64,000 nt of DNA, from positions 248,001 through 312,000 of the forward strand of contig NZ_QUHR01000003.1 in assembly GCF_003479605.1 (NCBI RefSeq). Direction: 5' to 3'. Made by a program: the position numbers and the translations under genes. The notes beneath the pieces were generated by a model. It searched no databases, was not told the DNA's origin, and saw only the letters and a list, made by a program, of their open reading frames with translations. This document shows positions 1-64,000 of this stretch, in pieces; the first letter of the stretch is position 1; each line of letters opens with the position of its first letter. This stretch comes from Roseburia sp. AF12-17LB (GTDB lineage Bacteria > Bacillota > Clostridia > Lachnospirales > Lachnospiraceae).

Positions 1-416
1 GCAAGAGCAGACTGCTCCGACTTTTCAGTCTTCAGATTGTTTAGAATCTCTATTGCTTCATTAACAATAGGATCAAGATTATCCGGCGAGTCACCGTTTA
101 ATATATAATCAGCAGATACATGAAACAGGCGGCTCAGCTGGGTAAGCATCTCAGCTGAAACACCTCTGCTGTTGTTCTCATAATTGGAAATTGCAGACTT
201 TCCCTCAAGATGAAGTCTTGCAGCAAGCTCCTCCTCAGATCTAGTATCATCAAATACGGATACCTTGCTTTTCTTCACGCACACAACAAGGCGGGCACCG
301 CATTCTGGGCAAACCATATACGAAGTTGTACTAGCTGACTCCATAAGAAATGCCCCACATCTGTGGCAACATAACACACATTCCCCAGTTTTTTCCTCCG
401 CAAAACTCACCAACAT
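1..416 (-). CDS. Zinc-ribbon plus XRE-type HTH regulator, 3' end outside window
   Basis: Reading from the ATG at 416 gives about 138 residues that stay open to the window edge. The first 45 residues carry two cysteine pairs (HRCG and CPECG contexts) that look like a small zinc ribbon. Then comes a helix-turn-helix of the XRE/Cro type (SEEELAARLHLEGK, then SAISNYENN) and the usual downstream helices ending ADYILNGD. The start is chosen because an AAAGGAGG ribosome binding site lies five bases upstream. The gene overlaps the 3' end of the LexA-like remnant by 86 bases, so the two are probably translated from one transcript. Likely a DNA-binding regulator of the island; target unknown. Confidence 0.75.
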   Translation of the reverse strand, partial: MLVSFAEEKTGECVLCCHRCGAFLMESASTTSYMVCPECGARLVVCVKKSKVSVFDDTRSEEELAARLHLEGKSAISNYENNSRGVSAEMLTQLSRLFHVSADYILNGDSPDNLDPIVNEAIEILNNLKTEKSEQSAL

Positions 417-780
417 CACGCCTCCTTTGACTATCAAGGTTGATATCTCTCATTCGGAAAAACATCGAGGCAGGCAATGACACATATTCCTCTATATACT
501 CTTCCTCCAGCGTAGGAACGCCGCAGGAAACAGCACCAAGTAGTGCCACACTTGTAAACTCTGTCTGAACCTTCTCGGTCTGTTCAGTAGATATCTGCTG
601 GCCATCATATCTGATCATGCCATTCTCATTCATGGCTACTAGGTACTTATATGCAGTTCCTCTGGCAATACCGATCGCATCTGCAATCTCTGTTGTAGAC
701 GGTGAGTGGCGATAATTCTTGTAGTATTCTTCTACAAATGTCTTAATAGTACCCATAAGCTCTGTAGATTTGTGTCTCAT
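331..780 (-). pseudogene. LexA-like SOS regulator truncated before its peptidase core
   Basis: 149 codons. Residues 1-60 form a LexA-type winged helix (SPSTTEIADAIGIARGTAYK). Residues 78-105 match the start of the S24 autoprotease domain, including the cleavage region (GAVSCGVP, where LexA usually has Ala-Gly) and IEEYVSLPASMF. After that family similarity stops: the catalytic Ser and Lys segments are absent and the frame runs through DNA that also holds the ribosome binding site and start of the next regulator gene. I infer a deletion that joined lexA-like sequence to the region upstream of the XRE gene. It could still bind DNA but should not self-cleave. Confidence 0.65.
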
Positions 781-940
781 ACGCCGCTCCTTTCTAAGGG
801 AAGCAATCTGCTTTCGTTACTTCCTGATTAAAAGTATAATACTTCGAACATGTGTTTGCAATAACAATCTACAAAAAGTTTGCAATGGTCGACAAGCCGC
901 GAAAATCGTGCACTCCCCCTTTTATGATTCTAATTGTAGC

Positions 941-969
941 AAAAAGACTGTCCCTTAATAAGGACAGTC
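941..969 (-). terminator. Rho-independent terminator of the HEPN-like gene
   Basis: Perfect 8-bp inverted repeat (gactgtcc / ggacagtc, 946-953 and 962-969) followed on the minus strand by TTTTT. It lies 68 bases beyond the stop codon at 1037. Confidence 0.75.
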
Positions 970-1036
970 AGCCAATTGAAAGCAATTGAAAACCAATCAA
1001 CAACAGTTGAGCACAGTTGAACTAATTCCATCACAG

Positions 1037-2071
1037 CTAAAAGATAATCCTCTTTATTTGATCTACAAGTTCATTCATAAACTTATATAATTCTTCCTTC
1101 GCCTCAAAATAATCTTTCTTAAAGGCTTTAATAGTAAGTCCCTTTAATACATCAGATTGAACTATATCAGAATTCTTAATATATTGACCCAACCCATAAT
1201 GAGCCAAACAATTACGCAATTCTCTGTTCTTTAAATCAGAATTCAAAAACAGATTCAAGCCGGTTTCCTTGTTTAAATCTAAAATAAAATCACAAAGGTA
1301 ATAGTACATCAAATAACAGAACTTAAATTTTTGTGGAATTTCCTCCGTGATATATTTTTCCACAAATACTATACAATAGTTTATGCTACACAAAATAGAA
1401 AATAAAACGAACCCAACTTCATTATTTAATTTCAACGGACAATTATTGAAAAAATGATAGTCAGGAGATGATAATTCGCAAAGGTGATCATATTCATATA
1501 CATATGGTTTCCCTAAGCAAAAAAAACTGGCCAACTTTCCTGTAACAACACTCATATCTCTTATTTTGGGACCCATACTATTATCAAACCCTTTGAATGG
1601 CATATAAATACCGCACAATATTGTGTTTCCACAATATTCACCATGACATATATCGGTTCCAACATTATAGTACACGTTCGTCGCTATAGACAAAGGAGTC
1701 CTTATAGAATAGAAGTAATCATCAGATTGCTTCAAAGTATCCATAAGCTGAAGTCTGTACTCTTTATACGTTTTATCTAATAATTTATGCCCTTGTCTAA
1801 GCAATGAATAATATGTGTTCTCTTCTGTGCTAAAGTTTGGTACAAAACGTAATCCAACCTTTCGCCCCCACTGTTCTGCGCCATTCGCAAACAATCCGAT
1901 ATATGGCTGACTCATCATCATATAGTTATTATCTGCCTTCGATGGCTCCTTAGATATGTCTATCAACGTAAATATAAATCTGGCATCTCCTTTAATCAAA
2001 GAATACGCCACTTGTTGAACAGGATTAAGCTTTTTTAGTTGTTGTCTCATAAATCGTTCATAATCTATCAC
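1037..2071 (-). CDS. Hypothetical protein with HEPN-like motif near the C-terminus
   Basis: 344 residues; family not recognised. The most informative segment lies at about residues 285-300, where RNCLAHYG fits the R-x4-H signature of HEPN ribonucleases and sits between predicted long helices, as in that fold. The rest is rich in Tyr, Phe and Cys without signal peptide or clear membrane segment. It is a single-gene unit with its own terminator at 941-969, between regulator remnants and the defence operon. A HEPN RNase (toxin or abortive-infection effector) is an inference from one motif plus location. Confidence 0.6.
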   Translation of the reverse strand: MIDYERFMRQQLKKLNPVQQVAYSLIKGDARFIFTLIDISKEPSKADNNYMMMSQPYIGLFANGAEQWGRKVGLRFVPNFSTEENTYYSLLRQGHKLLDKTYKEYRLQLMDTLKQSDDYFYSIRTPLSIATNVYYNVGTDICHGEYCGNTILCGIYMPFKGFDNSMGPKIRDMSVVTGKLASFFCLGKPYVYEYDHLCELSSPDYHFFNNCPLKLNNEVGFVLFSILCSINYCIVFVEKYITEEIPQKFKFCYLMYYYLCDFILDLNKETGLNLFLNSDLKNRELRNCLAHYGLGQYIKNSDIVQSDVLKGLTIKAFKKDYFEAKEELYKFMNELVDQIKRIIF

Positions 2072-2105
2072 GCTTCTATCTCTCCTATTAGATGTTATTG
2101 ACTTT

Positions 2106-2342
2106 TCATTCTAACTTCTCCTCAATCGAGCCCAATAACGGCTGATCATACCAGTACAGTACTTCATTAATCGTATCTATATCGTAAATCTCATTTCTAA
2201 AAAAATATTCTACAGTCACATCTGCTTTTCTGCTGTGAGAAAAAGCATATCCGGCACTCTTCATCAGACTCTCTGCTTCCTCAAATGAAAGTTGCAGGCC
2301 AATTGACAAGGCAATTTGAATATTCCGGCGCCTCAATACCAA
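2106..2342 (-). pseudogene. C-terminal half of an interrupted HTH regulator
   Basis: 78 codons. The sequence (LSFEEAESLMKSAGYAFSHS, then VEYFFRN and the INEVLYWYDQPLLGS end) is the C-terminal portion of a small Firmicute HTH protein family whose N-terminal half lies at 2536-2751. The two halves are separated by 193 bases. No good ribosome binding site precedes this segment, so it is probably not made alone. Confidence 0.55.
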
Positions 2343-2535
2343 GAATCCGGCTAAATGGATACCGATTCACCGAGCGGTATAAGCTACCTTAAAACCGCTT
2401 GATTGCTTAACAAACATATACAGGGCTGTCCTGTCAAGCCCCAGCCGCTCCTGCGGTGCGAATGCAGGCTTTACCGGACCGCCTGTATATGGAAAAAATC
2501 AAATAGCGGTTTCCCAGTTCCGGAATTGCGGTATC
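2343..2535. other. 193-bp insertion splitting the HTH regulator
   Basis: This stretch interrupts one protein-coding family. It contains a perfect 10-bp inverted repeat (catatacagg 2415-2424 and cctgtatatg 2482-2491) and several agcggt/accgct motifs. On the minus strand one frame gives a peptide ending FKVAYTAR that looks like a foreign protein tail. A small non-autonomous element or recombination scar is inferred; no element family is recognised. Confidence 0.4.
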
Positions 2536-2751
2536 CTATGACCGGACAGATGGTGTAATACCGCCCAGACTATTCACAATTACTGTCTTCTTTCTTGGGA
2601 TATATCCCTGACCTTTTCTGATCTTGGCAAAAAGCCTTCTGTCGATTCCGGCTCTTTTATAGACAGCAACATCCGTCATATCCTTGGTATCAATAAGCTT
2701 CAGTAAAATCTCAGAAAAAGGCTCATCCAGATTATCAATCAGATTTTTCAA
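2536..2751 (-). pseudogene. N-terminal half of the interrupted HTH regulator
   Basis: 71 codons from a TTG start at 2751. Residues 8-50 (LDEPFSEILLKLID, VYKRAGIDRRLFAKIR, GYIPRKKT) are the DNA-binding half of the same family as the fragment at 2106-2342. After RKKTVIV the frame enters the insertion and ends within 13 codons. An in-frame TAG lies just upstream, so TTG is the only nearby start unless the 5' end is also damaged. Confidence 0.55.
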
Positions 2752-2932
2752 GTGGACCTATCTTCTCTGGTTCCATAAATGCTGCGGAATCTGGCGAAAG
2801 CATATAATCGGCTTGTTCATTATCAACCGCTTCTTTTCTTAAGAAGTCCGGAACCATTAAAAGCTTGTTTTCCATGCGTCTAGAAGATTTTGATACGGCA
2901 GAAAACTGCGGAGCAGCCAAAACCCGTCCCAC
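2735..2932 (-). CDS. Unrecognised short reading frame, probably a gene remnant
   Basis: 65 codons from GTG, open for a further seven codons back to a TAG. The sequence (RRMENKLLMVPDFLRKEAV, then SPDSAAFMEPEKI) looks protein-like rather than random and overlaps the start of the split HTH gene by 17 bases. It has no ribosome binding site and I recognise no family. It may be the tail of a gene lost when this end of the island decayed. Confidence 0.3.
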   Translation of the reverse strand: MGRVLAAPQFSAVSKSSRRMENKLLMVPDFLRKEAVDNEQADYMLSPDSAAFMEPEKIGPLEKSD

Positions 2933-3082
2933 AGTCTCTTCATCTATGAAATTTCCCTAAATAAAGCTTTCAATGCTTTTAAAAGCTCATTAGAAATAAT
3001 CACTTCTTACCTCTTTTCTTTCCAACTGGTTCTCATAATAAAGTCCTCATATACACCGTCATAATACAATCACCATAAAAAA

Positions 3083-3505
3083 TCACTTACACAATTTATT
3101 TTCAATCCCGTTCTCAATCATATCCGCTAAGGGATTCAACGTCTCAAGTAATTCTTTACCAGAAAAATAATGTATGTAAGCCTCTTTCTGATTGATATAA
3201 CGGCATTCTAAACCTGCATTATTTTTCCATATAAATTTTATTTCCTTGAATTCTGAAGGAAAGAACATAGGAAAAGTCAAACCTCCAGTTATTTCCTTAT
3301 GAGTTACAAATCCTCCTGCATGTTTGATTGTATTGTTTACATAGCGGCACGCTAAAATACTCTCATCATTCTCTAAGAATCTATCTGCATAATCCATTAA
3401 CGCATGAATAGATGCAACCAAATAAGCTTCTACTTCATCTATTTTTCCAGTATAGCAGACATGTTCTAAATATTCTTTAATTGCGTTCTGCAATCCCAAA
3501 AACAT
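3083..3505 (-). CDS. Small helical hypothetical protein, possible HEPN relative
   Basis: 140 residues, not assigned to a family. The first 80 residues are helical and contain RYVNNTIKHAGG (about residues 54-65), resembling the R-x-x-N-N-x-x-K-H pattern seen in some HEPN-like proteins. The second half looks like a short beta-rich segment. It lies 131 bases downstream of the ABC-3C ATPase gene on the same strand, so it could be the last cistron of the defence operon or a separate gene. Confidence 0.5.
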   Translation of the reverse strand: MFLGLQNAIKEYLEHVCYTGKIDEVEAYLVASIHALMDYADRFLENDESILACRYVNNTIKHAGGFVTHKEITGGLTFPMFFPSEFKEIKFIWKNNAGLECRYINQKEAYIHYFSGKELLETLNPLADMIENGIENKLCK

Positions 3506-3636
3506 AATTCTGAAATTGTTTTGTAAATTCTTTTTCCCTCCAAATCATCACCTTCACTTTACACATTATAAATAAGTCGCTTTATTTTCTTGCTATATCA
3601 ATGCATAAATCAACCAACTCGCAATGCCTATAAGGC

Positions 3637-6042
3637 TTATACACCATACAATTGATCTTTAACATTAAAAGATTGTCCAATTCTATTGTATTTAAAGAAC
3701 TTATACAAAATGTAATTTTCCTTATCTGTTTCATGAGTTGATAAGATAATCTGTCTATCCTTAAAATCATTACGAAGTACTTCTATCATTGACGAAATAT
3801 TAATATCATCCATTGTTTGAACCGGATCATCTATAAGAATAAATCCAAGATCATCTTCTGATTCTTTTACATATTGCTTATTCATAGAAAAAAGGAACGC
3901 CAAAACAAATCCCGATAATTGTCCCGAACTGAACGTATTAAGGATATCGTGCTTCACATCCCCATTTGTCACAAATCGCATCTCATCTTTACTGATAAAT
4001 ACGCCTAAACCATTCTGATAATCCTGCAAAATCTTTCCAGTATAGATTAATAATGGCACTCTCAGTCTCTTCAAAATCTGATTCTTATAAGATTCGATTG
4101 CATCAGAATATAACTTCTGTATATTCTTCAAATCTTCTCTTATCGCCTTTAAAGCTTTCCATCTTCTAATGTTTTTCTTAATGCGAGCTTTAATTTCATT
4201 GGCTTTTTCATTCTTCTTTGAATTTATTGCAGCTTTAATATAGCCTTTCTTGTTATCAACCATTTTTTCATCCTGCAATAGATTTTGCTCCGTCCACTCT
4301 ATATCAGGATATTCTTCTAATAAAGAATCATAGGCGTACAAAGAAAGATTATTTGTGAAATCTTCATTCGAGAAAACTCTCTTAGCTTCTATAAACATCC
4401 TTTGTAATTCATTTTTTTGTTCCTGTTTTCCCATGTCATCAAAAGCTTTATCCCCTCTGATCAATGGAATAAGCATTTCAACATTTTCTACCCTCTTCTT
4501 GTCAGAAACAAAGGAAGATAATCGCCTTACTTCATCTAAAATAACACTTACATCAGAATCATTAAGAGCCCCAATTTCTTTATTCAAAGCATTTTGGGAT
4601 TCCTTAACAGCTTCCTCCAACTGTTTTACCAGTTCATTATATTTCTTTAATTCCTCTCCATTTTCTTTTTCTAAAAGAGCATGAGCTGCTTCATATGCCT
4701 CCTTCAATTTTATTGATTCCCCATACTGCTGACCACAGTACGGACATTTGTCTGTATTTTCATCGAATTCCTCATTTGCTTCGTACAATGCAATTCTGGC
4801 ACTTTCCATCTTCTTTATTACTGCCTGTTTAGAAGAAAGAGTTTTACTCATTTCAATCAGATTTGTGCACATACTTTGTACATCTTCAATATCGAAGCGA
4901 ACGCTTTCTGGAAATAACTGCTTTAGTTTCCTCATTCCATCCGCACTATAATCACTTGGAACAATCTCTTTACTTCTTAAGAAAGCGCTATTATTAAAAA
5001 TCGTTATTACTCGATTCTTCGACTCTATAATATGCTTAATACCACCAATATCTATTTTTTTATCCTTCACATAATCACGGCTTAATAAACAATCTTCTAC
5101 CCCGTTAACCATTGCAGCTTCAAGCTTCTTGTTCCACAAATGATTCTTATAGTCTTCATAGTCTTTGACCAAATGTGAAATTCTATCAATGTCCCTTACT
5201 CCACGTTCAAGTTCTGATATATCGACCTCTTCAAGTTTTTCGGAATCCCAAAGTGGAGCACTATCCATATCTCCAAGATTTATAATGTTAAAAAATTCAA
5301 ATTCGCAACCAGATTCATCAATAGCACCAACCACCCTAAGCTGATCGATATCTTCATTTATCTTGACATCTAATGATTTAATTTCTTCATTTATTACAAC
5401 ATTAGAGGAAGATGCAGTTTTTCCAATTAATTTATCCTGAAGAAATTTTACCCAATTATCCACATCTCCCAGGTCAAGTAACGCATTCATTGCATCCTTT
5501 CGTTGAGTTATAGACTGCTTCAAAAAATGTACAGATTCAGCTTGAGATACATAATAATAAACAGCAAAATTCTCTTTAGAATACTTTAGTACATCAAACT
5601 CAGATATACTTTTTCTCCAATCTGAATATTCTCTAATACATACATCCAAATTTTCAGTGGAGATACTCTCATTTATCATTCCATACGTTATAGAATCCGA
5701 ATAATTGACCTTGTGCATTCCATGATCTATTCTTGCAATCAAAGACAAGCACTCACGTTTTTCATTTATTAAAGTGCAAACTATATAGCCATCAGAATCT
5801 GCTTCATTCAGTAACACATTTTTTTGCAGATCAGTATTTCCTTTTTCAATAGCCTCATTGAACCTAGTTATTTTATTAGAAAAGACCAATTCAATTGCGT
5901 CAAAAAATGTTGTTTTTCCAAATCCATTCGGACCTGTGAGAATAATAGGATTCTTTGTATCATCTAAAACAAATTCGTAATACTTTGAACCATCAAAGCA
6001 CTTAAAATTCTTAAGTCTGACAGACTTTACTTTATACTGCAT
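3637..6042 (-). CDS. SMC/Rad50-like ABC ATPase of an ABC-3C-type system
   Basis: 801 residues. Walker A GPNGFGKT (37-44) lies in an N-terminal half-domain opening VKSVRLKNFKCFDG, as in RecF/Rad50 proteins. A long coiled-coil section has CPYCG at 433-437, a Rad50-type zinc hook. The C-terminal half carries the signature region FSSGQLSGF, Walker B FILIDDP (about 733-739) and the switch His in LSTHETDKEN. The order ATPase, 263-residue middle protein and nuclease matches the three-component ABC (ABC-3C) conflict systems described by comparative genomics. Its start lies one base after the middle-component stop. Role inferred: sensor or power unit gating the nuclease subunit. Confidence 0.8.
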   Translation of the reverse strand: MQYKVKSVRLKNFKCFDGSKYYEFVLDDTKNPIILTGPNGFGKTTFFDAIELVFSNKITRFNEAIEKGNTDLQKNVLLNEADSDGYIVCTLINEKRECLSLIARIDHGMHKVNYSDSITYGMINESISTENLDVCIREYSDWRKSISEFDVLKYSKENFAVYYYVSQAESVHFLKQSITQRKDAMNALLDLGDVDNWVKFLQDKLIGKTASSSNVVINEEIKSLDVKINEDIDQLRVVGAIDESGCEFEFFNIINLGDMDSAPLWDSEKLEEVDISELERGVRDIDRISHLVKDYEDYKNHLWNKKLEAAMVNGVEDCLLSRDYVKDKKIDIGGIKHIIESKNRVITIFNNSAFLRSKEIVPSDYSADGMRKLKQLFPESVRFDIEDVQSMCTNLIEMSKTLSSKQAVIKKMESARIALYEANEEFDENTDKCPYCGQQYGESIKLKEAYEAAHALLEKENGEELKKYNELVKQLEEAVKESQNALNKEIGALNDSDVSVILDEVRRLSSFVSDKKRVENVEMLIPLIRGDKAFDDMGKQEQKNELQRMFIEAKRVFSNEDFTNNLSLYAYDSLLEEYPDIEWTEQNLLQDEKMVDNKKGYIKAAINSKKNEKANEIKARIKKNIRRWKALKAIREDLKNIQKLYSDAIESYKNQILKRLRVPLLIYTGKILQDYQNGLGVFISKDEMRFVTNGDVKHDILNTFSSGQLSGFVLAFLFSMNKQYVKESEDDLGFILIDDPVQTMDDINISSMIEVLRNDFKDRQIILSTHETDKENYILYKFFKYNRIGQSFNVKDQLYGV

Positions 6043-6043
6043 C

Positions 6044-6835
6044 TTATCCCCTCTTTTCCAGTCTCTTTTTCATCTCAGCCTCAATAGCAGCATCATCTTC
6101 AGGCAAGTTTAAAACTTTTATATATTCGTCTATATCCACACAGTTCTTGCTAATCAAAGTATGATATTTAAGAAATTCAGCGTCCATTTCTGACTCAATA
6201 CGCTTCTCAACTGCCATCGGCTTTTGCTGCGCGACAAAATTATATTGCAAAAAAGGTATTTTAGAAAATAATCTTATAACTAATTCGTAAGCATTATCCA
6301 AGTTCCGATGTCCTGCAAGTTCATAATACGCTTCTTCCTGATTAGCAATTTCACTCAATATATTCACTATGTTTTTCTCTGGATAGTCAGAAATAATTAT
6401 TTTTAGTTCGTCCACCTGCTTGTCAGTATAGGGTAAAACAAATCTTCTAAAATAGTGAGGTGACTCTTCAACCGAATATATTAGATTCCTATACTTATCC
6501 AAATTATTTAATGATTCCAATTTGATCGGATAAATTGCAGATGTGTTTTTGTCGATTTGTGCAGCTATACTTGCATTATCATTCACAAACAACTCCTGAA
6601 TTTTTCTTTTTACACCCTTTCCATTTGTATTCTCATCAATATAATCTTTTTCAAGCTGCTTTAACATTGTTAGCATTTCTACATCTGTTATGCCTTCGCC
6701 AGTTGCTTCGATATAATCAATCAGAAAAAAGCTTGTCTTATCTTCTGATTCAGCAGCATAAAATTCAATACTGTCATCTTGCCACTTTTCACCAAATCCA
6801 TATGCTTTAAAAATCTGTTGTATTAACTCTCTCAT
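6044..6835 (-). CDS. ABC-3C middle-component-like protein
   Basis: 263 residues with no catalytic motif that I recognise. Opening MRELIQQIFKAYGF and a helical, acidic composition fit the middle component of ABC-3C systems, normally about 200-280 residues and always between effector and ATPase genes. The start codon overlaps the effector stop by one base (TAATG) and its own stop is one base before the ATPase start, implying translational coupling and fixed stoichiometry. The assignment rests mainly on position and size. Confidence 0.6.
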   Translation of the reverse strand: MRELIQQIFKAYGFGEKWQDDSIEFYAAESEDKTSFFLIDYIEATGEGITDVEMLTMLKQLEKDYIDENTNGKGVKRKIQELFVNDNASIAAQIDKNTSAIYPIKLESLNNLDKYRNLIYSVEESPHYFRRFVLPYTDKQVDELKIIISDYPEKNIVNILSEIANQEEAYYELAGHRNLDNAYELVIRLFSKIPFLQYNFVAQQKPMAVEKRIESEMDAEFLKYHTLISKNCVDIDEYIKVLNLPEDDAAIEAEMKKRLEKRG

Positions 6836-8376
6836 TACAGTAATTCCTCTTTTGCCTGCTCAGCATCAACCAAGCGTATTATTTTAGGTTTATTACAATC
6901 AGCCTTTTCATCTTCTATATTGCTAGAAACAATATGCCTTATTTCTTCCAGCTGATTTCTTTCCAGTATATTCACATTGGAACCGTCTATCTTAAATGTC
7001 TCATCATTTAGACGACCAGTAATTAAAGTATCGCACTCATAAAGGAACGATTTATCTGGATTTTCTCTTATTCCTTTTTGTATTTTTTCTCTAAGTTTTT
7101 CTTTTTTACGACTATCATCAAGTGATAACCAATAAAACTCTTTATTCAATGAAGCCGTAATTATATTTTTCTCATTCAATGTTAAGACAGACAAATCCTT
7201 TAACAGTTCAACCAATTGTGTTTCGATTGTTTCATCACTTGGAAGATTATTAATACTCTCTGTTGGTTCTTGCAAAAGAAGATTAAAAACTAAGCTATGC
7301 TGTTCTTCAATCTCCCTATCTGACAATTCTGTAAGTTGTTTCAACAGATTACAGGTTTCTGCATTTGCACACTGTTCACAATTATTTTGATTACAATTAT
7401 TTTCTCTAAACTTTATAAATACCTCATCTATTTTGTTCAGCACTAGAAAATACTTAAACTCTTTGTTATCGTCATAATTGCTATAGTATTCTTTAACTAT
7501 TAATCCATAAAATTCACTAAATGAGATAATGCATCTATCATTCTTGTTCTTTTGAATAAAAAAATCTGTCACATACTGTTCTATAAGGCCTAACCCCTGT
7601 TCATACAAGAAACCACAATATTTATCATCCGCATATGTCCACTCGGGATGCACCATAGCAAGTATATCTTTAATTAGCTGAACACCTTGTTTTTTTACCT
7701 CTTTTATATCATCAAATTTTATTGGCCATTCTTCAACAAAACACCGGTCTTCAACACCATCCGGATTAGCGGATAAATAAATGTGTTTTCTATTTTCTAT
7801 CTCATTCACATGTTGCTGAAGCTCGTTCCGTATACTTTCAATAGCATTCTCAACAGAATTCCTATCTTTTTTTCCTCTTGTATTATATTTAATAATGCTA
7901 TATTTCGAAGCCTTCACAGTATTAGCTGTAACAGATTCCAATACAATATAATCATCAGGATTATCTGACGCATTTAAATCACCTTTTGAAACAACATCTT
8001 TTTGAAATTCAATATTCAAATTCGAAATAACCGAATACGCCTTTTCTAAAAAGTCACTTGGAATATGCTTATTTGAATTGACATGAAAATAACCCATTTC
8101 TGCGTCATTTTGAATAATTTCAGCGATAAAAGCAAATTTATCTTTATCATCAAGATTAACTGCCCCCAGCTTCACCTGATGCAAAGACTTGTATTGGCCA
8201 TTCTTCAGTAAAGCAAAATCTTCCTCTCCTTCAATTTGAACTTCATAGTCATCTAGTGTCTCTTGTTTTGACAAAATATCCTTTATATAAGAAAGTGTGA
8301 CATACAGCGCTATATTGCCCTGATATTTATAACCCTCCCATGAATATATTGCGCTAATCGGTGCTATCAAGCCCAT
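6835..8376 (-). CDS. ABC-3C effector with Cap4-like N-terminal nuclease
   Basis: 513 residues. The N-terminus has the WEGYKYQG start, the acidic EGEEDFAL (49-56) and HQVKLG (66-71), which together match the PD-(D/E)xK layout of Cap4/DUF4297-type DNA nucleases (E/D about 52-53, then Q-V-K). Residues 328-342 hold four cysteines (C328, C333, C336, C342) that could bind zinc. The C-terminal 150 residues would be the ABC-3C interaction domain. The gene abuts vsr with no gap. Inference: DNA-degrading effector controlled by the two downstream proteins. Confidence 0.7.
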   Translation of the reverse strand: MGLIAPISAIYSWEGYKYQGNIALYVTLSYIKDILSKQETLDDYEVQIEGEEDFALLKNGQYKSLHQVKLGAVNLDDKDKFAFIAEIIQNDAEMGYFHVNSNKHIPSDFLEKAYSVISNLNIEFQKDVVSKGDLNASDNPDDYIVLESVTANTVKASKYSIIKYNTRGKKDRNSVENAIESIRNELQQHVNEIENRKHIYLSANPDGVEDRCFVEEWPIKFDDIKEVKKQGVQLIKDILAMVHPEWTYADDKYCGFLYEQGLGLIEQYVTDFFIQKNKNDRCIISFSEFYGLIVKEYYSNYDDNKEFKYFLVLNKIDEVFIKFRENNCNQNNCEQCANAETCNLLKQLTELSDREIEEQHSLVFNLLLQEPTESINNLPSDETIETQLVELLKDLSVLTLNEKNIITASLNKEFYWLSLDDSRKKEKLREKIQKGIRENPDKSFLYECDTLITGRLNDETFKIDGSNVNILERNQLEEIRHIVSSNIEDEKADCNKPKIIRLVDAEQAKEELL

Positions 8377-8814
8377 CTATCTCAATCTCCCTTCAATATC
8401 ATGATATTCTATTTCTTGCTCCAACCATTCCATAGTCTTAATCAAATCCTTCTTTATCTCACACTCCCAGATAACAATTACCTTCCACCCAAGCTTCCTA
8501 AGCTTTTCCTGTTTTATCTGGTCGTTTTTGACATTTTTATCAAACTTCTCAAGCCAAAATTCCGTTCTCGTTTTTGGTGTTGTCGCATCTTTACATCCTT
8601 CATGCCGATGCCAAAAGCAGCCATGAACAAATATAGCCACATGATACTTTGGTAGGACAATATCCGGCTTACCAGGATATCTTTTATCATTCTTTCTGAA
8701 GCGATATCCTTTTGAAAACAGATATTTTCTGACTTCCACCTCAATTTTTGTATCCTTGCCCTTAATCCGGCTCATATTCCAGCTTCTTTTTTCCGGTGTA
8801 AGCTTATCGCTCAT
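8377..8814 (-). CDS. vsr: Very short patch repair endonuclease Vsr
   Basis: 145 residues, normal family length. Motifs: TPEKRSWNMSRIKGKDTK at the N-terminus, GKPDIVLPKYHVAIFVHGCF with the metal-binding Asp (about D51), then WHRHEGC and the C-terminal WKVIVIWECE. Vsr nicks 5' of T in T:G mismatches formed when 5-methylcytosine deaminates, so its place in an operon with a C5-cytosine methyltransferase is expected. It starts 16 bases after the DUF2357 gene and abuts the effector gene. Confidence 0.95.
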   Translation of the reverse strand: MSDKLTPEKRSWNMSRIKGKDTKIEVEVRKYLFSKGYRFRKNDKRYPGKPDIVLPKYHVAIFVHGCFWHRHEGCKDATTPKTRTEFWLEKFDKNVKNDQIKQEKLRKLGWKVIVIWECEIKKDLIKTMEWLEQEIEYHDIEGRLR

Positions 8815-8830
8815 ATTACTTCACCATCTT

Positions 8831-11281
8831 TCAAGATTTCACTAATAACCAATCTTCAGTTACAACCTTAGGTGAATGCGGACTGAATGTATCATTTCCA
8901 TTCACGCCATTCAAATCACTATTATTACAGCTAATCTTTGGCTCAGTGCAGCTTACTATCTCCACCTTAAGAACATAATAAAAATCTGCGGATCTTTCTT
9001 TACCATCGTTAGAACCACTCTCTGTCAGTAAATCATCAAGCTGCTTTTTTGAAACCAATTCTCTTGATTTTATGATTCCTTTAAGCGGCTCTATTTCATA
9101 TCTACCCGTAGCATTAATATCATTCTGATAAAAGCGAATATACTTTGCTTTTCCTATATCTTCATGATGTGAATACACTGATTCACCCTTAATAGCATAG
9201 TAATAAAAGACAAACGTCCTGCCTTCAGATAAAAGGTCTTCTCTGCTCAGTAACTCATAATAATCATGTCTCAAATAACCGATAACACACAAATCATTAT
9301 GGATATTCTTATTGTCCTTTTCCTTACCTGTAGTTCTTTTATCTAACGTACTAATCACAGGTTCACCAAGTACAAGGTTGCTATAAGACAACATACGGTT
9401 AAGTCTGCTGTATTTTCTGCTACGTGCTTCAATGATTTCATATATAAAATCCTTCAATACATTTTCACTGTCCGTCTGAATACTTGGTTTGATTGCAAAA
9501 GCACCTACTCCTGGAAGAACCTCCTCAAAGAGTCTGTAATTCTTTGTCTTTGAATCAAAATCTCCAGGATACAGGACGTAACTTCCTACAGTTCTTCTAA
9601 TTGCATCATTGTATGTATGCATTTTCAGAAGATCTCCTCGCTTGTATGTATTCGTTACGCTATCCTGTTTATCATTTTCAACTTCTTCCTTTATCTGCTC
9701 CTCAGTCATTTCATTTTCATCAGGTCCGATAAAAGATCTTAGATCCGTTATCCTGTACTTTGCATCAAAATGAATGTAGCTTACCGCACCTTCTCTGATG
9801 GCATCTTCAGGTTTAAGATAATCCGAAGGATACACTTCCAGCGTGTAATCCGGTCTAAATGGTCTTGAATATGATCCTGCATATTTTGTATTGGAAAACT
9901 CTTCCCTTGAAAAGGTCCTGTTATAATACAGATTCACTCTTGTACCCAAATCAGGGAGAAGAAATGCCTGACAAGAAGTCTGACCTTCGCTTAATGAAAT
10001 AGTTAGACCATTGTCAGTATTGATGAACGGCTTTTCAGAAGCCTGTATGCATTGGCAATTCTCGATTGAACTTATAATTTTTCTAAGCTCAAAAAACAGC
10101 CAATACTCATACAGCAATGCCGTATTTTTAGATTCGCCGCTATAAGCCACCTGCTCACCCTCCCAATTCAATTGAAGAGCAAGATCAACCATAGCTGCTG
10201 CATAGAAGATTTGTCTATATCCTTCTCTCTTTTCAAGTACCTGATTATTCTGTGGCATAATCGTAAGTTCTCTTACATCATCAAAGAAATGATCTCTCAA
10301 AATGTCATCAGTAATTCTTTGAATCTCTAAAGCCTCCCGATAGCACTCCGTATACATATTCTGTCCTGCATTTTTTCTTTTTGCGGCGTCAAGACTTGAA
10401 CAGAGTTCTCTACATATCAAGTTAAATTTTTTCAAAGCAAACTTCACAAAACGGTTTGCAACTGTATCAAGACTGTCATACTTTCTCGTCACAGCAACTT
10501 CCTGAGGCATAGGCTTTCCATTTACCATCTGCCAGCCTCTACTATGAGAAAAAGGGCTGGAATAAAAGCTTGCACTTGGAGAGCCCTGTCCAATTGGCTT
10601 AAGGACTTCATCCTTCATAAGCATTCTATCCGGATTACGCTTTATATGTCCGAAAAGAGCCTGTAAGTTATGTGAGTAACAGAATTTCCTCAAAAAAATA
10701 AACTGCTCCAAAAGTGTTTTGGCACTATTGGTATCAGATGTATCAAATCTGTTTGATGTAACACCTGAATACTCCAGTAAGATTTCTGCACACTCTTCGG
10801 CGATCTTTTTAGTCAACTCAATATAGTCCTCTTCATAATTCATCTTCTGAGGTACTATTTCAAAATCGACTACAGTTTCATCTAAAGAATTTTTTAAATG
10901 TGTTCTTCCCAGATAGTTAATAAATCTAAAGGATAATGCATCTCTATCTCTGGTTACTTTGAGAAATTTATTGTTATTCTCATTTGGGAAACTGAGATTC
11001 TTACAAATCTGTTCCGAACCAGCTTGAATATCACCCTTTAATCTACATGTATAAGTAGCTGTTTCACGTAGTCTTAATATTTTCTGTCCATCCACTGAAG
11101 TTGCAATATCAAGCTTTGAGAGCGCAGCTTTAGACGCAGCTTCTTTTTCTTCATAGGCAATCATATCTGTGCCTTCTTCTTCATTAGCTACGTTAAAATC
11201 AATAGTATCCCACTCGCCCTGCGGATAAATCACTATCTCTATTCCATTTTTATCTTTAAATGAAACTGCTGCTATGCCCAT
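8831..11281 (-). CDS. DUF2357 nuclease, McrC-like partner of the AAA+ protein
   Basis: 816 residues. The long N-terminal part matches the DUF2357-type proteins that accompany McrB-like ATPases. The PD-(D/E)xK nuclease core is visible as FRPDYTLEVYPSDY followed by SYIHFDAKYRI (about residues 460-505). Downstream the protein is rich in beta strands and ends without a membrane anchor. It starts 12 bases after the AAA+ gene, so the two subunits are co-translated. Inferred role: DNA-cleaving subunit of an McrBC/LlaJI-like restriction complex. Confidence 0.8.
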   Translation of the reverse strand: MGIAAVSFKDKNGIEIVIYPQGEWDTIDFNVANEEEGTDMIAYEEKEAASKAALSKLDIATSVDGQKILRLRETATYTCRLKGDIQAGSEQICKNLSFPNENNNKFLKVTRDRDALSFRFINYLGRTHLKNSLDETVVDFEIVPQKMNYEEDYIELTKKIAEECAEILLEYSGVTSNRFDTSDTNSAKTLLEQFIFLRKFCYSHNLQALFGHIKRNPDRMLMKDEVLKPIGQGSPSASFYSSPFSHSRGWQMVNGKPMPQEVAVTRKYDSLDTVANRFVKFALKKFNLICRELCSSLDAAKRKNAGQNMYTECYREALEIQRITDDILRDHFFDDVRELTIMPQNNQVLEKREGYRQIFYAAAMVDLALQLNWEGEQVAYSGESKNTALLYEYWLFFELRKIISSIENCQCIQASEKPFINTDNGLTISLSEGQTSCQAFLLPDLGTRVNLYYNRTFSREEFSNTKYAGSYSRPFRPDYTLEVYPSDYLKPEDAIREGAVSYIHFDAKYRITDLRSFIGPDENEMTEEQIKEEVENDKQDSVTNTYKRGDLLKMHTYNDAIRRTVGSYVLYPGDFDSKTKNYRLFEEVLPGVGAFAIKPSIQTDSENVLKDFIYEIIEARSRKYSRLNRMLSYSNLVLGEPVISTLDKRTTGKEKDNKNIHNDLCVIGYLRHDYYELLSREDLLSEGRTFVFYYYAIKGESVYSHHEDIGKAKYIRFYQNDINATGRYEIEPLKGIIKSRELVSKKQLDDLLTESGSNDGKERSADFYYVLKVEIVSCTEPKISCNNSDLNGVNGNDTFSPHSPKVVTEDWLLVKS

Positions 11282-11293
11282 TAAAACACCTTC

Positions 11294-13480
11294 TTACATA
11301 AAGCTTGCATACTGATATTTATCAAGTCTTTTCTTCATCTGCTCTATCTTCTTCAATGATAAAGTCATCTCTTCTGAAGACTCTCCAACTCCGTTTTTGC
11401 ATTTAGTTTCGAGAGTATTTAACAGCTCTCCTATCTGCTTTCTATCACCATAAATCTTTGGAAGAATCTTCTGAACTATCTGCTCATCCATAGTCCTTGT
11501 AAGACTAAACCCTTCCTTCTGCAACTCACATGCTGCTGCAAAATACTGACGGATTTCCTTGACAGTACGATAAGCAAATTCAAACCCGCTTTCCTGTAAC
11601 TCATCATAAATACCATCGAGGAATAATTTAATCTGATCAAGTACATCCGCATCAACATTGCAAACGCCATTTCTGATTTCCGATGCAAGAACCGCAAATC
11701 CTTCAGCCACTCCAAAATCAGCCGTTTCAACTTTGTTGACATCAGTGGCTCCTGTCATTAGCTTAAGAACATCATCCTTTTTCGGCTTAAATTCAACAAC
11801 ATTCGAACGATCCAACACTTTAGGACTAAACATATATGTTGTCTCATCTATATTCACTGTTCCTGTTACAAATAAGTTCTTAGGAAGACGAATCTTTTCA
11901 GGAATCACGTCTTTGGAATCTTCTGTATCCCCCTTTTGAACCGGCTTCTTATAAAGAGGTATTTCCTCATCTGATTCCATCGCACTTAAGAAATCCGAAA
12001 AATATCTTTCTACATGAGACAGATTCATTTCATCAAGAATTAAGAAATGTGGAATGCTCACATTCTCACTCGCCTGGAGTATAAAATCCAGTGTCGGTGT
12101 AGAAACATATCTCTCTTCCAATGGGTTATAGAAACCAAGCATTTTAGTATTATCCGTCCAATCCGCCCCAACTGGAACGATTAACCAATTTCTTTTTCCA
12201 TCAACATCTTTCTCAAGATACTGCGATATCTGCTTTGCAATTCTCGTTTTGCCAGTACCACTATTACCAGTAAGAATTACAAATGGTTTTGCAATTAATG
12301 AACTGATATAACGCTGTGCGAAATCACTATCAAAACAATTTGGTAATTCCTCTAGCTTAAATTCCCTCATGAGTATGTCTAAATACCACTTACCGTCTTC
12401 TTCATAAATCTTTATAACATCTGAGTAATTGGCATTAATAATACTAATTAAAGCTATAAGCGAAAGACCGCTTGATGTTGCTTCATTCAATTCCGTGCTA
12501 ACCCATTGATTAGATAATCTGCAGGTTTCTAAACTATCATCAACTGGTATCTCGTATTCTTTTTCCAAAAACACTCTAGACTCATCATTATATGAATCAG
12601 ATGAAGTTCTCGGGAAAATATATCTAAGGTAATTACCTCCCAAATCATCAGTGACTATCTTGATATTCTTATCGTTTATTTTCAAAAGCGATGATATCCT
12701 TTTAAACTTATCTATGCCATAGATACAATCAACTAACTGCTGTGCGCATTTTTTGCATTGCTTGAAAGGCAACTCAATTCTTGTGTCATAAACATTTTCC
12801 AGTTCCTCTCCATCCTTAACTAAAGGATCTTCTGGTTCATTATAAAACTTACAAAAGTTCTGATATGAAAATCTTTCAAAGAAGTCTCGTTCAGATTTTG
12901 TTTCACCTATCGGAAAGTTTGTTTTGATAAACGCCATTTCGCTCTCAACCGCAGTAACGTCCTCGTCAGAAACATACAAAATATCATCATTTCCAACTTT
13001 TTTATATTTAACTGGTGCAGCAAATGCCTTTATGACGTTAAGCAAAATATCATCACTTTTTCCACCGATATTCTTTTCAACAAATTTCTCAAAGCTTACG
13101 GAATGATTCTCTGACTGTAGAATATCCTCGCATAATCGGCAATATAAAAGAAACGCCTCATCATCTGATTTTACATAAGGGTTCGGTGCATAATACGTCT
13201 TAAACCAAAAAACAAGATATCGTGTCAGATTATTGTCATCAAAAGTATATAAATAATTATGTACCTTAAAGCTATTTGTTGATCTATCTTCTAAACCAAG
13301 TTGGCATGCTTGCTGATAAGCAGTTCTTTTATATCCTTTCAATCGCTCCTCAGCTAAGTCTTTAGCAAAATCCCATGAAATAGAGCCTGCCATATCAGGA
13401 TAAACTTCAAGTAATGATTTGAGATTAGCTAATGTAAAGTTTCTATATCTTGCAAATGGTGTAAATGACATATTATACAA
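11294..13480 (-). CDS. McrB-like AAA+ NTPase, restriction motor subunit
   Basis: 728 residues. The N-terminal 390 residues have no motif I recognise and probably read DNA. The AAA+ domain has Walker A GNSGTGKT (405-412), Walker B FLILDEMN (DE at 483-484) followed by LSHVERYFSDFLSAME as in McrB, and sensor-1 segment LFVTGTVNIDETT. The family hydrolyses GTP and translocates DNA for its nuclease partner, here the DUF2357 protein next door. The McrB-plus-nuclease pair after a C5-methyltransferase resembles LlaJI-type restriction-modification. Seventeen bases separate it from the methyltransferase gene. Confidence 0.85.
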   Translation of the reverse strand: MYNMSFTPFARYRNFTLANLKSLLEVYPDMAGSISWDFAKDLAEERLKGYKRTAYQQACQLGLEDRSTNSFKVHNYLYTFDDNNLTRYLVFWFKTYYAPNPYVKSDDEAFLLYCRLCEDILQSENHSVSFEKFVEKNIGGKSDDILLNVIKAFAAPVKYKKVGNDDILYVSDEDVTAVESEMAFIKTNFPIGETKSERDFFERFSYQNFCKFYNEPEDPLVKDGEELENVYDTRIELPFKQCKKCAQQLVDCIYGIDKFKRISSLLKINDKNIKIVTDDLGGNYLRYIFPRTSSDSYNDESRVFLEKEYEIPVDDSLETCRLSNQWVSTELNEATSSGLSLIALISIINANYSDVIKIYEEDGKWYLDILMREFKLEELPNCFDSDFAQRYISSLIAKPFVILTGNSGTGKTRIAKQISQYLEKDVDGKRNWLIVPVGADWTDNTKMLGFYNPLEERYVSTPTLDFILQASENVSIPHFLILDEMNLSHVERYFSDFLSAMESDEEIPLYKKPVQKGDTEDSKDVIPEKIRLPKNLFVTGTVNIDETTYMFSPKVLDRSNVVEFKPKKDDVLKLMTGATDVNKVETADFGVAEGFAVLASEIRNGVCNVDADVLDQIKLFLDGIYDELQESGFEFAYRTVKEIRQYFAAACELQKEGFSLTRTMDEQIVQKILPKIYGDRKQIGELLNTLETKCKNGVGESSEEMTLSLKKIEQMKKRLDKYQYASFM

Positions 13481-13497
13481 CCTCCCATTCCTTCTAT

Positions 13498-15237
13498 TTA
13501 ATCATTAAGCTTAGGATAGCTTAATAATATTTGCTCCATAATATGAATCAAGACATCAACAACAATACTGTTTCCTGCCTGTTGATACATTGAGGTATCT
13601 GAAACAACAATTTTAAAGCTGTCAGAAAATCCCATCAATCTTAGACATTCTCTTGGTGTAAGCTTTCTCAATCTGCCATCAGTCGTCACATAGTTGTCAA
13701 CTCCTGCTCTATGCATCTTATGCATAGTAGTTAGTAATGGTCGCGCAACCTCAAGATCTGTTTCCGGCTTGCTGTAAAAATTCTTTGTTCCAGTAGACAA
13801 TACATACTTTCTCACTTTTTCAGACAGATAGTACTTTTCTAAATCCGGAATATGATTCTTTTCTGCATCCTCTTCACTTTGGAATACAAAATCTCCATGC
13901 CAATTAAATTGCTGATTTTTCTTTTGACAAAGCTGAACCTCTCCATCTATCTGTGTAAATCTCTTTGAAAGATTTTTCTCACTGGTCACAAAGTCCACAC
14001 CCTTTTCTGGTAAGAAATAACCACCTGGTGCATTGTCCAACAAGAAATCTTGCATTTTCTTTTCAAGCTCAATTGCTTGTGGAAAGCTAAACTCAACATC
14101 AAGATCAAGATCATTTCTAAAACCTACAACAAATAATCTTTCTCTATTTTGAGGAACACCATAATCTCTAGCATTGAGAACCTTCCAACTAAAGCTATAA
14201 TCCAACTCACTAAAAACCTGCTGCATCTTCTTCCAAGTTTTTCCTCCATCATGAGAAGTAACAGCTCGCACATTTTCATATATGAAAACTTTTGGTCTTA
14301 TTTCATCAATCAAACGTGCATATTCATAAAACAATGTTCCACGAGTATCATCTAATCCTCTCTGTTTTCCAACAAAGCTAAATGACTGACATGGACTACC
14401 ACCAACAAATAGATCAACCTTTCCTGCGTATTGTTTTCCATCAAGGAATGCTATATTCCAATGGAAATCATCTTCTTTGATGTCGTAGTTAGCAGTGTAA
14501 CTTGCTTTAACTTTGTTTCTCTTTTCAAGGTCCTCGTACAATGAATCGACATACTTCTTGCGAGCCTTCCAATCTTCTCCAAGTGAATCTAATTTCCTTT
14601 GCACACGAAGATAATTAATTTTTTCGTGAAGCATACTGGTTCTTTGAGCCAGATCTATAACTCTTCGAATCAGTTTTCTTCCGTTATCATTTTCAAATCT
14701 TTCGAGCAACTCTGTAACACTCTGCGTAAGTCCTGCTTTTTCAAGTAAGTCATTGTTGTCTCTAAAATCATTTGAAAATGCTAATAAAAGCAGAAACTCT
14801 TCAAGTCTCTTATTTGCGAAAGATCCCTTTCCTAGTTCCGCAAGTCTCTTACTATATTCTTTCTTTCTGTTGGCCTTTAATACATTAGAATCTAATAATT
14901 CGGTTGTAGTATTTTTAAGCAATTCATTGTCTTTTTCTTCGACATTATTTAACTGTTCATCCACTTCATGAAATTCAGTCATTGATGCTCTAAGCATACC
15001 TTCCAACTGGTTTTTATAAAGATCTTCCACATTGTCATTAATGCTTATTTCCTCAATCAGTTCAGAAAGCGATTCTAATTCTGTTTCTATTTCATCAATA
15101 TCTGTATCAACATCCTTCGTAAGAATGTTTACATCACCATTGTCACATGCAAAAACAATTTCATTTTCGAGTCCCATTCGATTTAATGCATGCTCAATTG
15201 CTCCGATTCCACTAAATGCTGTTGCAAGTCTAATCAT
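13498..15237 (-). CDS. C5-cytosine DNA methyltransferase with helical insertion
   Basis: 579 residues, about 200 longer than a typical Dcm. Motif I is TAFSGIGAIEHALNRMG (7-22), followed by VFACDNGD (28-35). Motif IV is GGSPCQSFSFVGKQRG with catalytic Cys at 283; ENV, QNRERLFVVGFR and the C-terminal QAGNSIVV are present. Between motifs II and III, residues 36-245 form a highly charged helical or coiled-coil insertion absent from ordinary Dcm. It makes 5-methylcytosine; the recognition sequence cannot be read from the protein. Linked Vsr repairs its deamination products and the linked AAA+/nuclease pair is presumably the cognate restriction unit. Confidence 0.9.
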   Translation of the reverse strand: MIRLATAFSGIGAIEHALNRMGLENEIVFACDNGDVNILTKDVDTDIDEIETELESLSELIEEISINDNVEDLYKNQLEGMLRASMTEFHEVDEQLNNVEEKDNELLKNTTTELLDSNVLKANRKKEYSKRLAELGKGSFANKRLEEFLLLLAFSNDFRDNNDLLEKAGLTQSVTELLERFENDNGRKLIRRVIDLAQRTSMLHEKINYLRVQRKLDSLGEDWKARKKYVDSLYEDLEKRNKVKASYTANYDIKEDDFHWNIAFLDGKQYAGKVDLFVGGSPCQSFSFVGKQRGLDDTRGTLFYEYARLIDEIRPKVFIYENVRAVTSHDGGKTWKKMQQVFSELDYSFSWKVLNARDYGVPQNRERLFVVGFRNDLDLDVEFSFPQAIELEKKMQDFLLDNAPGGYFLPEKGVDFVTSEKNLSKRFTQIDGEVQLCQKKNQQFNWHGDFVFQSEEDAEKNHIPDLEKYYLSEKVRKYVLSTGTKNFYSKPETDLEVARPLLTTMHKMHRAGVDNYVTTDGRLRKLTPRECLRLMGFSDSFKIVVSDTSMYQQAGNSIVVDVLIHIMEQILLSYPKLND

Positions 15238-15244
15238 AATTACC

Positions 15245-15436
15245 TCACTCTATTATACTTTTTCCGCTCTTTACCCACTCGTCTAGTTCGGAGCATTTAA
15301 ATTTCCAAAGACGTCCTATCTTATGTGCTGGAACATCCTTGCCTTCTTTAATCCACTTTCGTAAAGTTACTGGCTTAATCCCCAAATACTCTGCGGCTTC
15401 ATCGAGCCCTATCCATTTATCCTGTAATTGATCCAT
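15245..15436 (-). CDS. Excisionase-type helix-turn-helix protein heading the operon
   Basis: 63 residues. It is a single winged HTH of the HTH_17/excisionase type: WIGLDEAAEYLGIKPVTL, then RKWIKEGKDVPAHKIGRLW and the closing FKCSELDEWVKSG. GGAGG lies seven bases before the ATG. Its stop is seven bases upstream of the methyltransferase start, so it heads the defence operon. In restriction-modification operons a small DNA-binding protein in this position often sets timing of methyltransferase versus nuclease expression. It could instead be a leftover Xis; the absence of an adjacent integrase argues against that. Confidence 0.8.
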   Translation of the reverse strand: MDQLQDKWIGLDEAAEYLGIKPVTLRKWIKEGKDVPAHKIGRLWKFKCSELDEWVKSGKSIIE

Positions 15437-15477
15437 ATGTTTCCTCCGGTTCCAGATTACATTGTATAGTTATCTTG

Positions 15478-15557
15478 AATATCACTTTAATGATATTTTA
15501 CTAGCTTTTTGCTACTAAATCAATGTATTATCTTATATTTATTGATATTTATTGATA
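15478..15557 (-). promoter_or_regulatory. Candidate operator region of the defence operon
   Basis: Within 120 bases upstream of the HTH gene are a perfect 7-bp inverted repeat (aatatca 15478-15484 / tgatatt 15491-15497) and two exact tandem copies of tttattgata (15538-15557). Further atcaat motifs continue to about 15580. The repeats share the TGATAT core, suggesting one DNA-binding protein, plausibly the HTH protein itself. Promoter elements are AT-rich but I cannot assign -35/-10 with confidence. Confidence 0.45.
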
Positions 15558-15851
15558 TTAACGAAACCAATCATCAATGAATCAATATATAAATCTTAAC
15601 AAAACTACTGTCCCATTACATGGACTCCCAAGTCATTTATTCGTGCTTTTTTAACTGATTCCACGCTTCGCGCGGCACCATCTTCGATGGTGTTAGGGCG
15701 CGTCTTCACAAAGTGGCGAGCAGTGCTTTTTTGTACAAAAAGCTACTATCCGCTCGTTGATGGCACATTCCCAATCCCCTTGAACAAGCTAATCGCTTGG
15801 CTACGCAATTCTTACGAATCGCTTTATTTTGCTGTTGGAATTTTCTTCAGA

Positions 15852-15898
15852 AATGAAAAAAGAAGGGAACCTATAAGTCTTAAACCTACAGATTCCCT
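15852..15898 (-). terminator. Probable terminator of the relaxase transcript
   Basis: Imperfect hairpin (agggaa near 15864 pairing with ttccct near 15893-15898) followed on the minus strand by TTCTTTTTTC, just after the last relaxase-frame stop. The interval 15600-15850 beyond it holds only a short caccat/atggtg hairpin and no gene I can support. Confidence 0.45.
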
Positions 15899-15905
15899 AT
15901 TAGAA

Positions 15906-17346
15906 TTATCGAGTGATATTGTGTTTTCTGACACGTTCCTTCTTCTGCTCTTCATCGCTTTTAAGGAACTGATCGATATCGTATTTTGCTCTTTGAATCT
16001 CCTGCATATCTTTCTTAACCTGACGATATTCACCGTACAGCTTTTTCTTTTCTGCAAGGATCTAGGCATATTCGGCACTTAAGTCTTTTACCTTAGGAAG
16101 CTTCTTCAGATGAAGCTCATCAAAGGCATTCTTGGCAGCCTTATGAAGCAGTATTTCCTGTCTATGCTCTTCCAGGAATTTCTTGCTGTATTCGCATTTA
16201 CGATAATCCGCATATGCGTCTTTGGCCTTAAAGTAATCAAAGATATGTTTCTTAAGAACCTAAATCTCAGCAAGTCGCTTCTCATTATTCTTAATGGAAG
16301 CTGAAATTTACGTAAATCGCGTTATTGCTGTTTTCACATTTTTCTCCAGATCATTGTAGCTTCGAATGTCATGCTGCTTCAGATATAAAACTGCCTTGGC
16401 TACCAGCTTGGTATTAAAGTTCTTGGCAAAGCGGACATAATATTTTCCTTTGCCCTGAGCCAGCTTCTTTTGAATATCGATAAGAAGGTCAAACTCATGA
16501 TCTTCCTTTTTCCTCTGGTAAGCCTTAGGCTGCTTTTCAACTTTTTCATTATCGAAGAAAGCATGCTCCATCTCACCAGCAAGAATCTTCTTAAGATCAT
16601 CTTCTGAATAGCCATCACCCAGAGAACAAAGCCGGATGAAGCGTTTCTGATCTTTTCCCTTTAGAGAAATATGCTTTCCACGCTTAATCTCGTATCCGGC
16701 ATCTTCCAGTTTATAAAGCAGCTCATCAAAATCTTTTGCGCTACCTTCCTTAAGAACCTGATCAATCACATATCTAATATCATCACGGAAGGATTTCTTC
16801 TCAGGATAAGTTGTTCGTTTAACACGCTCACTTGGCTTCTTCTTTTCAATGACAGACAAGCCATGCTCCAGACAGATGATATCTGATAATCTCTGCAGAG
16901 CCAAACCTACAAAAAAAGAAATCTCTGAACTTACGGGTACAGTCAAGACTCGTAGAATTAAAAATAATGTGATTATGAATATGAGCCTTATCTGTACGTG
17001 TCGCTACGATAAAAGCATGATTCCCTTTGGTAAATCGCATGGCAGTTTCATAGCCTACCTGATTTGCTTCTTCCGGTGTAATCTCACCTGGTTTAAAGGA
17101 TTGCCTGATCTGATAAGCTATGATATTGCCATTAGGATGTCTTCCAGTAAGGCGCTCATATTCTCGTTTTGATAACATGAACTCTTCATCAACGCTCTCA
17201 GCCTGACAAGCGTAAGAACTAATGAATTGACCGTTTTCAGTCTTTTCACCATTCTTGACATAATCTGTTCTGTCACTAAGAGACTTCGCTACGCTTTTTC
17301 CTTTATTCTGATGCATCGTAATAAGTCTAGTAGCTGCCATGCGCAT
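15906..17346 (-). pseudogene. MobA/VirD2-type relaxase, frameshifted and with three in-frame stops
   Basis: The N-terminal part (166-codon frame from 17346) has the relaxase core: MRMAATRLITMHQNKGKSV and the metal-binding HIHNHIIFNST. At a run of seven T near 16930 the frame breaks. Removing one T continues smoothly into VGLALQRLSDIICLEHGLS and the frame at 16946-16308. That frame then reads on in register to 15906 through TAA (16308-16310), TAG (16260-16262) and TAG (16062-16064), with sensible relaxase tail sequence between (VLKKHIFDYFKAKDAY, KKFLEEHRQEILLHKAAK). Relaxases nick oriT and pilot DNA in conjugation. This copy cannot be functional as read; only the T7 break could be a sequencing artefact. 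Confidence 0.85.
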
Positions 17347-17357
17347 TCACCCCTTTC

Positions 17358-17711
17358 TCAAATCGTAGATAACCTTTGCAGAATACTTTTCATTACCTGC
17401 CACAATTCATCCTGGTGAGCCTTTATATCATCAATATCTTACTTGTAGATGCTTCCGGTTTCATTCGCCTTTTTCGTATACTGATTCATATTGGCAGAAG
17501 TGATGCCAAGAAGCCTTACAGCCTCTTTGACATCGCTCAAATCCATCTGTATGAGATAACCATCAATCGCCATTTTTCTAAGATATGCACTCTCATTCAG
17601 GATGCCGATTTCCTTTTCCCTGTCACGAATCAGCTTAGCTTCCCCCAGTGTAGCAAAGAAATGAAACTGCACCGTTCTGTTATCCATGGCTACATCTCCC
17701 TGCAAGGACAA
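17358..17711 (-). pseudogene. mobC: MobC relaxosome protein with nonsense codon
   Basis: The first 90 codons (start at 17687 or 17711) match MobC accessory proteins: RTVQFHFFATLGEAKLI, LRKMAIDGYLIQMD and NMNQYTKKANETGSIYK. A TAA at 17439-17441 ends the frame, yet the same frame continues with the normal MobC tail (DIDDIKAHQDELWQVMKSIL) to a TGA at 17358. It precedes the broken relaxase gene in the usual mobC-mobA order. The truncated product may lack the tail helix needed to hold the relaxosome together. Confidence 0.8.
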
Positions 17712-18229
17712 ATCTCAGGAGCCTTTCTCTCTGGAACATGAACCGGAGCTGTTTTTACCTTCTCCTGCTGTTCTTTTATCTTTTCCATCACAGAAGCTTT
17801 CGTATCAGCTGCAATATCTTCCTGATCTGCCTTCTCATTGATTTCAGCAAAATCCGGTACAGGAGCTGCAGGCACATTATTGATAATCCCATCAAAGGAG
17901 TTATCATTCTGCTCTACCATGTCCTCGATACCGCGCATATGATTTCTGCTAATAGATGGGCCAGCTCCCACATCTTCGATTGGATCAATAGACTTCGGAA
18001 TCTGTTTCTCCACTTCCAAAAGCTTCTGCTCCCACTCAGCTGTCATAGATGCTGACTGAATCTGTTCCGGCATAACGGTAATAAGAGAAGTTACCTTATC
18101 GGTAGGAACCAAATATTTGGTCTTCTTATTACCCTGTCGTTCTACAAAGCCAATACGAACCAGCTTTTCAATTACGCCAGCTCTTGTTGCAGGAGTACCA
18201 AGTCCTTTACGCTCTACTTCGTCCGGCAT
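17690..18229 (-). pseudogene. Chimeric remnant: TopB C-terminal segment joined to DUF4316-like tail
   Basis: 179 codons. Residues 1-75 match a C-terminal part of element-encoded DNA topoisomerase III (ERKGLGTPATRAGVIEKL, LITVMPEQIQSASMTAEW). From about residue 80 the sequence changes to the tail of a YodL/DUF4316-type conjugative-element protein (GIINNVPAAPVPDF, VMEKIKEQQEKV). The catalytic Tyr domain of the topoisomerase is absent. Two element genes were therefore fused by deletion. The left end overlaps mobC and the right end overlaps the truncated resolvase. Confidence 0.7.
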
Positions 18230-18501
18230 TTATCCCTGTAATACTGCAACTCCTTTAATGTCTCCTGCTTATTTCTACCAAGTCTGTCTACCTCAGTAAT
18301 AATTAACTCGTCACCCGCTCTTAATACATCCTCTTTCAATACCTGATATCTTGGACGATTAAAATTCTTTCCTGTCTGCTGGTCAGTAAATATCTTTTCC
18401 AGCCCCAGATTATTCTGCTCACAATAGGCTGTAATCACCTTAATGCCTCTGTCTAAATGCTGTTCTCTTGTACTTGTTCTGTGATAACCATATCTCTTCA
18501 T
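18214..18501 (-). pseudogene. Serine recombinase (resolvase) N-terminal fragment
   Basis: 95 codons. Resolvase N-terminus with the Ser nucleophile context YHRTSTREQHLDRG, then FTDQQTGKNFNRPRYQVL and ITEVDRLGRNKQE. A complete protein would be about 190-200 residues with a C-terminal HTH; here it stops 5 residues after a junction with topoisomerase sequence near 18225. A strong ribosome binding site (GAAGGAGC) precedes the ATG. DNA binding and inversion/resolution activity should be lost. Confidence 0.75.
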
Positions 18502-18585
18502 GATATTAGCTCCTTCCTCATGTTCCCTGTCCCACCAGTTCAGTTCTTCCTCATAAAAATCATCGAAAGCCGCCTTAAGTGCTTC

Positions 18586-18684
18586 CTACTGCCTTTTTGC
18601 CTTTATGACATCCCTCACTGCCTTTACGACAACTGCCCCTACTGCAATCGCAATCAATAACTTCTTTCCATTTTTTCTACTCAT
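18586..18684 (-). pseudogene. Small basic membrane-like peptide with premature TAG
   Basis: ATG at 18684 follows AAAGGAAC. It encodes 32 residues (MSRKNGKKLLIAIAVGAVVV core, one hydrophobic segment) before TAG at 18586-18588. The same frame then continues for 28 plausible codons (FDDFYEEELNWWDREHEEG) directly into the resolvase ATG. This looks like a nonsense mutation in a short element gene. Function unknown. Confidence 0.45.
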
Positions 18685-18700
18685 TTTTTGTTCCTTTCCA

Positions 18701-18723
18701 CTTTTGGTCATTTTGTCCAAAAG
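18701..18723. promoter_or_regulatory. Palindrome of the cttttgg/ccaaaag type, copy 1
   Basis: Arms cttttgg (18701-18707) and ccaaaag (18717-18723), just before the ribosome binding site of the small peptide gene. The motif resembles two palindromes at 22446-22500. Confidence 0.4.
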
Positions 18724-18730
18724 TCCATAA

Positions 18731-18776
18731 ATACAAAAAGGGCAGCTACAAACCTTTACGGTCTATAGCTGCCCTT
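18731..18776 (-). terminator. Strong terminator after ptuB
   Basis: Eleven-base perfect stem (aagggcagcta 18738-18748 / tagctgccctt 18766-18776) followed on the minus strand by TTTTTG, 12 bases beyond the ptuB stop. It marks the end of the Septu-like operon. Confidence 0.85.
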
Positions 18777-18788
18777 GCGCTGTACATT

Positions 18789-19691
18789 TTATTCCATATT
18801 AAAGCCATAAATTTCTATTAATAATTTACTCAATACATCTTTTGTCAATTTGGATAATGGTCTTTTTCCATAAAAAGACTCTTCCATATAATTTCCAAAT
18901 ACTATTCTATAAAGTTCTTCTTCAGACTCAAATAATCCATTATATGTATTAAATAAATCCGTCATATATTTTGGATTAAACATGATTGCTTTCTTAATAC
19001 ATTCCTGCACAATATCTGAATGTATTTGATATACTTCTCTCAATTTCAATTCTCTTACATTTGTCGCAAACTCCCTGCCACAATCTATTTCTATGCCTAT
19101 TTGCTGGTTATCAGATAAGAAATCCATTCCATCGATAAAAAAATCAAACGACAGTAAATCATCCGTATTAAACTTCATATTATGCGGTGAATATGATATT
19201 GATTTACTTGCCTTAGCATGATTACATGCATGACAAACAGGAACTAAATTATGAAAAGAAACTGCAAGTATAGGATATGTCTCTTTATCATAAAAATGAT
19301 CTAAATCACACATAGTTCTTTTATAGGTTGAATTAACAAAATTTCTATTGCAATATGGGCACACTGTAATTTGCAATTCTTCAACAAATTCTTGCCTTGG
19401 GAACCTTTGTTTATACAATGTCTCTATTATAAACTTCTTATATTTTTTAGGTATCTTTGTTCGTCTTGAATTATACACATTCGCAATTTCAACAATTTCA
19501 TCATAGTCTGCTTTGATAACATCCGGAAACGAATATTTCTTTCCTCTTACAGATATATTTTTAAGGCACCACTTATTAATTGCTCGAATATTTTTAAGAT
19601 ATTCTACTTTACTTCTTTGTCTTGGTTTCACATTAAGCAGTAAATGATATAACCTATTTACTGCTCCATTTTTAAAATATATTGGTATCAT
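18789..19691 (-). CDS. ptuB: PtuB-like HNH endonuclease (Septu-type defence)
   Basis: 300 residues. HNH core: CPYCNRN (about 111-117), CDLDHFYDKETYPILAVSF and HNLVPVCHACNHAKASK, giving the two zinc CxxC pairs and the catalytic His of DLDHF. The start overlaps the preceding reading frame by ATGA. HNH proteins following an SMC-like ATPase gene are the PtuB component of Septu systems, where the pair degrades nucleic acid after phage sensing. A terminator lies directly after it. Confidence 0.8.
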   Translation of the reverse strand: MIPIYFKNGAVNRLYHLLLNVKPRQRSKVEYLKNIRAINKWCLKNISVRGKKYSFPDVIKADYDEIVEIANVYNSRRTKIPKKYKKFIIETLYKQRFPRQEFVEELQITVCPYCNRNFVNSTYKRTMCDLDHFYDKETYPILAVSFHNLVPVCHACNHAKASKSISYSPHNMKFNTDDLLSFDFFIDGMDFLSDNQQIGIEIDCGREFATNVRELKLREVYQIHSDIVQECIKKAIMFNPKYMTDLFNTYNGLFESEEELYRIVFGNYMEESFYGKRPLSKLTKDVLSKLLIEIYGFNME

Positions 19692-19894
19692 ATATCTTCC
19701 TCATTTTGAAGTCGTTTAATTTTTTCTTCATATATTTTTATCTTCTTTTGCCGTAAGTCCAAGGAATTATATTTACACTTATATAACATCTCATATAACT
19801 TATCCTTTATAATTTTCTCTCCAATCAAAGCAATTTGCTGTTCTAATGAACGTATTTCCTCTTCTGTCAAAGAGGGATAAATTACTTCCTCCAT
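19688..19894 (-). CDS. Distal C-terminal part of PtuA in the -1 frame
   Basis: 68 codons counted from an internal ATG, but the frame is open back to about 19990 (GKKGQIGEFAREKIQAIID before the ATG). That sequence is what normally follows the FxxxF segment at the end of AAA/HNH-associated ATPases, where IGEFAKKKI-like text is common. The ATPase frame ends LFNDAFF-stop exactly at a run of seven T (19978-19984); one extra T, or a -1 slip, joins the frames. Its stop overlaps the ptuB start by four bases, as expected for the true ptuA terminus. I read it as part of PtuA, not a separate gene. Confidence 0.6.
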   Translation of the reverse strand: MEEVIYPSLTEEEIRSLEQQIALIGEKIIKDKLYEMLYKCKYNSLDLRQKKIKIYEEKIKRLQNEEDI

Positions 19895-19974
19895 GTTTCT
19901 CGTATCAGGCTTAATTTTATCAATAATGGCTTGTATTTTTTCCCTTGCGAATTCTCCAATCTGTCCCTTTTTAC

Positions 19975-21687
19975 CTAAAAAAATGCATCATTAAAAAGTT
20001 TATATATATTAGCTCCAAATGTTTCTTCGTGATTATCTTCATTATCAATATGACACTTATCCTTTTCTCTCTTCAAAAATATAACATTACTTCGAGGCAT
20101 ATCTGACAAAACAATTGGACTATGTGTTGTAAAAATTATTTGCACCTTCTTATCTGAGTATTCTGCCTTTATTTCCTCAATTAGATAATTTAATAATTTT
20201 TGCTGCCACAGCGGATGACAATATAGATCTATTTCATCTATAAGCAATAGTACATTTTCACGCAAACTTTCCACAACATCATTACTTATGTAATTAAAGT
20301 ATGGAACCATGTGTATCCAAGAAAAAAAATTCAACAACGCCCTCTCTCCTGATGCAAGCCGCAACCCACCTATGTCAATATACTTAAGTACATATGAATA
20401 TTTCCTCTCATATACAGATTTCTTTATCAATTCAAGGAATTGATTATACGCTTCACTTCCATGCTCAACCTCCTTATATGATACATATGCCAAATCCGAT
20501 AACGGAAGCGAACAATGATACATTCTACAATTTGCTATCACTCTTTCATATTCTTGAATTTCTTGTAAATTCTCCTGAAAAATACCAGCATATCTATCAT
20601 TTTGCCTTAATAGCTCATTTATTGCATTTGTTATATACTTTACAAGTTCTTCTTTGTTGTTAATTGATTGCTCGCCATCACATTCTGTTATTCTGCGATA
20701 TACTAACAATTCATATAGCAGATTAATATAAATAACAACAAATATATCTGTTTTCATCAGCTCAAAATCAAACCCTGCTAATCTTTTATTAACCATTTCA
20801 TTAAAATATTTTATAAGTGGTAGATCATTTCTTTTTTCCTCTGTAAAACCTTTATACCTGTCTTCTAATAATTTTATAACCGTCTGAAATTTAATTTCCA
20901 ATGTTCCAACAATATTTTTCGCAAACATACTTTCGATATTGTTTTCATTAACATACTGAAGATACAACATATCCAAGATTTGCTGAAACTCATTTGCTTT
21001 TTTCACATAGCATACAATATCCTGTATTTCATAATATCCGCCTACGCAAAAGGTCTCTTTTCTACATTTCTTCTTGTAAAAAATACTTTTTAACGTTTTC
21101 AAAGAATTAACATTAAGCGAAATTTTACTAATACTTTCGTGTGTAGAAACCCCATCTTCCAACGAATACATACTATTTGAAATACATATCTTGCTTATAT
21201 TTTCGAATGCCTTATTATCTCTAATAATTTCTGCTAACTCTGGAGAACCTTGCTGTAAACAAACTTCTTTTACTTCTGTTTCATTTACAAAATTATCTAA
21301 GTTATGATAGCATACCAATTCTGCATCCTCTCTATATATAGCAAGTTTCTTATCTTTCTCATATTTCTCCATGAAATAATTATCATAAACGGAATCATGT
21401 TCTTTATCCTTTACACTCCCATAATAGTCCGACAGCATATTTAATAATGTAGTTTTTCCTGCGCCATTTTCTCCAACTATAGCCGTAATATTTGTAACAC
21501 ATTTTTGTCTATCAAAAAAATCTGTTGGTAACAAATTCTTACATACATTCTGCTTTAATACATATTTTCCATCAATATATTCTACATAAAAATTATAATT
21601 TGCAGAAAAATTAAACCCCGTCTTCTCAATAAATTTTGAAGATGCTTGATTTATATAAAAGAATACTAATTCCAAACTATTCAACAC
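19975..21687 (-). CDS. ptuA: PtuA-like AAA ATPase (Septu-type defence), frameshifted near its end
   Basis: 570 residues as read, about 670 if the downstream frame is joined. Walker A is GENGAGKT, preceded by VTNITAIV. The C-terminal half has the signature LRLASGERALLNFFSWIH, Walker B VLLLIDEIDLYCHPLWQQ and switch TTHSPIVLSDMP followed by ETFGANIYKLF. This is the AAA_21/OLD-like ATPase architecture found with HNH partners in Septu and some retron systems. A GTG start follows GAAAG. The premature stop lies inside a T7 tract. The downstream HNH gene supports the Septu assignment; no reverse transcriptase is present, so this is not a retron. Confidence 0.75.
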   Translation of the reverse strand: MLNSLELVFFYINQASSKFIEKTGFNFSANYNFYVEYIDGKYVLKQNVCKNLLPTDFFDRQKCVTNITAIVGENGAGKTTLLNMLSDYYGSVKDKEHDSVYDNYFMEKYEKDKKLAIYREDAELVCYHNLDNFVNETEVKEVCLQQGSPELAEIIRDNKAFENISKICISNSMYSLEDGVSTHESISKISLNVNSLKTLKSIFYKKKCRKETFCVGGYYEIQDIVCYVKKANEFQQILDMLYLQYVNENNIESMFAKNIVGTLEIKFQTVIKLLEDRYKGFTEEKRNDLPLIKYFNEMVNKRLAGFDFELMKTDIFVVIYINLLYELLVYRRITECDGEQSINNKEELVKYITNAINELLRQNDRYAGIFQENLQEIQEYERVIANCRMYHCSLPLSDLAYVSYKEVEHGSEAYNQFLELIKKSVYERKYSYVLKYIDIGGLRLASGERALLNFFSWIHMVPYFNYISNDVVESLRENVLLLIDEIDLYCHPLWQQKLLNYLIEEIKAEYSDKKVQIIFTTHSPIVLSDMPRSNVIFLKREKDKCHIDNEDNHEETFGANIYKLFNDAFF

Positions 21688-21736
21688 CTTTCTATAATCT
21701 TTAATTTTCTAATTAGCTTTCATTTGTCAGTTTATG

Positions 21737-22177
21737 CTATATCAAGAGAACTGTACAAAGCTCCGCATACATCTTTCCGTCATCAAATTTAACGTCATCC
21801 AGTAACAATGCCTGAAATAACACTTCTCTGACATTCTCTAATTTTACCATAGAAAGCTCTACTTCTGAAAGACCATTTAATTCTATATTTTCAAAGGCTA
21901 CCGCTTTTCTTGCCAACAGACAGTGTGTATATAAAGCCATGATATACTTATCTGACAGCACAAACGCATAGGTGTCTTTCCCTTTATAATTGTATCGGCA
22001 TTTCTTTAGCTCTTCTTCAGATATTGTAAAATAACACCTTACCGTCTCCAGATACACTTTTCCAGCAAAATCAAGTTTGTATTTCTTTGCCAATCGCTTA
22101 ATCGTTGCAAAAATATCATTTCTCTCATAAGCAAGTCTGGTTCTCTTGAAAACTACCTTTTTCCATTTTATATCCAT
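21737..22177 (-). CDS. Hypothetical protein upstream of ptuA
   Basis: 146 residues, no family recognised and no membrane segment. The middle (YAFVLSDKYIMALYTHCLLA) and end (VREVLFQALLLDDVKFDDG) look like a compact alpha/beta protein. It ends 49 bases before ptuA on the same strand and could be the first gene of the Septu transcript or cargo of the decayed conjugative element. The ribosome binding site is weak. Confidence 0.5.
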   Translation of the reverse strand: MDIKWKKVVFKRTRLAYERNDIFATIKRLAKKYKLDFAGKVYLETVRCYFTISEEELKKCRYNYKGKDTYAFVLSDKYIMALYTHCLLARKAVAFENIELNGLSEVELSMVKLENVREVLFQALLLDDVKFDDGKMYAELCTVLLI

Positions 22178-22228
22178 ATAAACATTGTTACCAATGGTTT
22201 TTCCGGCAAATGATTTATATTCCCCAAT

Positions 22229-22384
22229 TCATAACAAGTAGGAAAGCACCTGCACCAACTTCTCCTGTGAAGAAATTTCATTGTAACTGTAATCTCCAAA
22301 ATTTAACTGTTCAAACTGTAATGGTGTGCTTCCCTTTTTTATTTCACGTTCCATTACTCTATTCACATCTCTCATTGACTCCAT
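22229..22384 (-). CDS. 51-residue hypothetical protein of the decayed element
   Basis: ATG at 22384 follows an AGAAGGAGC ribosome binding site at good spacing. This supports the short frame (MESMRDVNRVMEREIKKG, then LQFEQLNFGDYSYN) rather than the longer frame opening at 22513, whose first 43 codons run through a terminator and palindromes. Charged, soluble; function unknown. Confidence 0.5.
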   Translation of the reverse strand: MESMRDVNRVMEREIKKGSTPLQFEQLNFGDYSYNEISSQEKLVQVLSYLL

Positions 22385-22410
22385 TTCTTTTTGCTCCTTC
22401 TTTTCTGACA

Positions 22411-22437
22411 ATAAAAGAGCAGTCATGCCCTGACTGC
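22411..22437 (-). terminator. Hairpin terminator between element genes
   Basis: Seven-base stem (gcagtca 22419-22425 / tgactgc 22431-22437) followed on the minus strand by TCTTTTAT. It separates the membrane-protein gene from the 51-residue gene. Confidence 0.5.
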
Positions 22438-22445
22438 CCCATCTT

Positions 22446-22500
22446 TGGACAAAATGTCCAGAAGTTCTATATTTCTTCTTTTGGACTTTTTGTCCAAAAG
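22446..22500. promoter_or_regulatory. Two palindromes related to the one at 18701
   Basis: tggacaaaatgtcca (22446-22460) is a perfect palindrome around AAA. The second has nine-base arms cttttggac (22478-22486) and gtccaaaag (22492-22500). Both contain the TTGGAC/GTCCAA core of the copy at 18701-18723. They overlap the last codons and 3' side of the membrane-protein gene. Shared operators of an element-encoded repressor are possible; no repressor is visible nearby. Confidence 0.4.
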
Positions 22501-22802
22501 TTTCCTGATACAATACGGATAACCTCTACTACGATACTGATTATTTTGAAAATCAACACAATACCGCCAATCAAACCACCTGCAATACAGTTCAAAGCCA
22601 AAACACCAATGCTTCCACTGATACCGAAATTCTTTGGTATGAGCCTAAGACACATTCTGCGGATGCCAAACGGACATCCTGCCAAAATCCAATATAAAAA
22701 CCAGTCAAAACCTTCTGTTTTATTGCATATCAGATAACAAGTCCACATCCATACTGCAATAAACATCGTTGTAACAATTACTTTAAACAATACCCTTTTC
22801 AT
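22467..22802 (-). CDS. Small membrane protein, DUF6050-like
   Basis: 111 residues from the ATG at 22802, which follows GGGGGAGG at five bases; the longer frame from 22871 lacks such a site. Three hydrophobic segments are visible: residues 5-25, about 35-48 and about 65-95 (GVLALNCIAGGLIGG). The WILAGCPFGIRRM segment resembles short membrane proteins often carried by Firmicute conjugative elements (DUF6050, from memory). Function unknown. Confidence 0.6.
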   Translation of the reverse strand: MKRVLFKVIVTTMFIAVWMWTCYLICNKTEGFDWFLYWILAGCPFGIRRMCLRLIPKNFGISGSIGVLALNCIAGGLIGGIVLIFKIISIVVEVIRIVSGNFWTKSPKEEI

Positions 22803-22971
22803 GCCATCCTCCCCCGTACATATCGTGCTGTACCTCCTGTTGATAGTAATGATTGATTGTGTTTGGTGCATTGTAAAGCGTTGTTACCATATACGCCTTA
22901 ATATTTGCAATCTTGGTTGTGGTGTTCTTCATGCAGTCAATAACATAATTCAAGTCTCTACTTTTTGGCAC
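22783..22971 (-). pseudogene. C-terminal remnant of an element replication initiator (RepA_N/DUF6017-like)
   Basis: About 65 codons with no start of their own (a TAG precedes LNNKGIESV). The sequence IANIKAYMVTTLYNAPNTI followed by NHYYQQEVQHDMYGG is the typical C-terminal end of DUF6017-type replication initiators of Tn1549-like elements. The N-terminal DNA-binding part is missing. It marks the right end of the recognisable conjugative remnant. Confidence 0.65.
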
Positions 22972-23123
22972 TGATTCTATGCCCTTATTATTCAGTTCCT
23001 AAATGTACACTTTTCGGCACCCCCTCCTTAAAAAATGAATACAAAAAAGAATGCATATTTCAGCCTTTGATTTATCGTCATAAGCGAAACAGTGTAAATA
23101 CTTAAAAGTTTTGGTTATACCTT

Positions 23124-23720
23124 TTACTTTATTTCAGTTTTTCCCCAAGGAACATTGTATTCTGATATTTCTACCTTTTTCCAGTATTCTTGTGGTATAT
23201 GTAATCTTGATAAAATATCTACATTCGCAATTAATGCCATGCTAAACAAATTCTGATTATTAATACCATGTTTTATCAAATGTTGTGTCAATTTTTCTAT
23301 CGTCTCTCCTGAATTAGTTAAATCATCAATAATTAAAATCTTTTTATCTTTAAAATTTAATACTTCGTCAGGCACAAAAATTGTCCATTTTGATGTATCA
23401 AAACTCGTCCAATTTTGCGGATTAAGAAAATTCTTATTATATCTTCTTTTTAATAGGCACATATATACAGGATATTTATTATCCAACTCTGTAACTACTA
23501 AGCTACATACTATTGAGCCTCTACCAGAGAAAGTAATAATATAGTCAGGGTTTATTTTTTCTACTTTTTGAGCTAAATCCTCTATCCCTTCCTTCATAAT
23601 TTTCTTCCAAGAAATATTCTTTCTATATTTTATCTTAGTATATATAAAATATACTGCACTTGGTCCCCCTAAAACAGTAACTATCCATCCTATCGCATTC
23701 ATAATTACACTTACATTCAT
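23124..23720 (-). CDS. Membrane-anchored phosphoribosyltransferase-like protein
   Basis: 198 residues. Residues 5-27 form one hydrophobic segment (VIMNAIGWIVTVLGG) followed by basic residues, predicting an N-terminal anchor with the enzyme in the cytoplasm. The type I PRTase PRPP loop is clear: KILIIDDLTNSGETIEKL (about 125-142); an upstream FSGRGSIVCSLV may be the pyrophosphate loop. Substrate unknown; the usual hypoxanthine or orotate hood residues are not obvious to me. It starts six bases after the SHMT-like gene, so the two form one unit. Confidence 0.7.
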   Translation of the reverse strand: MNVSVIMNAIGWIVTVLGGPSAVYFIYTKIKYRKNISWKKIMKEGIEDLAQKVEKINPDYIITFSGRGSIVCSLVVTELDNKYPVYMCLLKRRYNKNFLNPQNWTSFDTSKWTIFVPDEVLNFKDKKILIIDDLTNSGETIEKLTQHLIKHGINNQNLFSMALIANVDILSRLHIPQEYWKKVEISEYNVPWGKTEIK

Positions 23721-23726
23721 TAGTCT

Positions 23727-24980
23727 CTAAATCTCCTTAAAAGTATATTGAATTTCTCTGTTTATATTCAATTTTTCTAACAAAGTCGTTACGTCTTTCA
23801 TTTGGTTTTTGTATAACAGAAATAGTATTTCTGCAATAATATCCATTTCTTCAACTCCCCAACCATATCTTGTTACTTCTTGTAGTCCAAGCCTAATTCC
23901 ACTTCCTTTAAACAATCTTTTATCTTTTTTATTCAATGAAACCCCTAACTGGTTTGCTCTACAAAAAAATGAATCTCTTTCTGACCTTGACATATGAAGA
24001 AATAATTGATGTGTTTGTGAATATATTCCTTGTCGATTGATAACTTGCAATCCCAATTCATCTAATTTTTTTCCAAGGTAATTACTATTTTTTGTCATGT
24101 TAGTGCAATATTTTTCCGAAAAATACTCCATCTCAATCAATGTCAAAATAAGACTGGCAACATTTTGCATATGAGTATTTCTCAAATATAATGGATTAAT
24201 TGTCTCATCAATTTTATATGCTAATTCTTCATCATTTGTCATTATGAGTGCTTTCGCCACACCTGGTATAGTTTTATGAGTTCCACCCATTAATATAACT
24301 TTATTATTCATATACAAAGGGTTTTCTCTTATATTATTAATATAATATGCCAATACCTGTGATGCATCGAATATTAAAACAGTGTTTGATGGCAAGTGTA
24401 ATTTATTAAAAATTGGAAGAAATATTATATCTGTAGGAGCAAATAGTACAAAATTAATATCGTGTTCTTCTAAAATGCTATTAACACCATCATAATCATA
24501 ATCACTGATATCGTAGTCAAATGGTGCCTCAATATAATTTATATTTAACCTGTCTAATATATTAGGCAATGCTGCATGACCTCCACTTTCTGGTGACAAA
24601 ATCAGGATATTATCATTCTGCTTTACCAATGATAATAAAATGTTCTGTAATGCATTCATGCCTGATAATGAACGGCAATCTGTATAATATGCACCAAATA
24701 ATTTGCTACATTGTTCACTTACTATTTCGTAAAATGGCAATAATTTCTTACTGCCAACCATGTTATTATCTTCATCGTAATCCAAAAAACCACCTAATAT
24801 ATATCTTTCCTGCAAGCCATATGACAATGGCATTTTAGAAAATTCTGAAATAACATTCTCAGCTGCACATAATGGCAATACTGTTTTTCTATATTTTTCA
24901 AAATCTTCAATAGTTTTTTGGTACTTGGTATAAAATTCATTTTTTAGCAAAATAGATTTTCCATAATTTATATTATTCAT
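23727..24980 (-). CDS. SHMT-like PLP-dependent enzyme
   Basis: 417 residues, the length of serine hydroxymethyltransferase. Equivalent motifs are recognisable but divergent: CAAENVIS (SHMT ASENF), RSLSGMNALQN (HSGSQAN), SGGHAALPN (GGHLTHG), FDASQVLAYY (DMAHVAGL), GGTHKTIPG with PLP Lys at 236, and SGIRLGLQEVTRYGW. It is therefore a paralogue with probable PLP chemistry but uncertain folate use and substrate. DNA is clearly more AT-rich than neighbouring rlmD, suggesting acquisition. It lies only 34 bases downstream of rlmD and could be read from that operon. The PRTase partner suggests a nucleotide- or base-modifying pathway (inference). Confidence 0.75.
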   Translation of the reverse strand: MNNINYGKSILLKNEFYTKYQKTIEDFEKYRKTVLPLCAAENVISEFSKMPLSYGLQERYILGGFLDYDEDNNMVGSKKLLPFYEIVSEQCSKLFGAYYTDCRSLSGMNALQNILLSLVKQNDNILILSPESGGHAALPNILDRLNINYIEAPFDYDISDYDYDGVNSILEEHDINFVLFAPTDIIFLPIFNKLHLPSNTVLIFDASQVLAYYINNIRENPLYMNNKVILMGGTHKTIPGVAKALIMTNDEELAYKIDETINPLYLRNTHMQNVASLILTLIEMEYFSEKYCTNMTKNSNYLGKKLDELGLQVINRQGIYSQTHQLFLHMSRSERDSFFCRANQLGVSLNKKDKRLFKGSGIRLGLQEVTRYGWGVEEMDIIAEILFLLYKNQMKDVTTLLEKLNINREIQYTFKEI

Positions 24981-25014
24981 TGTTTTTCCTTTACATAAAC
25001 ATTGTTTACTAAGT

Positions 25015-26652
25015 CTATATTACTCCAAAATGCCTCAATGCATCCTTAATATACTCCACCTTCTCCTGCGGACACTGCTTCACTTCTGGCTTCTCCTTCT
25101 TAGACTTATTATAATTCTCACCCATGTCCAAACCACACATCCGCTTTACCTGTGTAATATAAGAAGTATGCACATTCACACCATACTTGTTTTTCACATA
25201 TTCCTTAATCTTCGGATATGTAGCTTTTTCTTGTGGGGTATAATTACTCTCTTCCTCAGGCTCCATTGTAACCTCAATCTTAGGTGTATCTTTTTTGAGG
25301 GATAATTTGACAACCGTCTCAACATGCACCGTATGGCCGAACTGGTCTACCGGCTGCACCTCCACAAGGTCATATCCATGGCTGCAAAGATATTTCAAAT
25401 CCCGTGCCAGGGTTGCGGAATCACAGCTTACATAGACGATACGCTGTGGTGCCATCTCACACATCATGGCAAGGAGGGATTCCTCGCAGCCTTTGCGTGG
25501 CGGGTCCACTACGATAACTTCTGCACGGGCTTCCTCGCCATGGGCGGCACAGTATGCCGGATAGACTTCCTCTGCTTTCCCAACGAAAAATTCTGCATTG
25601 GAAATGTGATTTCGAAGGGCATTCTCTTTGGCATCTGCGATTGCCTGCGGTACAATTTCCACACCGTAAACCTTCTTCGCTTTCTGTGCGAGAAATAAGG
25701 AAATGGTTCCGATACCGCAATATAAATCCCAGACCGTCTCTTCGCCGGTGAGATTGGCATATTCCAAAGCTTTGTTATAAAGCACCTCTGTCTGCGCCGG
25801 ATTTACCTGATAGAAAGACTGCGGAGAAATCTGAAAAGAAATCGTTCCGATATAATCTGTAATGTAACCCTTTCCATAGAGGGTATATGTTTCTTCTCCT
25901 AAAATCACGTTGCCCCGGGATTCATTGATATTTACAGTAATACTTGTCATTCCCGGTAAATCTTTTAATACTTCAATAAAACTTTCTGCATGCGGCAGTT
26001 TCTTTCCGTTGATGACAAAGCAGACCATCCACTCTCCGGTTTTCTCGCCGTAACGGATTAAGATGTGGCGGACGCAGCCTTTTCCGGTTTTCTCATCATA
26101 GGCACTGACGCCATAGGATTTCATTGTGTCTAAAATAAGGGACAGGATTCTTCCGTTGCCTTCTTTTCCCAAAAGGCAGTCCTGCACCGGAATAATGTTA
26201 TGGGTTCTGGACGCAAAAAAGCCTGCCACCAGATTGCCTTCTTTATCATAACCCACCGGAAACTGTGCTTTGTTCCGGTAGCGATAAGGCTCCTGCATGC
26301 CAAGTGTTGGTAAGACCTTTGGATTTTCAAATCCTCCGATATGCTTTAAGTTGTTGCGTACTTTATTTTCCTTAAACTTAAGCTGGCTCCCATAAGAAAG
26401 TGCCTGGATCTGGCAGCCACCACACCGCTTATGCTCCGGGCATGGCGGGGTTGTCCGCATGGTGGATTCCTTAAGAATTTCCATCAGGCGGGCATAGCCA
26501 TAAGTTTTTTTCATCTTCATGATTTTGGCACGAACCATGTCTCCCGGCAGAGCATCCTTGATAAAAAGTGTGATGCCTTCCGTTCTTCCGATACCTTCGC
26601 CGTTAGTTCCGATATCGTCAATGGTCAGTGTAACAATGTCATCTTTTTTCAT
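25015..26652 (-). CDS. rlmD: 23S rRNA (uracil-C5)-methyltransferase RlmD-type
   Basis: 545 residues. A TRAM domain opens the protein (VTLTIDDIGTNGEGIGRTEG), followed by iron-sulphur cysteines (CPEHKRCGGCQ, about 72-82), SAM motif VWDLYCGIGTISLFLA and catalytic segments VDPPRKGC and YVSCDSATLARDL. It makes m5U in 23S rRNA using SAM. A C-terminal extension of about 90 residues (YGVNVHTSYITQVKRMCG, LDMGENYNKSKKE) is an extra domain seen in related clostridial proteins. The start lies five bases after the yhaM stop: one operon. Confidence 0.9.
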   Translation of the reverse strand: MKKDDIVTLTIDDIGTNGEGIGRTEGITLFIKDALPGDMVRAKIMKMKKTYGYARLMEILKESTMRTTPPCPEHKRCGGCQIQALSYGSQLKFKENKVRNNLKHIGGFENPKVLPTLGMQEPYRYRNKAQFPVGYDKEGNLVAGFFASRTHNIIPVQDCLLGKEGNGRILSLILDTMKSYGVSAYDEKTGKGCVRHILIRYGEKTGEWMVCFVINGKKLPHAESFIEVLKDLPGMTSITVNINESRGNVILGEETYTLYGKGYITDYIGTISFQISPQSFYQVNPAQTEVLYNKALEYANLTGEETVWDLYCGIGTISLFLAQKAKKVYGVEIVPQAIADAKENALRNHISNAEFFVGKAEEVYPAYCAAHGEEARAEVIVVDPPRKGCEESLLAMMCEMAPQRIVYVSCDSATLARDLKYLCSHGYDLVEVQPVDQFGHTVHVETVVKLSLKKDTPKIEVTMEPEEESNYTPQEKATYPKIKEYVKNKYGVNVHTSYITQVKRMCGLDMGENYNKSKKEKPEVKQCPQEKVEYIKDALRHFGVI

Positions 26653-26657
26653 ATTTC

Positions 26658-27605
26658 TTATATACTCGATCTGCGGATGTTCGATTCAAACAGACGGTTG
26701 AATCCCTGCCACTGAGTATCTCCTTCCGGTACGTTTGCCAAAAGCTCACGCATGGTCTCCATTTTTGCATCAATATTATCTGCATAGCTTAATGCTACAG
26801 CTTCCGGTAATGCCGGCTTCTTCGGAGAACCATACTCTAACTCTCCATGATGTGCCAGAATACAGTGTTCCATCTCATGTGCCAGTTTCACCGGGAAACC
26901 ATCGATGGTCTTGATGCGCTCTGCAATTTCCATGGCTCCAATCATGATATGTCCTAAAAGCTGTCCCTCATCGGTGTAATCATTTTCCGGGAAAGTAGAA
27001 AGCTCTTCTAACTTTCCGATATCGTGAAACATGGCGGCACAAACCAGTAAATCTTTATTGAGAATCTTATAGTTGTCAGCAAAATAAGCAGAAAGCTTCG
27101 TTACGCTTAAAGTATGCTCTAAAAGTCCGCCCACAAAACCGTGATGTACGCTTTTTGCTGCAGAATGGAATTTAAAACGTTTTGCAAAATCTGCATCCTC
27201 GATAAAGAAACTGCCTGCCAGTTTCTTAAGATATGGATTCTCCATCTGCTTAATATATCCAAGTAACTGCTCATACATTTCATCTACATTATATTCACTG
27301 ACCGGAAGATATTCCTTTGGTTCATACTCTCCCTCGGTTGCTTTCCGGACCCTCTTTACATTTAACTGTAATGCACCCTGAAAACTTGTGATATCTCCCA
27401 CTACATTGATGTAATCAAAGCGGTCAAAATCATCAATTCCCACAGAGCCCGGCTCCCAGATTTTTGCATCCAGTGTGCCTGTTTTATCCTGTAAAATCAA
27501 TGCTTCATAAGGCTTACCTGCCTTCGTCAGCGCTGACTGCTTATTTTTACAAAGATAGATTTCATTTACTCTTTCGCCTTCGCGTAATGTTTCAATATAA
27601 TGCAT
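26658..27605 (-). CDS. yhaM: 3'-5' exoribonuclease YhaM family
   Basis: 315 residues. N-terminal OB fold (residues 10-95, ALILQDKTGTLDAKIWEP) then an HD phosphohydrolase domain with HTLSVTKL, the HD pair in AAMFHDIGKLEEL and HH in ILAHHGELEYGSP. YhaM degrades short single-stranded RNA and DNA from the 3' end in Firmicutes. It lies between the HtrA-like gene and rlmD in one minus-strand operon. Confidence 0.9.
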   Translation of the reverse strand: MHYIETLREGERVNEIYLCKNKQSALTKAGKPYEALILQDKTGTLDAKIWEPGSVGIDDFDRFDYINVVGDITSFQGALQLNVKRVRKATEGEYEPKEYLPVSEYNVDEMYEQLLGYIKQMENPYLKKLAGSFFIEDADFAKRFKFHSAAKSVHHGFVGGLLEHTLSVTKLSAYFADNYKILNKDLLVCAAMFHDIGKLEELSTFPENDYTDEGQLLGHIMIGAMEIAERIKTIDGFPVKLAHEMEHCILAHHGELEYGSPKKPALPEAVALSYADNIDAKMETMRELLANVPEGDTQWQGFNRLFESNIRRSSI

Positions 27606-27618
27606 AATTTTCCTCTTT

Positions 27619-28893
27619 CTATTTTAGTACACCAACGGTTGCAGAACATTCGATTTCTACATAGCCTGCTGCCCCCTGGCGTTTTATGGTAATCTTTACA
27701 ACATCTCCCGGAGTCTGCCCGGATAACACATTCTTATATGCCTGCGCTGTCTCTACATTTTCTCCGGCAATCTTTACGATGACATCACCGCTTTGCAAGC
27801 CTGCCGCCATCGCCGGGGAATCAATTCCCACTGATTTAATATATACGCCCTTTGGTATGTCATATTCCTTTTCAATGTCAGATGTTACAGAAGTCAGTTT
27901 CAGTCCAAGATACGGAATATCCTGTCCATTGGAAAGCTTCTCGATAATGTCTTTCAACTGGGAAACGGAAATTGCGGTCAGCGTATTCTCATCGCCGCTG
28001 CTGTAATCCTGCATAACAATTCCAACCACTTCACCAGAGAGATTGACCAGTACACCACTTCCCTGACTACTGCCCACAATATCTGTTGTCAGTACATTGT
28101 AGTTTGCATCAAAGGTGGAAATGCTGTTAGAAGTCGATGTAATATTTCCTGTCAATATGGAGAAATTCGTTCCCAGCGGACTGCCCAGTGCCAGCACAAC
28201 GCTGCCCTGTGTGGTCTGAAGTGAATTTCCAAGTACTGCCACTTTAATTCTGCCCAGAGTGCTTTCTTCGATGTCGGAACGTTTTACATTTAAAATCGCA
28301 ATTCCGGTATTTCCGTCATAGTTTTTAAGCTCCGCTTCTACGGTGCTGTTATCAAGGAAGGTCACATGAATGGATTTTGCTCCGCTTATGACCTTGCGCT
28401 CTGTCATAATCAGAAGCTCCTGACCGGTATCCGCAATAATGACCCCACTTGCCTGTCCCTGTCTCTCATAAGGCGTGTTAAACCAGTCCACATTACTGGT
28501 CACACCTGTCACCGTAACAATGGACTTATTTGCTTCGCTTCCAATCGCATAAAGCTTACTCTGTAATTTCTGATATTCCTCCGGTGTAAGCTCTTTTAAG
28601 CCTTCTTCTGCATCCGGCTCGTCTACACCTGTCTCCGTGGAATTTGTCTCTTCTTCCGTATCCGGCTGTACCTCTTCATCTTTCGGGATGCTCACCCTGG
28701 TATCCTCCGGCTTATTCAGCCACTCTTCCATCACCGGGCGCATCCATGTAAATACAAAACAGGATACAAGTCCAAAGACAACCGCAAGCACAACCGTAAA
28801 TGCCGTTTTTAAAATAATACGTCTCTTATTTAACGGCTTGTTCTTGATTTTCTCTTTGATAAATGCAAATTCCTCTTTTTCATTTTCTGACAT
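27619..28893 (-). CDS. Membrane-anchored HtrA-like protein with PDZ domain and no catalytic triad
   Basis: 424 residues: membrane segment 29-50, acidic linker 60-105, trypsin-like domain about 115-320 and PDZ domain about 325-415 (YIKSVGIDSPAMAAGLQSGD). Alignment by eye to DegP/HtrA shows the fold preserved while all three catalytic residues are changed: the NNHVV His aligns with Lys167 (MTERKVIS), the DIAL Asp with Gly197 (NTGIAIL) and the GNSGG Ser with Gly278 (SSQGSGVLVN). I therefore call it a pseudoprotease, possibly a scaffold or envelope-stress sensor. It is the first gene after the promoter at 28933-28961. Confidence 0.85.
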   Translation of the reverse strand: MSENEKEEFAFIKEKIKNKPLNKRRIILKTAFTVVLAVVFGLVSCFVFTWMRPVMEEWLNKPEDTRVSIPKDEEVQPDTEEETNSTETGVDEPDAEEGLKELTPEEYQKLQSKLYAIGSEANKSIVTVTGVTSNVDWFNTPYERQGQASGVIIADTGQELLIMTERKVISGAKSIHVTFLDNSTVEAELKNYDGNTGIAILNVKRSDIEESTLGRIKVAVLGNSLQTTQGSVVLALGSPLGTNFSILTGNITSTSNSISTFDANYNVLTTDIVGSSQGSGVLVNLSGEVVGIVMQDYSSGDENTLTAISVSQLKDIIEKLSNGQDIPYLGLKLTSVTSDIEKEYDIPKGVYIKSVGIDSPAMAAGLQSGDVIVKIAGENVETAQAYKNVLSGQTPGDVVKITIKRQGAAGYVEIECSATVGVLK

Positions 28894-28932
28894 AGGGAAT
28901 CCTCTTTTCTACTGTAAATACAACCAATTTTA

Positions 28933-28961
28933 ATTATACTTTCTATCTGCCTATGTTGCAA
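28933..28961 (-). promoter_or_regulatory. Sigma-A promoter of the htrA-like/yhaM/rlmD operon
   Basis: TTGCAA (28956-28961) and TATAAT (28933-28938) on the minus strand with 17-base spacing, 40 bases upstream of the first start codon. Confidence 0.8.
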
Positions 28962-29039
28962 CATTTTTTAAAAAAGATGCCGGAATGTAAAAAACGTGCC
29001 AATTTCGTCATTTATCCGGAAACTTATTTTCAACCGCCC

Positions 29040-29068
29040 TTTTCACCACAATCGGTTTGGGGTATAAT
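29040..29068 (+). promoter_or_regulatory. Promoter of mutS2
   Basis: Perfect TATAAT at 29063-29068, 40 bases before the ATG. The -35 is weak (ttttca at about 29040), so only the -10 is firm. Confidence 0.55.
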
Positions 29069-29107
29069 AGAAGCAGTGATTTTTAGTACATTTTACGGAG
29101 AATATTT

Positions 29108-31486
29108 ATGAATCAAAAGGTTTTAAGAACATTAGAATATAATAAAATTGTAGAGCGGCTCGCAGAGTATGCTTTCGGTGCGGATACCAAGGAACGCTGT
29201 CTTTCCCTGCTTCCTTCCACCAGCCTCTCAGAGATTACCAATGCACAGCAGCAGACTAAGGATGCCATGAACCGCAGCCTGAAAAAGGGACGGCTTGACT
29301 GCTCCGGTATCAAACCGCTTTCTTCCGCCATCCGGCGTGTGGAAATCGGCGGAACCATGAATATCGAAGAGCTTCTCGGCCTCTGTAAATTATTAGAGAC
29401 TGCCCGCCGGGTCAAAGCCTATGGCAGAAAGGAACGGGAAGATATTCCATCTGATTCCCTGAATGAACTCTTTGATGGTTTGGAGCCTCTTAGTCCGCTT
29501 TGTGATGAAATCTGCCGCTGCATCATTTCTGCGGATGAAATCAGTGATGATGCCAGCAGTAATTTAAAATCCATCCGCCGTTCCATCCGCTCAACCGGTG
29601 ACCGCGTCCATGCGCAGTTAAACCAGATGTTAAATAACCAGAATGTCAGAAGCTGCCTGCAGGATTTTGTCATTACCATGCGTAACGGCCGCTACTGTCT
29701 TCCGGTAAAAGCTGAAGCCAAATCCCAGATTACCGGTATGGTGCATGACCAGTCCTCCAGCGGTTCTACTCTTTTCATTGAGCCAATGGCTGTGGTAAAT
29801 CTGAACAACGAATTAAAAGAATTATCCATCAAAGAGCAGGACGAAATTGCCGTTATTCTTGCCACTTTATCGGCAAAAGCAGGGGAATATATTCCTGCCA
29901 TTGAAACCGATTATCAGATTTTAACAGAGCTTGATTTTATATTTGCAAAAGCCGCTTATGCCTTGGAATACAATGGAATTACACCGCATTTTAATACGGA
30001 ACGGAAAATTCGTATTTTAAAGGGCAGACACCCTCTGCTGGACGCAAAAAAAGTAGTTCCTATCGACATTTCCTTAGGCAGCGATTTTGACCAGCTTGTC
30101 ATTACCGGACCGAATACCGGTGGTAAAACCGTTTCCTTAAAAACTGTGGGACTTCTCACTCTGATGGGACAGGCGGGACTTCCGATTCCTTCCGGAGACC
30201 GCAGTGAGCTTGCTGTTTTTGACGATATTTTTGCAGATATTGGAGATGAACAGAGTATTGAGCAGAACTTAAGCACATTTTCTTCCCATATGACCAACAT
30301 TATCCACATTTTAAAAGAAGCCAATGAACATTCCCTGGTTCTCTTTGATGAGTTATGTGCCGGAACTGACCCTACGGAGGGCGCTGCCCTGGCGGTTTCT
30401 ATCTTATCTTATTTTCACAGTCGAGGCATCCGTACCATGGCGACCACCCACTACAGTGAGATTAAGATTTATGCCTTAACTACCAGTGGCATTGAAAATG
30501 CCTGCTGCGAATTTGATGTAGAGACCTTAAGTCCGACTTACCGTCTTCTCATCGGTATTCCGGGAAAAAGTAATGCCTTTGCAATTTCCAAAAAACTCGG
30601 TCTTTCCGATACTTTAATTGAGGATGCCAGAACCCGTATCAGCAGTAATGAACAGAATTTTGAAGATTTACTTTCTGACCTGGAAGCAAGCCGCATCACC
30701 ATAGAGAAAGAACAGGCAGAAATCAACCGTTACAAATCAGAAATTGCTACATTAAAACAGCAGTTAAAGAACAAGCAGGAAAAATTAGATGAAAGCCGGG
30801 ATGCCATTCTTCGTAAAGCAAAAGAAGAAGCAAACCAGATTCTGCAGGAAGCCAAAGATACTGCAGATGAGGCAATCCGTAATTTCAATAAATATGGAAC
30901 CACCAGACCTTCCATTCAGGAAATGGAAAAACAGCGTACCAATATCCGCGAGAAAATGGCTGCCAATGAGAAAAAGAGTTCAAAGAAAAAAGACACTGCC
31001 ATCTACAATCCAAAGGTTCCAAAGAAGCTTCGTATCGGTGACAGTGTAAAAGTTTTAAGCATGAATTTAACCGGAACGGTACACTCCCTGCCGAATGCAA
31101 AGGGTGACCTCTTTGTACAGATGGGAATTCTCCGCTCGCAGGTAAACATCAAGGATTTAGTACTGATTGAAGATGCTGCTCCGGGCAGCAAGAAATATGC
31201 CAAGACCGGTGCCGGAAAACTTAAGATGAGTAAATCTGCCTCTGTTTCCACGGAAATCAATCTGATTGGAAAAACAGTGGATGAAGCTATTGCTCTTTTG
31301 GACAAATACTTGGATGATGCCTATCTTGCCCATCTTCCTTCCGTGCGCATTGTCCACGGAAAAGGAACCGGTGCCCTGCGCAGTGCCGTACAGAGTCATC
31401 TGAAGCGGCAGTCCTATATCAAATCCTTCCACTTAGGAGAATTTGGTGAAGGTGATGCCGGTGTTACCATTGCAGAATTTAAATAA
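29108..31486 (+). CDS. mutS2: MutS2 family ATPase/Smr endonuclease
   Basis: 792 residues. MutS core with Walker A TGPNTGGKTVSLKT (about 335-348), Walker B LVLFDELCAGTDP and ATTHYSEIK. A coiled coil follows (about 520-640), then a C-terminal Smr domain with VRIVHGKGTGALR. Family roles are suppression of recombination and, in Firmicutes, splitting of collided ribosomes (RqcU). It lacks the MutS mismatch-binding N-terminal domain, as expected. The two-component genes start 41 bases downstream. Confidence 0.95.
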   Translation: MNQKVLRTLEYNKIVERLAEYAFGADTKERCLSLLPSTSLSEITNAQQQTKDAMNRSLKKGRLDCSGIKPLSSAIRRVEIGGTMNIEELLGLCKLLETARRVKAYGRKEREDIPSDSLNELFDGLEPLSPLCDEICRCIISADEISDDASSNLKSIRRSIRSTGDRVHAQLNQMLNNQNVRSCLQDFVITMRNGRYCLPVKAEAKSQITGMVHDQSSSGSTLFIEPMAVVNLNNELKELSIKEQDEIAVILATLSAKAGEYIPAIETDYQILTELDFIFAKAAYALEYNGITPHFNTERKIRILKGRHPLLDAKKVVPIDISLGSDFDQLVITGPNTGGKTVSLKTVGLLTLMGQAGLPIPSGDRSELAVFDDIFADIGDEQSIEQNLSTFSSHMTNIIHILKEANEHSLVLFDELCAGTDPTEGAALAVSILSYFHSRGIRTMATTHYSEIKIYALTTSGIENACCEFDVETLSPTYRLLIGIPGKSNAFAISKKLGLSDTLIEDARTRISSNEQNFEDLLSDLEASRITIEKEQAEINRYKSEIATLKQQLKNKQEKLDESRDAILRKAKEEANQILQEAKDTADEAIRNFNKYGTTRPSIQEMEKQRTNIREKMAANEKKSSKKKDTAIYNPKVPKKLRIGDSVKVLSMNLTGTVHSLPNAKGDLFVQMGILRSQVNIKDLVLIEDAAPGSKKYAKTGAGKLKMSKSASVSTEINLIGKTVDEAIALLDKYLDDAYLAHLPSVRIVHGKGTGALRSAVQSHLKRQSYIKSFHLGEFGEGDAGVTIAEFK

Positions 31487-31527
31487 ATCAAGTATATGAA
31501 CTACGTAAAACAGAAAGGAAGTTTCCT

Positions 31528-32229
31528 ATGGCTGCAAAACAGAAAATTTTAATTGTAGATGATGATGTTAATATCGCAGAACTGATTTCCCTGTATCTCA
31601 CGAAGGAATGCTTTGATACAAAGATGGTTCATGATGGGGAATCTGCTTTGAAAGAATTTGAAACCTATGCACCAAATCTGATTCTTCTTGATTTGATGCT
31701 TCCGGGCATTGATGGTTATCAGGTATGCCGTGAAATCCGGGCAAAAGCAAATGTTCCGATTATCATGTTATCTGCCAAAGGTGAAATCTTTGACAAGGTT
31801 CTCGGACTGGAGCTGGGTGCAGACGACTATATCATGAAGCCCTTCGATTCCAAAGAACTGGTTGCCAGAGTCAAGGCAGTGCTCCGCCGTTACCAGCCGG
31901 TGAAGCAGGAGCCTGTACAGCCGGATTTAAAATGTGTTACTTATCCGGATCTGGTGGTCAATCTTTCCAACTATTCCGTAGAATATTACGGCAAAACAAT
32001 TGATATGCCGCCAAAGGAGTTAGAGCTTCTTTATTTTCTTGCATCCTCACCGAATCAGGTATTTACCAGAGAACAGCTTTTAGACCATATCTGGGGCTAT
32101 GAATACGTAGGCGATACCAGAACCGTTGACGTTCATGTAAAAAGACTTCGTGAGAAAATTAACGATCATACCGCCTGGAGCATTTCTACGGTCTGGGGCA
32201 TCGGATACAAATTCGAGGTTAAAGAATGA
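31528..32229 (+). CDS. OmpR/PhoB-type response regulator
   Basis: 233 residues. Receiver domain with DDD near the N-terminus, phospho-acceptor Asp in ILLDLMLPGIDGY (about 54) and Lys in YIMKPFDSKEL. The C-terminal winged helix has PPKELELLYFLASSPNQVF and DTRTVDVHVKRLREKI. The stop overlaps the histidine kinase start by four bases (ATGA), and an AAAGGAAG site precedes the start. Signal and targets unknown. Confidence 0.95.
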   Translation: MAAKQKILIVDDDVNIAELISLYLTKECFDTKMVHDGESALKEFETYAPNLILLDLMLPGIDGYQVCREIRAKANVPIIMLSAKGEIFDKVLGLELGADDYIMKPFDSKELVARVKAVLRRYQPVKQEPVQPDLKCVTYPDLVVNLSNYSVEYYGKTIDMPPKELELLYFLASSPNQVFTREQLLDHIWGYEYVGDTRTVDVHVKRLREKINDHTAWSISTVWGIGYKFEVKE

Positions 32230-33647
32230 AGAAACGACTTTATCTGAAGCTGCTGATTGGATATGTGATTTTTGGCATTCTCGGCTTTATTCTCGTATCC
32301 ACCTTCAGCTCCCACTATACTTATGAATATATTGAAGATACCGAAGTTGACCGGCTTTACAAGGAAGCCAATATGATTGCATCTACCTATGCTTCAAACT
32401 ATTTCAATGAAGATATTACGGTAGATGACTTGCATGACAGTCTTGCCACCCTTAGCACTTATCTTTCTTCAGAAATATGGGTCATGAATACAGATGGTGA
32501 TATTCTGATTAACTCCAATGCATCTGTGGACATGGACCACCTGATACACATTGACGGATTTAATGTGGCAGATTTTGGCAGCAAATATTACACCACCGGT
32601 TCTTTTTATAATTATTATGACGATACGCATCTTACGGTATTTTCGCCGATTACAATTAATTACAAGGTGCGGGGATATGTGCTGATTCACCAGCCGCTTT
32701 CCGTAATCACGCACCATCATGCACATTTACTGAATATTATGTACCTGACTCTGCTTCTGATTTTTATCTGTGCAACCCTGTTACTGATTATCATTGGCTT
32801 CGAGATCTACATCCCAATCCGCAAAATGATTAAGGGTGCTGATGCTTTTGCCGAGGGCAATTTCAGTTATAAAATTCCGGTACATAAAAATGATGAAATC
32901 GGCTATCTTGCCGCTTCTCTAAATTATATGGCAAACGAGCTGAATACCCTGGAGGATGACCAGCGTAAATTTATTTCCAATGTCTCCCATGATTTCCGTT
33001 CTCCGCTTACTTCCATCAAAGGTTATGTGGAAGCCATGTTAGACGGAACGATCCCACCGGAGATGCAGGAAAAATATTTAAATATCATTGTTTTCGAGAC
33101 AGACCGTTTGTCCAAGCTCACCCAGAGCCTCTTAGAGTTAAATAAATACGGCAGCCACGGCACAATGTTAGACGTCAGCGAATTTGACATTAACCAGTTA
33201 ATTAAAATGACCTGTCTTACCTTTGAGGGAACCTGCAAAGCCAAACGGATTTCCTTCCACCTGATTCTTGCCGGTAAAACACTTTATGTAAAAGCGGATA
33301 TGAGCAAGATTCAGCAGGTGGTTTATAATCTGATTGACAATGCCATCAAGTTCAGCCACCATGATTCTGAAATCACCATTGAGACCACCAAGAAAAGCGA
33401 AAAAGTATTTGTTTCTGTCAAGGATACCGGCATCGGAATTCCAAAAGACAGCCAGAACAAAATTTTTGAGCGTTTCTACAAAACCGACCTGTCCCGTGGA
33501 AAGGACAAGAAGGGTTCCGGTCTTGGACTCTCTATCGTAAAAGAAATTATTCAGGCACATGATGAAAATATCAACGTCATCAGTACCGAAGGAGTCGGCA
33601 CCGAATTTATCTTCACCCTGCCGGCAGCCCAGCGGGAAGAGTTATAA
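32226..33647 (+). CDS. Membrane sensor histidine kinase
   Basis: 473 residues. Two membrane segments (about 8-27 and 166-190) flank an extracellular sensor region of about 140 residues. HAMP domain (EIYIPIRKMIKGADAFAEG), DHp box with phospho-His in FISNVSHDFRSPLTS, and a complete ATPase domain (NLIDNAIKFSH, DTGIGIPKD, GSGLGLSIV). Partner of the response regulator it overlaps. The sensed stimulus is not evident; the external region has several His residues. Confidence 0.95.
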   Translation: MKKRLYLKLLIGYVIFGILGFILVSTFSSHYTYEYIEDTEVDRLYKEANMIASTYASNYFNEDITVDDLHDSLATLSTYLSSEIWVMNTDGDILINSNASVDMDHLIHIDGFNVADFGSKYYTTGSFYNYYDDTHLTVFSPITINYKVRGYVLIHQPLSVITHHHAHLLNIMYLTLLLIFICATLLLIIIGFEIYIPIRKMIKGADAFAEGNFSYKIPVHKNDEIGYLAASLNYMANELNTLEDDQRKFISNVSHDFRSPLTSIKGYVEAMLDGTIPPEMQEKYLNIIVFETDRLSKLTQSLLELNKYGSHGTMLDVSEFDINQLIKMTCLTFEGTCKAKRISFHLILAGKTLYVKADMSKIQQVVYNLIDNAIKFSHHDSEITIETTKKSEKVFVSVKDTGIGIPKDSQNKIFERFYKTDLSRGKDKKGSGLGLSIVKEIIQAHDENINVISTEGVGTEFIFTLPAAQREEL

Positions 33648-33757
33648 CGCCAGTTTATAACCTACAGAGCCCGCCACCGGCAGCTTCTTACAAATAATAA
33701 TCGCTTGGCAACTACGAAAAACACCCTTTGTGAGTTTCACGCTACTCATGCAAATTG

Positions 33758-33804
33758 AAAACAGCAGCTCATGAACTTTATCCTGTTCATAGGCTGCTGT
33801 TTTT
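33758..33804 (+). terminator. Long hairpin terminator, possibly bidirectional
   Basis: aaacagcagc (33758-33768 region) pairs with gctgctgttt (33793-33802), with an inner atgaac/gttcat stem and a T-run after it. It lies between the kinase and the convergent AIM24 gene and may serve both. Confidence 0.8.
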
Positions 33805-33861
33805 CTCTGCATACTTCTATGATTTACTTTCCAGTTGGTGCTTCATTTTTCCCTCGGAGAT

Positions 33862-34539
33862 TTATTTTCCGCTCGGAAGATATGGGCGCAGACATCCTGC
33901 CATCTGTGAGATTGGCATGGACTGTAAGAATACACGGCCCGGTCCGGTTACTACGGTATTGAATACTCCCTCTCCACCAAACATGATATTCTTAAGGCCA
34001 GGTACGGTCTGTATGTCGATAGAACAGGAAGAATCCATTGCTGCAAGATATCCTGTGTCTACGATAATTGACTGGCCAGGCTGAAGCATATACTCTTTGA
34101 TATAGCCATCAAATTCAACAAATGCCATTCCCTGTCCTGAAAGTCTCTGCATAATAAATCCTTCTCCGCCAAAGAAACCTGCTCCTGCTCTCTTCTGAAA
34201 AAATACGGACAATTCTACTCCTGAAGTAGATGCCAAAAACGCTGTCTTCTGACATACAATATCTGCCCCTGGCTGAATCTCAAATGCCCGGATACATCCT
34301 GGGAAACTGGATGCAAATGCAATGGTTCCCTGACCATTCATTGCAGTGTATGTATTTACAAACATACTCTCTCCACTAACCATTCTTCCAAACATTTTTC
34401 CAATTCCGCCGCCAACAGTATTCATCTGCATATTCGGAGACATCCAGGACATTGCTCCCTTTTCGGTAATCATCATTTCGCCTGACTCTAATTCACAGAC
34501 TACAACCGGCATCGGTTCGCCTTCAATATTAAATCTCAT
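33862..34539 (-). CDS. AIM24/TIGR00266 family protein
   Basis: 225 residues, a glycine-rich double-stranded beta-helix protein of the AIM24 family: MRFNIEGEPMPVVVCELE, MSPNMQMNTVGGGIGKMF, GSGVEL-like ASTSGVELSVFFQ and GGEGVFNTVVTGPGRVFLQ. Members are widespread in Firmicutes and their biochemical role is unsettled. Single-gene unit with GGAGGG before the ATG. Confidence 0.9.
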   Translation of the reverse strand: MRFNIEGEPMPVVVCELESGEMMITEKGAMSWMSPNMQMNTVGGGIGKMFGRMVSGESMFVNTYTAMNGQGTIAFASSFPGCIRAFEIQPGADIVCQKTAFLASTSGVELSVFFQKRAGAGFFGGEGFIMQRLSGQGMAFVEFDGYIKEYMLQPGQSIIVDTGYLAAMDSSCSIDIQTVPGLKNIMFGGEGVFNTVVTGPGRVFLQSMPISQMAGCLRPYLPSGK

Positions 34540-34625
34540 TTCTAAACCCTCCTGCTGATTTGCATAACATTTTCATGAACCTTCTTCATTATAACAATAT
34601 CGGAGTGGTCTGCCAATATATTCTA

Positions 34626-36461
34626 TTAATTTTTTATCCGTTTTCTGCATCCAAAATAAATAGCTCCTATGCCACTGCACAGTGCCAGTAAAAACCAGAT
34701 GCCAACCGGAGTCATGTCTCCTGTTTTCACGGTTGCGGTCTGTGATGTGTTTCCTGCGGTGGTATTTCCTGTTGTACTATTTCCTGCAGTACCGCTTCCT
34801 GTTGTGCCGTTGCCGTTTCCTGCTGTGCTGCTTCCTGCCGCACCATTTCCTGTTGTTCCGCTTCCCGGCGTTGTTGTACCTGATGAAGTTCCGGCTTCAA
34901 ATACCAGTGCATATGCCGAAAATTTATCAGTTGCAAAGGTTATGGTTCCACTTGCTGCATCATACGTTGCAGGAAGTTTTTCATAGGCACCATCATGCTC
35001 TCGAATCACATAATAAGTTCCCTGCTGGTTCTTCATCTCATCTTTTACCTGAAGGGTTACATTTAATTTCGCATTTAAATCGGTCAACTGCGTTTCCCAT
35101 GCATCGTTGGAATTTCCTTTGTTTACGACCTGGAATAAATCCATGGAAAGATAGCTTTGAATCTCTCCATTTCCTGCCTGTGCCTGCATGCCACCCTGTA
35201 TCTGATTCAGTTCTGTTCCACTGATATCTGCAATATTTAACTGAAGATTTCCGGAACCAATAATGTTTTCTGCATTTCCAAGGGTTGCACCGTCTACTTT
35301 TGTACTTGCCGTATTTACTTTATCCTCTGACTTTGTAAATAATGCACTCAGATGTAAATCTGTTGCAGGCATATCCAATACAAAGGTACCTACCTGTGAA
35401 TCTACTGCTGTCAGCTTTCCACCATTTAAAGATGCGCTTAATAACTGATAACCATAATCCGGTGTAAACTTAATGGTTACTTTGGTGCCTGCTTTAAATT
35501 CGGCATAGCCAAAGTCTCCATCCAGTCTTGTGGATGCATCTGCTATATTTCCACCTGCCAGTTCTGCTGCATTTACCACAGTTCCATCCCCTAACTGTGC
35601 ACTGATTATTTCCACGCTTCCATGTTCAATAACGCAGTCATTTCCAAATCCATGCTGTTCTGCTACTGTAAGGGATGGTGCCCATATAATATTATAACTA
35701 CGGCTGCTGTTCGTAGTCAGTGCTACTTCAATCTGATAGGAATCTGCCGGAGCCACTTCAAATTCCAGATTGTCTGTCGTTCCACCTAATGGAATTGCTG
35801 TTCCATTTACCATAATGGATGCAAATGCATAACCAAAATCTGCTGCAATTGCCACTCTGTGCTGCTGCGTCTTATCTCCAGCAAAGCTGCCCGATATATT
35901 CGTTCCCATTCCGGAACCAATCCTCATGCCATCTATCTGTAAGTCTCCAATTGCTCCTCCCACTGCAGTTGCTGTAACTGCAATTGTTTCTCCGGATGCC
36001 GGACCCGTTGTGGAACCACCGCCTCCGGATGCTGCAGTACGAAATTCCAGAATCAGTTCCACCTGCTCTGAGGCACTTACAGAAAATGCCTGTCCTCCCT
36101 CTGATGTAAGTATATTCTTGTCAAGGCTTGCATCCTGTGCACCATTTTTATTCACCTGACAGTGATTGATTATTGTATCCGTTCCACATACTACTTTAAA
36201 ATGTACCGTATGATCAAGACTGTCATCCGGTCTGTTTATTTCTATTGGTGTATCATTATATGCAGTCTGGTTTACTTCTGTCCATTCAGCCGCCGTATCC
36301 CATTTATAATACACGGTTCCGGTCGCTGTGCTGTCCTGTCTTGCAATTCTGACCACTGCTTTCTGTCCATCAGCTTTTACAATCATGCCGGCACTTCCCA
36401 TAAATAATGAAAATACCATAAAAAAGCTTAACAACCAGGAAATTTTCTTTCGCATCTTCAT
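34626..36461 (-). CDS. Secreted cell-surface protein with LPXTG-like anchor
   Basis: 611 residues. Signal peptide 1-30 (KKISWLLSFFMVFSLFMGSA, cleavage near VKA-DG). The ectodomain has several Gly-rich beta modules (FKAGTKVTIKFTPDYGYQLL). Residues about 530-575 are Thr/Gly/Asn/Ser low complexity, followed by VKTGD, a hydrophobic span and RKRIKN. That end resembles sortase-type anchoring signals, with VKTGD in place of LPXTG. Its start lies 21 bases after a 33-codon secreted peptide gene with AAAGGAG between, so they are co-expressed. Function unknown; adhesion or colonisation is a guess. Confidence 0.75.
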   Translation of the reverse strand: MKMRKKISWLLSFFMVFSLFMGSAGMIVKADGQKAVVRIARQDSTATGTVYYKWDTAAEWTEVNQTAYNDTPIEINRPDDSLDHTVHFKVVCGTDTIINHCQVNKNGAQDASLDKNILTSEGGQAFSVSASEQVELILEFRTAASGGGGSTTGPASGETIAVTATAVGGAIGDLQIDGMRIGSGMGTNISGSFAGDKTQQHRVAIAADFGYAFASIMVNGTAIPLGGTTDNLEFEVAPADSYQIEVALTTNSSRSYNIIWAPSLTVAEQHGFGNDCVIEHGSVEIISAQLGDGTVVNAAELAGGNIADASTRLDGDFGYAEFKAGTKVTIKFTPDYGYQLLSASLNGGKLTAVDSQVGTFVLDMPATDLHLSALFTKSEDKVNTASTKVDGATLGNAENIIGSGNLQLNIADISGTELNQIQGGMQAQAGNGEIQSYLSMDLFQVVNKGNSNDAWETQLTDLNAKLNVTLQVKDEMKNQQGTYYVIREHDGAYEKLPATYDAASGTITFATDKFSAYALVFEAGTSSGTTTPGSGTTGNGAAGSSTAGNGNGTTGSGTAGNSTTGNTTAGNTSQTATVKTGDMTPVGIWFLLALCSGIGAIYFGCRKRIKN

Positions 36462-36482
36462 TTTTTTCTCCTTTACTTTCTT

Positions 36483-36584
36483 CTATAAACTGCCACTTCC
36501 ACCGCACACATTGCAGGCTCCGCTGCCTCCCAGTACCACCAGCATAAGCAGACAAAGCAATCCTCTAATGGATTTTTTTCTCAC
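36483..36584 (-). CDS. 33-residue secreted Cys/Gly peptide
   Basis: GTG start at 36584 preceded by GGAAGGAGG at six bases. The product begins with Arg-Lys-Lys, has a hydrophobic stretch (GLLCLLMLVVLGGSG) and ends ACNVCGGSGSL. This looks like a signal peptide releasing a very short Cys-x-x-Cys/Gly tail, or a tiny lipoprotein-like peptide. It is first in a transcript with the surface protein and lies downstream of an 18-bp box shared with the LuxR gene promoter. It may be a signalling peptide; no family recognised. Confidence 0.6.
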   Translation of the reverse strand: MRKKSIRGLLCLLMLVVLGGSGACNVCGGSGSL

Positions 36585-36621
36585 GTTTTTCCTCCTTCCT
36601 TTTCTGTCCTTTTACTATATG

Positions 36622-36668
36622 AATATACGCTTTTCCCACCTGTTTTGATAAGTTTACATTTGTCTCAT
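36622..36668 (-). promoter_or_regulatory. Promoter and 18-bp box of the peptide/surface-protein operon
   Basis: TTATCA (36646-36651) and TATATT (36622-36627) with 18-base spacing. Directly abutting the -35 is an 18-bp box (36651-36668; plus strand AGTTTACATTTGTCTCAT) that differs at three positions from the box in front of the LuxR gene. Confidence 0.55.
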
Positions 36669-36687
36669 GTTAGGGATTTTCCACAAT

Positions 36688-38133
36688 TTATGGCTGTTTC
36701 CAGCTATAATAAAACTGAAGAAGCCCAATTCTCGACTTCGTCTCTGTCTTTTCATTTAAAGAGGCCATATAACGGTACAATGCTGCTCTTGAAATATATA
36801 GCTGCTCTGCTATTACCTGCGCACTTTCATCAGAAGAAAGCAATAACCTTAACACATCCTGCTCCCTGTTTGTAAGTGCATAATTCTTCACAAACGCCTG
36901 AAATTTATCCTCCAAAAATTTTTCACGTTCTTTTTCCAACATTTTCGCCATATTTTCTTCCTGTATATCCATACGAAACTGTACCATATACAAATATACC
37001 AGCATACTGATAACTGCAAATAAAATCAATGCTATGATGCTGATGCGCATTCCATCCCCGGTCTCTATCAGCATCAGGGAAATAGTTCCTGTAATCCCGA
37101 CACAGATATTATTTGTTGCCCTTCCAAGTCCAGCCCATAACTCCGGTACTTTCATATAATAGGAAAGGTCCATAAAACTGGTGGTAAAATATACCACAAA
37201 GAAGCCTGCGGACAAATAGAACACAATAAGACCTGCCATAAATGGTCCGCCCCAGACTATTATCACTACACACATTGTTGAAAGCAGTGTCACACAGTAC
37301 ATCATAATCTGCATAAATCTATGCTCTTTTATATCAAAAAGTACTCCTGCCAACAGTCCGCTTACCGCAAGCAATAATCTCGGCCACTGACCAATATCTA
37401 CACTTCCACCTGCATGTACTAAAGTTACTGCATTGTCCAGACTGGAAAAAATGCATGTCATCAGAACCACTATCGAAATCAAAAGCAATGCCGCAAGCAT
37501 CGGATGCCGGAGGCTTCGCCTGTTATTCTTCCGGATATCAGTATCTGAATCTGACCCTGAATCCTCTGCTCCTACTACCCCCCGGCTGCATTCCAGACTC
37601 AGTCTGCGAACCAGCAATACCATTGCCGCCAGAAAAACGGAAAGTGCAACAGACTCTACAGTGCTGTTATGTATCAGATTATTGCTGATAAACTGAAGCA
37701 GTAATCCAAATGCATATCCAAATCCAACGGTTTGTGCAAGTCCTTTTTCTGTCGAAAGGCTTACCACAGCATAATAATGTACAGCACTTCCAATCATGCC
37801 ATATAAAATATAAAGCAGGAATCCGGATAAAAGCATACTTCGATAGGACAAATGCTCCTGAATTACGAAAATGCAGATGATTCCTGCTATCGGCAATAAA
37901 TATAAACCTATCTCCCGCATCTTCTGGTTAAAATAACGGTTAATGCATGGGAATAACAGGAATCCTATTACGCTGATTCCCAGCACATAGTTCTGTGCCC
38001 TTACTACTCCTGCGGAATCTGTTGCATAGCGTATCATATTGTCAAACAGATACTCCGAGCCTAAAAATATATAATTGAAAATAGCCAGCACTGCTATGAT
38101 TCGAATTCTTTCTGGTTTCATAAATTGTCTCAT
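36688..38133 (-). CDS. Membrane-embedded LuxR-type regulator (MFS-like domain plus HTH)
   Basis: 481 residues. Residues 10-390 contain about 12 hydrophobic segments in MFS-like arrangement (GFGYAFGLLLQFISNN, YYAVVSL). A coiled linker (MLEKEREKFLEDKF) leads to a C-terminal LuxR/GerE HTH of about 65 residues (LTNREQDVLRLLLSSDES, YISRAALYRYMASLNEK). Such proteins act as one-component membrane regulators. Matching boxes upstream of this gene and of the neighbouring peptide operon suggest it regulates itself and that operon. Confidence 0.85.
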   Translation of the reverse strand: MRQFMKPERIRIIAVLAIFNYIFLGSEYLFDNMIRYATDSAGVVRAQNYVLGISVIGFLLFPCINRYFNQKMREIGLYLLPIAGIICIFVIQEHLSYRSMLLSGFLLYILYGMIGSAVHYYAVVSLSTEKGLAQTVGFGYAFGLLLQFISNNLIHNSTVESVALSVFLAAMVLLVRRLSLECSRGVVGAEDSGSDSDTDIRKNNRRSLRHPMLAALLLISIVVLMTCIFSSLDNAVTLVHAGGSVDIGQWPRLLLAVSGLLAGVLFDIKEHRFMQIMMYCVTLLSTMCVVIIVWGGPFMAGLIVFYLSAGFFVVYFTTSFMDLSYYMKVPELWAGLGRATNNICVGITGTISLMLIETGDGMRISIIALILFAVISMLVYLYMVQFRMDIQEENMAKMLEKEREKFLEDKFQAFVKNYALTNREQDVLRLLLSSDESAQVIAEQLYISRAALYRYMASLNEKTETKSRIGLLQFYYSWKQP

Positions 38134-38169
38134 TGTCTGTTCCCTGCTCCATTCTTTTGTCTTAATTTC

Positions 38170-38214
38170 ATTATATACAATTGTCTCTTTCCATCAAGTT
38201 GACAAATGTCTCAT
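38170..38214 (-). promoter_or_regulatory. Promoter and 18-bp box of the LuxR gene
   Basis: TTGATG (38192-38197) and perfect TATAAT (38170-38175), 16-base spacing. An 18-bp box (38197-38214; plus strand AGTTGACAAATGTCTCAT) shares one base with the -35, the same geometry as at 36651. It contains the dyad GACA/TGTC. Confidence 0.65.
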
Positions 38215-38230
38215 TTCCTGGAAACAAGCA

Positions 38231-38267
38231 AAAAAAAGCCAGGACACGAATGTCCTGACTCTTTTTT
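38231..38267 (-). terminator. Terminator of the ribosomal protein operon
   Basis: Stem gtcaggaca / tgtcctggc with a ttcg-type loop, flanked by A-run and T-run so that it can work in both directions. It is 23 bases beyond the rplQ stop. Confidence 0.85.
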
Positions 38268-38289
38268 GATTCATATAAAACGATGTTAA

Positions 38290-38826
38290 TTATACTAACT
38301 CGATAAGAACTTCTAAAGCTCCGTCACCTTTACGCTGACCAATCTTTACGATTCTTGTGTAACCACCGTTACGGTCTGCATACTTAGGTGCGATTTCGTC
38401 GAATAATTTTGCAACTAAATCAACTTTCTTTGTATTTTTCTTCTTTCCTGCTGCTTCTGTAGGAACTTCAGTTACAGGATAAAGAACTTTTAACATCTCT
38501 CTTCTTGCATGAAGACGGGAAGGATTATCCTTCTTGATTGTTTTTTCAACTTCGTCATATACAGTAACTTTCTTACCATCTACAACTTCTTTTACTCTCT
38601 TGCCGTCTTTGTCTTTTCTTGCAACTTTAGCTTTTACAGTAACTTCTTCGAAGTTATCTTTCTCACGAACTGCCATTGCAATAAGGCCTTCTGCAATTTT
38701 ACGGATTTCTTTTGCTTTTGCTTCTGTGGTAACAATTTTACCATTGTTTAATAATGCTGTTACCTGATTTCTCAGTAATGCTTTTCTCTGGGAAGATGTT
38801 CTTCCTAATTTTCTATACTTTGCCAT
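38290..38826 (-). CDS. rplQ: 50S ribosomal protein L17
   Basis: 178 residues from the ATG at 38826 (MAKYRKLGRTSSQRKALLRN), chosen over an upstream frame extension because GGAGG lies seven bases before it. It is longer than the about 120 residues of most L17 because of a Lys-rich insertion (about 60-115), common in this lineage. Last gene of the operon. Confidence 0.95.
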   Translation of the reverse strand: MAKYRKLGRTSSQRKALLRNQVTALLNNGKIVTTEAKAKEIRKIAEGLIAMAVREKDNFEEVTVKAKVARKDKDGKRVKEVVDGKKVTVYDEVEKTIKKDNPSRLHARREMLKVLYPVTEVPTEAAGKKKNTKKVDLVAKLFDEIAPKYADRNGGYTRIVKIGQRKGDGALEVLIELV

Positions 38827-38856
38827 TTTTATTCCTCCATTTGTGGTACATCCGGC

Positions 38857-38935
38857 CATGCTCATCGGACTTACTTACCGAATGCTTGTTTTGTGCCACT
38901 CATGAACCAACATCACCACGCTCGTCGGACTTACT
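38857..38935. repeat. Pair of 19-bp direct repeats in the rpoA-rplQ spacer
   Basis: catgctcatcggacttact (38857-38875) and cacgctcgtcggacttact (38917-38935) match at 17 of 19 positions, 60 bases apart. The second is enclosed by caccа-type/tggtg arms and may form a small hairpin. No gene lies here. Confidence 0.5.
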
Positions 38936-38957
38936 GGTGCTGCTGCACTGAGTTATC

Positions 38958-39920
38958 TTAAACCTCGTCGCCCTGATTGAGCTGAAGGCCTAATTCTTTT
39001 AATTTTGCTAATACTTCTTCCAAAGACTTACGTCCAAGGTTACGAACTTTCATCATATCTTCCGGTGTACGGTTTGTAAGTTCTTCAACAGTATTGATAC
39101 CTGCTCTCTTCAAGCAGTTGTAAGAACGTACGGATAACTCCAGTTCGTCAATGTTCATCTCAAGAACTTTTTCCTTCGCATTGTCTTCTTTCTCAATCAT
39201 GACTTCTGCTGTCTTAGCATTCTCGGAAAGGTCAATGAAAAGACTTAAGTGCTCGCTTAATACCTTTGCAGCTAAGCTGACTGCTTCATCTGGAGCAAGT
39301 GTTCCATTGGTATATACGTCAAGTGTCAGTTTATCGTAATCGGTAATCTGACCCACACGGGTATTCTGAATGGATAAGTTCACACGCTCTACCGGTGTAT
39401 AGATAGAATCTACTGCGATTACACCAATTGGTAAATCTGCATCTTTGTTCTTATCTGCGCTGACATAACCTCTACCTTTGGTAATGGTTAATTCCATGTA
39501 TAATTTGGAATCAGCACCGCCGTTTAAGTGTGCAATTACTAAATCCGGATTCATAATCTGAATATCCTGATCTACCTGAATATCTGCTGCTGTAACAACG
39601 CCTTCACCACTGAACTCAATGTAAGCTACCTTAGGCTCATCATCAGCGCTGTTATTACGGATTGCAAGCTCTTTGATGTTCATAATGATTTCAGTAACAT
39701 CTTCCTTTACGCCAGGAATAGAACTGAACTCATGAAGTACACCATCGATTTTAACCTGACTTACTGCTGCACCTGGCAGGGATGACAACATGATTCTTCT
39801 TAAAGAATTACCAAGTGTTGTACCATATCCTCTTTCCAAAGGTTCGCATACGAATCTTCCATATCTTTTGTCTTCAGAAATTTCAGCAATTTCAATTGTT
39901 GGTTTTTGAAAATCGAACAC
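38958..39920 (-). CDS. rpoA: RNA polymerase alpha subunit
   Basis: 320 residues. N-terminal assembly domain ([38 protein letters not shown]) and C-terminal DNA- and activator-binding domain ([35 protein letters not shown]). Normal length and expected place after rpsD. Confidence 0.98.
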
Positions 39921-39979
39921 TACAAAGCCCCTCCTTCTTTCGGGTAATTTGTTTCTTCTTTCAGCCCGCTAGTTTATGA

Positions 39980-40573
39980 TTATTTAGAATACAACTCGAC
40001 GATAAGCATCTCGTCTACTGGTACATCAATCATTTCTCTGGAAGGTAACTCTTTTACGGTTCCCTGCATTTTCTCTGCATCAACATCAAGCCATTCCGGA
40101 ACTAATCTGCCGCCAGCTACTTCTACGACATCTTTCATTCTCTGGGAATTTTTACGGCTCTCTTTGATTTCGATTACATCGCCAGCTTTTACCAGGTAAG
40201 AAGGAATGTTAACTAACTTTCCGTTAACTGTAACGAATTTGTGGTCAACGATCTGTCTTGCTTCTCTTCTGGTTCTTGCAAATCCAAGACGGAAGATAAC
40301 ATTATCAAGACGGCTCTCTAAGATAGTCATCAGGTTTGTACCTGTCATACCTTTCATCTGGTCTGCTTTATCATAATAGTTACGGAATGGTTTCTCTAAT
40401 ACTCCGTAAATGAATTTTGCTTTCTGTTTTTCGCGAAGCTGAAGGCCATACTCAGATACCTTCTTGTTCGCTCTCTTTAATTCTCTGTTAGATTTTTTAT
40501 CATATCCCAAATAACTTGGCTCTAAACCAAGAGATCTGCATCTTTTCAGAACAGGAACTTTATTTACTGCCAT
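39980..40573 (-). CDS. rpsD: 30S ribosomal protein S4
   Basis: 197 residues. C-terminal S4 RNA-binding domain (LESRLDNVIFRLGFARTRRE, then ARQIVDHKFVTVNGKLVNIP). The N-terminus lacks the zinc cysteines found in some S4 proteins (a C- type). In alpha operons S4 is often the autogenous regulator; no leader could be assigned here. Confidence 0.97.
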   Translation of the reverse strand: MAVNKVPVLKRCRSLGLEPSYLGYDKKSNRELKRANKKVSEYGLQLREKQKAKFIYGVLEKPFRNYYDKADQMKGMTGTNLMTILESRLDNVIFRLGFARTRREARQIVDHKFVTVNGKLVNIPSYLVKAGDVIEIKESRKNSQRMKDVVEVAGGRLVPEWLDVDAEKMQGTVKELPSREMIDVPVDEMLIVELYSK

Positions 40574-40591
40574 TTTAGATATCCCTCCTAA

Positions 40592-40984
40592 TTATACTCT
40601 ACGACGTTTTGGTGGACGACATCCATTATGAGGAACTGGAGTTACGTCACGAATAGAAAGAACTTCAAGTCCGGCTGCCTGAAGGGCACGGATTGCTGCT
40701 TCTCTTCCTGATCCTGGTCCTTTAACCATAACATCAACTGTTTTTAATCCATGTATAAGAGCTGCTTTTGTAGCAGTTTCTGCTGCCATCTGTGCAGCAT
40801 ATGGAGTAGATTTCTTTGAACCTCTAAATCCAAGACCACCGGCACTTGCCCATGATAATGCATTACCTTCAGCATCTGTTAATGTAACGATGGTGTTATT
40901 GAAGGATGCCTGAATATGTGCCTGTCCATGTTCAACGTTTTTTCTTACACGCTTTTTTGTCACTTTTTTTGTAACTTTAGCCAT
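40592..40984 (-). CDS. rpsK: 30S ribosomal protein S11
   Basis: 130 residues; [38 protein letters not shown] and the C-terminal [13 protein letters not shown] end are diagnostic. Part of the small-subunit platform; 18 bases before rpsD. Confidence 0.98.
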
Positions 40985-41034
40985 ATCTAAACTAACCTAC
41001 TTTCTTAAATTTAAAATTATAAAGTTGCCAAGAA

Positions 41035-41403
41035 TTATTTTTTCTTGTTTGCAACAGTTCTCTTAGGACCTTTTCTTGTTCTTGCATTGGTCTTTGTTTT
41101 CTGACCACGAACCGGAAGTCCTTTTCTATGACGGATTCCACGATAGCATCCGATTTCCTGTAATCTCTTGATATCAAGAGCTGTCTGACGTCTTAAGTCA
41201 CCTTCTACAACCTGAGTCTCATCGATTACTGCACTAATTCTTTTTACCTCGTCGTCAGTTAAGTCTCTGCAACGGGTATCAGGATTAACGTTTGCCTCAG
41301 CAAGGATACGGTCAGCACTAACTCTGCCGATTCCATAGATATAAGTCAAACCAATCTCAACACGTTTTTCTCTTGGTAAATCTACACCTGCAATACGAGC
41401 CAT
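41035..41403 (-). CDS. rpsM: 30S ribosomal protein S13
   Basis: 122 residues; [34 protein letters not shown] and the basic tail [15 protein letters not shown]. Head protein contacting tRNA and L5. GGAGG precedes the ATG. Confidence 0.98.
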
Positions 41404-41665
41404 GTGTGTTTACACCTCCATATAGATTTCTTTGTTAATAGTAAGGAATTCCAAAGACCCATGCAGCTGCGGTTTCCCGCCCTGAAATGTGTGCATACAC
41501 CTTTTTCTTCCTATAGTAATGATTGCTTAGCAATCCCAGCCACAATCTGCTGCATCCTCTCGGTATGTAAGGACTGCGCAACAGACCACGCGCGTTCGCG
41601 TTATATTATGAACAGCACATTCTCATGCGCTGCAGCCGCACATAATTTTTCAAACAAAGTGGAAA
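41404..41665 (-). other. 262-bp intra-operon spacer between rpmJ and rpsM
   Basis: No coding frame I can support. On the minus strand it has several potential stems (gattgctaagcaatc near 41525-41540, ggcgggaaaccgc near 41470, cgcgaacgcg near 41590). Its length is unusual for this otherwise tight operon; an mRNA leader controlling rpsM onward is possible. Confidence 0.35.
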
Positions 41666-41779
41666 TTAACCCTGTCTCTGTTTGTGCTTAGGGTTTTCAC
41701 AGATGATTCTGATGCTTCCCTTTCTTTTGATAACTTTGCACTTCTCGCAAATAGGTTTAACTGATGATCTTACCTTCAC
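41666..41779 (-). CDS. rpmJ: 50S ribosomal protein L36
   Basis: 37 residues from a GTG start at 41779: [20 protein letters not shown] then [15 protein letters not shown]. Zinc ligands C11, C14, C27 and H32 are present (zinc-binding form). AGGAGG lies eight bases upstream of GTG. Preceded by its own promoter at 41899-41927. Confidence 0.95.
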
Positions 41780-41898
41780 AGCATAATCCTCCTTTCTACT
41801 TGCCTGCGCCCCGGAAAACCTGTTTCCATGGGTATTTCTCTTTTCTTTCTGCTAAACAGCATAATATGCCCTTGTTTTCACAAAAGCGTCCATTTAGC

Positions 41899-41927
41899 AT
41901 TTTAGCATAGAAATTCCGAAAAATCAA
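41899..41927 (-). promoter_or_regulatory. Internal promoter upstream of rpmJ
   Basis: TTGATT (41922-41927) and TAAAAT (41899-41904), 17-base spacing, in the spacer between infA and rpmJ. It would boost the rpmJ-rpsM-rpsK-rpsD-rpoA-rplQ part of the operon. Confidence 0.6.
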
Positions 41928-41949
41928 CTACTTTTCTCGAATTTTCTCC

Positions 41950-42168
41950 TTATTTATCTCTCCAGATAATTCTGCCCTTTGTCAGATCATATGGAGACAT
42001 CTCAATCGTAACCTTATCACCTGGTAAGATACGAATGAAATTCATTCTTAATTTGCCGCTGATATGCGCCAGTACCTGATGGCCATTCTCAAGCTGCACC
42101 TGAAACATTGCGTTTGGAAGCTTTTCCAAAATTGTTCCTTCTACTTCAATTACATCTGCCTTTGACAT
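41950..42168 (-). CDS. infA: Translation initiation factor IF-1
   Basis: 72 residues, single S1/OB domain: [49 protein letters not shown]. Binds the A site of the 30S subunit during initiation. Follows the KOW-protein gene. Confidence 0.98.
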
Positions 42169-42187
42169 TTTCTTTCCTCCTGCTAAA

Positions 42188-42454
42188 TCAATCTTTTCTG
42201 GTTAATATATATTGCTCATAAGCCTTAATCAGCTTTGCTGCTTTTGCATTTTCTGTAAGCCCCGGGTTATTTACTGCTTCTAAGACTTCCTGCGGAAGCT
42301 TTTTTACAAGCTGTACATGTTTGTAGCTTTTCTTTCTCGGCCGGTCACAGGTTCTTGTGGTTCCATTTACAAGATAGACGAATTTTTCATCCTGTGACTG
42401 CACTACATAGTACTGATTCCGGTCGTGACCTGCCTTTACTCTTGCCAGATACAT
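42188..42454 (-). CDS. KOW-domain RNA-binding protein (L14e/L27e-like)
   Basis: 88 residues. N-terminal KOW-type fold ([20 protein letters not shown]) and basic [17 protein letters not shown]. Such proteins occur between map and infA in Clostridia and Bacilli relatives and probably bind rRNA. Its start overlaps the map stop by 19 bases. Confidence 0.85.
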
Positions 42455-43218
42455 TCTCTTTCCTCCTCTGTCAATGTAAGGATTTCCGGTCTTCCTTCTG
42501 TAATCAAAATGGTGTTTTCATAATGTGCAGATAAGGAACCATCGTAGGTTACTACTGTCCATTCATCATCCATCCATTCCACATCCGGGCTTCCGGCATT
42601 TATCATCGGCTCAACTGCCAATGTCATTCCTGCCTTCAGCTTCAGTCCTCTTCTCCACTGACGGAAATTCGGAATCTCCGGTTCCTCATGAAGATGGGTT
42701 CCAATGCCATGCCCTACCAGATCATATACAACTCCGTAGCCGTAGCTTTCTGCATAATCTCCGATTGCTCCTGAGATTTCATAAAGCCTTCTTCCGGCTC
42801 TTGCATACTGCATTCCCTGGAAAAAGCTTTCCCGGGTTCTTTCTATTAAAAGAGCAGCCTCTTTACTGATTTCACCAACTCCATGGGTTCTTGCCGCATC
42901 GGAATGATATCCCTTATAGATAAGACCGGTATCAAGGCTTACGATATCGCCTTCCTTAATAATATGGTCTTTTCTTGGAATTCCATGAACAACTTCGTCG
43001 TTGACCGATACACAGACGGATGCCGGATAGCCCTGATAATTCAGGAAATTCGGTTCGCAGCCAAGGCTGCGGATGGTCTCTTCTCCGATTTTATCAATCT
43101 CCCATGTGCTGATTCCAGGTTTGATTGCACGTTCCAGTTCCTGATGTACTTTAGCAAGATACTTTCCTGCCTGACGCATCAGCTCTATTTCTTCTGCTGA
43201 TTTAATCGTAACCGACAT
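42436..43218 (-). CDS. map: Methionine aminopeptidase type I
   Basis: 260 residues. Metal ligands in SLDTGLIYKGYHSDAARTHG, VGHGIGTHLHEEP, AVEPMINAG and HYENTILITEG. Removes N-terminal Met from new proteins. Lies three bases after adk, the standard secY-adk-map order. Confidence 0.97.
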   Translation of the reverse strand: MSVTIKSAEEIELMRQAGKYLAKVHQELERAIKPGISTWEIDKIGEETIRSLGCEPNFLNYQGYPASVCVSVNDEVVHGIPRKDHIIKEGDIVSLDTGLIYKGYHSDAARTHGVGEISKEAALLIERTRESFFQGMQYARAGRRLYEISGAIGDYAESYGYGVVYDLVGHGIGTHLHEEPEIPNFRQWRRGLKLKAGMTLAVEPMINAGSPDVEWMDDEWTVVTYDGSLSAHYENTILITEGRPEILTLTEEERECIWQE

Positions 43219-43221
43219 TAT

Positions 43222-43866
43222 TTACGCTCCTAAGATTGTAACGATGGCTTTGAATACTTCATCCATCGGCTGTGTTCCGTCTACAGATTTTAAAATGCCC
43301 TGATTCTTATAATAATCAATCAATGGCTGTGTCTGCTCATGATATACTTTTAATCTCTTCTGAACTGTCTCTGGCTTATCATCTTCACGCAATACGATTT
43401 CGCTGCCACAACGGTCACAGATTCCTTCTACCTTTGGTGGAATGGAAATAAGATGATAGGTTGCTCCACAATTTAAGCAGGCTCTTCTGCCGCTCATACG
43501 ATTTACGATATTTTCGTCTGGAACATCTACATCAATTGCATAGTCCATCTTCTCGTTTATTTTACCAAGTGCTGCATCCAATGCTTCTGCCTGAGGAATG
43601 GTTCTTGGAAAACCGTCCAGTACGAAGCCGTTCTTGCAGTCATCCTGCTGTATTCTGTCCATTACCAGATCACAGGTTAATTCATCCGGAACTAAAGCTC
43701 CCTGGTCCATATACTGTTTTGCTTTCTTGCCTAATTCTGTTCCGTTTTTGATATTTGCACGGAAAATATCTCCTGTTGAGATGTGTGGAATAGAATATTT
43801 ATCTGCAATCTGTTTTGCCTGTGTACCTTTACCAGCACCCGGCGCTCCTAACATAATAATTTTCAT
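43222..43866 (-). CDS. adk: Adenylate kinase
   Basis: 214 residues. P-loop [36 protein letters not shown], and a zinc-type LID with CLNCGATYH and CDRCGSE. Converts AMP and ATP to ADP. Linked to secY and map as in most Firmicutes. Confidence 0.98.
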
Positions 43867-43983
43867 ATAAAGAAAACCTCCTGTTTACCTTCTTCTTTGC
43901 AAGCTAATCTGCTTTTTCTTCTATAAACAACTTTAGTGCACCACAGGAGACGCTGCATTTGCAGCACCCCCTTCTGGTACACA

Positions 43984-45300
43984 TTAGTCATTCAAAAATC
44001 CTTTATAGTAACGAACTAACATCTGGGATTCGATCTGTTTAATTGTCTCGATAACAACACCTACGATAATGATGATAGATGTTCCACCGAAAGATACGTT
44101 TGCTTTAAATACTCCATTGAAGAAGATTGGAATAACTGCAACAATGGATAAGCCTGCCGCACCGATAAAGACAATGTAATTTAAAATCCGATTCAGATAA
44201 TCGCTGGTTGGTTTTCCAGGTCTGATACCCGGGATAAATCCACCCTGTCTCTTCATGTTGTTCGCAATCTCCAGCGGATTGAATGTAATGGATGTATAGA
44301 AGTATGCAAATGCAATAATCAATACAAGATATACAGCCAAACCAATGCTGTAGATTGGCTCCTGTGGGTTGCACCAGTTAGACTGGGATAATCCCTTTAA
44401 AATCTTACTGCCAATTCCTGTTCCATTGCCCTTTCCTAAGAGAGACGCAATAACAACCGGGAACTGCATTAAAGACTGTGCGAAGATAACCGGAATAACT
44501 CCACCGGTATTTACTTTCAGAGGAATATGCGTAGACTGACCGCCTACCTGTTTTCTTCCCTGAATTTTCTTCGAATATTGTACCGGAATCTTTCTCTGAG
44601 CTGCCTGAAGGACAACGACAAAGACAACGGTTACTAAAATGATTGCTGCGATAATTACTACTGCAAGAACTGCTTTTGCAGGAATCTTTCCTTTTACAAA
44701 CTGCTCATACAGTGTTCCAAAATCGCTAGGAATTCGTGAAATAATGTTGATTACAAGTACGATAGAAATACCGTTTCCAACACCCTTTTCCGTAATTCTC
44801 TCACCAATCCACATAAGTACTGCAGAACCTGCTGTCAAGGTTACAATTACCTGAAGAACCGTAAGCCATCCTTTATCGGTCAGATAACCGCTTCTGGAGA
44901 ATCCGATTGCCATTGCAATTGCTTCGATTAAAGCCAGAGCAACAGTCACATAACGTGTAATCTCTGCAATTTTCTTTCTTCCCTCTTCGCCGTCACGCTG
45001 CATCTCTTCCAGTTTTGGAATTGCAATCGTCAACAGCTGCATGATGATGGAAGATGTGATATATGGTGTGATATTCAATGCAAAGACGGACATCTGTAAG
45101 AATGAACCGCCTGTTACTGCATCGAAAAAGTTAAACGCATCACTACTCTGATTAGCAAACCAGTCTGCAAACACATTCCGGTCAACACCCGGAATCGGTA
45201 ACTGTGAACCGATTCGGATGATAATCAGCATAAAAAAGGTAAATAAAATTCTATTTCTAATATCTTTTACTTTAAATGCGTTACGAACTGTATCAAACAT
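43984..45300 (-). CDS. secY: Protein translocase subunit SecY
   Basis: 438 residues with ten membrane segments. Diagnostic SQLPIPGVDRNVFADWF, ITPYITSSIIMQLLTIAIP, NTGGVIPVIFAQSLM and GFIPGIRPGKPTSDYLN. Forms the membrane channel for secreted and membrane proteins. Start overlaps the rplO stop by one base. Confidence 0.98.
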   Translation of the reverse strand: MFDTVRNAFKVKDIRNRILFTFFMLIIIRIGSQLPIPGVDRNVFADWFANQSSDAFNFFDAVTGGSFLQMSVFALNITPYITSSIIMQLLTIAIPKLEEMQRDGEEGRKKIAEITRYVTVALALIEAIAMAIGFSRSGYLTDKGWLTVLQVIVTLTAGSAVLMWIGERITEKGVGNGISIVLVINIISRIPSDFGTLYEQFVKGKIPAKAVLAVVIIAAIILVTVVFVVVLQAAQRKIPVQYSKKIQGRKQVGGQSTHIPLKVNTGGVIPVIFAQSLMQFPVVIASLLGKGNGTGIGSKILKGLSQSNWCNPQEPIYSIGLAVYLVLIIAFAYFYTSITFNPLEIANNMKRQGGFIPGIRPGKPTSDYLNRILNYIVFIGAAGLSIVAVIPIFFNGVFKANVSFGGTSIIIIVGVVIETIKQIESQMLVRYYKGFLND

Positions 45301-45749
45301 TAGATCACCTCAGCTTTTCCACCAAGAGCCTCGATTTTTTCTTTTGCGCTTGCGCTGAATGCATTAGCCTGAACTGTGAGCTTCTTAGTAAGTTCGCCGT
45401 TTCCAAGGATCTTAACTCCATCTCTTGGATTCTTTACGATACCTTTTTCCAGTAAAGTTTCAACAGATACTACTGCATCGTTGTCAAATACTTCAAGAGC
45501 AGATACATTGATTCCAACGATAGTCTTGGAATTAATACATTTGAAACCTCTCTTCGGTAATCTTCTGTATAAAGGCATCTGGCCACCTTCAAAGCCTGGT
45601 CTTGGAGCTCCGGAACGAGCTTTCTGTCCCTTGTGTCCTTTACCAGCGGTCTTACCGTTTCCTGAACCGTGACCACGGCCTCTTCTGAAATTATCACTAT
45701 GCTTAGAACCTAATGCCGGCTGTAAATTGGATAAATCCATTTCTGGCAC
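45300..45749 (-). CDS. rplO: 50S ribosomal protein L15
   Basis: 149 residues; Gly/Arg-rich N-terminus ([20 protein letters not shown]) and [17 protein letters not shown]. Directly precedes secY. Confidence 0.98.
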
Positions 45750-45765
45750 CTCCTTATCTCTATAA

Positions 45766-45945
45766 TTAGATTTCTTCTACTTTCACTAAATGTCTTACCT
45801 GCTGAATCATTCCTCTAACAGCTTTGTTATCCGGACGTTCAACTGATGCGCCAATTTTCTTAAGACCTAATGCTTCTACTGTCTTTTTATTCTTTGGCAC
45901 TGCACCGATAGTAGATTTTACGAGTGTAATTTTTAAATTTGCCAT
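45766..45945 (-). CDS. rpmD: 50S ribosomal protein L30
   Basis: 59 residues, ATG at 45945 with AGGAGG upstream: [51 protein letters not shown]. Lies between rpsE and rplO, its normal place. Confidence 0.97.
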
Positions 45946-45958
45946 TTCTTATTCCTCC

Positions 45959-46468
45959 TTAACCTACTACTTCTTCTACAGATAATCCACGAAGTTTTGC
46001 AACTTCTTCCGGGGATTTCAGTTTGCTTAAAGCATCGATAGTAGCAAGTACTACGTTCTGCTTATTGTTGGAACCAAGAGATTTTGTACGAATATTCTCG
46101 ATTCCTGCCAGCTCACATACGTTACGAGCCGGACCGCCTGCGATAACACCGGTACCTTCTGGAGCTCTCTTTAATAAAACAGATGCACCAGTATGTTTTC
46201 CGCTGATATCATGAGTAATACTATTGTTCTCATCTAATTTTACAGTGATAAGTTTTTTCATAGCATCTTCTTTTCCTTTGCGGATTGCTTCAGGAATTTC
46301 AGTTGCTTTTCCAAGTCCTGCGCCCACATGACCATTGCCGTCACCAACAACAACAAGAGCTGTGAAACGCATGTTACGTCCACCTTTTACAACTTTCGTA
46401 ACGCGCTTGATTGATACCACTTTTTCTGTTAATTCTAATTGACTAGCATCAATAATTGTACGTTTCAT
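45959..46468 (-). CDS. rpsE: 30S ribosomal protein S5
   Basis: 169 residues; [58 protein letters not shown]. Contributes to decoding accuracy at the mRNA entry channel. Confidence 0.98.
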
Positions 46469-46486
46469 GTACTGTTTTCCTCCTTA

Positions 46487-46855
46487 TTAGAATTCTAATC
46501 CAGCTTCTCTTGCTGCGTCAGCTAATGCTTTTACTTTTCCGGAATATATGAAACCGCCTCTATCAAAGACAACTGTTGTAATACCTTTTTCTAATGCTTT
46601 CTTTGCAATTGCAGTACCAACCTGTGCCGCTGCATCAACGTTATTAGTCTTCTCGCAAGCTGCTTTTACATCTTTATCCATTGTAGATGCTGCTACGAGG
46701 GTATTGCCAACTGTATCGTCAATAATCTGAGCGTACATATGATTATTACTTCTAAACACAGCTAAACGTGGTCTCTCTGCTGTTCCAGCCAGGCGATTAC
46801 GCAGTCTTCTATGTTTATTTTCACGAGCTGCTGTTCTTGATTCTTTATTAACCAT
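46487..46855 (-). CDS. rplR: 50S ribosomal protein L18
   Basis: 122 residues; [51 protein letters not shown]. Binds 5S rRNA with L5. Confidence 0.98.
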
Positions 46856-46873
46856 CTCTCGTCACTCCTTTAA

Positions 46874-47413
46874 TTATTTCTTACCAGTTTTACCAACTTT
46901 ACGTCTAATAACTTCATCAGCATATTTGATACCTTTTCCTTTGTAAGGTTCAGGTCTTCTCTTATCTCTGATTTCAGCTGCGTACTGGCCAACTTTTTCT
47001 TTATCGATACCTTTGATGATAATCTTGTTACCATCTACTGTAGACTCTAATCCTTCTGGATCTTCCATCTCTACCGGATGAGAATATCCAAGGTTTAATG
47101 TAAGTTTCTTTCCTGCTTTAGATGCTCTGTAACCTACACCATTTACTTCAAGTTCTTTGGTAAATCCATCTGTTACACCAACAACCATGTTGTGAATCAG
47201 TGTTCTTGTTAATCCGTGTAAGGATTTCATTTTCTTCAAATCATTTGGTCTTGTAACGGTTACTTCAGAACCTTCTACTTTGATTTCCATCTCGGATGGT
47301 AATACTCTGCTTAATGTTCCTTTTGGACCCTTTACAGTCACCTGATTATTTTCTGCTAATTCCACAGTAACACCTGCTGGAATTGCGATTGGCATTCTTC
47401 CAATTCGTGACAT
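46874..47413 (-). CDS. rplF: 50S ribosomal protein L6
   Basis: 179 residues; [30 protein letters not shown], and [20 protein letters not shown]. Sits near the factor-binding site. Confidence 0.98.
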
Positions 47414-47603
47414 GCCCGTACCTCCTGTATAATTTGTGGTTTATTGTTACCTGCGCTATGCCTTAAGAATATACTCTTAAGGTAGTTCTGCTCGCTCACT
47501 CCGCGCCGCACCCCAAAGGGCTTGCGCTCAGTAATCTCACAGAACGGCTTTCACACTAGCCTCAATCTTCGCCTGCGGCTCGATTTCATCAAGTGTTCAA
47601 TGC
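47414..47603 (-). other. 190-bp spacer between rpsH and rplF with structured element
   Basis: No gene. Contains a perfect hairpin (ccttaaga / tcttaagg, about 47460-47481) and a roughly 65-base stretch related to one in the rpsN-rpsH spacer: on the minus strand both read GT-AAAGCC-TTCT, then TGAG, then AAGCCCTT-GG. Unusual in an operon where most gaps are 10-25 bases. Confidence 0.45.
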
Positions 47604-48008
47604 CTACCAAACAAATGCTAATACTTCGCCACCAACCTGAAGCTTTCTAGCCTCTTTGTCAGTGATGATTCCCTGGTTTGTGGAAAGAATTGCGATTCCA
47701 AGTCCACCAAGTACCTTAGGAAGATTATCTTTACCAGCGTATACACGAAGTCCTGGTTTAGAAATTCTCTTCAGTCCGGTAATAATCTTTTCATTCTTAT
47801 CTGCACCATATTTTAAGGTTACACGAATGGTCTTAAAGATTCCATCTTCAATGATGTCATATTTTGCAATGTATCCTTCTCTTACTAAAATGTCTGCGAT
47901 TGCCACTTTGATTTTAGAAGCCGGGATATCAACTGTATCATGTTTTGCAGTGTTTGCATTACGGATTCTTGTAAGCATATCTGCAATTGGATCACTTGTC
48001 ATTGTCAT
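47604..48008 (-). CDS. rpsH: 30S ribosomal protein S8
   Basis: 134 residues; [59 protein letters not shown]8 is the classical translational repressor of the spc operon; both spacers flanking this gene hold related structured DNA. Confidence 0.98.
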
Positions 48009-48123
48009 GATGTGTCTGCCTCCTATTATTCTTCTCTTTCTTTGTTGTAGATGTTCTCCGTCAAGTTCGACCTACGCCACAAGGGCTTCGGTCTCACTCA
48101 ATTTAAGAGAATGGCTTTACAGC
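48009..48123 (-). other. 115-bp spacer between rpsN and rpsH with related element
   Basis: No gene. On the minus strand it reads GTAAAAGCC-like TTCT, GAGTGAG and AAGCCCTTGTGG, matching the order of motifs in the spacer on the other side of rpsH. AGGAGG of rpsH lies at its 3' end. Confidence 0.4.
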
Positions 48124-48309
48124 CTACCAGCTTGCTTTCTTTACGCCCGGAATCTGACCTTTGTAAGCCAGTTCACGGAAGCAAACTCTACAGATTCCAT
48201 ATTTTCTTAAATATGCATGTGGACGACCACAGATTCTGCAACGATTGTATTCTCTAGAAGAGAATTTCTGTTTACGCTGCTGTTTTACTTTCATAGAAGT
48301 CTTTGCCAT
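48124..48309 (-). CDS. rpsN: 30S ribosomal protein S14, zinc-binding type
   Basis: 61 residues with CRICGRPH and CRVCFRE zinc cysteines, the short C+ form typical of Firmicutes (rpsZ type). Lies between rplE and rpsH. Confidence 0.98.
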
Positions 48310-48326
48310 TTAAATTCCCTCCTGTC

Positions 48327-48866
48327 TTATTTAGCGAATGGCATATTGAATAATGTCAATAATTCGCGTGCTTCTTCGTCTGTCTTTGCAGTTGTTACGA
48401 AAATAATATCCATTCCTCTTACTTTATCAACCTTATCGAATTCAATTTCAGGGAAAATGATCTGCTCTTTGATACCAAGAGCGTAGTTACCTCTACCGTC
48501 GAAAGCGTTCGGATTAACTCCTCTGAAGTCACGTACTCGTGGTAAAGCTAAGTTTACCAGACGGTCTACGAACTCATACATCTTCTCGCCTCTTAAAGTA
48601 ACTTTACATCCGATCGGCATTCCTTCTCTTAACTTGAAGTTAGCGATGGAATTCTTTGCCTTTGTAGTAACTGGTTTCTGACCGGAAATTGTTTCCATAT
48701 CTTTCATAGCTGACTCTAAGATTTTAGCGTTTTCTTTTGCTTCACCAACACCCATGTTGATAACAATCTTAGAAAGCTTTGGTACTTCCATAATGTTTTT
48801 ATAGCCGAACTTTTTGGTCATTGCATCAATGATCTCGTTCTGGTACTGATCTTTAAGTCTACTCAA
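48327..48866 (-). CDS. rplE: 50S ribosomal protein L5
   Basis: 179 residues; [60 protein letters not shown]. Central-protuberance protein that binds 5S rRNA. Confidence 0.98.
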
Positions 48867-48890
48867 CTTGCTGCTCCTCCTCTCTTACGA

Positions 48891-49202
48891 TTAATCGATT
48901 ACATCACCTGTAGATTTTGCATAACGTACTTTCTTATCTCCATCCATTTTGAAACCTACACGGGTAGCTTTTCCTTTGTGAAGATACATTACGTTAGAAG
49001 CATCAATAGGTCCTTCCTGATGGATGATTCCACCCTGCTGGTTAGCCATGCTTGGTTTTGCATGTTTTGTTACCATATTGATACCTTCAACAAGTAAAGT
49101 ATTGTTTTTCTTATTTACAGCAATTACTTTGCCTTCTTTGTCTTTGTCTTTTCCAGCGATTACCTTTACAGTATCACCTTTTTTAATTTTCAAGCTTGCC
49201 AT
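48891..49202 (-). CDS. rplX: 50S ribosomal protein L24
   Basis: 103 residues from the ATG at 49202 ([20 protein letters not shown]). A longer frame opens in the 3' end of rplN but GGAGG with seven-base spacing supports this start. KOW domain, then [20 protein letters not shown]. Confidence 0.97.
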
Positions 49203-49215
49203 TTTCGGGTACCTC

Positions 49216-49584
49216 CTACAATACTTCCGGAGCCAGAGAAACAATTTTCATAAACTGTTTTTCACGAAGCTCTCTTGCTACTGGTCCAAAAATACGAGTT
49301 CCTCTTGGGGTTTTATCATCTTTGATAATAACTGCAGCGTTTTCATCGAATTTGATATAAGAGCCATCTTTACGACGAGCACCTTTTACTGTACGAACAA
49401 CGACTGCCTTTACAACGTCACCTTTTTTAACAACGCCGCCTGGTGTTGCATCTTTAACAGTAGCTGTAATTACATCACCAATATTTGCATATCTTCTGGT
49501 TGAACCGCCCATAACACGGATGCACAGCAATTCTTTTGCTCCAGTGTTATCAGCAACCTTAAGTCTGGTTTCCTGTTGTACCAT
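49216..49584 (-). CDS. rplN: 50S ribosomal protein L14
   Basis: 122 residues; [59 protein letters not shown]. Confidence 0.98.
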
Positions 49585-49602
49585 GCCGGTAGCCTCCTTC
49601 TA

Positions 49603-49860
49603 TTATTTTGCTCTTTCCATAATCTCTACAAGTCTCCATCTCTTATCTTTAGAGAGTGGTCTTGTTTCCATTACTCTGACGGTATCACCGATTTTACACT
49701 CGTTGTTCTCATCATGAGCTTTTAATTTGTATGTCTTCTTTACGATCTTGTTATATAATGCATGTCTTACGTTATCTTTAACAGCAACAACAATGGTCTT
49801 ATCCATTTTATCACTTACAACAACGCCTACACGTGTTTTTCTAAGATTTCTTTCTTCCAC
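49603..49860 (-). CDS. rpsQ: 30S ribosomal protein S17
   Basis: 85 residues; [20 protein letters not shown] and [20 protein letters not shown]. Primary 16S rRNA binder of OB fold. Confidence 0.98.
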
Positions 49861-49924
49861 GACGAATCTCCTTTCATTTATGATTGCCTGTTTGCCTGCT
49901 TAAGCAGGTATGATTCTTTTGAAA

Positions 49925-50134
49925 TTATTCAGCAACTTTTTCTTTCTGAGTAATAACGGTCTGGATTCTGGCAATATTCTTTCTAACTTCTTTGATTCTG
50001 CTCGTGTTATCCAGCTGATTTGTTGCGTTCTGGAATCTCAAATTGAAAAGTTCTTTTTTAGCTTCAACCAACTGCATTTTTAAATCAGCAGCGGACTGTG
50101 TGTTTAATTCTTCTAAATATTTACTAGTTTTCAT
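49925..50134 (-). CDS. rpmC: 50S ribosomal protein L29
   Basis: 69 residues from the ATG at 50134 ([20 protein letters not shown]), eight bases after AAGGCGG; a GTG nine bases further upstream is possible. It overlaps the rplP end by 11 bases. [20 protein letters not shown] is diagnostic. Confidence 0.96.
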
Positions 50135-50561
50135 TTGATTCACCGCCTTCTAAGTCTGCACGAGAAACCACTTTGCATTTACAAGGTAATTTGTGTGTAG
50201 CAAGACGTAATGCCTCTTTTGCAACCTCATCAGATACATCAGAGATTTCAAATAATACACGTCCTGGTTTTACTACAGCTACCCAGTACTCTAAAGTTCC
50301 TTTTCCGGAACCCATACGGGTTTCTGCTGGTTTTGCAGTTACTGGTTTGTCTGGGAAAATTTTAATCCAGACACGGCCACCACGCTTAATATATCTTGTC
50401 ATAGCAATACGGGCTGCCTCAATCTGATTGGAACGAATCCAGCATGGTTCAAGTGCTACGATACCGTAGGAACCATTTGTAATTTTATTTCCTCTCATCG
50501 CTTTTCCGGCCATAGAACCACGGAACTGTTTACGATGTTTTACTCTCTTAGGCATTAACAT
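50124..50561 (-). CDS. rplP: 50S ribosomal protein L16
   Basis: 145 residues; [60 protein letters not shown]. Start overlaps the rpsC stop. Confidence 0.98.
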
Positions 50562-51217
50562 TACTGAACTCCTCCTTCCTTATTTCCTTTTGTAGGAAGT
50601 ACTTCTCCTTTATAAATCCAAACTTTAACACCAACTTTACCGTATGTGGTGTCTGCTTCAGCAAATCCATACTCGATATCTGCTCTTAATGTCTGAAGTG
50701 GAATAGTTCCTTCTGAATAAAACTCGGTACGAGCCATATCAGCTCCGCCAAGACGTCCGGATACGGATGCCTTAATACCCTTTGCTCCAGCTTTCATACA
50801 TCTTCCCATACAGGATTTCATTGCTCTACGGAAGGAAACACGGTTCTCTAACTGAAGTGCAATGTTCTCAGCTACTAACTGAGCATCTTTGTCTGGTCTC
50901 TTTACTTCTTTGATATCTACAACAAGTTTCTTGTCTGTAAATTTCTGTAATTCAGCTTTTACTTTCTCGATTTCAGCTCCGCCTTTACCGATTACAACGC
51001 CCGGCTTAGCTGTGTAAAGGATAACCTTTACTCTGTCGGATGCTCTTTCGATTTCAATCTTAGAAACACCTGCAGCATATAATTTCTTTTTCAGAAATGT
51101 TCTGATGTTATAGTCTTCTACTAAGAAATCAGCAAAATCAGATTCTGCGTACCATTTGGAATCCCAGTCTTTGATAACGCCGACTCTTAAGCCATGAGGA
51201 TTAACCTTCTGTCCCAT
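50561..51217 (-). CDS. rpsC: 30S ribosomal protein S3
   Basis: 218 residues from the ATG at 51217 ([20 protein letters not shown]), seven codons inside the open frame, supported by AGGAGG at six bases. KH domain [18 protein letters not shown]. Forms the mRNA entry gate with S4 and S5. Confidence 0.98.
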
Positions 51218-51227
51218 GTTTGCCCTC

Positions 51228-51614
51228 CTATCTTTCATTCAGCACAATTGTTAAGTGGCTTGTTCTCTTCTCGATTCTGTAAGCTCTACCCTGTGCTCTT
51301 GGTCTGATTCTCTTCATTGTTGGTCCTTTGTTTGCGTAGCACTCCTCAACATAAAGGTTTTCTGTGCTCATTCCGTTATTGTTCTCTGCATTTGCAATAG
51401 CAGATTTTAATAACTTCTCTATTACGCTTGATGCGTATCTTGGATTGTAAGTTACAATTGCAAGTGCTGTCTCAACGTCTTTACCGCGGATAGCATCTAA
51501 TACGAAACAAGCTTTCTGAACTGACATTCTTGCATAAGACAACTTTGCGGAAGGTCTAGTATCTTTTACTGCATTTCTTTCTCTCTTAATCTGACTTCTA
51601 TGTCCTTTTGCCAT
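51228..51614 (-). CDS. rplV: 50S ribosomal protein L22
   Basis: 128 residues; [40 protein letters not shown]. Its loop lines the peptide exit tunnel. Confidence 0.98.
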
Positions 51615-51641
51615 GAGTGAAACCTCCTTTCAAAATTCTAT

Positions 51642-51923
51642 TTATCTAACGCCTGATTTCTTCTCGTCTTTTCCATGGCCTCTGTAAGTTCTTGTTGCTA
51701 CGAACTCACCGAGTTTGTGTCCAACCATATCCTCTGTGACATATACAGGAACATGTTTTCTTCCGTCATGAACAGCAATTGTATGTCCAACGAAGGATGG
51801 GAAAATTGTGGAACGACGTGACCATGTCTTGATAACTGATTTATCATTTGCTGCGTTCATAGCATCTACTTTTTTCAGTAAGCTTTCGTCTGCAAATGGT
51901 CCTTTTTTAAGTGATCTTGCCAT
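51642..51923 (-). CDS. rpsS: 30S ribosomal protein S19
   Basis: 93 residues; [60 protein letters not shown]. Confidence 0.98.
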
Positions 51924-51941
51924 TTTATTTCCTCCTATCTA

Positions 51942-52784
51942 CTATTTAATAGCTCTGCCGTCTCTTCTTCTTACGATTAACTTGTTAGAAGCTTTTTTCT
52001 TCTTACGTGTCTTAAGTCCAAGAGCAGGTTTGCCCCAAGGTGTACATGGGCCTGGACGTCCAACTGGTGCCTTACCTTCTCCACCACCGTGTGGATGGTC
52101 ATTCGGGTTCATAACAGAACCGCGGACTGTCGGGCGGATACCCATGTGACGTTTACGTCCTGCTTTACCGATATTTACAAGGTTGTGGTCACCGTTACCG
52201 ATTACACCAATGGATGCACGGCAGTTCAGAGGAACCATTCTCATTTCTCCTGAAGGAAGACGAAGTGTTGCGTATTTTCCTTCTTTAGCCATCAACTGTG
52301 CGCTGTTACCTGCAGAACGTACTAACTGTCCGCCCTTGCCAGCGTATAACTCAATGTTGTGTACCTGGGTACCTACCGGGATGTTCTCCAGTGGTAAGCA
52401 GTTTCCAACTCTTACTTCTGCTTCTGCTCCGTTCATAACAGTCATTCCATCTGTTAATCCTTCTGGAGCAAGGATATATGCTTTCTCGCCATCTGCATAA
52501 CTAATTAAAGCGATGTTAGCTGTTCTGTTTGGATCGTACTCGATTCCGATTACAGTTGCCGGGATACCATCTTTTCTTCTCTTGAAGTCGATGATTCTGT
52601 ATTTTCTTCTGTTTCCACCACCCTGGTGTCTTACTGTAATTTTACCCTGATTGTTACGACCGGAGTTCTTCTTTAAAGAAGTTGTAAGGGATTTCTCAGG
52701 AGTCTTCTTTGTGATTTCAGAGAAATCAGATCCAGTCATATTTCTTCTGGAAGGTGTATATGGGTTGTATGTCTTAATTCCCAT
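51942..52784 (-). CDS. rplB: 50S ribosomal protein L2
   Basis: 280 residues; [60 protein letters not shown]. Needed for subunit joining and peptidyl transferase assembly. Confidence 0.98.
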
Positions 52785-52852
52785 TGTTTTTCTCCTTTCA
52801 ATAAATAAGTTTATTATCGCACTTTTCTGTGCCTAGCTGAGTTTCCCGGATT

Positions 52853-53152
52853 TTACAGTCCGGAGAAAATCTCGATATCTGCACTATCTTCTGTTAACTG
52901 AACGATAGCTTTCTTTGTTTTCGCAGTTTTTCCAACTACAGCACCACGTCTTTTGTTCTTGCCCTCCTGGTTCATTGTGTTAACCTTGGCAACCTTAGCG
53001 CCTTCGAACATTTTCTCAACTGCTTCTTTAATCATGGTCTTGTTAGCTTCCGGATGTACTAAGAAAGTATATTTCTTTTCTCCCATAGCTGCCATACTCT
53101 TCTCAGTTACTACTGGTTTGAGGATTACATCATAATACTGTACGTTTGCCAT
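52853..53152 (-). CDS. rplW: 50S ribosomal protein L23
   Basis: 99 residues; [40 protein letters not shown]. Docking site for trigger factor and SRP at the tunnel exit. Start overlaps the rplD stop by one base. Confidence 0.98.
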
Positions 53153-53772
53153 TATGCATACACCTCCTCGATTTTTTCAACAGCAGCCTTTGTTGCTACT
53201 ACTGTGTCATATTTCAATACATCAAATACGTTCATTTCGCTGGTCTGTGTTGTCTTAACAGTTGCAATGTTTGCAGCGGATTTGATTACGTTTGTATCCA
53301 TGTCGCCTAAAATAACTAATGCTTTGTCTGCTTTCAGATTGTTCATAACCTCTGCGAATTTCTTTGTTTTGATTTCGTCTAATTTCAGCTCATCAACAAC
53401 GATGAATTTATTCTCCTGAACTTTAGATGTTAAAACAGATTTTAAAGCTGCTCTCTTTTCTTTCTTGTTTAATTTGAAAGAATAGTCTCTTGGTACTGGA
53501 GCGAATACTGTACCACCGCCAGTCCACTGTGGAGATCTTGTTGAACCCTGTCTTGCATGACCAGTTCCTTTCTGTCTCCAAGGTTTTCTTCCGCCACCGG
53601 ATACTTCAGAACGTGTCTTAGCTTTCTGAGTTCCCTGACGATTGTTAGCTAACTGCTGAACTACTGCCATGTGTACCAGATGTTCGTTAATTTCTACACC
53701 GAATACAGCATCGTTTAAGTCCATATTGCCAACTTCTTTGCCTTCCATATTATAAACAGATACTTTAGCCAT
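53152..53772 (-). CDS. rplD: 50S ribosomal protein L4
   Basis: 206 residues; [40 protein letters not shown]. Candidate autoregulator of the S10 operon through the leader upstream of rpsJ. Confidence 0.98.
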
Positions 53773-53799
53773 CTGTGTGTTCCTCCTTTCTTAAATGCA

Positions 53800-54483
53800 C
53801 TATTTTGCTGCTTTTACTGATTCTTTGATTGTTACTAAAGCTTTCTTAGGTCCTGGAACAGCACCTTTGATTAAAAGCAGGTTGTTCTCTGCGTCTACTC
53901 TTACAACTTCAAGGTTCTGAGTTGTAATCTTAACGCTTCCCATATGTCCTGGCATTCCTTTGCCCTTGAATACACGGCTAGGTGTAGAACAGGAACCATT
54001 GGAACCCTGATGACGATGGAATTTAGAACCGTGAGCCATAGGTCCTCTATGCTGACCAAGTCTCTTAATAGCGCCCTGGAATCCTTTACCTTTAGAAATT
54101 GCAGTTGCGTCTACATGATCGCCTTCTGCAAAGATATCTGCTTTGATTTCATCTGCAAGATTATAATCAGCTGCATTTTCAAGCTTGAACTCTCTTACAA
54201 ATCTCTTTCCAGACACACCAGCTTTTTTGAAATGTCCCATTTCAGCTTTGTTTACGCCATGTCTGTTTCTGATTTCTTTCTTACCGTTGGCATCTTTGTT
54301 CACAACTTTTTCTTTCTTGTCAACAAAACCAACCTGTACTGCACTGTATCCGTCGTTTTCAACAGTTTTAATCTGTGTTACTACACAAGGACCAGCCTGT
54401 AATACAGTTACCGGCACTAATACGCCGTCTGCATTGAAGATTTGAGTCATTCCGACTTTTGTTGCTAAAATTGCTTTCTTCAT
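53800..54483 (-). CDS. rplC: 50S ribosomal protein L3
   Basis: 227 residues from the ATG at 54483 ([20 protein letters not shown]); the frame is open 15 codons further but AGGAGG supports this start. [20 protein letters not shown] and [20 protein letters not shown] are diagnostic. Confidence 0.97.
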
Positions 54484-54574
54484 TATCTTTCCTCCTGTTT
54501 TTCTACAGCGGAACGGTTTCCCGTTCATCCTAGAAAGCCTTGCGGCCCCTCAGGATTTACTACTTGTTTTGACT

Positions 54575-54886
54575 TTATTTCATTTTGATATCGATGTAGA
54601 CACCAGCCGGCATTTCTAATCTTGATAATGCATCAACTGTTTTCTGTGTCGGAGCAATGATATCAATCAGTCTCTTATGAGTTCTCTGCTCGAACTGTTC
54701 TCTGGAATCTTTGTACTTGTGTACTGCTCTAAGAATGGTAACTACCTCTTTCTTAGTTGGCAGCGGCACCGGTCCGCTCACCTGTGATCCGTTTTTCTTT
54801 ACAGTCTCGATGATTTTTTTTGCTGATGAATCTACTAATTCGTGATCATAAGCTTTCAATGTGATTCTCATTACTTGACTTGCCAT
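54575..54886 (-). CDS. rpsJ: 30S ribosomal protein S10
   Basis: 103 residues from the ATG at 54886 ([20 protein letters not shown]), eleven bases after AGGAGG; upstream frame extension is leader sequence. [20 protein letters not shown]. First gene of the operon; also a NusG/NusB partner in antitermination. Confidence 0.97.
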
Positions 54887-55108
54887 AAAAAAAGTCGCCT
54901 CCTTTTCGCACTTTAATTCAGTACGACAAGCGGTGACTGTACACTTCTCCGTGTGTGTCATAAGCTTTACACACGTTGTTTCTACCTCTGTAGACCATAT
55001 TCGTGATACAGTGACTTGTCGCCAGTTTCCTAACTTGACATTCGCTCCACGGAAAACCTGCCACAGTGGGCAGCAACCTCACGCTTCTACGCTATCAATG
55101 TCACAGCA
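54887..55108 (-). promoter_or_regulatory. S10 operon mRNA leader
   Basis: About 220 nt between the inferred transcription start and rpsJ. The minus strand contains a gtgtgt/acacac hairpin (near 54950-54975) and other potential stems. Long leaders here are bound by L4 in several phyla to shut down the operon; whether this one works that way cannot be seen. Confidence 0.5.
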
Positions 55109-55114
55109 AGGATT

Positions 55115-55143
55115 AGTATACACGACAGGTTACGCTTTTGCAA
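55115..55143 (-). promoter_or_regulatory. Promoter of the S10-spc-alpha operon
   Basis: TTGCAA (55138-55143) and TATACT (55115-55120), 17-base spacing, preceded by an A/T-rich UP-like stretch. No alternative is as good in this spacer. Confidence 0.8.
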
Positions 55144-55236
55144 TACTTTTTTTAGAAAAATTGTATTTTTTTGTGTACAATCCATTTCCTATCTTTTTTA
55201 CGGTATTTTTCACTTCTGCCTTGTTTTTTCATTATA

Positions 55237-55288
55237 AAAAGCTGTTTACTTGCCGGCATCCTTTTGCCATTGCAAATAAACAGCTTTT
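55237..55288 (-). terminator. Terminator of putP
   Basis: Stem aaaagctgttta / taaacagctttt (12 bases, 55237-55248 and 55277-55288). It lies just beyond the putP stop, insulating the S10 promoter. Confidence 0.8.
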
Positions 55289-55296
55289 CTTTTCTA

Positions 55297-56868
55297 TTAT
55301 AATTCTATGCTCTTGTCAGCAACATCTGCAAATTCTTTCTGCATTTCCTCGCTTGGTGCTTTGGTGCAAAGACTCACAATTACGATACAGATTAAACTTA
55401 AGAAGAATCCTACCAGAAGGGAATAGATTCCGGTTCCGGTTCCAAGTGTTACCATGGCACCGTCTGCGTTTTTCATCAAAGGAATATAATCCCAGATGAT
55501 AACTGCCAGACCGCCGGATATAATTCCTGCAATTGCTCCCGGTTTGTTCGTACGCTTCCAGAACAGGGATAATACTACCAGTGGTCCAAATGCGGCGCCA
55601 AAGCCTGCCCATGCATTGGATACCAGTCCCATGATGGAGTTGTTCGGATTCAGTGCAATGATATAAGCAATAATCGCAACTACCACTACGGTAATACGGC
55701 TGACCATAAGAACCTTTTTATCACTTGCTTCTTTATTTACTACACCTTTGTATATATCTTCTGATACGGAAGATGCAGTTACTAAAAGCTGTGAATCTGC
55801 AGTAGACATAATTGCTGCAAGGATTCCGCACAGGAAGATTCCTGCAACAAACGGCAATGCATACTGCTTCGTAAACAAATGTGTAATCATATTAATGAAT
55901 ACATTTTCCGCAGAATCTGCCCCGGCGCTTCCAAGCACTTCCGGATACAGGTACGCCCTTCCAACCACACCGATGATGCAGGCAAAAGTTAAGGATAATG
56001 CTACCCAGACAATTGCAATACCTTTGGATTTATTTAATTCTTTCTGGCTCTTTACCGCCATAAATCTGGTCAGGATATGAGGCATTCCGCAATATCCCAA
56101 TCCCCATGCGAGCTGTGAAATAATATCGATGGCGCGATATGGCTCTCCACCATTCTGCCAGAGGCTCATATAGGAATCGCTTCCTCCTGCTACTCCGCTG
56201 GCATCTAAAAGTTCTCTTAATCCGCCATTGCCACTTACCACCGCATATGCCATCAGAGGCACTGCAAGAAGTGCAACCAGCATCAGCATTCCCTGGATAA
56301 AGTCTGTTACACATACTGCCATAAAACCTCCCATGAAGGTATACAGTAAAATAACAACTGCACCGATGGTTAAAGCTACGGTATAATCAACACCGGTTAC
56401 TGCATGGAACAATTTTCCGCCTGCTGCAAATGCAGATGCAGTATATACCAGGAAGAATACGACTATTACTATAGAAGAAATACACAACAACACATTCTTC
56501 TTATCATGGAAACGATTCTGGAAATACTCCGGTAAAGTCAGGGAGTTATTGGCACGGATGGTATATCTGCGCAGTCTTCCGGAAATAAATATCCAGTTGC
56601 AGACCGTTCCAATAAACAGTCCAATAGCAATCCATGCCTGACCGGTTCCAAATGCATATACCGCACCCGGAAGTCCCATCAGAAGCCATCCGCTCATATC
56701 AGATGCCTGTGCACTTAATGCTGCCACCCAGCCGCTTAAGCCTCTTCCTCCAAGAAAATAATCTTCTGAATTCTTTGTACTTTTCATATATTTCGCACCT
56801 ATGGCAATCATCACACCCATATATACCACAAATGCTGCAAGAATCCACAGCACGTTACTGTTAAACAT
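55297..56868 (-). CDS. putP: Sodium/proline symporter PutP
   Basis: 523 residues, about 13 membrane segments, SSS family. Characteristic YFLGGRGLSGWVAALSAQAS (Na+ site region), WLLMGLPGAVYAFGTGQAW, YIALNPN-type segment AYIIALNPNNSIMG and GILAAIMSTADSQLLV. Imports proline with Na+. Single gene with own promoter and terminator. Confidence 0.92.
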   Translation of the reverse strand: MFNSNVLWILAAFVVYMGVMIAIGAKYMKSTKNSEDYFLGGRGLSGWVAALSAQASDMSGWLLMGLPGAVYAFGTGQAWIAIGLFIGTVCNWIFISGRLRRYTIRANNSLTLPEYFQNRFHDKKNVLLCISSIVIVVFFLVYTASAFAAGGKLFHAVTGVDYTVALTIGAVVILLYTFMGGFMAVCVTDFIQGMLMLVALLAVPLMAYAVVSGNGGLRELLDASGVAGGSDSYMSLWQNGGEPYRAIDIISQLAWGLGYCGMPHILTRFMAVKSQKELNKSKGIAIVWVALSLTFACIIGVVGRAYLYPEVLGSAGADSAENVFINMITHLFTKQYALPFVAGIFLCGILAAIMSTADSQLLVTASSVSEDIYKGVVNKEASDKKVLMVSRITVVVVAIIAYIIALNPNNSIMGLVSNAWAGFGAAFGPLVVLSLFWKRTNKPGAIAGIISGGLAVIIWDYIPLMKNADGAMVTLGTGTGIYSLLVGFFLSLICIVIVSLCTKAPSEEMQKEFADVADKSIEL

Positions 56869-56900
56869 AAAATGTCCTCCTCTTAAATTACTTAATATTT

Positions 56901-56929
56901 AGAATAGCAATTGTTTGTTTTGTTGTAAA
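56901..56929 (-). promoter_or_regulatory. Promoter of putP
   Basis: TTTACA (56924-56929) and TATTCT (56901-56906), 17-base spacing, 32 bases before the start codon. Confidence 0.6.
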
Positions 56930-57027
56930 GTCTTATTTTATTTTGCCGATATTATTTATATAGTAGATTCTCATAAACGGCATATGTGAAAATGGATTTT
57001 CACAGAACTTTTCAAGGAGGAAAAGAT

Positions 57028-57846
57028 ATGAATCTCAAACTCGAAAATTCACTTGTGGTTCTTTCCCAACGGAAAAAGGAACAGGGGCTCCCGCAGCGGC
57101 CTACCAAAAAAGAACGGAACCAGGAGCTGACCCGGGAGGAACGCCTGTTACAGCATTATCAGGAACAGATTTCCCAGATGCACGAAAGTAATTTCCAGCA
57201 GGAGCTTCAGGCAAAATTAGATTCCGGTCAGGAATTAACTCCGGAGGAAGAACAGTATTTAGAAAAAGTCAATCCGGATGCTTTAAAGGAACATGAAAAG
57301 CTAAAGGAAGAAGTGGCAGCTTACCGCAAACAGCTTCAAAACTGCCGTACCAAAAAGGACGTTGAAAAGCTAAAACTCTATAAAATGGGGCAGTTTATGT
57401 CTGAAGTTAAGACAGTTTCCAATGACCCCCACATTCCAAAAGCCAAGAAAAAGGCTATGTTAGAGCAGATTTTAAAGCGTACCTATGCCATTGAAAAAGA
57501 ACACAATGATTATACCAAGACGCCGGAATATCAGACAAAACCGGACAAAGAGCCTTACGAAGATGTAAGTCCAGCCGATAAGGATAAAAGTTCTGCCGAT
57601 TCAACCGATGCAACGACATCCGATTCTACCGATAATGCAGAAATCTCTTCCGGTTCAGATTCTACCGAAGAGTCTGTTGGTGCAGCGGATAATGGCTCAG
57701 ATAAGCACACTGCCGATTTGGTCAAAGCAGAGCATGACGATAAGTCTGGTGAAGAACCTGTCACTGCTCAGTCTGTACGACGCGAAATTAGTATCCATCT
57801 TTCCGGACTCCGTAAAAAAGCAGCTCATATTGATGCCAGCGTGTAA
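57028..57846 (+). CDS. Highly charged hypothetical protein
   Basis: 272 residues from the ATG at 57028, eight bases after AAGGAGG. Residues 1-160 are charged helices, probably coiled coil (LLQHYQEQISQMHESNF, EEEQYLEKVNPDALKEHEKL). Residues 165-240 are a disordered Ser/Asp/Thr-rich acidic stretch, followed by a short basic C-terminal helix. No signal peptide or membrane segment; no family recognised. Single-gene unit. Confidence 0.65.
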   Translation: MNLKLENSLVVLSQRKKEQGLPQRPTKKERNQELTREERLLQHYQEQISQMHESNFQQELQAKLDSGQELTPEEEQYLEKVNPDALKEHEKLKEEVAAYRKQLQNCRTKKDVEKLKLYKMGQFMSEVKTVSNDPHIPKAKKKAMLEQILKRTYAIEKEHNDYTKTPEYQTKPDKEPYEDVSPADKDKSSADSTDATTSDSTDNAEISSGSDSTEESVGAADNGSDKHTADLVKAEHDDKSGEEPVTAQSVRREISIHLSGLRKKAAHIDASV

Positions 57847-58039
57847 GGCAGATGGGGATTTCTTCTTATTTTATTGTTTACAGATATCAGGAAAACAGAT
57901 AGAATGATATGATATAGGTGATTCGATGATATTTTTAAGGTTTTTGAGAGAAAGATGATTTCATTCTGTCAACGACCTGAATACAATACATCTGCATTAC
58001 CTTATATAATATAATGAATACAAAAGGGGGAGACATTTT

Positions 58040-58735
58040 ATGCAATGTCAATCATGCGGAACACAATATCCAGATAACTTTAGAACCTGCCCGAACTGCG
58101 GTGCACCGGCTCCAATGCCAAACCAGCGTCCATACAACGGACAGCCAAATCCTTATAATGGACAGCCCCAATTTAATAACGCTCAGCAGAACCCTTATAA
58201 TGGACAGCCTCAGTTTAACAATGCTCAGCAGAACCCTTATAATGGACAGCCTCAGTTTAACAATGCTCAGCAGAACCCTTATAATGGACAGCCTCAGTTT
58301 AACAATGCTCAGCAATATCCTTATGGCAATCCATACGCTGCACCGAATCAGGTTCCACCGGGAATGAGTAAACACGATTTCTATCATTCTCCACTCTGCA
58401 AGAAATACAGAGGAAATATTATTGCTTCTTCTGTTATCATTTATATATGTGTAGGAATTAATCTGCTTCTTATTGCTTTTTTACATAATTATACCTCACT
58501 GATTGATGCTGCAATTATGCTCGGACTCGGACTTGCTATTCATCTTGCGCAGAGCCGTGTATGCTCCATTTTACTTTGTGTCTATGGCGTCATTAATACC
58601 ATTTTCGTATTCCTTTCGTCGGGAGAGTTTGGCGGATGGCTGATTCTTGTGGCAGCAATTTATGCTATTGTGGCAACTTTCCAGTATCAGGGTGCTTGGA
58701 ATAAATATAACAGGAATGGTCAGATTCCTTATTAA
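58040..58735 (+). CDS. Zinc-ribbon membrane protein with 14-residue tandem repeats
   Basis: 231 residues after GGGGGAGA. N-terminal zinc ribbon MQCQSCGTQYPDNFRTCPNCG, then a Pro/Gln/Asn linker with four copies of NPYNGQPQFNNAQQ (about residues 37-92), and a C-terminal part with three or four membrane segments (about 125-220). Architecture common among Firmicute membrane proteins of unknown role. Confidence 0.8.
   Translation: MQCQSCGTQYPDNFRTCPNCGAPAPMPNQRPYNGQPNPYNGQPQFNNAQQNPYNGQPQFNNAQQNPYNGQPQFNNAQQNPYNGQPQFNNAQQYPYGNPYAAPNQVPPGMSKHDFYHSPLCKKYRGNIIASSVIIYICVGINLLLIAFLHNYTSLIDAAIMLGLGLAIHLAQSRVCSILLCVYGVINTIFVFLSSGEFGGWLILVAAIYAIVATFQYQGAWNKYNRNGQIPY
58148..58315 (+). repeat. Four 42-bp tandem repeats inside the coding region
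   Basis: Copies at 58148-58189, 58190-58231, 58232-58273 and 58274-58315. Copies 2 and 3 are identical, copy 4 differs at its last base and copy 1 at several. In-frame unit of 14 codons, so copy number can vary without a frameshift. Confidence 0.9.
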
Positions 58736-58809
58736 AATATATCAATATAAGTGATTAAATTTAATCATACACAAATGTACTTTTTTGTGTTAGTATTACC
58801 AAAGACATT

Positions 58810-59080
58810 TGAAAAAGGCTATGAAAAGGAATAGTAACTGTCAGGAATTCTCTCAGAAAGCCGCCGGTTGATGCAAGACGGCAGAAGGAATACAGTGAAC
58901 TCGCCTTGAAGCTGCCGGCTGAACCCTATAGTAGGTCGCGACGGACTCCCACCGTTACCCGGGAATAGCATGATAGTGCTAATGAGTGCATGTAACAACA
59001 TGAAACAGAGTGGTACCGCGAAGGTTTTCTTTCGTCTCTATGATTCATCTTCGAATGATAGAGACGGAAGATTTTTTTTA
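58810..59080 (+). promoter_or_regulatory. T-box leader, leucine-specific by specifier codon
   Basis: T-box sequence AGAGTGGTACCGCG at 59007-59020. In stem I the specifier is read as CTC (58900-58902, GAACTCGCC context), i.e. leucine. The leader ends in a strong terminator hairpin (59033-59066) with T8 after it. Uncharged tRNA-Leu would favour the antiterminator and switch on the downstream 2-isopropylmalate synthase gene. Confidence 0.9.
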
Positions 59081-59128
59081 CGCAGGTTACGCTGCAACAT
59101 AATCAGAATATTTTTTTGGAGGTTCAAT

Positions 59129-61123
59129 ATGAAAGGATACGAAAAATATCAGCGTGCATATTTTATGCCGCCTGAATGTACTTATGACTGGGTAAAGAAG
59201 GATTATATCGACAAGCCGCCTATCTGGTGCTCCGTTGATTTACGTGATGGCAACCAGGCTCTGATTGAGCCGATGAGCTTAGAGGAAAAGCTGCAGTTCT
59301 TTGAAATGCTGGTTAAAATCGGTTTCAAAGAAATTGAAGTTGGTTTCCCTGCTGCTTCCGAGACAGAATACAACTTTATGCGCGCCTTAATCGACCGCAA
59401 TATGATTCCGGACGATGTTACCGTCCAGGTTCTGACCCAGGCAAGAGAGCATATCATCAAGAAAACCTTTGAAGCGGTAAAAGGTGCTCCGCACGCAGTC
59501 ATTCATCTTTACAATTCTACCTCTGTTGCACAGCGTGAGCAGGTATTTAAAAAGAGCAAAGAGGAAGTAAAACAGATCGCCATTGACGGGGCAAAGCTTT
59601 TGAATAAACTGGCTTCTGAGACCGAAGGTAACTTCTCCTTCGAATACAGCCCGGAAAGTTTCCCGGGAACTGAAGTGGACTATGCCGTGGAAGTCTGCAA
59701 CGCAGTACTTGATGTATGGCAGCCAAAGGCTTCTAATAAAGCAATCATTAATATTCCAACCACTGTTGAAAATGCAATGCCGCATGTATTTGCCACTCAG
59801 GTAGAATACATTCACAAGCATTTGAAATATCGTGATGCCGTAACACTTTCCCTGCATCCACACAACGACCGTGGCTGCGGTGTCTGTGACGCAGAGCTTG
59901 GCATTCTTGCCGGAGCCGACCGTATCGAAGGAACTCTTTTCGGTAATGGTGAGCGTACCGGTAATGTAGATATCATCACACTTGCCATGAACATGTTCTC
60001 ACACGGCGTTGATCCGAAGCTTAACTTCTCCAACCTGCCTGCAATCCGTGAGAAATATGAAAATTTTACCAGAATGCACGTTTACGAACGTCAGCCATAT
60101 GCCGGTGATCTGGTATTTACCGCTTTCTCCGGTTCCCATCAGGATGCCATTGCCAAAGGTATGGCATGGCGTGAAGAGAAAAAGCTCAACGAGTGGTCTG
60201 TCCCTTATCTTCCGGTTGACCCAATGGATGTGGGCAGAACTTACGATTCTGACGTTATCCGTATCAACAGCCAGTCCGGTAAAGGTGGCGTAAACTACAT
60301 TTTGAAACAGAACTTTGGCATTTCTCTGCCAGAGAAAATGCGTGAGGAAGTCGGCTATCTGGTAAAACATGTTTCCGATGAAGAGCACAAAGAGCTGTCT
60401 CCACAGTGGGTATATGAAATCTTTGAAGATAAGTATGTAAAACGCCAGCCTTACTTCCAGATTGAAGAATGTCACTTCAAACAGGTGGATGGTATTATGG
60501 CAGAAGCTACGATTGTTCATGGTGGGCAGAACCGCCTGGTAAGTGCCAACGGAAATGGCCGTCTGGATGCTGTCAGCAACATTATCAAACAGTACTTCGG
60601 CATCAGCTATGAGCTGTCCATATACGAAGAACACGCTTTGAGCCATGGTTCTTCTTCCAAGGCTATGTCCTATGTAGGAATCACCTGCTATGGTCAGATG
60701 TACTGGGGTGTTGGTATCGACGACGATATCATCAAATCCTCTATCAGCGCACTGGTTGTTGCAGTAAATCAGGTTCCTTCCATAAAATCCAGTGTTGAGA
60801 TTCAGGATAAGCGCTTAATGGAAATGAAGAATTACATTCAGACAAACTACCAGACCGTTACCTTAGAGGATATGGCAAAACAGTTCCACCTCTCTGAGCC
60901 GTACATTTCCAAATATATTAAGGAAAAATCCGGTCAGACATTCGTTGAACTGGTTCAGGGTGTCCGCATGAAAAAAGCAAGAACTCTTTTAAAGAACGGA
61001 AATATGACTGTTGAAAACATTGCATACTCCGTGGGTTATCAGAATGTAGAACATTTCAACCGCCTCTTTAAAAAGAAATACGAGATGACACCGGTACAGT
61101 ACCGCAATTCCTGTAGTAAATAA
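59129..61123 (+). CDS. leuA: 2-isopropylmalate synthase fused to AraC-type HTH domain
   Basis: 664 residues from the ATG at 59129 ([20 protein letters not shown]) after TTGGAGG; an earlier in-frame start would lie inside the T-box terminator. Catalytic TIM barrel with [30 protein letters not shown], metal-binding [12 protein letters not shown] and [11 protein letters not shown], then the regulatory domain to about 555. The last 100 residues are a complete AraC HTH pair ([20 protein letters not shown] and [20 protein letters not shown]). It makes isopropylmalate from acetyl-CoA and 2-ketoisovalerate in leucine synthesis. The DNA-binding fusion is unusual. A terminator follows. Confidence 0.92.
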
Positions 61124-61155
61124 ATCCTGATTTAAGAATTTAATTCAAATTTAAA

Positions 61156-61202
61156 AAACGCTTAGGCTTTGTACTGTAAAAGTACTCGGACTAAGCGTTT
61201 TT
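61156..61202 (+). terminator. Terminator of leuA
   Basis: Ten-base stem aaacgcttag / ctaagcgttt with inner agtac/gtact and T-run, 33 bases after the stop. Confidence 0.85.
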
Positions 61203-61301
61203 CCGTAGTTTCTATCTTCCCGGAAAACTGTTATTTCCAACCGGCCATCAGGTCTGATTAACTGCCGTATCTGATTGCTGCGATATCAGTCAGCTGCGAT
61301 A

Positions 61302-62306
61302 TCAGGTCGACTGCCTTACAATCAATGTCGGGATTGTAATATAAGACTGGGCATACAGATTCGGTTTTCTGATTTTCTGGAGGATGTATTTTCCCGCCTG
61401 TATTCCCATGTCATACATATCAATATTTACTACGGTCAGCTGCGGCTTCAATATCTGTGAAAATGGATAATCATCAAAAGTAATGACCCTGATATCCGAA
61501 GGTATCTCTATTCCGGCATGATGTAATGCATTGACGCAGCCATAGGCAATGTAATTGTTGGCACAGATAATGCCATCCGGTCTTACTTTATTGGAAAGAA
61601 TCTCTTTGGTCATCTCATATCCACTGTCACATTGGGATTCCCCTCGCTGCACATAATCTTTCGGCACCAGCACATCATGCTCATTCAGAACCGACAACAC
61701 GCCGTCCAGACGGTGCATGGAAATCTTATCCTCTTCCGTTCCGCCAATAAATGCAAGGGACTGACAGCCCTGCTCCAGCAGATGTTTCGCTGCCAGCTCA
61801 CCCGCCAGGCGGTTATCAATATCAATCCAGCAGAAATGGCTGGTAAAGTTAGGATTGCCAATCACCAGATGAGGAATGGATTCCTGAAAAATCATTTCAT
61901 CCAGTTCTTTAGAAATAACAGCCGCATGAATGATATAGCCGTCTGCCGCCTTCTCTTCTGCTGCTTTGTGGATATAATCCCTCGCTTCTACAGATGACAT
62001 ATTCTTTATCACCAGGCTATAGCCTTTTTCCGTTAAGACATGCTCCATCCCACACACCATTTCAAACATATGCGGGTTGGCAAATCCTGCATTCTTCCCC
62101 AGCGAGGTCACAAAGACAATGGTCTTTGTAGACTGTGTGACAAAATTTCTCGCCCGGAGATTCGGATGGTAATCCAGTTCCTGCATAACCTTTTTCACCC
62201 GGTCTATGGTCTCCTGAGAAATGGAATAAGAGCCATTCATAACCTTTGAGACCGTTGCCGTAGACACTCCTGCCTGCTTTGCCACATCCTTAATCGTAAC
62301 CGCCAT
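61302..62306 (-). CDS. LacI-family transcriptional regulator
   Basis: 334 residues from the ATG at 62306 (MAVTIKDVAKQAGVSTATVS), supported by AAAGGACAG; a TTG seven codons upstream lacks a site. LacI HTH 1-25, hinge DYHPNLRARNFVTQST, then a periplasmic-binding-protein-like sugar-sensing domain (DGIICANNYIAYGCVNAL, ITFDDYPFSQILKPQLTVV). It follows a GH13 gene by 87 bases on the same strand and probably controls it. Confidence 0.9.
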   Translation of the reverse strand: MAVTIKDVAKQAGVSTATVSKVMNGSYSISQETIDRVKKVMQELDYHPNLRARNFVTQSTKTIVFVTSLGKNAGFANPHMFEMVCGMEHVLTEKGYSLVIKNMSSVEARDYIHKAAEEKAADGYIIHAAVISKELDEMIFQESIPHLVIGNPNFTSHFCWIDIDNRLAGELAAKHLLEQGCQSLAFIGGTEEDKISMHRLDGVLSVLNEHDVLVPKDYVQRGESQCDSGYEMTKEILSNKVRPDGIICANNYIAYGCVNALHHAGIEIPSDIRVITFDDYPFSQILKPQLTVVNIDMYDMGIQAGKYILQKIRKPNLYAQSYITIPTLIVRQST

Positions 62307-62393
62307 TTTCTGTCCTTTCTGCGCCAAAATAATTTTCCGCCATCATATCTGCATGCTATTGCCCGATATCCTGTTACCATGCAATGCGTGCTA

Positions 62394-64000
62394 TCACTCT
62401 TCCACTCTGCCTTTCATTATTACATAACCGTAGCCGTCTAATTTGCTTCCCAGCAGTCCATGCACCAACAGAATCTCACTCTGTCCACTGCCCGACTCTG
62501 CCAGAAATGCCGCAACGTCCATCGGTTCTTCATTCCTGTTTATCATAACACGAATCCGTTCTGTGTCACTATATCTTTCATAAATATAGAACCCGCCTTT
62601 TTTCTGGGTATAAACCGTGCGGAAATCACCTCTTCGCAGCAGTTCTTCATGCAGGCGCAACCGAATCAGGCTTTGCATAAAGTCAAAAAGAGTATCGCCC
62701 GAATTCTGTTCACCAGATTTTTCCCGGAGTCCCTTTTCTTCCATTGTTTTTGCTTTGCATGCCTTTTTCCATGGCATTGCCTGCCGGTAGTCCGCCTCTT
62801 CAATTCCGGTTATGCCAAGCTCATCACCATAGAAAACGGACGGCATGCCCGGAAATGTCATCTGGAAAATCAGTGCCAGCCGGTACTGCCATTCATGTTC
62901 ATTACAAAGGGAATAGAACCGGCTCACATCATGGCTGTCTAAGAGATTTAACTGTGCAAATACCGTCTGTTCCCGGTAACGCATCCGCATATTTGTAACC
63001 CGGCTGTCAAATGCTGCGCTGCTGATGCTCTCTTCTCCAAAGAAGCGTTTACAGTGTTTCCGGAAATCATAATTCATCGTTGAATCAAATATGGTTCCAT
63101 CCAGCCAGTGATTGGCAGTCTCCCAGACTTCACCGATTAAGATTGCCTCCGGGTTGACTTCTTTTACTTCCCGGTAGAATCTGCGCCACAGGGCATCATT
63201 AATCTCACTTGCCACATCTAACCGCCAGCCATCTGTGTGAAATTCTTCCACCCAGTATCGCCCTACTTTGCAGATAAAATCTGCCACTTCCGGGTTTGCC
63301 GTATCAAGCTTTGGCATCATCCGCTCGTAACCGAAGCATTCGTAATTCGGATACTCCTCCGGGTCTTTGGGGCGGATAACCGGGAATTGCAATCCATAGA
63401 ACCAGCCCTTTTTATCGGATGCTTCGCCTTTCTGCACCACATCCTCAAAAGCCGGAAAATGCCAGCCGCAATGGTTAAATACGCCATCAATAATCACCCG
63501 GATTCCGTTGGCATGGAAGGTGTCCACCAGCTCTTTAAAATCATCATTTGTTCCAAAGCATGGGTCAATGTGAAAATAATCCAGCAAATCATATTTATGA
63601 TATTCGCCTGCTGCAAATATCGGATTAATGTAGATGGCATTGACGCCAAGGTTTTTCAGGTAATCCACATTTTCGGTAATGCCCTTAAGACAGCCTCCCA
63701 GCTTTCCCCTTACCACATTTCCTTCAAAGGTGGCTTCTGTTGGCCTGCCGCTGATATACGTTTTTCCTGTAGCAAAGCTGTCCGGAAAAATGTTGTAAAT
63801 AACGGCATCCTTCGCCCACTCCGGTGGTCTTACGATGTCTGCTCTGTGATTAAAGGGAAGCTGGTAATATTCGGAGCGGTCATCCACCAGTTTTGCACTG
63901 AAGCAGTCTCCGTAATAATAAATTTCTTCCGTCCCACTTTCCAGCCTGAAATAATAGCACAGCCGCTTATAGGGGCGCACCAGCTTCACCTCATAATAGT
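62394..64000 (-). CDS. GH13 alpha-glycosidase (neopullulanase/cyclomaltodextrinase type), 5' end outside window
   Basis: At least 535 residues; the frame is open at the window edge, so the GTG at 63989 is probably internal. An N-terminal CBM34-like end (PYKRLCYYFRLESG) is followed by the GH13 barrel: WAKDAVIYNIFPDSF, VIIDGVFNHCGWHFPAF, nucleophile Asp in DGWRLDVASEIND, acid Glu in AILIGEVWE and the third acid in LNLLDSHDVSRF. Hydrolyses alpha-1,4 (and possibly 1,6) glucan oligosaccharides; no signal peptide can be judged. Linked LacI regulator downstream. Confidence 0.88.
   Translation of the reverse strand, partial: YYEVKLVRPYKRLCYYFRLESGTEEIYYYGDCFSAKLVDDRSEYYQLPFNHRADIVRPPEWAKDAVIYNIFPDSFATGKTYISGRPTEATFEGNVVRGKLGGCLKGITENVDYLKNLGVNAIYINPIFAAGEYHKYDLLDYFHIDPCFGTNDDFKELVDTFHANGIRVIIDGVFNHCGWHFPAFEDVVQKGEASDKKGWFYGLQFPVIRPKDPEEYPNYECFGYERMMPKLDTANPEVADFICKVGRYWVEEFHTDGWRLDVASEINDALWRRFYREVKEVNPEAILIGEVWETANHWLDGTIFDSTMNYDFRKHCKRFFGEESISSAAFDSRVTNMRMRYREQTVFAQLNLLDSHDVSRFYSLCNEHEWQYRLALIFQMTFPGMPSVFYGDELGITGIEEADYRQAMPWKKACKAKTMEEKGLREKSGEQNSGDTLFDFMQSLIRLRLHEELLRRGDFRTVYTQKKGGFYIYERYSDTERIRVMINRNEEPMDVAAFLAESGSGQSEILLVHGLLGSKLDGYGYVIMKGRVEE

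Follow-up and report, generated by a model that had tools for sequence, protein, structure and literature searches.

Eight genes lie on the minus strand between positions 15436 and 3637 of the window (the whole stretch of 64,000 nucleotides of Roseburia sp. AF12-17LB DNA that was analysed), encoding in order an HTH protein, a C5-methyltransferase, R1, R2, Vsr, LmuA, LmuC and LmuB (Table 1). A composite operon of eight genes had been proposed in a preliminary description, and the gene content and gap-free order confirm that the operon is real. The lmuA and lmuC genes overlap by 1 base, and lmuA follows vsr without a gap, the stop and start codons abutting. For R1 the ATG at 13471 was taken as the start; the listed open reading frame begins at a TTG at 13480. 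The inverted repeat upstream of the HTH gene overlaps a promoter-like −10 element, whose site at 15523–15495 scores 9/12, which is chance level. The relaxase/topoisomerase remnant beside the operon is broken.

Table 1. Features of the locus, with positions in the window and the evidence for each.
Feature	Position	Strand	Evidence
Inverted repeat, 7-base arms and 6-base spacer, possible operator	15478..15497	-	Read by eye upstream of the HTH gene
HTH_17/excisionase-like DNA-binding protein, 63 aa, likely regulator	15245..15436	-	Pfam HTH_17 1.3e-15
C5-cytosine DNA methyltransferase, 579 aa	13498..15237	-	DNA_methylase 4e-71; FSGIG, SPCQS, ENV, QAGNS motifs
R1, putative N-terminal specificity domain joined to a McrB-like AAA+ motor, 725 aa	11294..13471	-	
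R2, DUF2357 and PD-(D/E)XK nuclease (McrC/LlaJI.R2-like), 816 aa	8831..11281	-	DUF2357 2.6e-37, PDDEXK_7 1.4e-27
Vsr mismatch endonuclease, 145 aa	8377..8814	-	Vsr 2e-34; TIGR00632 148.5 bits (cut-off 97.85); PDI, HGCFWH motifs
LmuA effector, Cap4-type nuclease domain and ABC-3C CTD1, 513 aa	6835..8376	-	CTD1 4e-13, LmuA 8e-21
LmuC middle component (MComp1), 263 aa	6044..6835	-	MComp1 3.8e-9
LmuB, Rad50/SMC-like ATPase, 801 aa	3637..6042	-	LmuB 3e-69, AAA_23 4e-14
Specificity package exchanged relative to L008 (HTH, methyltransferase, R1 N-terminal part)	12334..15596	-	blastn, window against L008
Constant block (R1 motor, R2, Vsr, LmuA, LmuC, LmuB)	3637..12334	-	Homology stops within 8 bases of the lmuB stop codon
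Integrative/conjugative-type element remnant, relaxase in two frames and topoisomerase fragment	15909..18229	-	93–97% identity to the L008 relaxase and topoisomerase

The proteins carry intact motifs. In the methyltransferase a long insert separates motifs I and IV. In the AlphaFold model of R1 an AAA+ motor is recognisable, and McrB ranks among its best structure matches, a comparison in which the N-terminal reader was barely tested. The catalytic residues of R2 (P477-D478 and D506-A-K508) are invariant among 18 aligned sequences, as are E49, D53 and HQVK 66–69 of LmuA among 32. The structure model of LmuA matches Cap4 and LmuA structures, and the protein is predicted to have the Cap4-nuclease fold with its catalytic residues, one kind of Lamassu effector. 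LmuB has a Walker A motif at 37, a CPYC zinc-hook-like motif at 433, SSGQ at 705 and a Walker B motif (FILIDDP) at 734.

To judge from its genes, the first half of the operon is a LlaJI-type restriction-modification (R-M) system: a 5mC methyltransferase, a McrB-like R1 and a PD-(D/E)XK R2 are adjacent and co-directional, as in LlaJI of Lactococcus lactis, a relative of BsuMI and LlaI. In LlaJI, according to the part of the report cited, R1 alone sets the specificity and has a variable N-terminal half, and R2 is a PD-(D/E)XK protein related to McrC (PMC1459862). Unlike LlaJI, which has two methyltransferases, the window has a single one; it also carries a vsr gene and an attached Lamassu, its R1 contains an NxD motif, and its R2 of 816 aa has long stretches flanking the two Pfam domains. 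The McrBC NxD branch resembles the window in its McrB-like AAA+ motor, its DUF2357-PD-(D/E)XK partner and the NxD motif followed by E; part of this branch has been linked to methyltransferases, and the main text of the McrBC census contains no mention of Lamassu, ABC-3C or LlaJI (PMC11090510). Classification as type IV McrBC by gene content was rejected, because the operon holds a C5 methyltransferase that moves together with R1. A CoCoNuT was likewise rejected: R1 has the NID-E motif, but the McrC catalytic residues are intact, and in Pfam searches none of the eight operon proteins matched a HEPN, Hsp70 or cold-shock domain.

The second half, an lmuA-lmuC-lmuB trio with a Rad50-like LmuB, is by the same kind of evidence a type II Lamassu (ABC-3C). 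It shares with type II Lamassu, DdmABC and ABC-3C (CTD1-MComp1) systems the LmuA-LmuC-LmuB order, the Cap4-type LmuA and the Rad50-like LmuB with a zinc-hook motif. LmuA, LmuC and LmuB are 513, 263 and 801 aa long, compared to 510–541, 261–270 and 802–806 aa in six stand-alone systems. The lengths of R2 and Vsr (816 and 145 aa) compare with 809 and 149 aa at L024, where no Lamassu gene was detected within the 19.5 kb fetched. Protein lengths and Pfam matches revealed no added domain for cross-talk in either block, and the Lamassu layer is, as far as lengths and domains tell, an unmodified type II Lamassu. Each block is of a known type; for the joining of an R-M system with Lamassu, the open-licence literature searched yielded no earlier report.

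A complete cassette is also present at L007 and L008, and a decayed copy at L009 retains a Vsr remnant upstream of lmuA. Alignment of the window with L008 (blastn) gave 91.5% identity over 8698 bp on one side and 88.6% over 2417 bp on the other, with only a 70-base match between them. Accordingly divided are the proteins: R2 is 97% identical, Vsr 92% and the Lmu proteins 91–93%, against 29% for the methyltransferase and an R1 N-terminus without BLAST similarity. The methyltransferase and R1 of L008 resemble those of L024 (79% and 59%), and at both of these loci a different, XRE-like HTH protein, read from the frames, replaces the HTH_17 protein of the window. The reader of the window-type R1 was found on other motors too. 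The methyltransferase and the specificity half of R1 were thus exchanged as a package while the remainder of the cassette was unchanged, and this joint exchange indirectly predicts that the N-terminal half of R1 is the specificity determinant cognate to the methyltransferase. Since the readers were exchanged with Lamassu still attached, any coupling between the blocks must run via the constant part or via DNA, not via the reader.

Synonymous divergence between the window and L007 is uniform across the constant block (dS of 0.692 for R2, 0.697 for Vsr, 0.701 for LmuA, 0.666 for LmuC and 0.671 for LmuB; dN/dS 0.05–0.16), which shows a shared history of both blocks. In all five Lamassu-bearing pairs (5/5) the sequences cease to be homologous no more than 8 bases from the lmuB stop codon, and they differ beyond it. 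The uniform dS, the shared lmuB end and the cassettes of L007 and L008 rule out a chance juxtaposition in this clade and support the view that the R-M block and Lamassu are one inherited unit. The halves can nevertheless differ in history: between the window and L008 the dS is 0.12 for R2 and Vsr and 0.33–0.45 for LmuA/C/B, a step left by recent recombination near vsr/lmuA. Clustering at 90% identity, with about 8,000 candidates scored for each protein, gave 63 clusters for the R2 clade (P0058–P0120, at least 65%) and 39 for the LmuA clade (P0001–P0039), or 55 and 32 when full-length. Four contig sizes are shared exactly by the two sets (13198, 13331, 10392 and 13046, the first being L007), with one near-miss within 10 bases, which is consistent with linkage. 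Because LmuA evolves faster, strict linkage predicts more LmuA than R2 clusters; the opposite was seen, and some R2 relatives are probably without this LmuA.

The arrangement is rare. Among 398 genomes of the phylum of L008, DUF2357 was found in 54 and the LmuB model in at least 45, a lower bound as three candidates were scored per genome. Both occurred in 11 of the 398 genomes where 6.1 were expected, and no general co-occurrence was found in this sample. In 14 control genomes DUF2357 was matched in none and LmuB in 3. A distance of 15 kb or less between them was seen only in G448, the centre of the sample with a cassette known beforehand, and in G1139. The latter was rejected as a second cassette: its ATPase is PbeC, not Lamassu, and a Pbe/Dnd-type locus there adjoins a McrBC-like pair. 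Within this sample the blocks are hence adjacent only in the genome known beforehand. The notion that the joined blocks recur elsewhere held for L007, L008 and the remnant at L009, but wide recurrence did not emerge from the 398-genome sample.

The LmuB model at 1e-20 also picks up PbeC-like proteins, and genuine Lamassu was judged by the LmuA-LmuC-LmuB layout. This layout was found in 20 of 30 loci fetched out of 46 listed places (14 were unfetched, and G448 and G1139 were treated separately); L105 starts 166 bases before lmuA, leaving 19 assessable trios. An R-M gene was directly upstream in 1 of these 19 in the phylum sample, so that stand-alone Lamassu is the rule. Same-strand genes within 60 bases upstream of lmuA encode Vsr at L092, an 80-aa open reading frame at L091 and a metallo-beta-lactamase-fold protein at L098. 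The count was based on open reading frames of at least 80 aa, with Pfam searches on the upstream neighbours of L091, L092, L098 and L107; for the remaining upstream regions BLAST was used, with C5 and Dpn methyltransferases, Vsr and McrC as targets, a search that more distant type I/III R-M systems would escape. At L109, excluded from the count, LmuB is followed after 367 bases by an MTase-HATPase-helicase-Vsr set.

Beyond the phylum sample, R2 was matched twice in 299 genomes of the family of L008, in L008's own genome and in G633 (L024), and a search of 391 genomes from the class to which the nearest genome belongs gave one distant match each for R2 and LmuA. Among 61 relatives LmuB had six matches, none of the cassette clade. 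Viral contigs, phages and plasmids (protein) and plasmids (DNA) yielded distant matches only and no member of the clade.

R-M genes of other types also precede lmuA. At L092 an MTase-Eco29kI-Vsr set lies 58 bases before lmuA, and at L016 DpnII-type R-M genes lie 14–17 bases before it. The contig of L016 stops inside lmuA, of which just the first part is visible, and a search of the L016 genome, run without a positive control, found no LmuB. Three R-M types from different families thus share one order, with R-M first and lmuA directly after. Among 12 CTD1-type LmuA loci, R-M is directly upstream in L007, L008 and L016, a Vsr remnant is upstream in L009, and no R-M was detected there in L010, L011, L012, L013, L014, L015 and L018; L017 is a fragment and was excluded from judgement. 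In the stand-alone systems L010, L011, L013, L015, L018 and L097 the distance from the previous gene is 84–695 bases, and in L014 it is 51 bases, whereas lmuA of the window follows without a gap, and at none of these seven was an R-M gene of the tested kinds found directly upstream. Upstream of lmuA at L018, a locus excluded from the count, ResIII/PLD-helicase and AAA_23 genes run in the same direction, and 251 bases separate lmuA from the end of the nearest one.

The reading that we favour, to which we give about an even chance, is a mobile two-layer defence cassette whose layers are most likely coupled through DNA, with restriction as the front end for Lamassu. The methyltransferase would mark self DNA; R1, with its N-terminal DNA reader and NTP-driven motor, would locate unmethylated sites for R2 to cut, and Vsr may repair the T:G mismatches left by 5mC deamination. 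LmuB (Rad50-like, with a zinc-hook motif) and LmuC would keep the Cap4-type nuclease LmuA in check; once foreign DNA ends or unusual DNA structures had been sensed, LmuA would be released, degrade DNA and abort the infection. We infer from the single operon that both layers are co-transcribed and produced together. The input of LmuB could then be increased by the breaks that R2 makes and by the structures arising from their repair or replication. A DNA end left by restriction is also open to RecBCD/AddAB, and the tandem placement is also explained by the convenience of co-expression, which speaks against coupling. The stronger proposal, that restriction breaks on foreign DNA are a licensing signal for the Rad50-like sensor, with at least three joinings to Lamassu/ABC-3C (LlaJI-, DpnII- and Eco29kI-type nucleases), is tentative, and we would sooner doubt than accept it.

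The trigger of Lamassu and its way of sparing the host chromosome are named as open questions in the review passages cited; the same sources describe sensing of hairpins and DNA ends and, in V. cholerae with native expression, a requirement for or synergy with the DNA-degrading DdmDE (PMC10586767, PMC12904381, PMC12409362). With specificity swapped and Lamassu retained, the operon offers a direct test of Lamassu activation by cutting. Should Lamassu be fed by restriction, then R-M and abortive infection would be stages of one pathway, with a bearing on phage escape by DNA modification or anti-restriction; if such restriction-fed suicide holds, Lamassu gains a programmable, exchangeable target specificity and R-M a fail-deadly second stage. 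Otherwise the cassette remains a clear example of two defence types inherited jointly by one mobile unit.

Defence genes cluster on mobile elements, and the two blocks might simply be stacked, sharing a promoter and a mobile element for joint expression and transfer without mutual influence; restriction would then deal with unmodified DNA and Lamassu, independently, with escapees. We regard this as a serious though minority option. It agrees with the lack of an added domain in any subunit, the stand-alone state of most Lamassu loci, the R-M block of L024 with no detected Lamassu and the relaxase/topoisomerase remnant adjoining the operon; the recurrence of three R-M families in the same order before lmuA, the uniform dS and the specificity exchange with Lamassu retained suggest, without proof, more than convenience.

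PrrC-EcoprrI resembles the window in linking a suicide effector to R-M, and RloC in driving one by a Rad50-like sensor of double-strand breaks; the effector of the window is instead predicted to be a DNase rather than an anticodon nuclease, its sensors are separate subunits, and the R-M system of the window is LlaJI-type, not type I as in PrrC-EcoprrI. In the parts of the reports cited, the type I R-M enzyme linked to PrrC keeps it silent, and an anti-restriction factor of the phage activates it (PMC3874168, PMC2610378). By this precedent the R-M proteins could silence the Lamassu effector until an anti-restriction protein or failed restriction frees it, and the tight operon, with codons that abut or overlap at vsr/lmuA and lmuA/lmuC, would suit such a design. 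We nevertheless judge it unlikely: Lamassu already has its own regulators in LmuB and LmuC, the lengths of LmuA/C/B, R2 and Vsr leave no docking addition, the R1 reader and methyltransferase are replaceable wholesale, and three different R-M systems would each need their own silencing contact. The trigger suggested in the preliminary description, failure or inhibition of restriction, is thus possible but found no direct support, as the protein lengths show no added domain for a PrrC-like contact and the triggers reported in the Lamassu passages cited above are DNA ends and hairpins, with which feeding by restriction fits at least as well.

R-M systems are also known for post-segregational killing. 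Upon loss of the cassette, methylation might decay before R2, which would cut the chromosome, and residual Lamassu could amplify the breaks, killing the cell and stabilising the element. The position beside a mobile-element remnant would suit such a guard, which we consider very improbable; the decayed copy at L009 shows that decay of the cassette is possible in a living lineage.

The preliminary description of an eight-gene operon that joins restriction-modification (R-M) to an ABC-3C module was confirmed. The R-M half follows the LlaJI plan, with a methyltransferase (MTase), a McrB-like R1 and an R2 carrying DUF2357 and a PD-(D/E)XK nuclease. According to passages of PMC1459862, the specificity of LlaJI is set by R1 alone, the N-terminal half of which is largely unique. 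R1 of the window contains an NxD motif with an E after it and, by motif only, is a putative NxD-branch McrB GTPase. A census paper (PMC11090510) describes many members of this branch as linked to methyltransferases and none as characterised. The other half is an ordinary type II Lamassu, with LmuA-LmuC-LmuB of the CTD1/MComp1 type; the subunit lengths (513, 263 and 801 aa) are close to those of the stand-alone systems in L010, L011, L013, L015, L018 and L097 (510–541, 261–270 and 802–806 aa). No added domain was found in either block of the window cassette.

Patterns built from an alignment of LmuA were searched in 84,980 genomes and yielded 12 loci, of which L007, L008 and L009 are nearest (LmuA 77–91%; see the table). 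Between the window and L007 the constant genes share one level of synonymous divergence (dS; R2 0.692, Vsr 0.697, LmuA 0.701, LmuC 0.666, LmuB 0.671; dN/dS 0.05–0.16), whereas MTase (1.85) and R1 (1.84) are near saturation. All seven genes are alike between L007 and L008 (dS 0.50–0.82). Homology stops at most 8 bases from the lmuB stop codon in five of five pairs among the window, L007, L008 and L009; past that point the sequences are different. The ORFs that follow lmuB in L008 gave no blastn match in the first 20 kb of the window or in L007. An LmuA of the clade (cluster P0010, 84%) carries an Enterococcus cecorum annotation; the longest contig measures 2.48 Mb.

Features of the operon, its relatives and other loci
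Locus	Positions	Source	Genes or feature
Window	19975-21687		570-aa AAA_21/AAA_15 ATPase in low-GC stretch adjoining the operon; possibly another defence gene
L007		Bacillales MAG	MTase-R1-R2-Vsr-LmuA-LmuC-LmuB, order as in window
L008		Ca. Galacturonibacter soehngenii	MTase-R1-R2-Vsr-LmuA-LmuC-LmuB, order as in window
L008	14762-16692		two ORFs (278, 365 aa) directly 3' of lmuB, without Pfam match
L009		Lachnospiraceae bacterium 3-2	Vsr fragment, then decayed Lamassu
L016	6842-10491	Lachnospiraceae MAG (LmuA 47%)	D12-class adenine MTase, 205-aa ORF, N6/N4 MTase, DpnII-family endonuclease, lmuA
L092	7158-13214	genome G935	C5 MTase, Eco29kI-family endonuclease, Vsr, 58 bases, LmuA (CTD7), LmuC, LmuB
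L088	491-18248		Pbe-type locus with sigma70 region 4 protein, beside McrBC-like pair (PDC-M26A AAA, DUF2357 nuclease) and PDC-S26 protein
L109	1627-9886		LmuB (PADLOC 3e-224); 367 bases on, same strand: C5 MTase, HATPase, Mrr-helicase fusion, 193-aa ORF, Vsr
L018	5071-14820		co-directional ResIII/PLD-helicase and AAA_23 ATPase genes, 251 bases before lmuA of CTD1 Lamassu
L098	8274-12995		Lamassu with trypsin domain in LmuA; upstream metallo-beta-lactamase-fold protein, 11-base overlap with lmuA
L010	7927-11554		RVT_1 reverse transcriptase gene, then 451 bases to stand-alone CTD1 Lamassu

The window and L008 are 91.5% identical across 8698 bases, from within R1 to lmuB, and 88.6% identical across 2417 bases of the upstream flank, where an element of integrative/conjugative type has its relaxase and topoisomerase. 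Between these stretches the package of regulator, MTase and R1 N-terminal part (the reader) is replaced. A package similar to that of L008 is found at locus L024 (MTase 79%, full-length R1 59%), where R2 is only 50% identical and no Lamassu gene was detected in 19.5 kb. As judged from the reading frames, the regulators are unlike (HTH_17 in the window versus an XRE-like HTH in L008 and L024). The window reader (residues 1–215) recurs at 72–84% on motors (the rest of R1) only 49–55% identical, and at 52–59% on motors that show hardly any similarity or none; the R1 proteins of L007 and L008 combine a motor 81–82% identical to that of the window with an unrelated reader. Reader and MTase are exchangeable, and a restriction–Lamassu link therefore cannot depend on either.

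Two results speak against a strict unity of the constant genes. Between the window and L008 dS is 0.12 for R2/Vsr versus 0.33–0.45 for LmuA/C/B; R2/Vsr are thus younger, and recombination also cuts near vsr/lmuA. At 90% clustering the R2 clade holds 63 clusters and the LmuA clade 39 (55 versus 32 for full-length proteins); this LmuA is therefore probably missing from some of the R2 relatives. Two single-member clusters are chimeric (P0052 and P0120; R1 N-terminus with LmuA C-terminus, and R1 N-terminus with R2); they are either internal deletions that occurred naturally or artefacts of assembly.

The R-M–Lamassu tandem is rare, yet exists with three R-M types. Among 398 genomes from the phylum of L008, centred on its genome G448, DUF2357 is present in 54, a match to the LmuB model in at least 45, and both in 11 (6.1 expected). 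Recurrence of the two blocks as neighbours holds for L007, L008 and the L009 remnant, but within 15 kb the phylum sample gave only G448 and G1139; the latter was rejected as a second Lamassu tandem, its ATPase being PbeC. The sample contains 20 loci with the LmuA-C-B layout, and an R-M gene lies directly upstream in one (L092) of the 19 judgeable. For the 12 LmuA-pattern loci the corresponding numbers are three with R-M, one with a Vsr remnant, seven with none detected and one not judgeable. In L016 the DpnII-family endonuclease gene (PF04556, 3e-112) stops 14–17 bases before lmuA, which is partial as the contig ends within it; a search without positive control found no LmuB in this genome. 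The Eco29kI-family enzyme of L092 matches PF09517 (5e-67). R2 and these two nucleases belong to three different Pfam families; R2 and DpnII may have the PD-(D/E)XK fold in common, which Eco29kI is not known to have.

Parts of several reviews (PMC10586767, PMC12904381, PMC12409362) name hairpins, aberrant structures or DNA ends as Lamassu triggers, describe the effector as attacking host and invader without discrimination, and state that Lamassu in V. cholerae requires DdmDE, which degrades DNA, or acts in synergy with it. Passages of PMC3874168 and PMC2610378 provide precedents for two forms of coupling: RloC, a suicide effector driven by a Rad50-like double-strand-break sensor, and PrrC, an effector kept silent by an R-M enzyme. 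For the composite, we rank a coupling through DNA above contact-based silencing of the Lamassu effector by the R-M proteins, because the three nucleases have little in common except that each cuts unmodified DNA, and no added domain is seen in either block. Plain stacking of R-M and Lamassu is the strongest rival. All three readings are hypotheses.

The earlier interpretation is upheld in part. The gene order shared with L007 and L008 and the uniform window–L007 dS support one inherited unit of the two blocks; the proposal that failed or inhibited restriction could trigger the ABC-3C effector is possible but not directly supported. Overall, the operon assembles known modules into a composite that is conserved and exchanges its specificity, and through which a connection of restriction with Lamassu can be tested.

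Among the other loci, the HATPase of L109 was read as MutL-like and the helicase and ATPase genes of L018 as Pbe-like. The arrangement in L098 resembles the nuclease-protease pairs described in part of PMC12799240.
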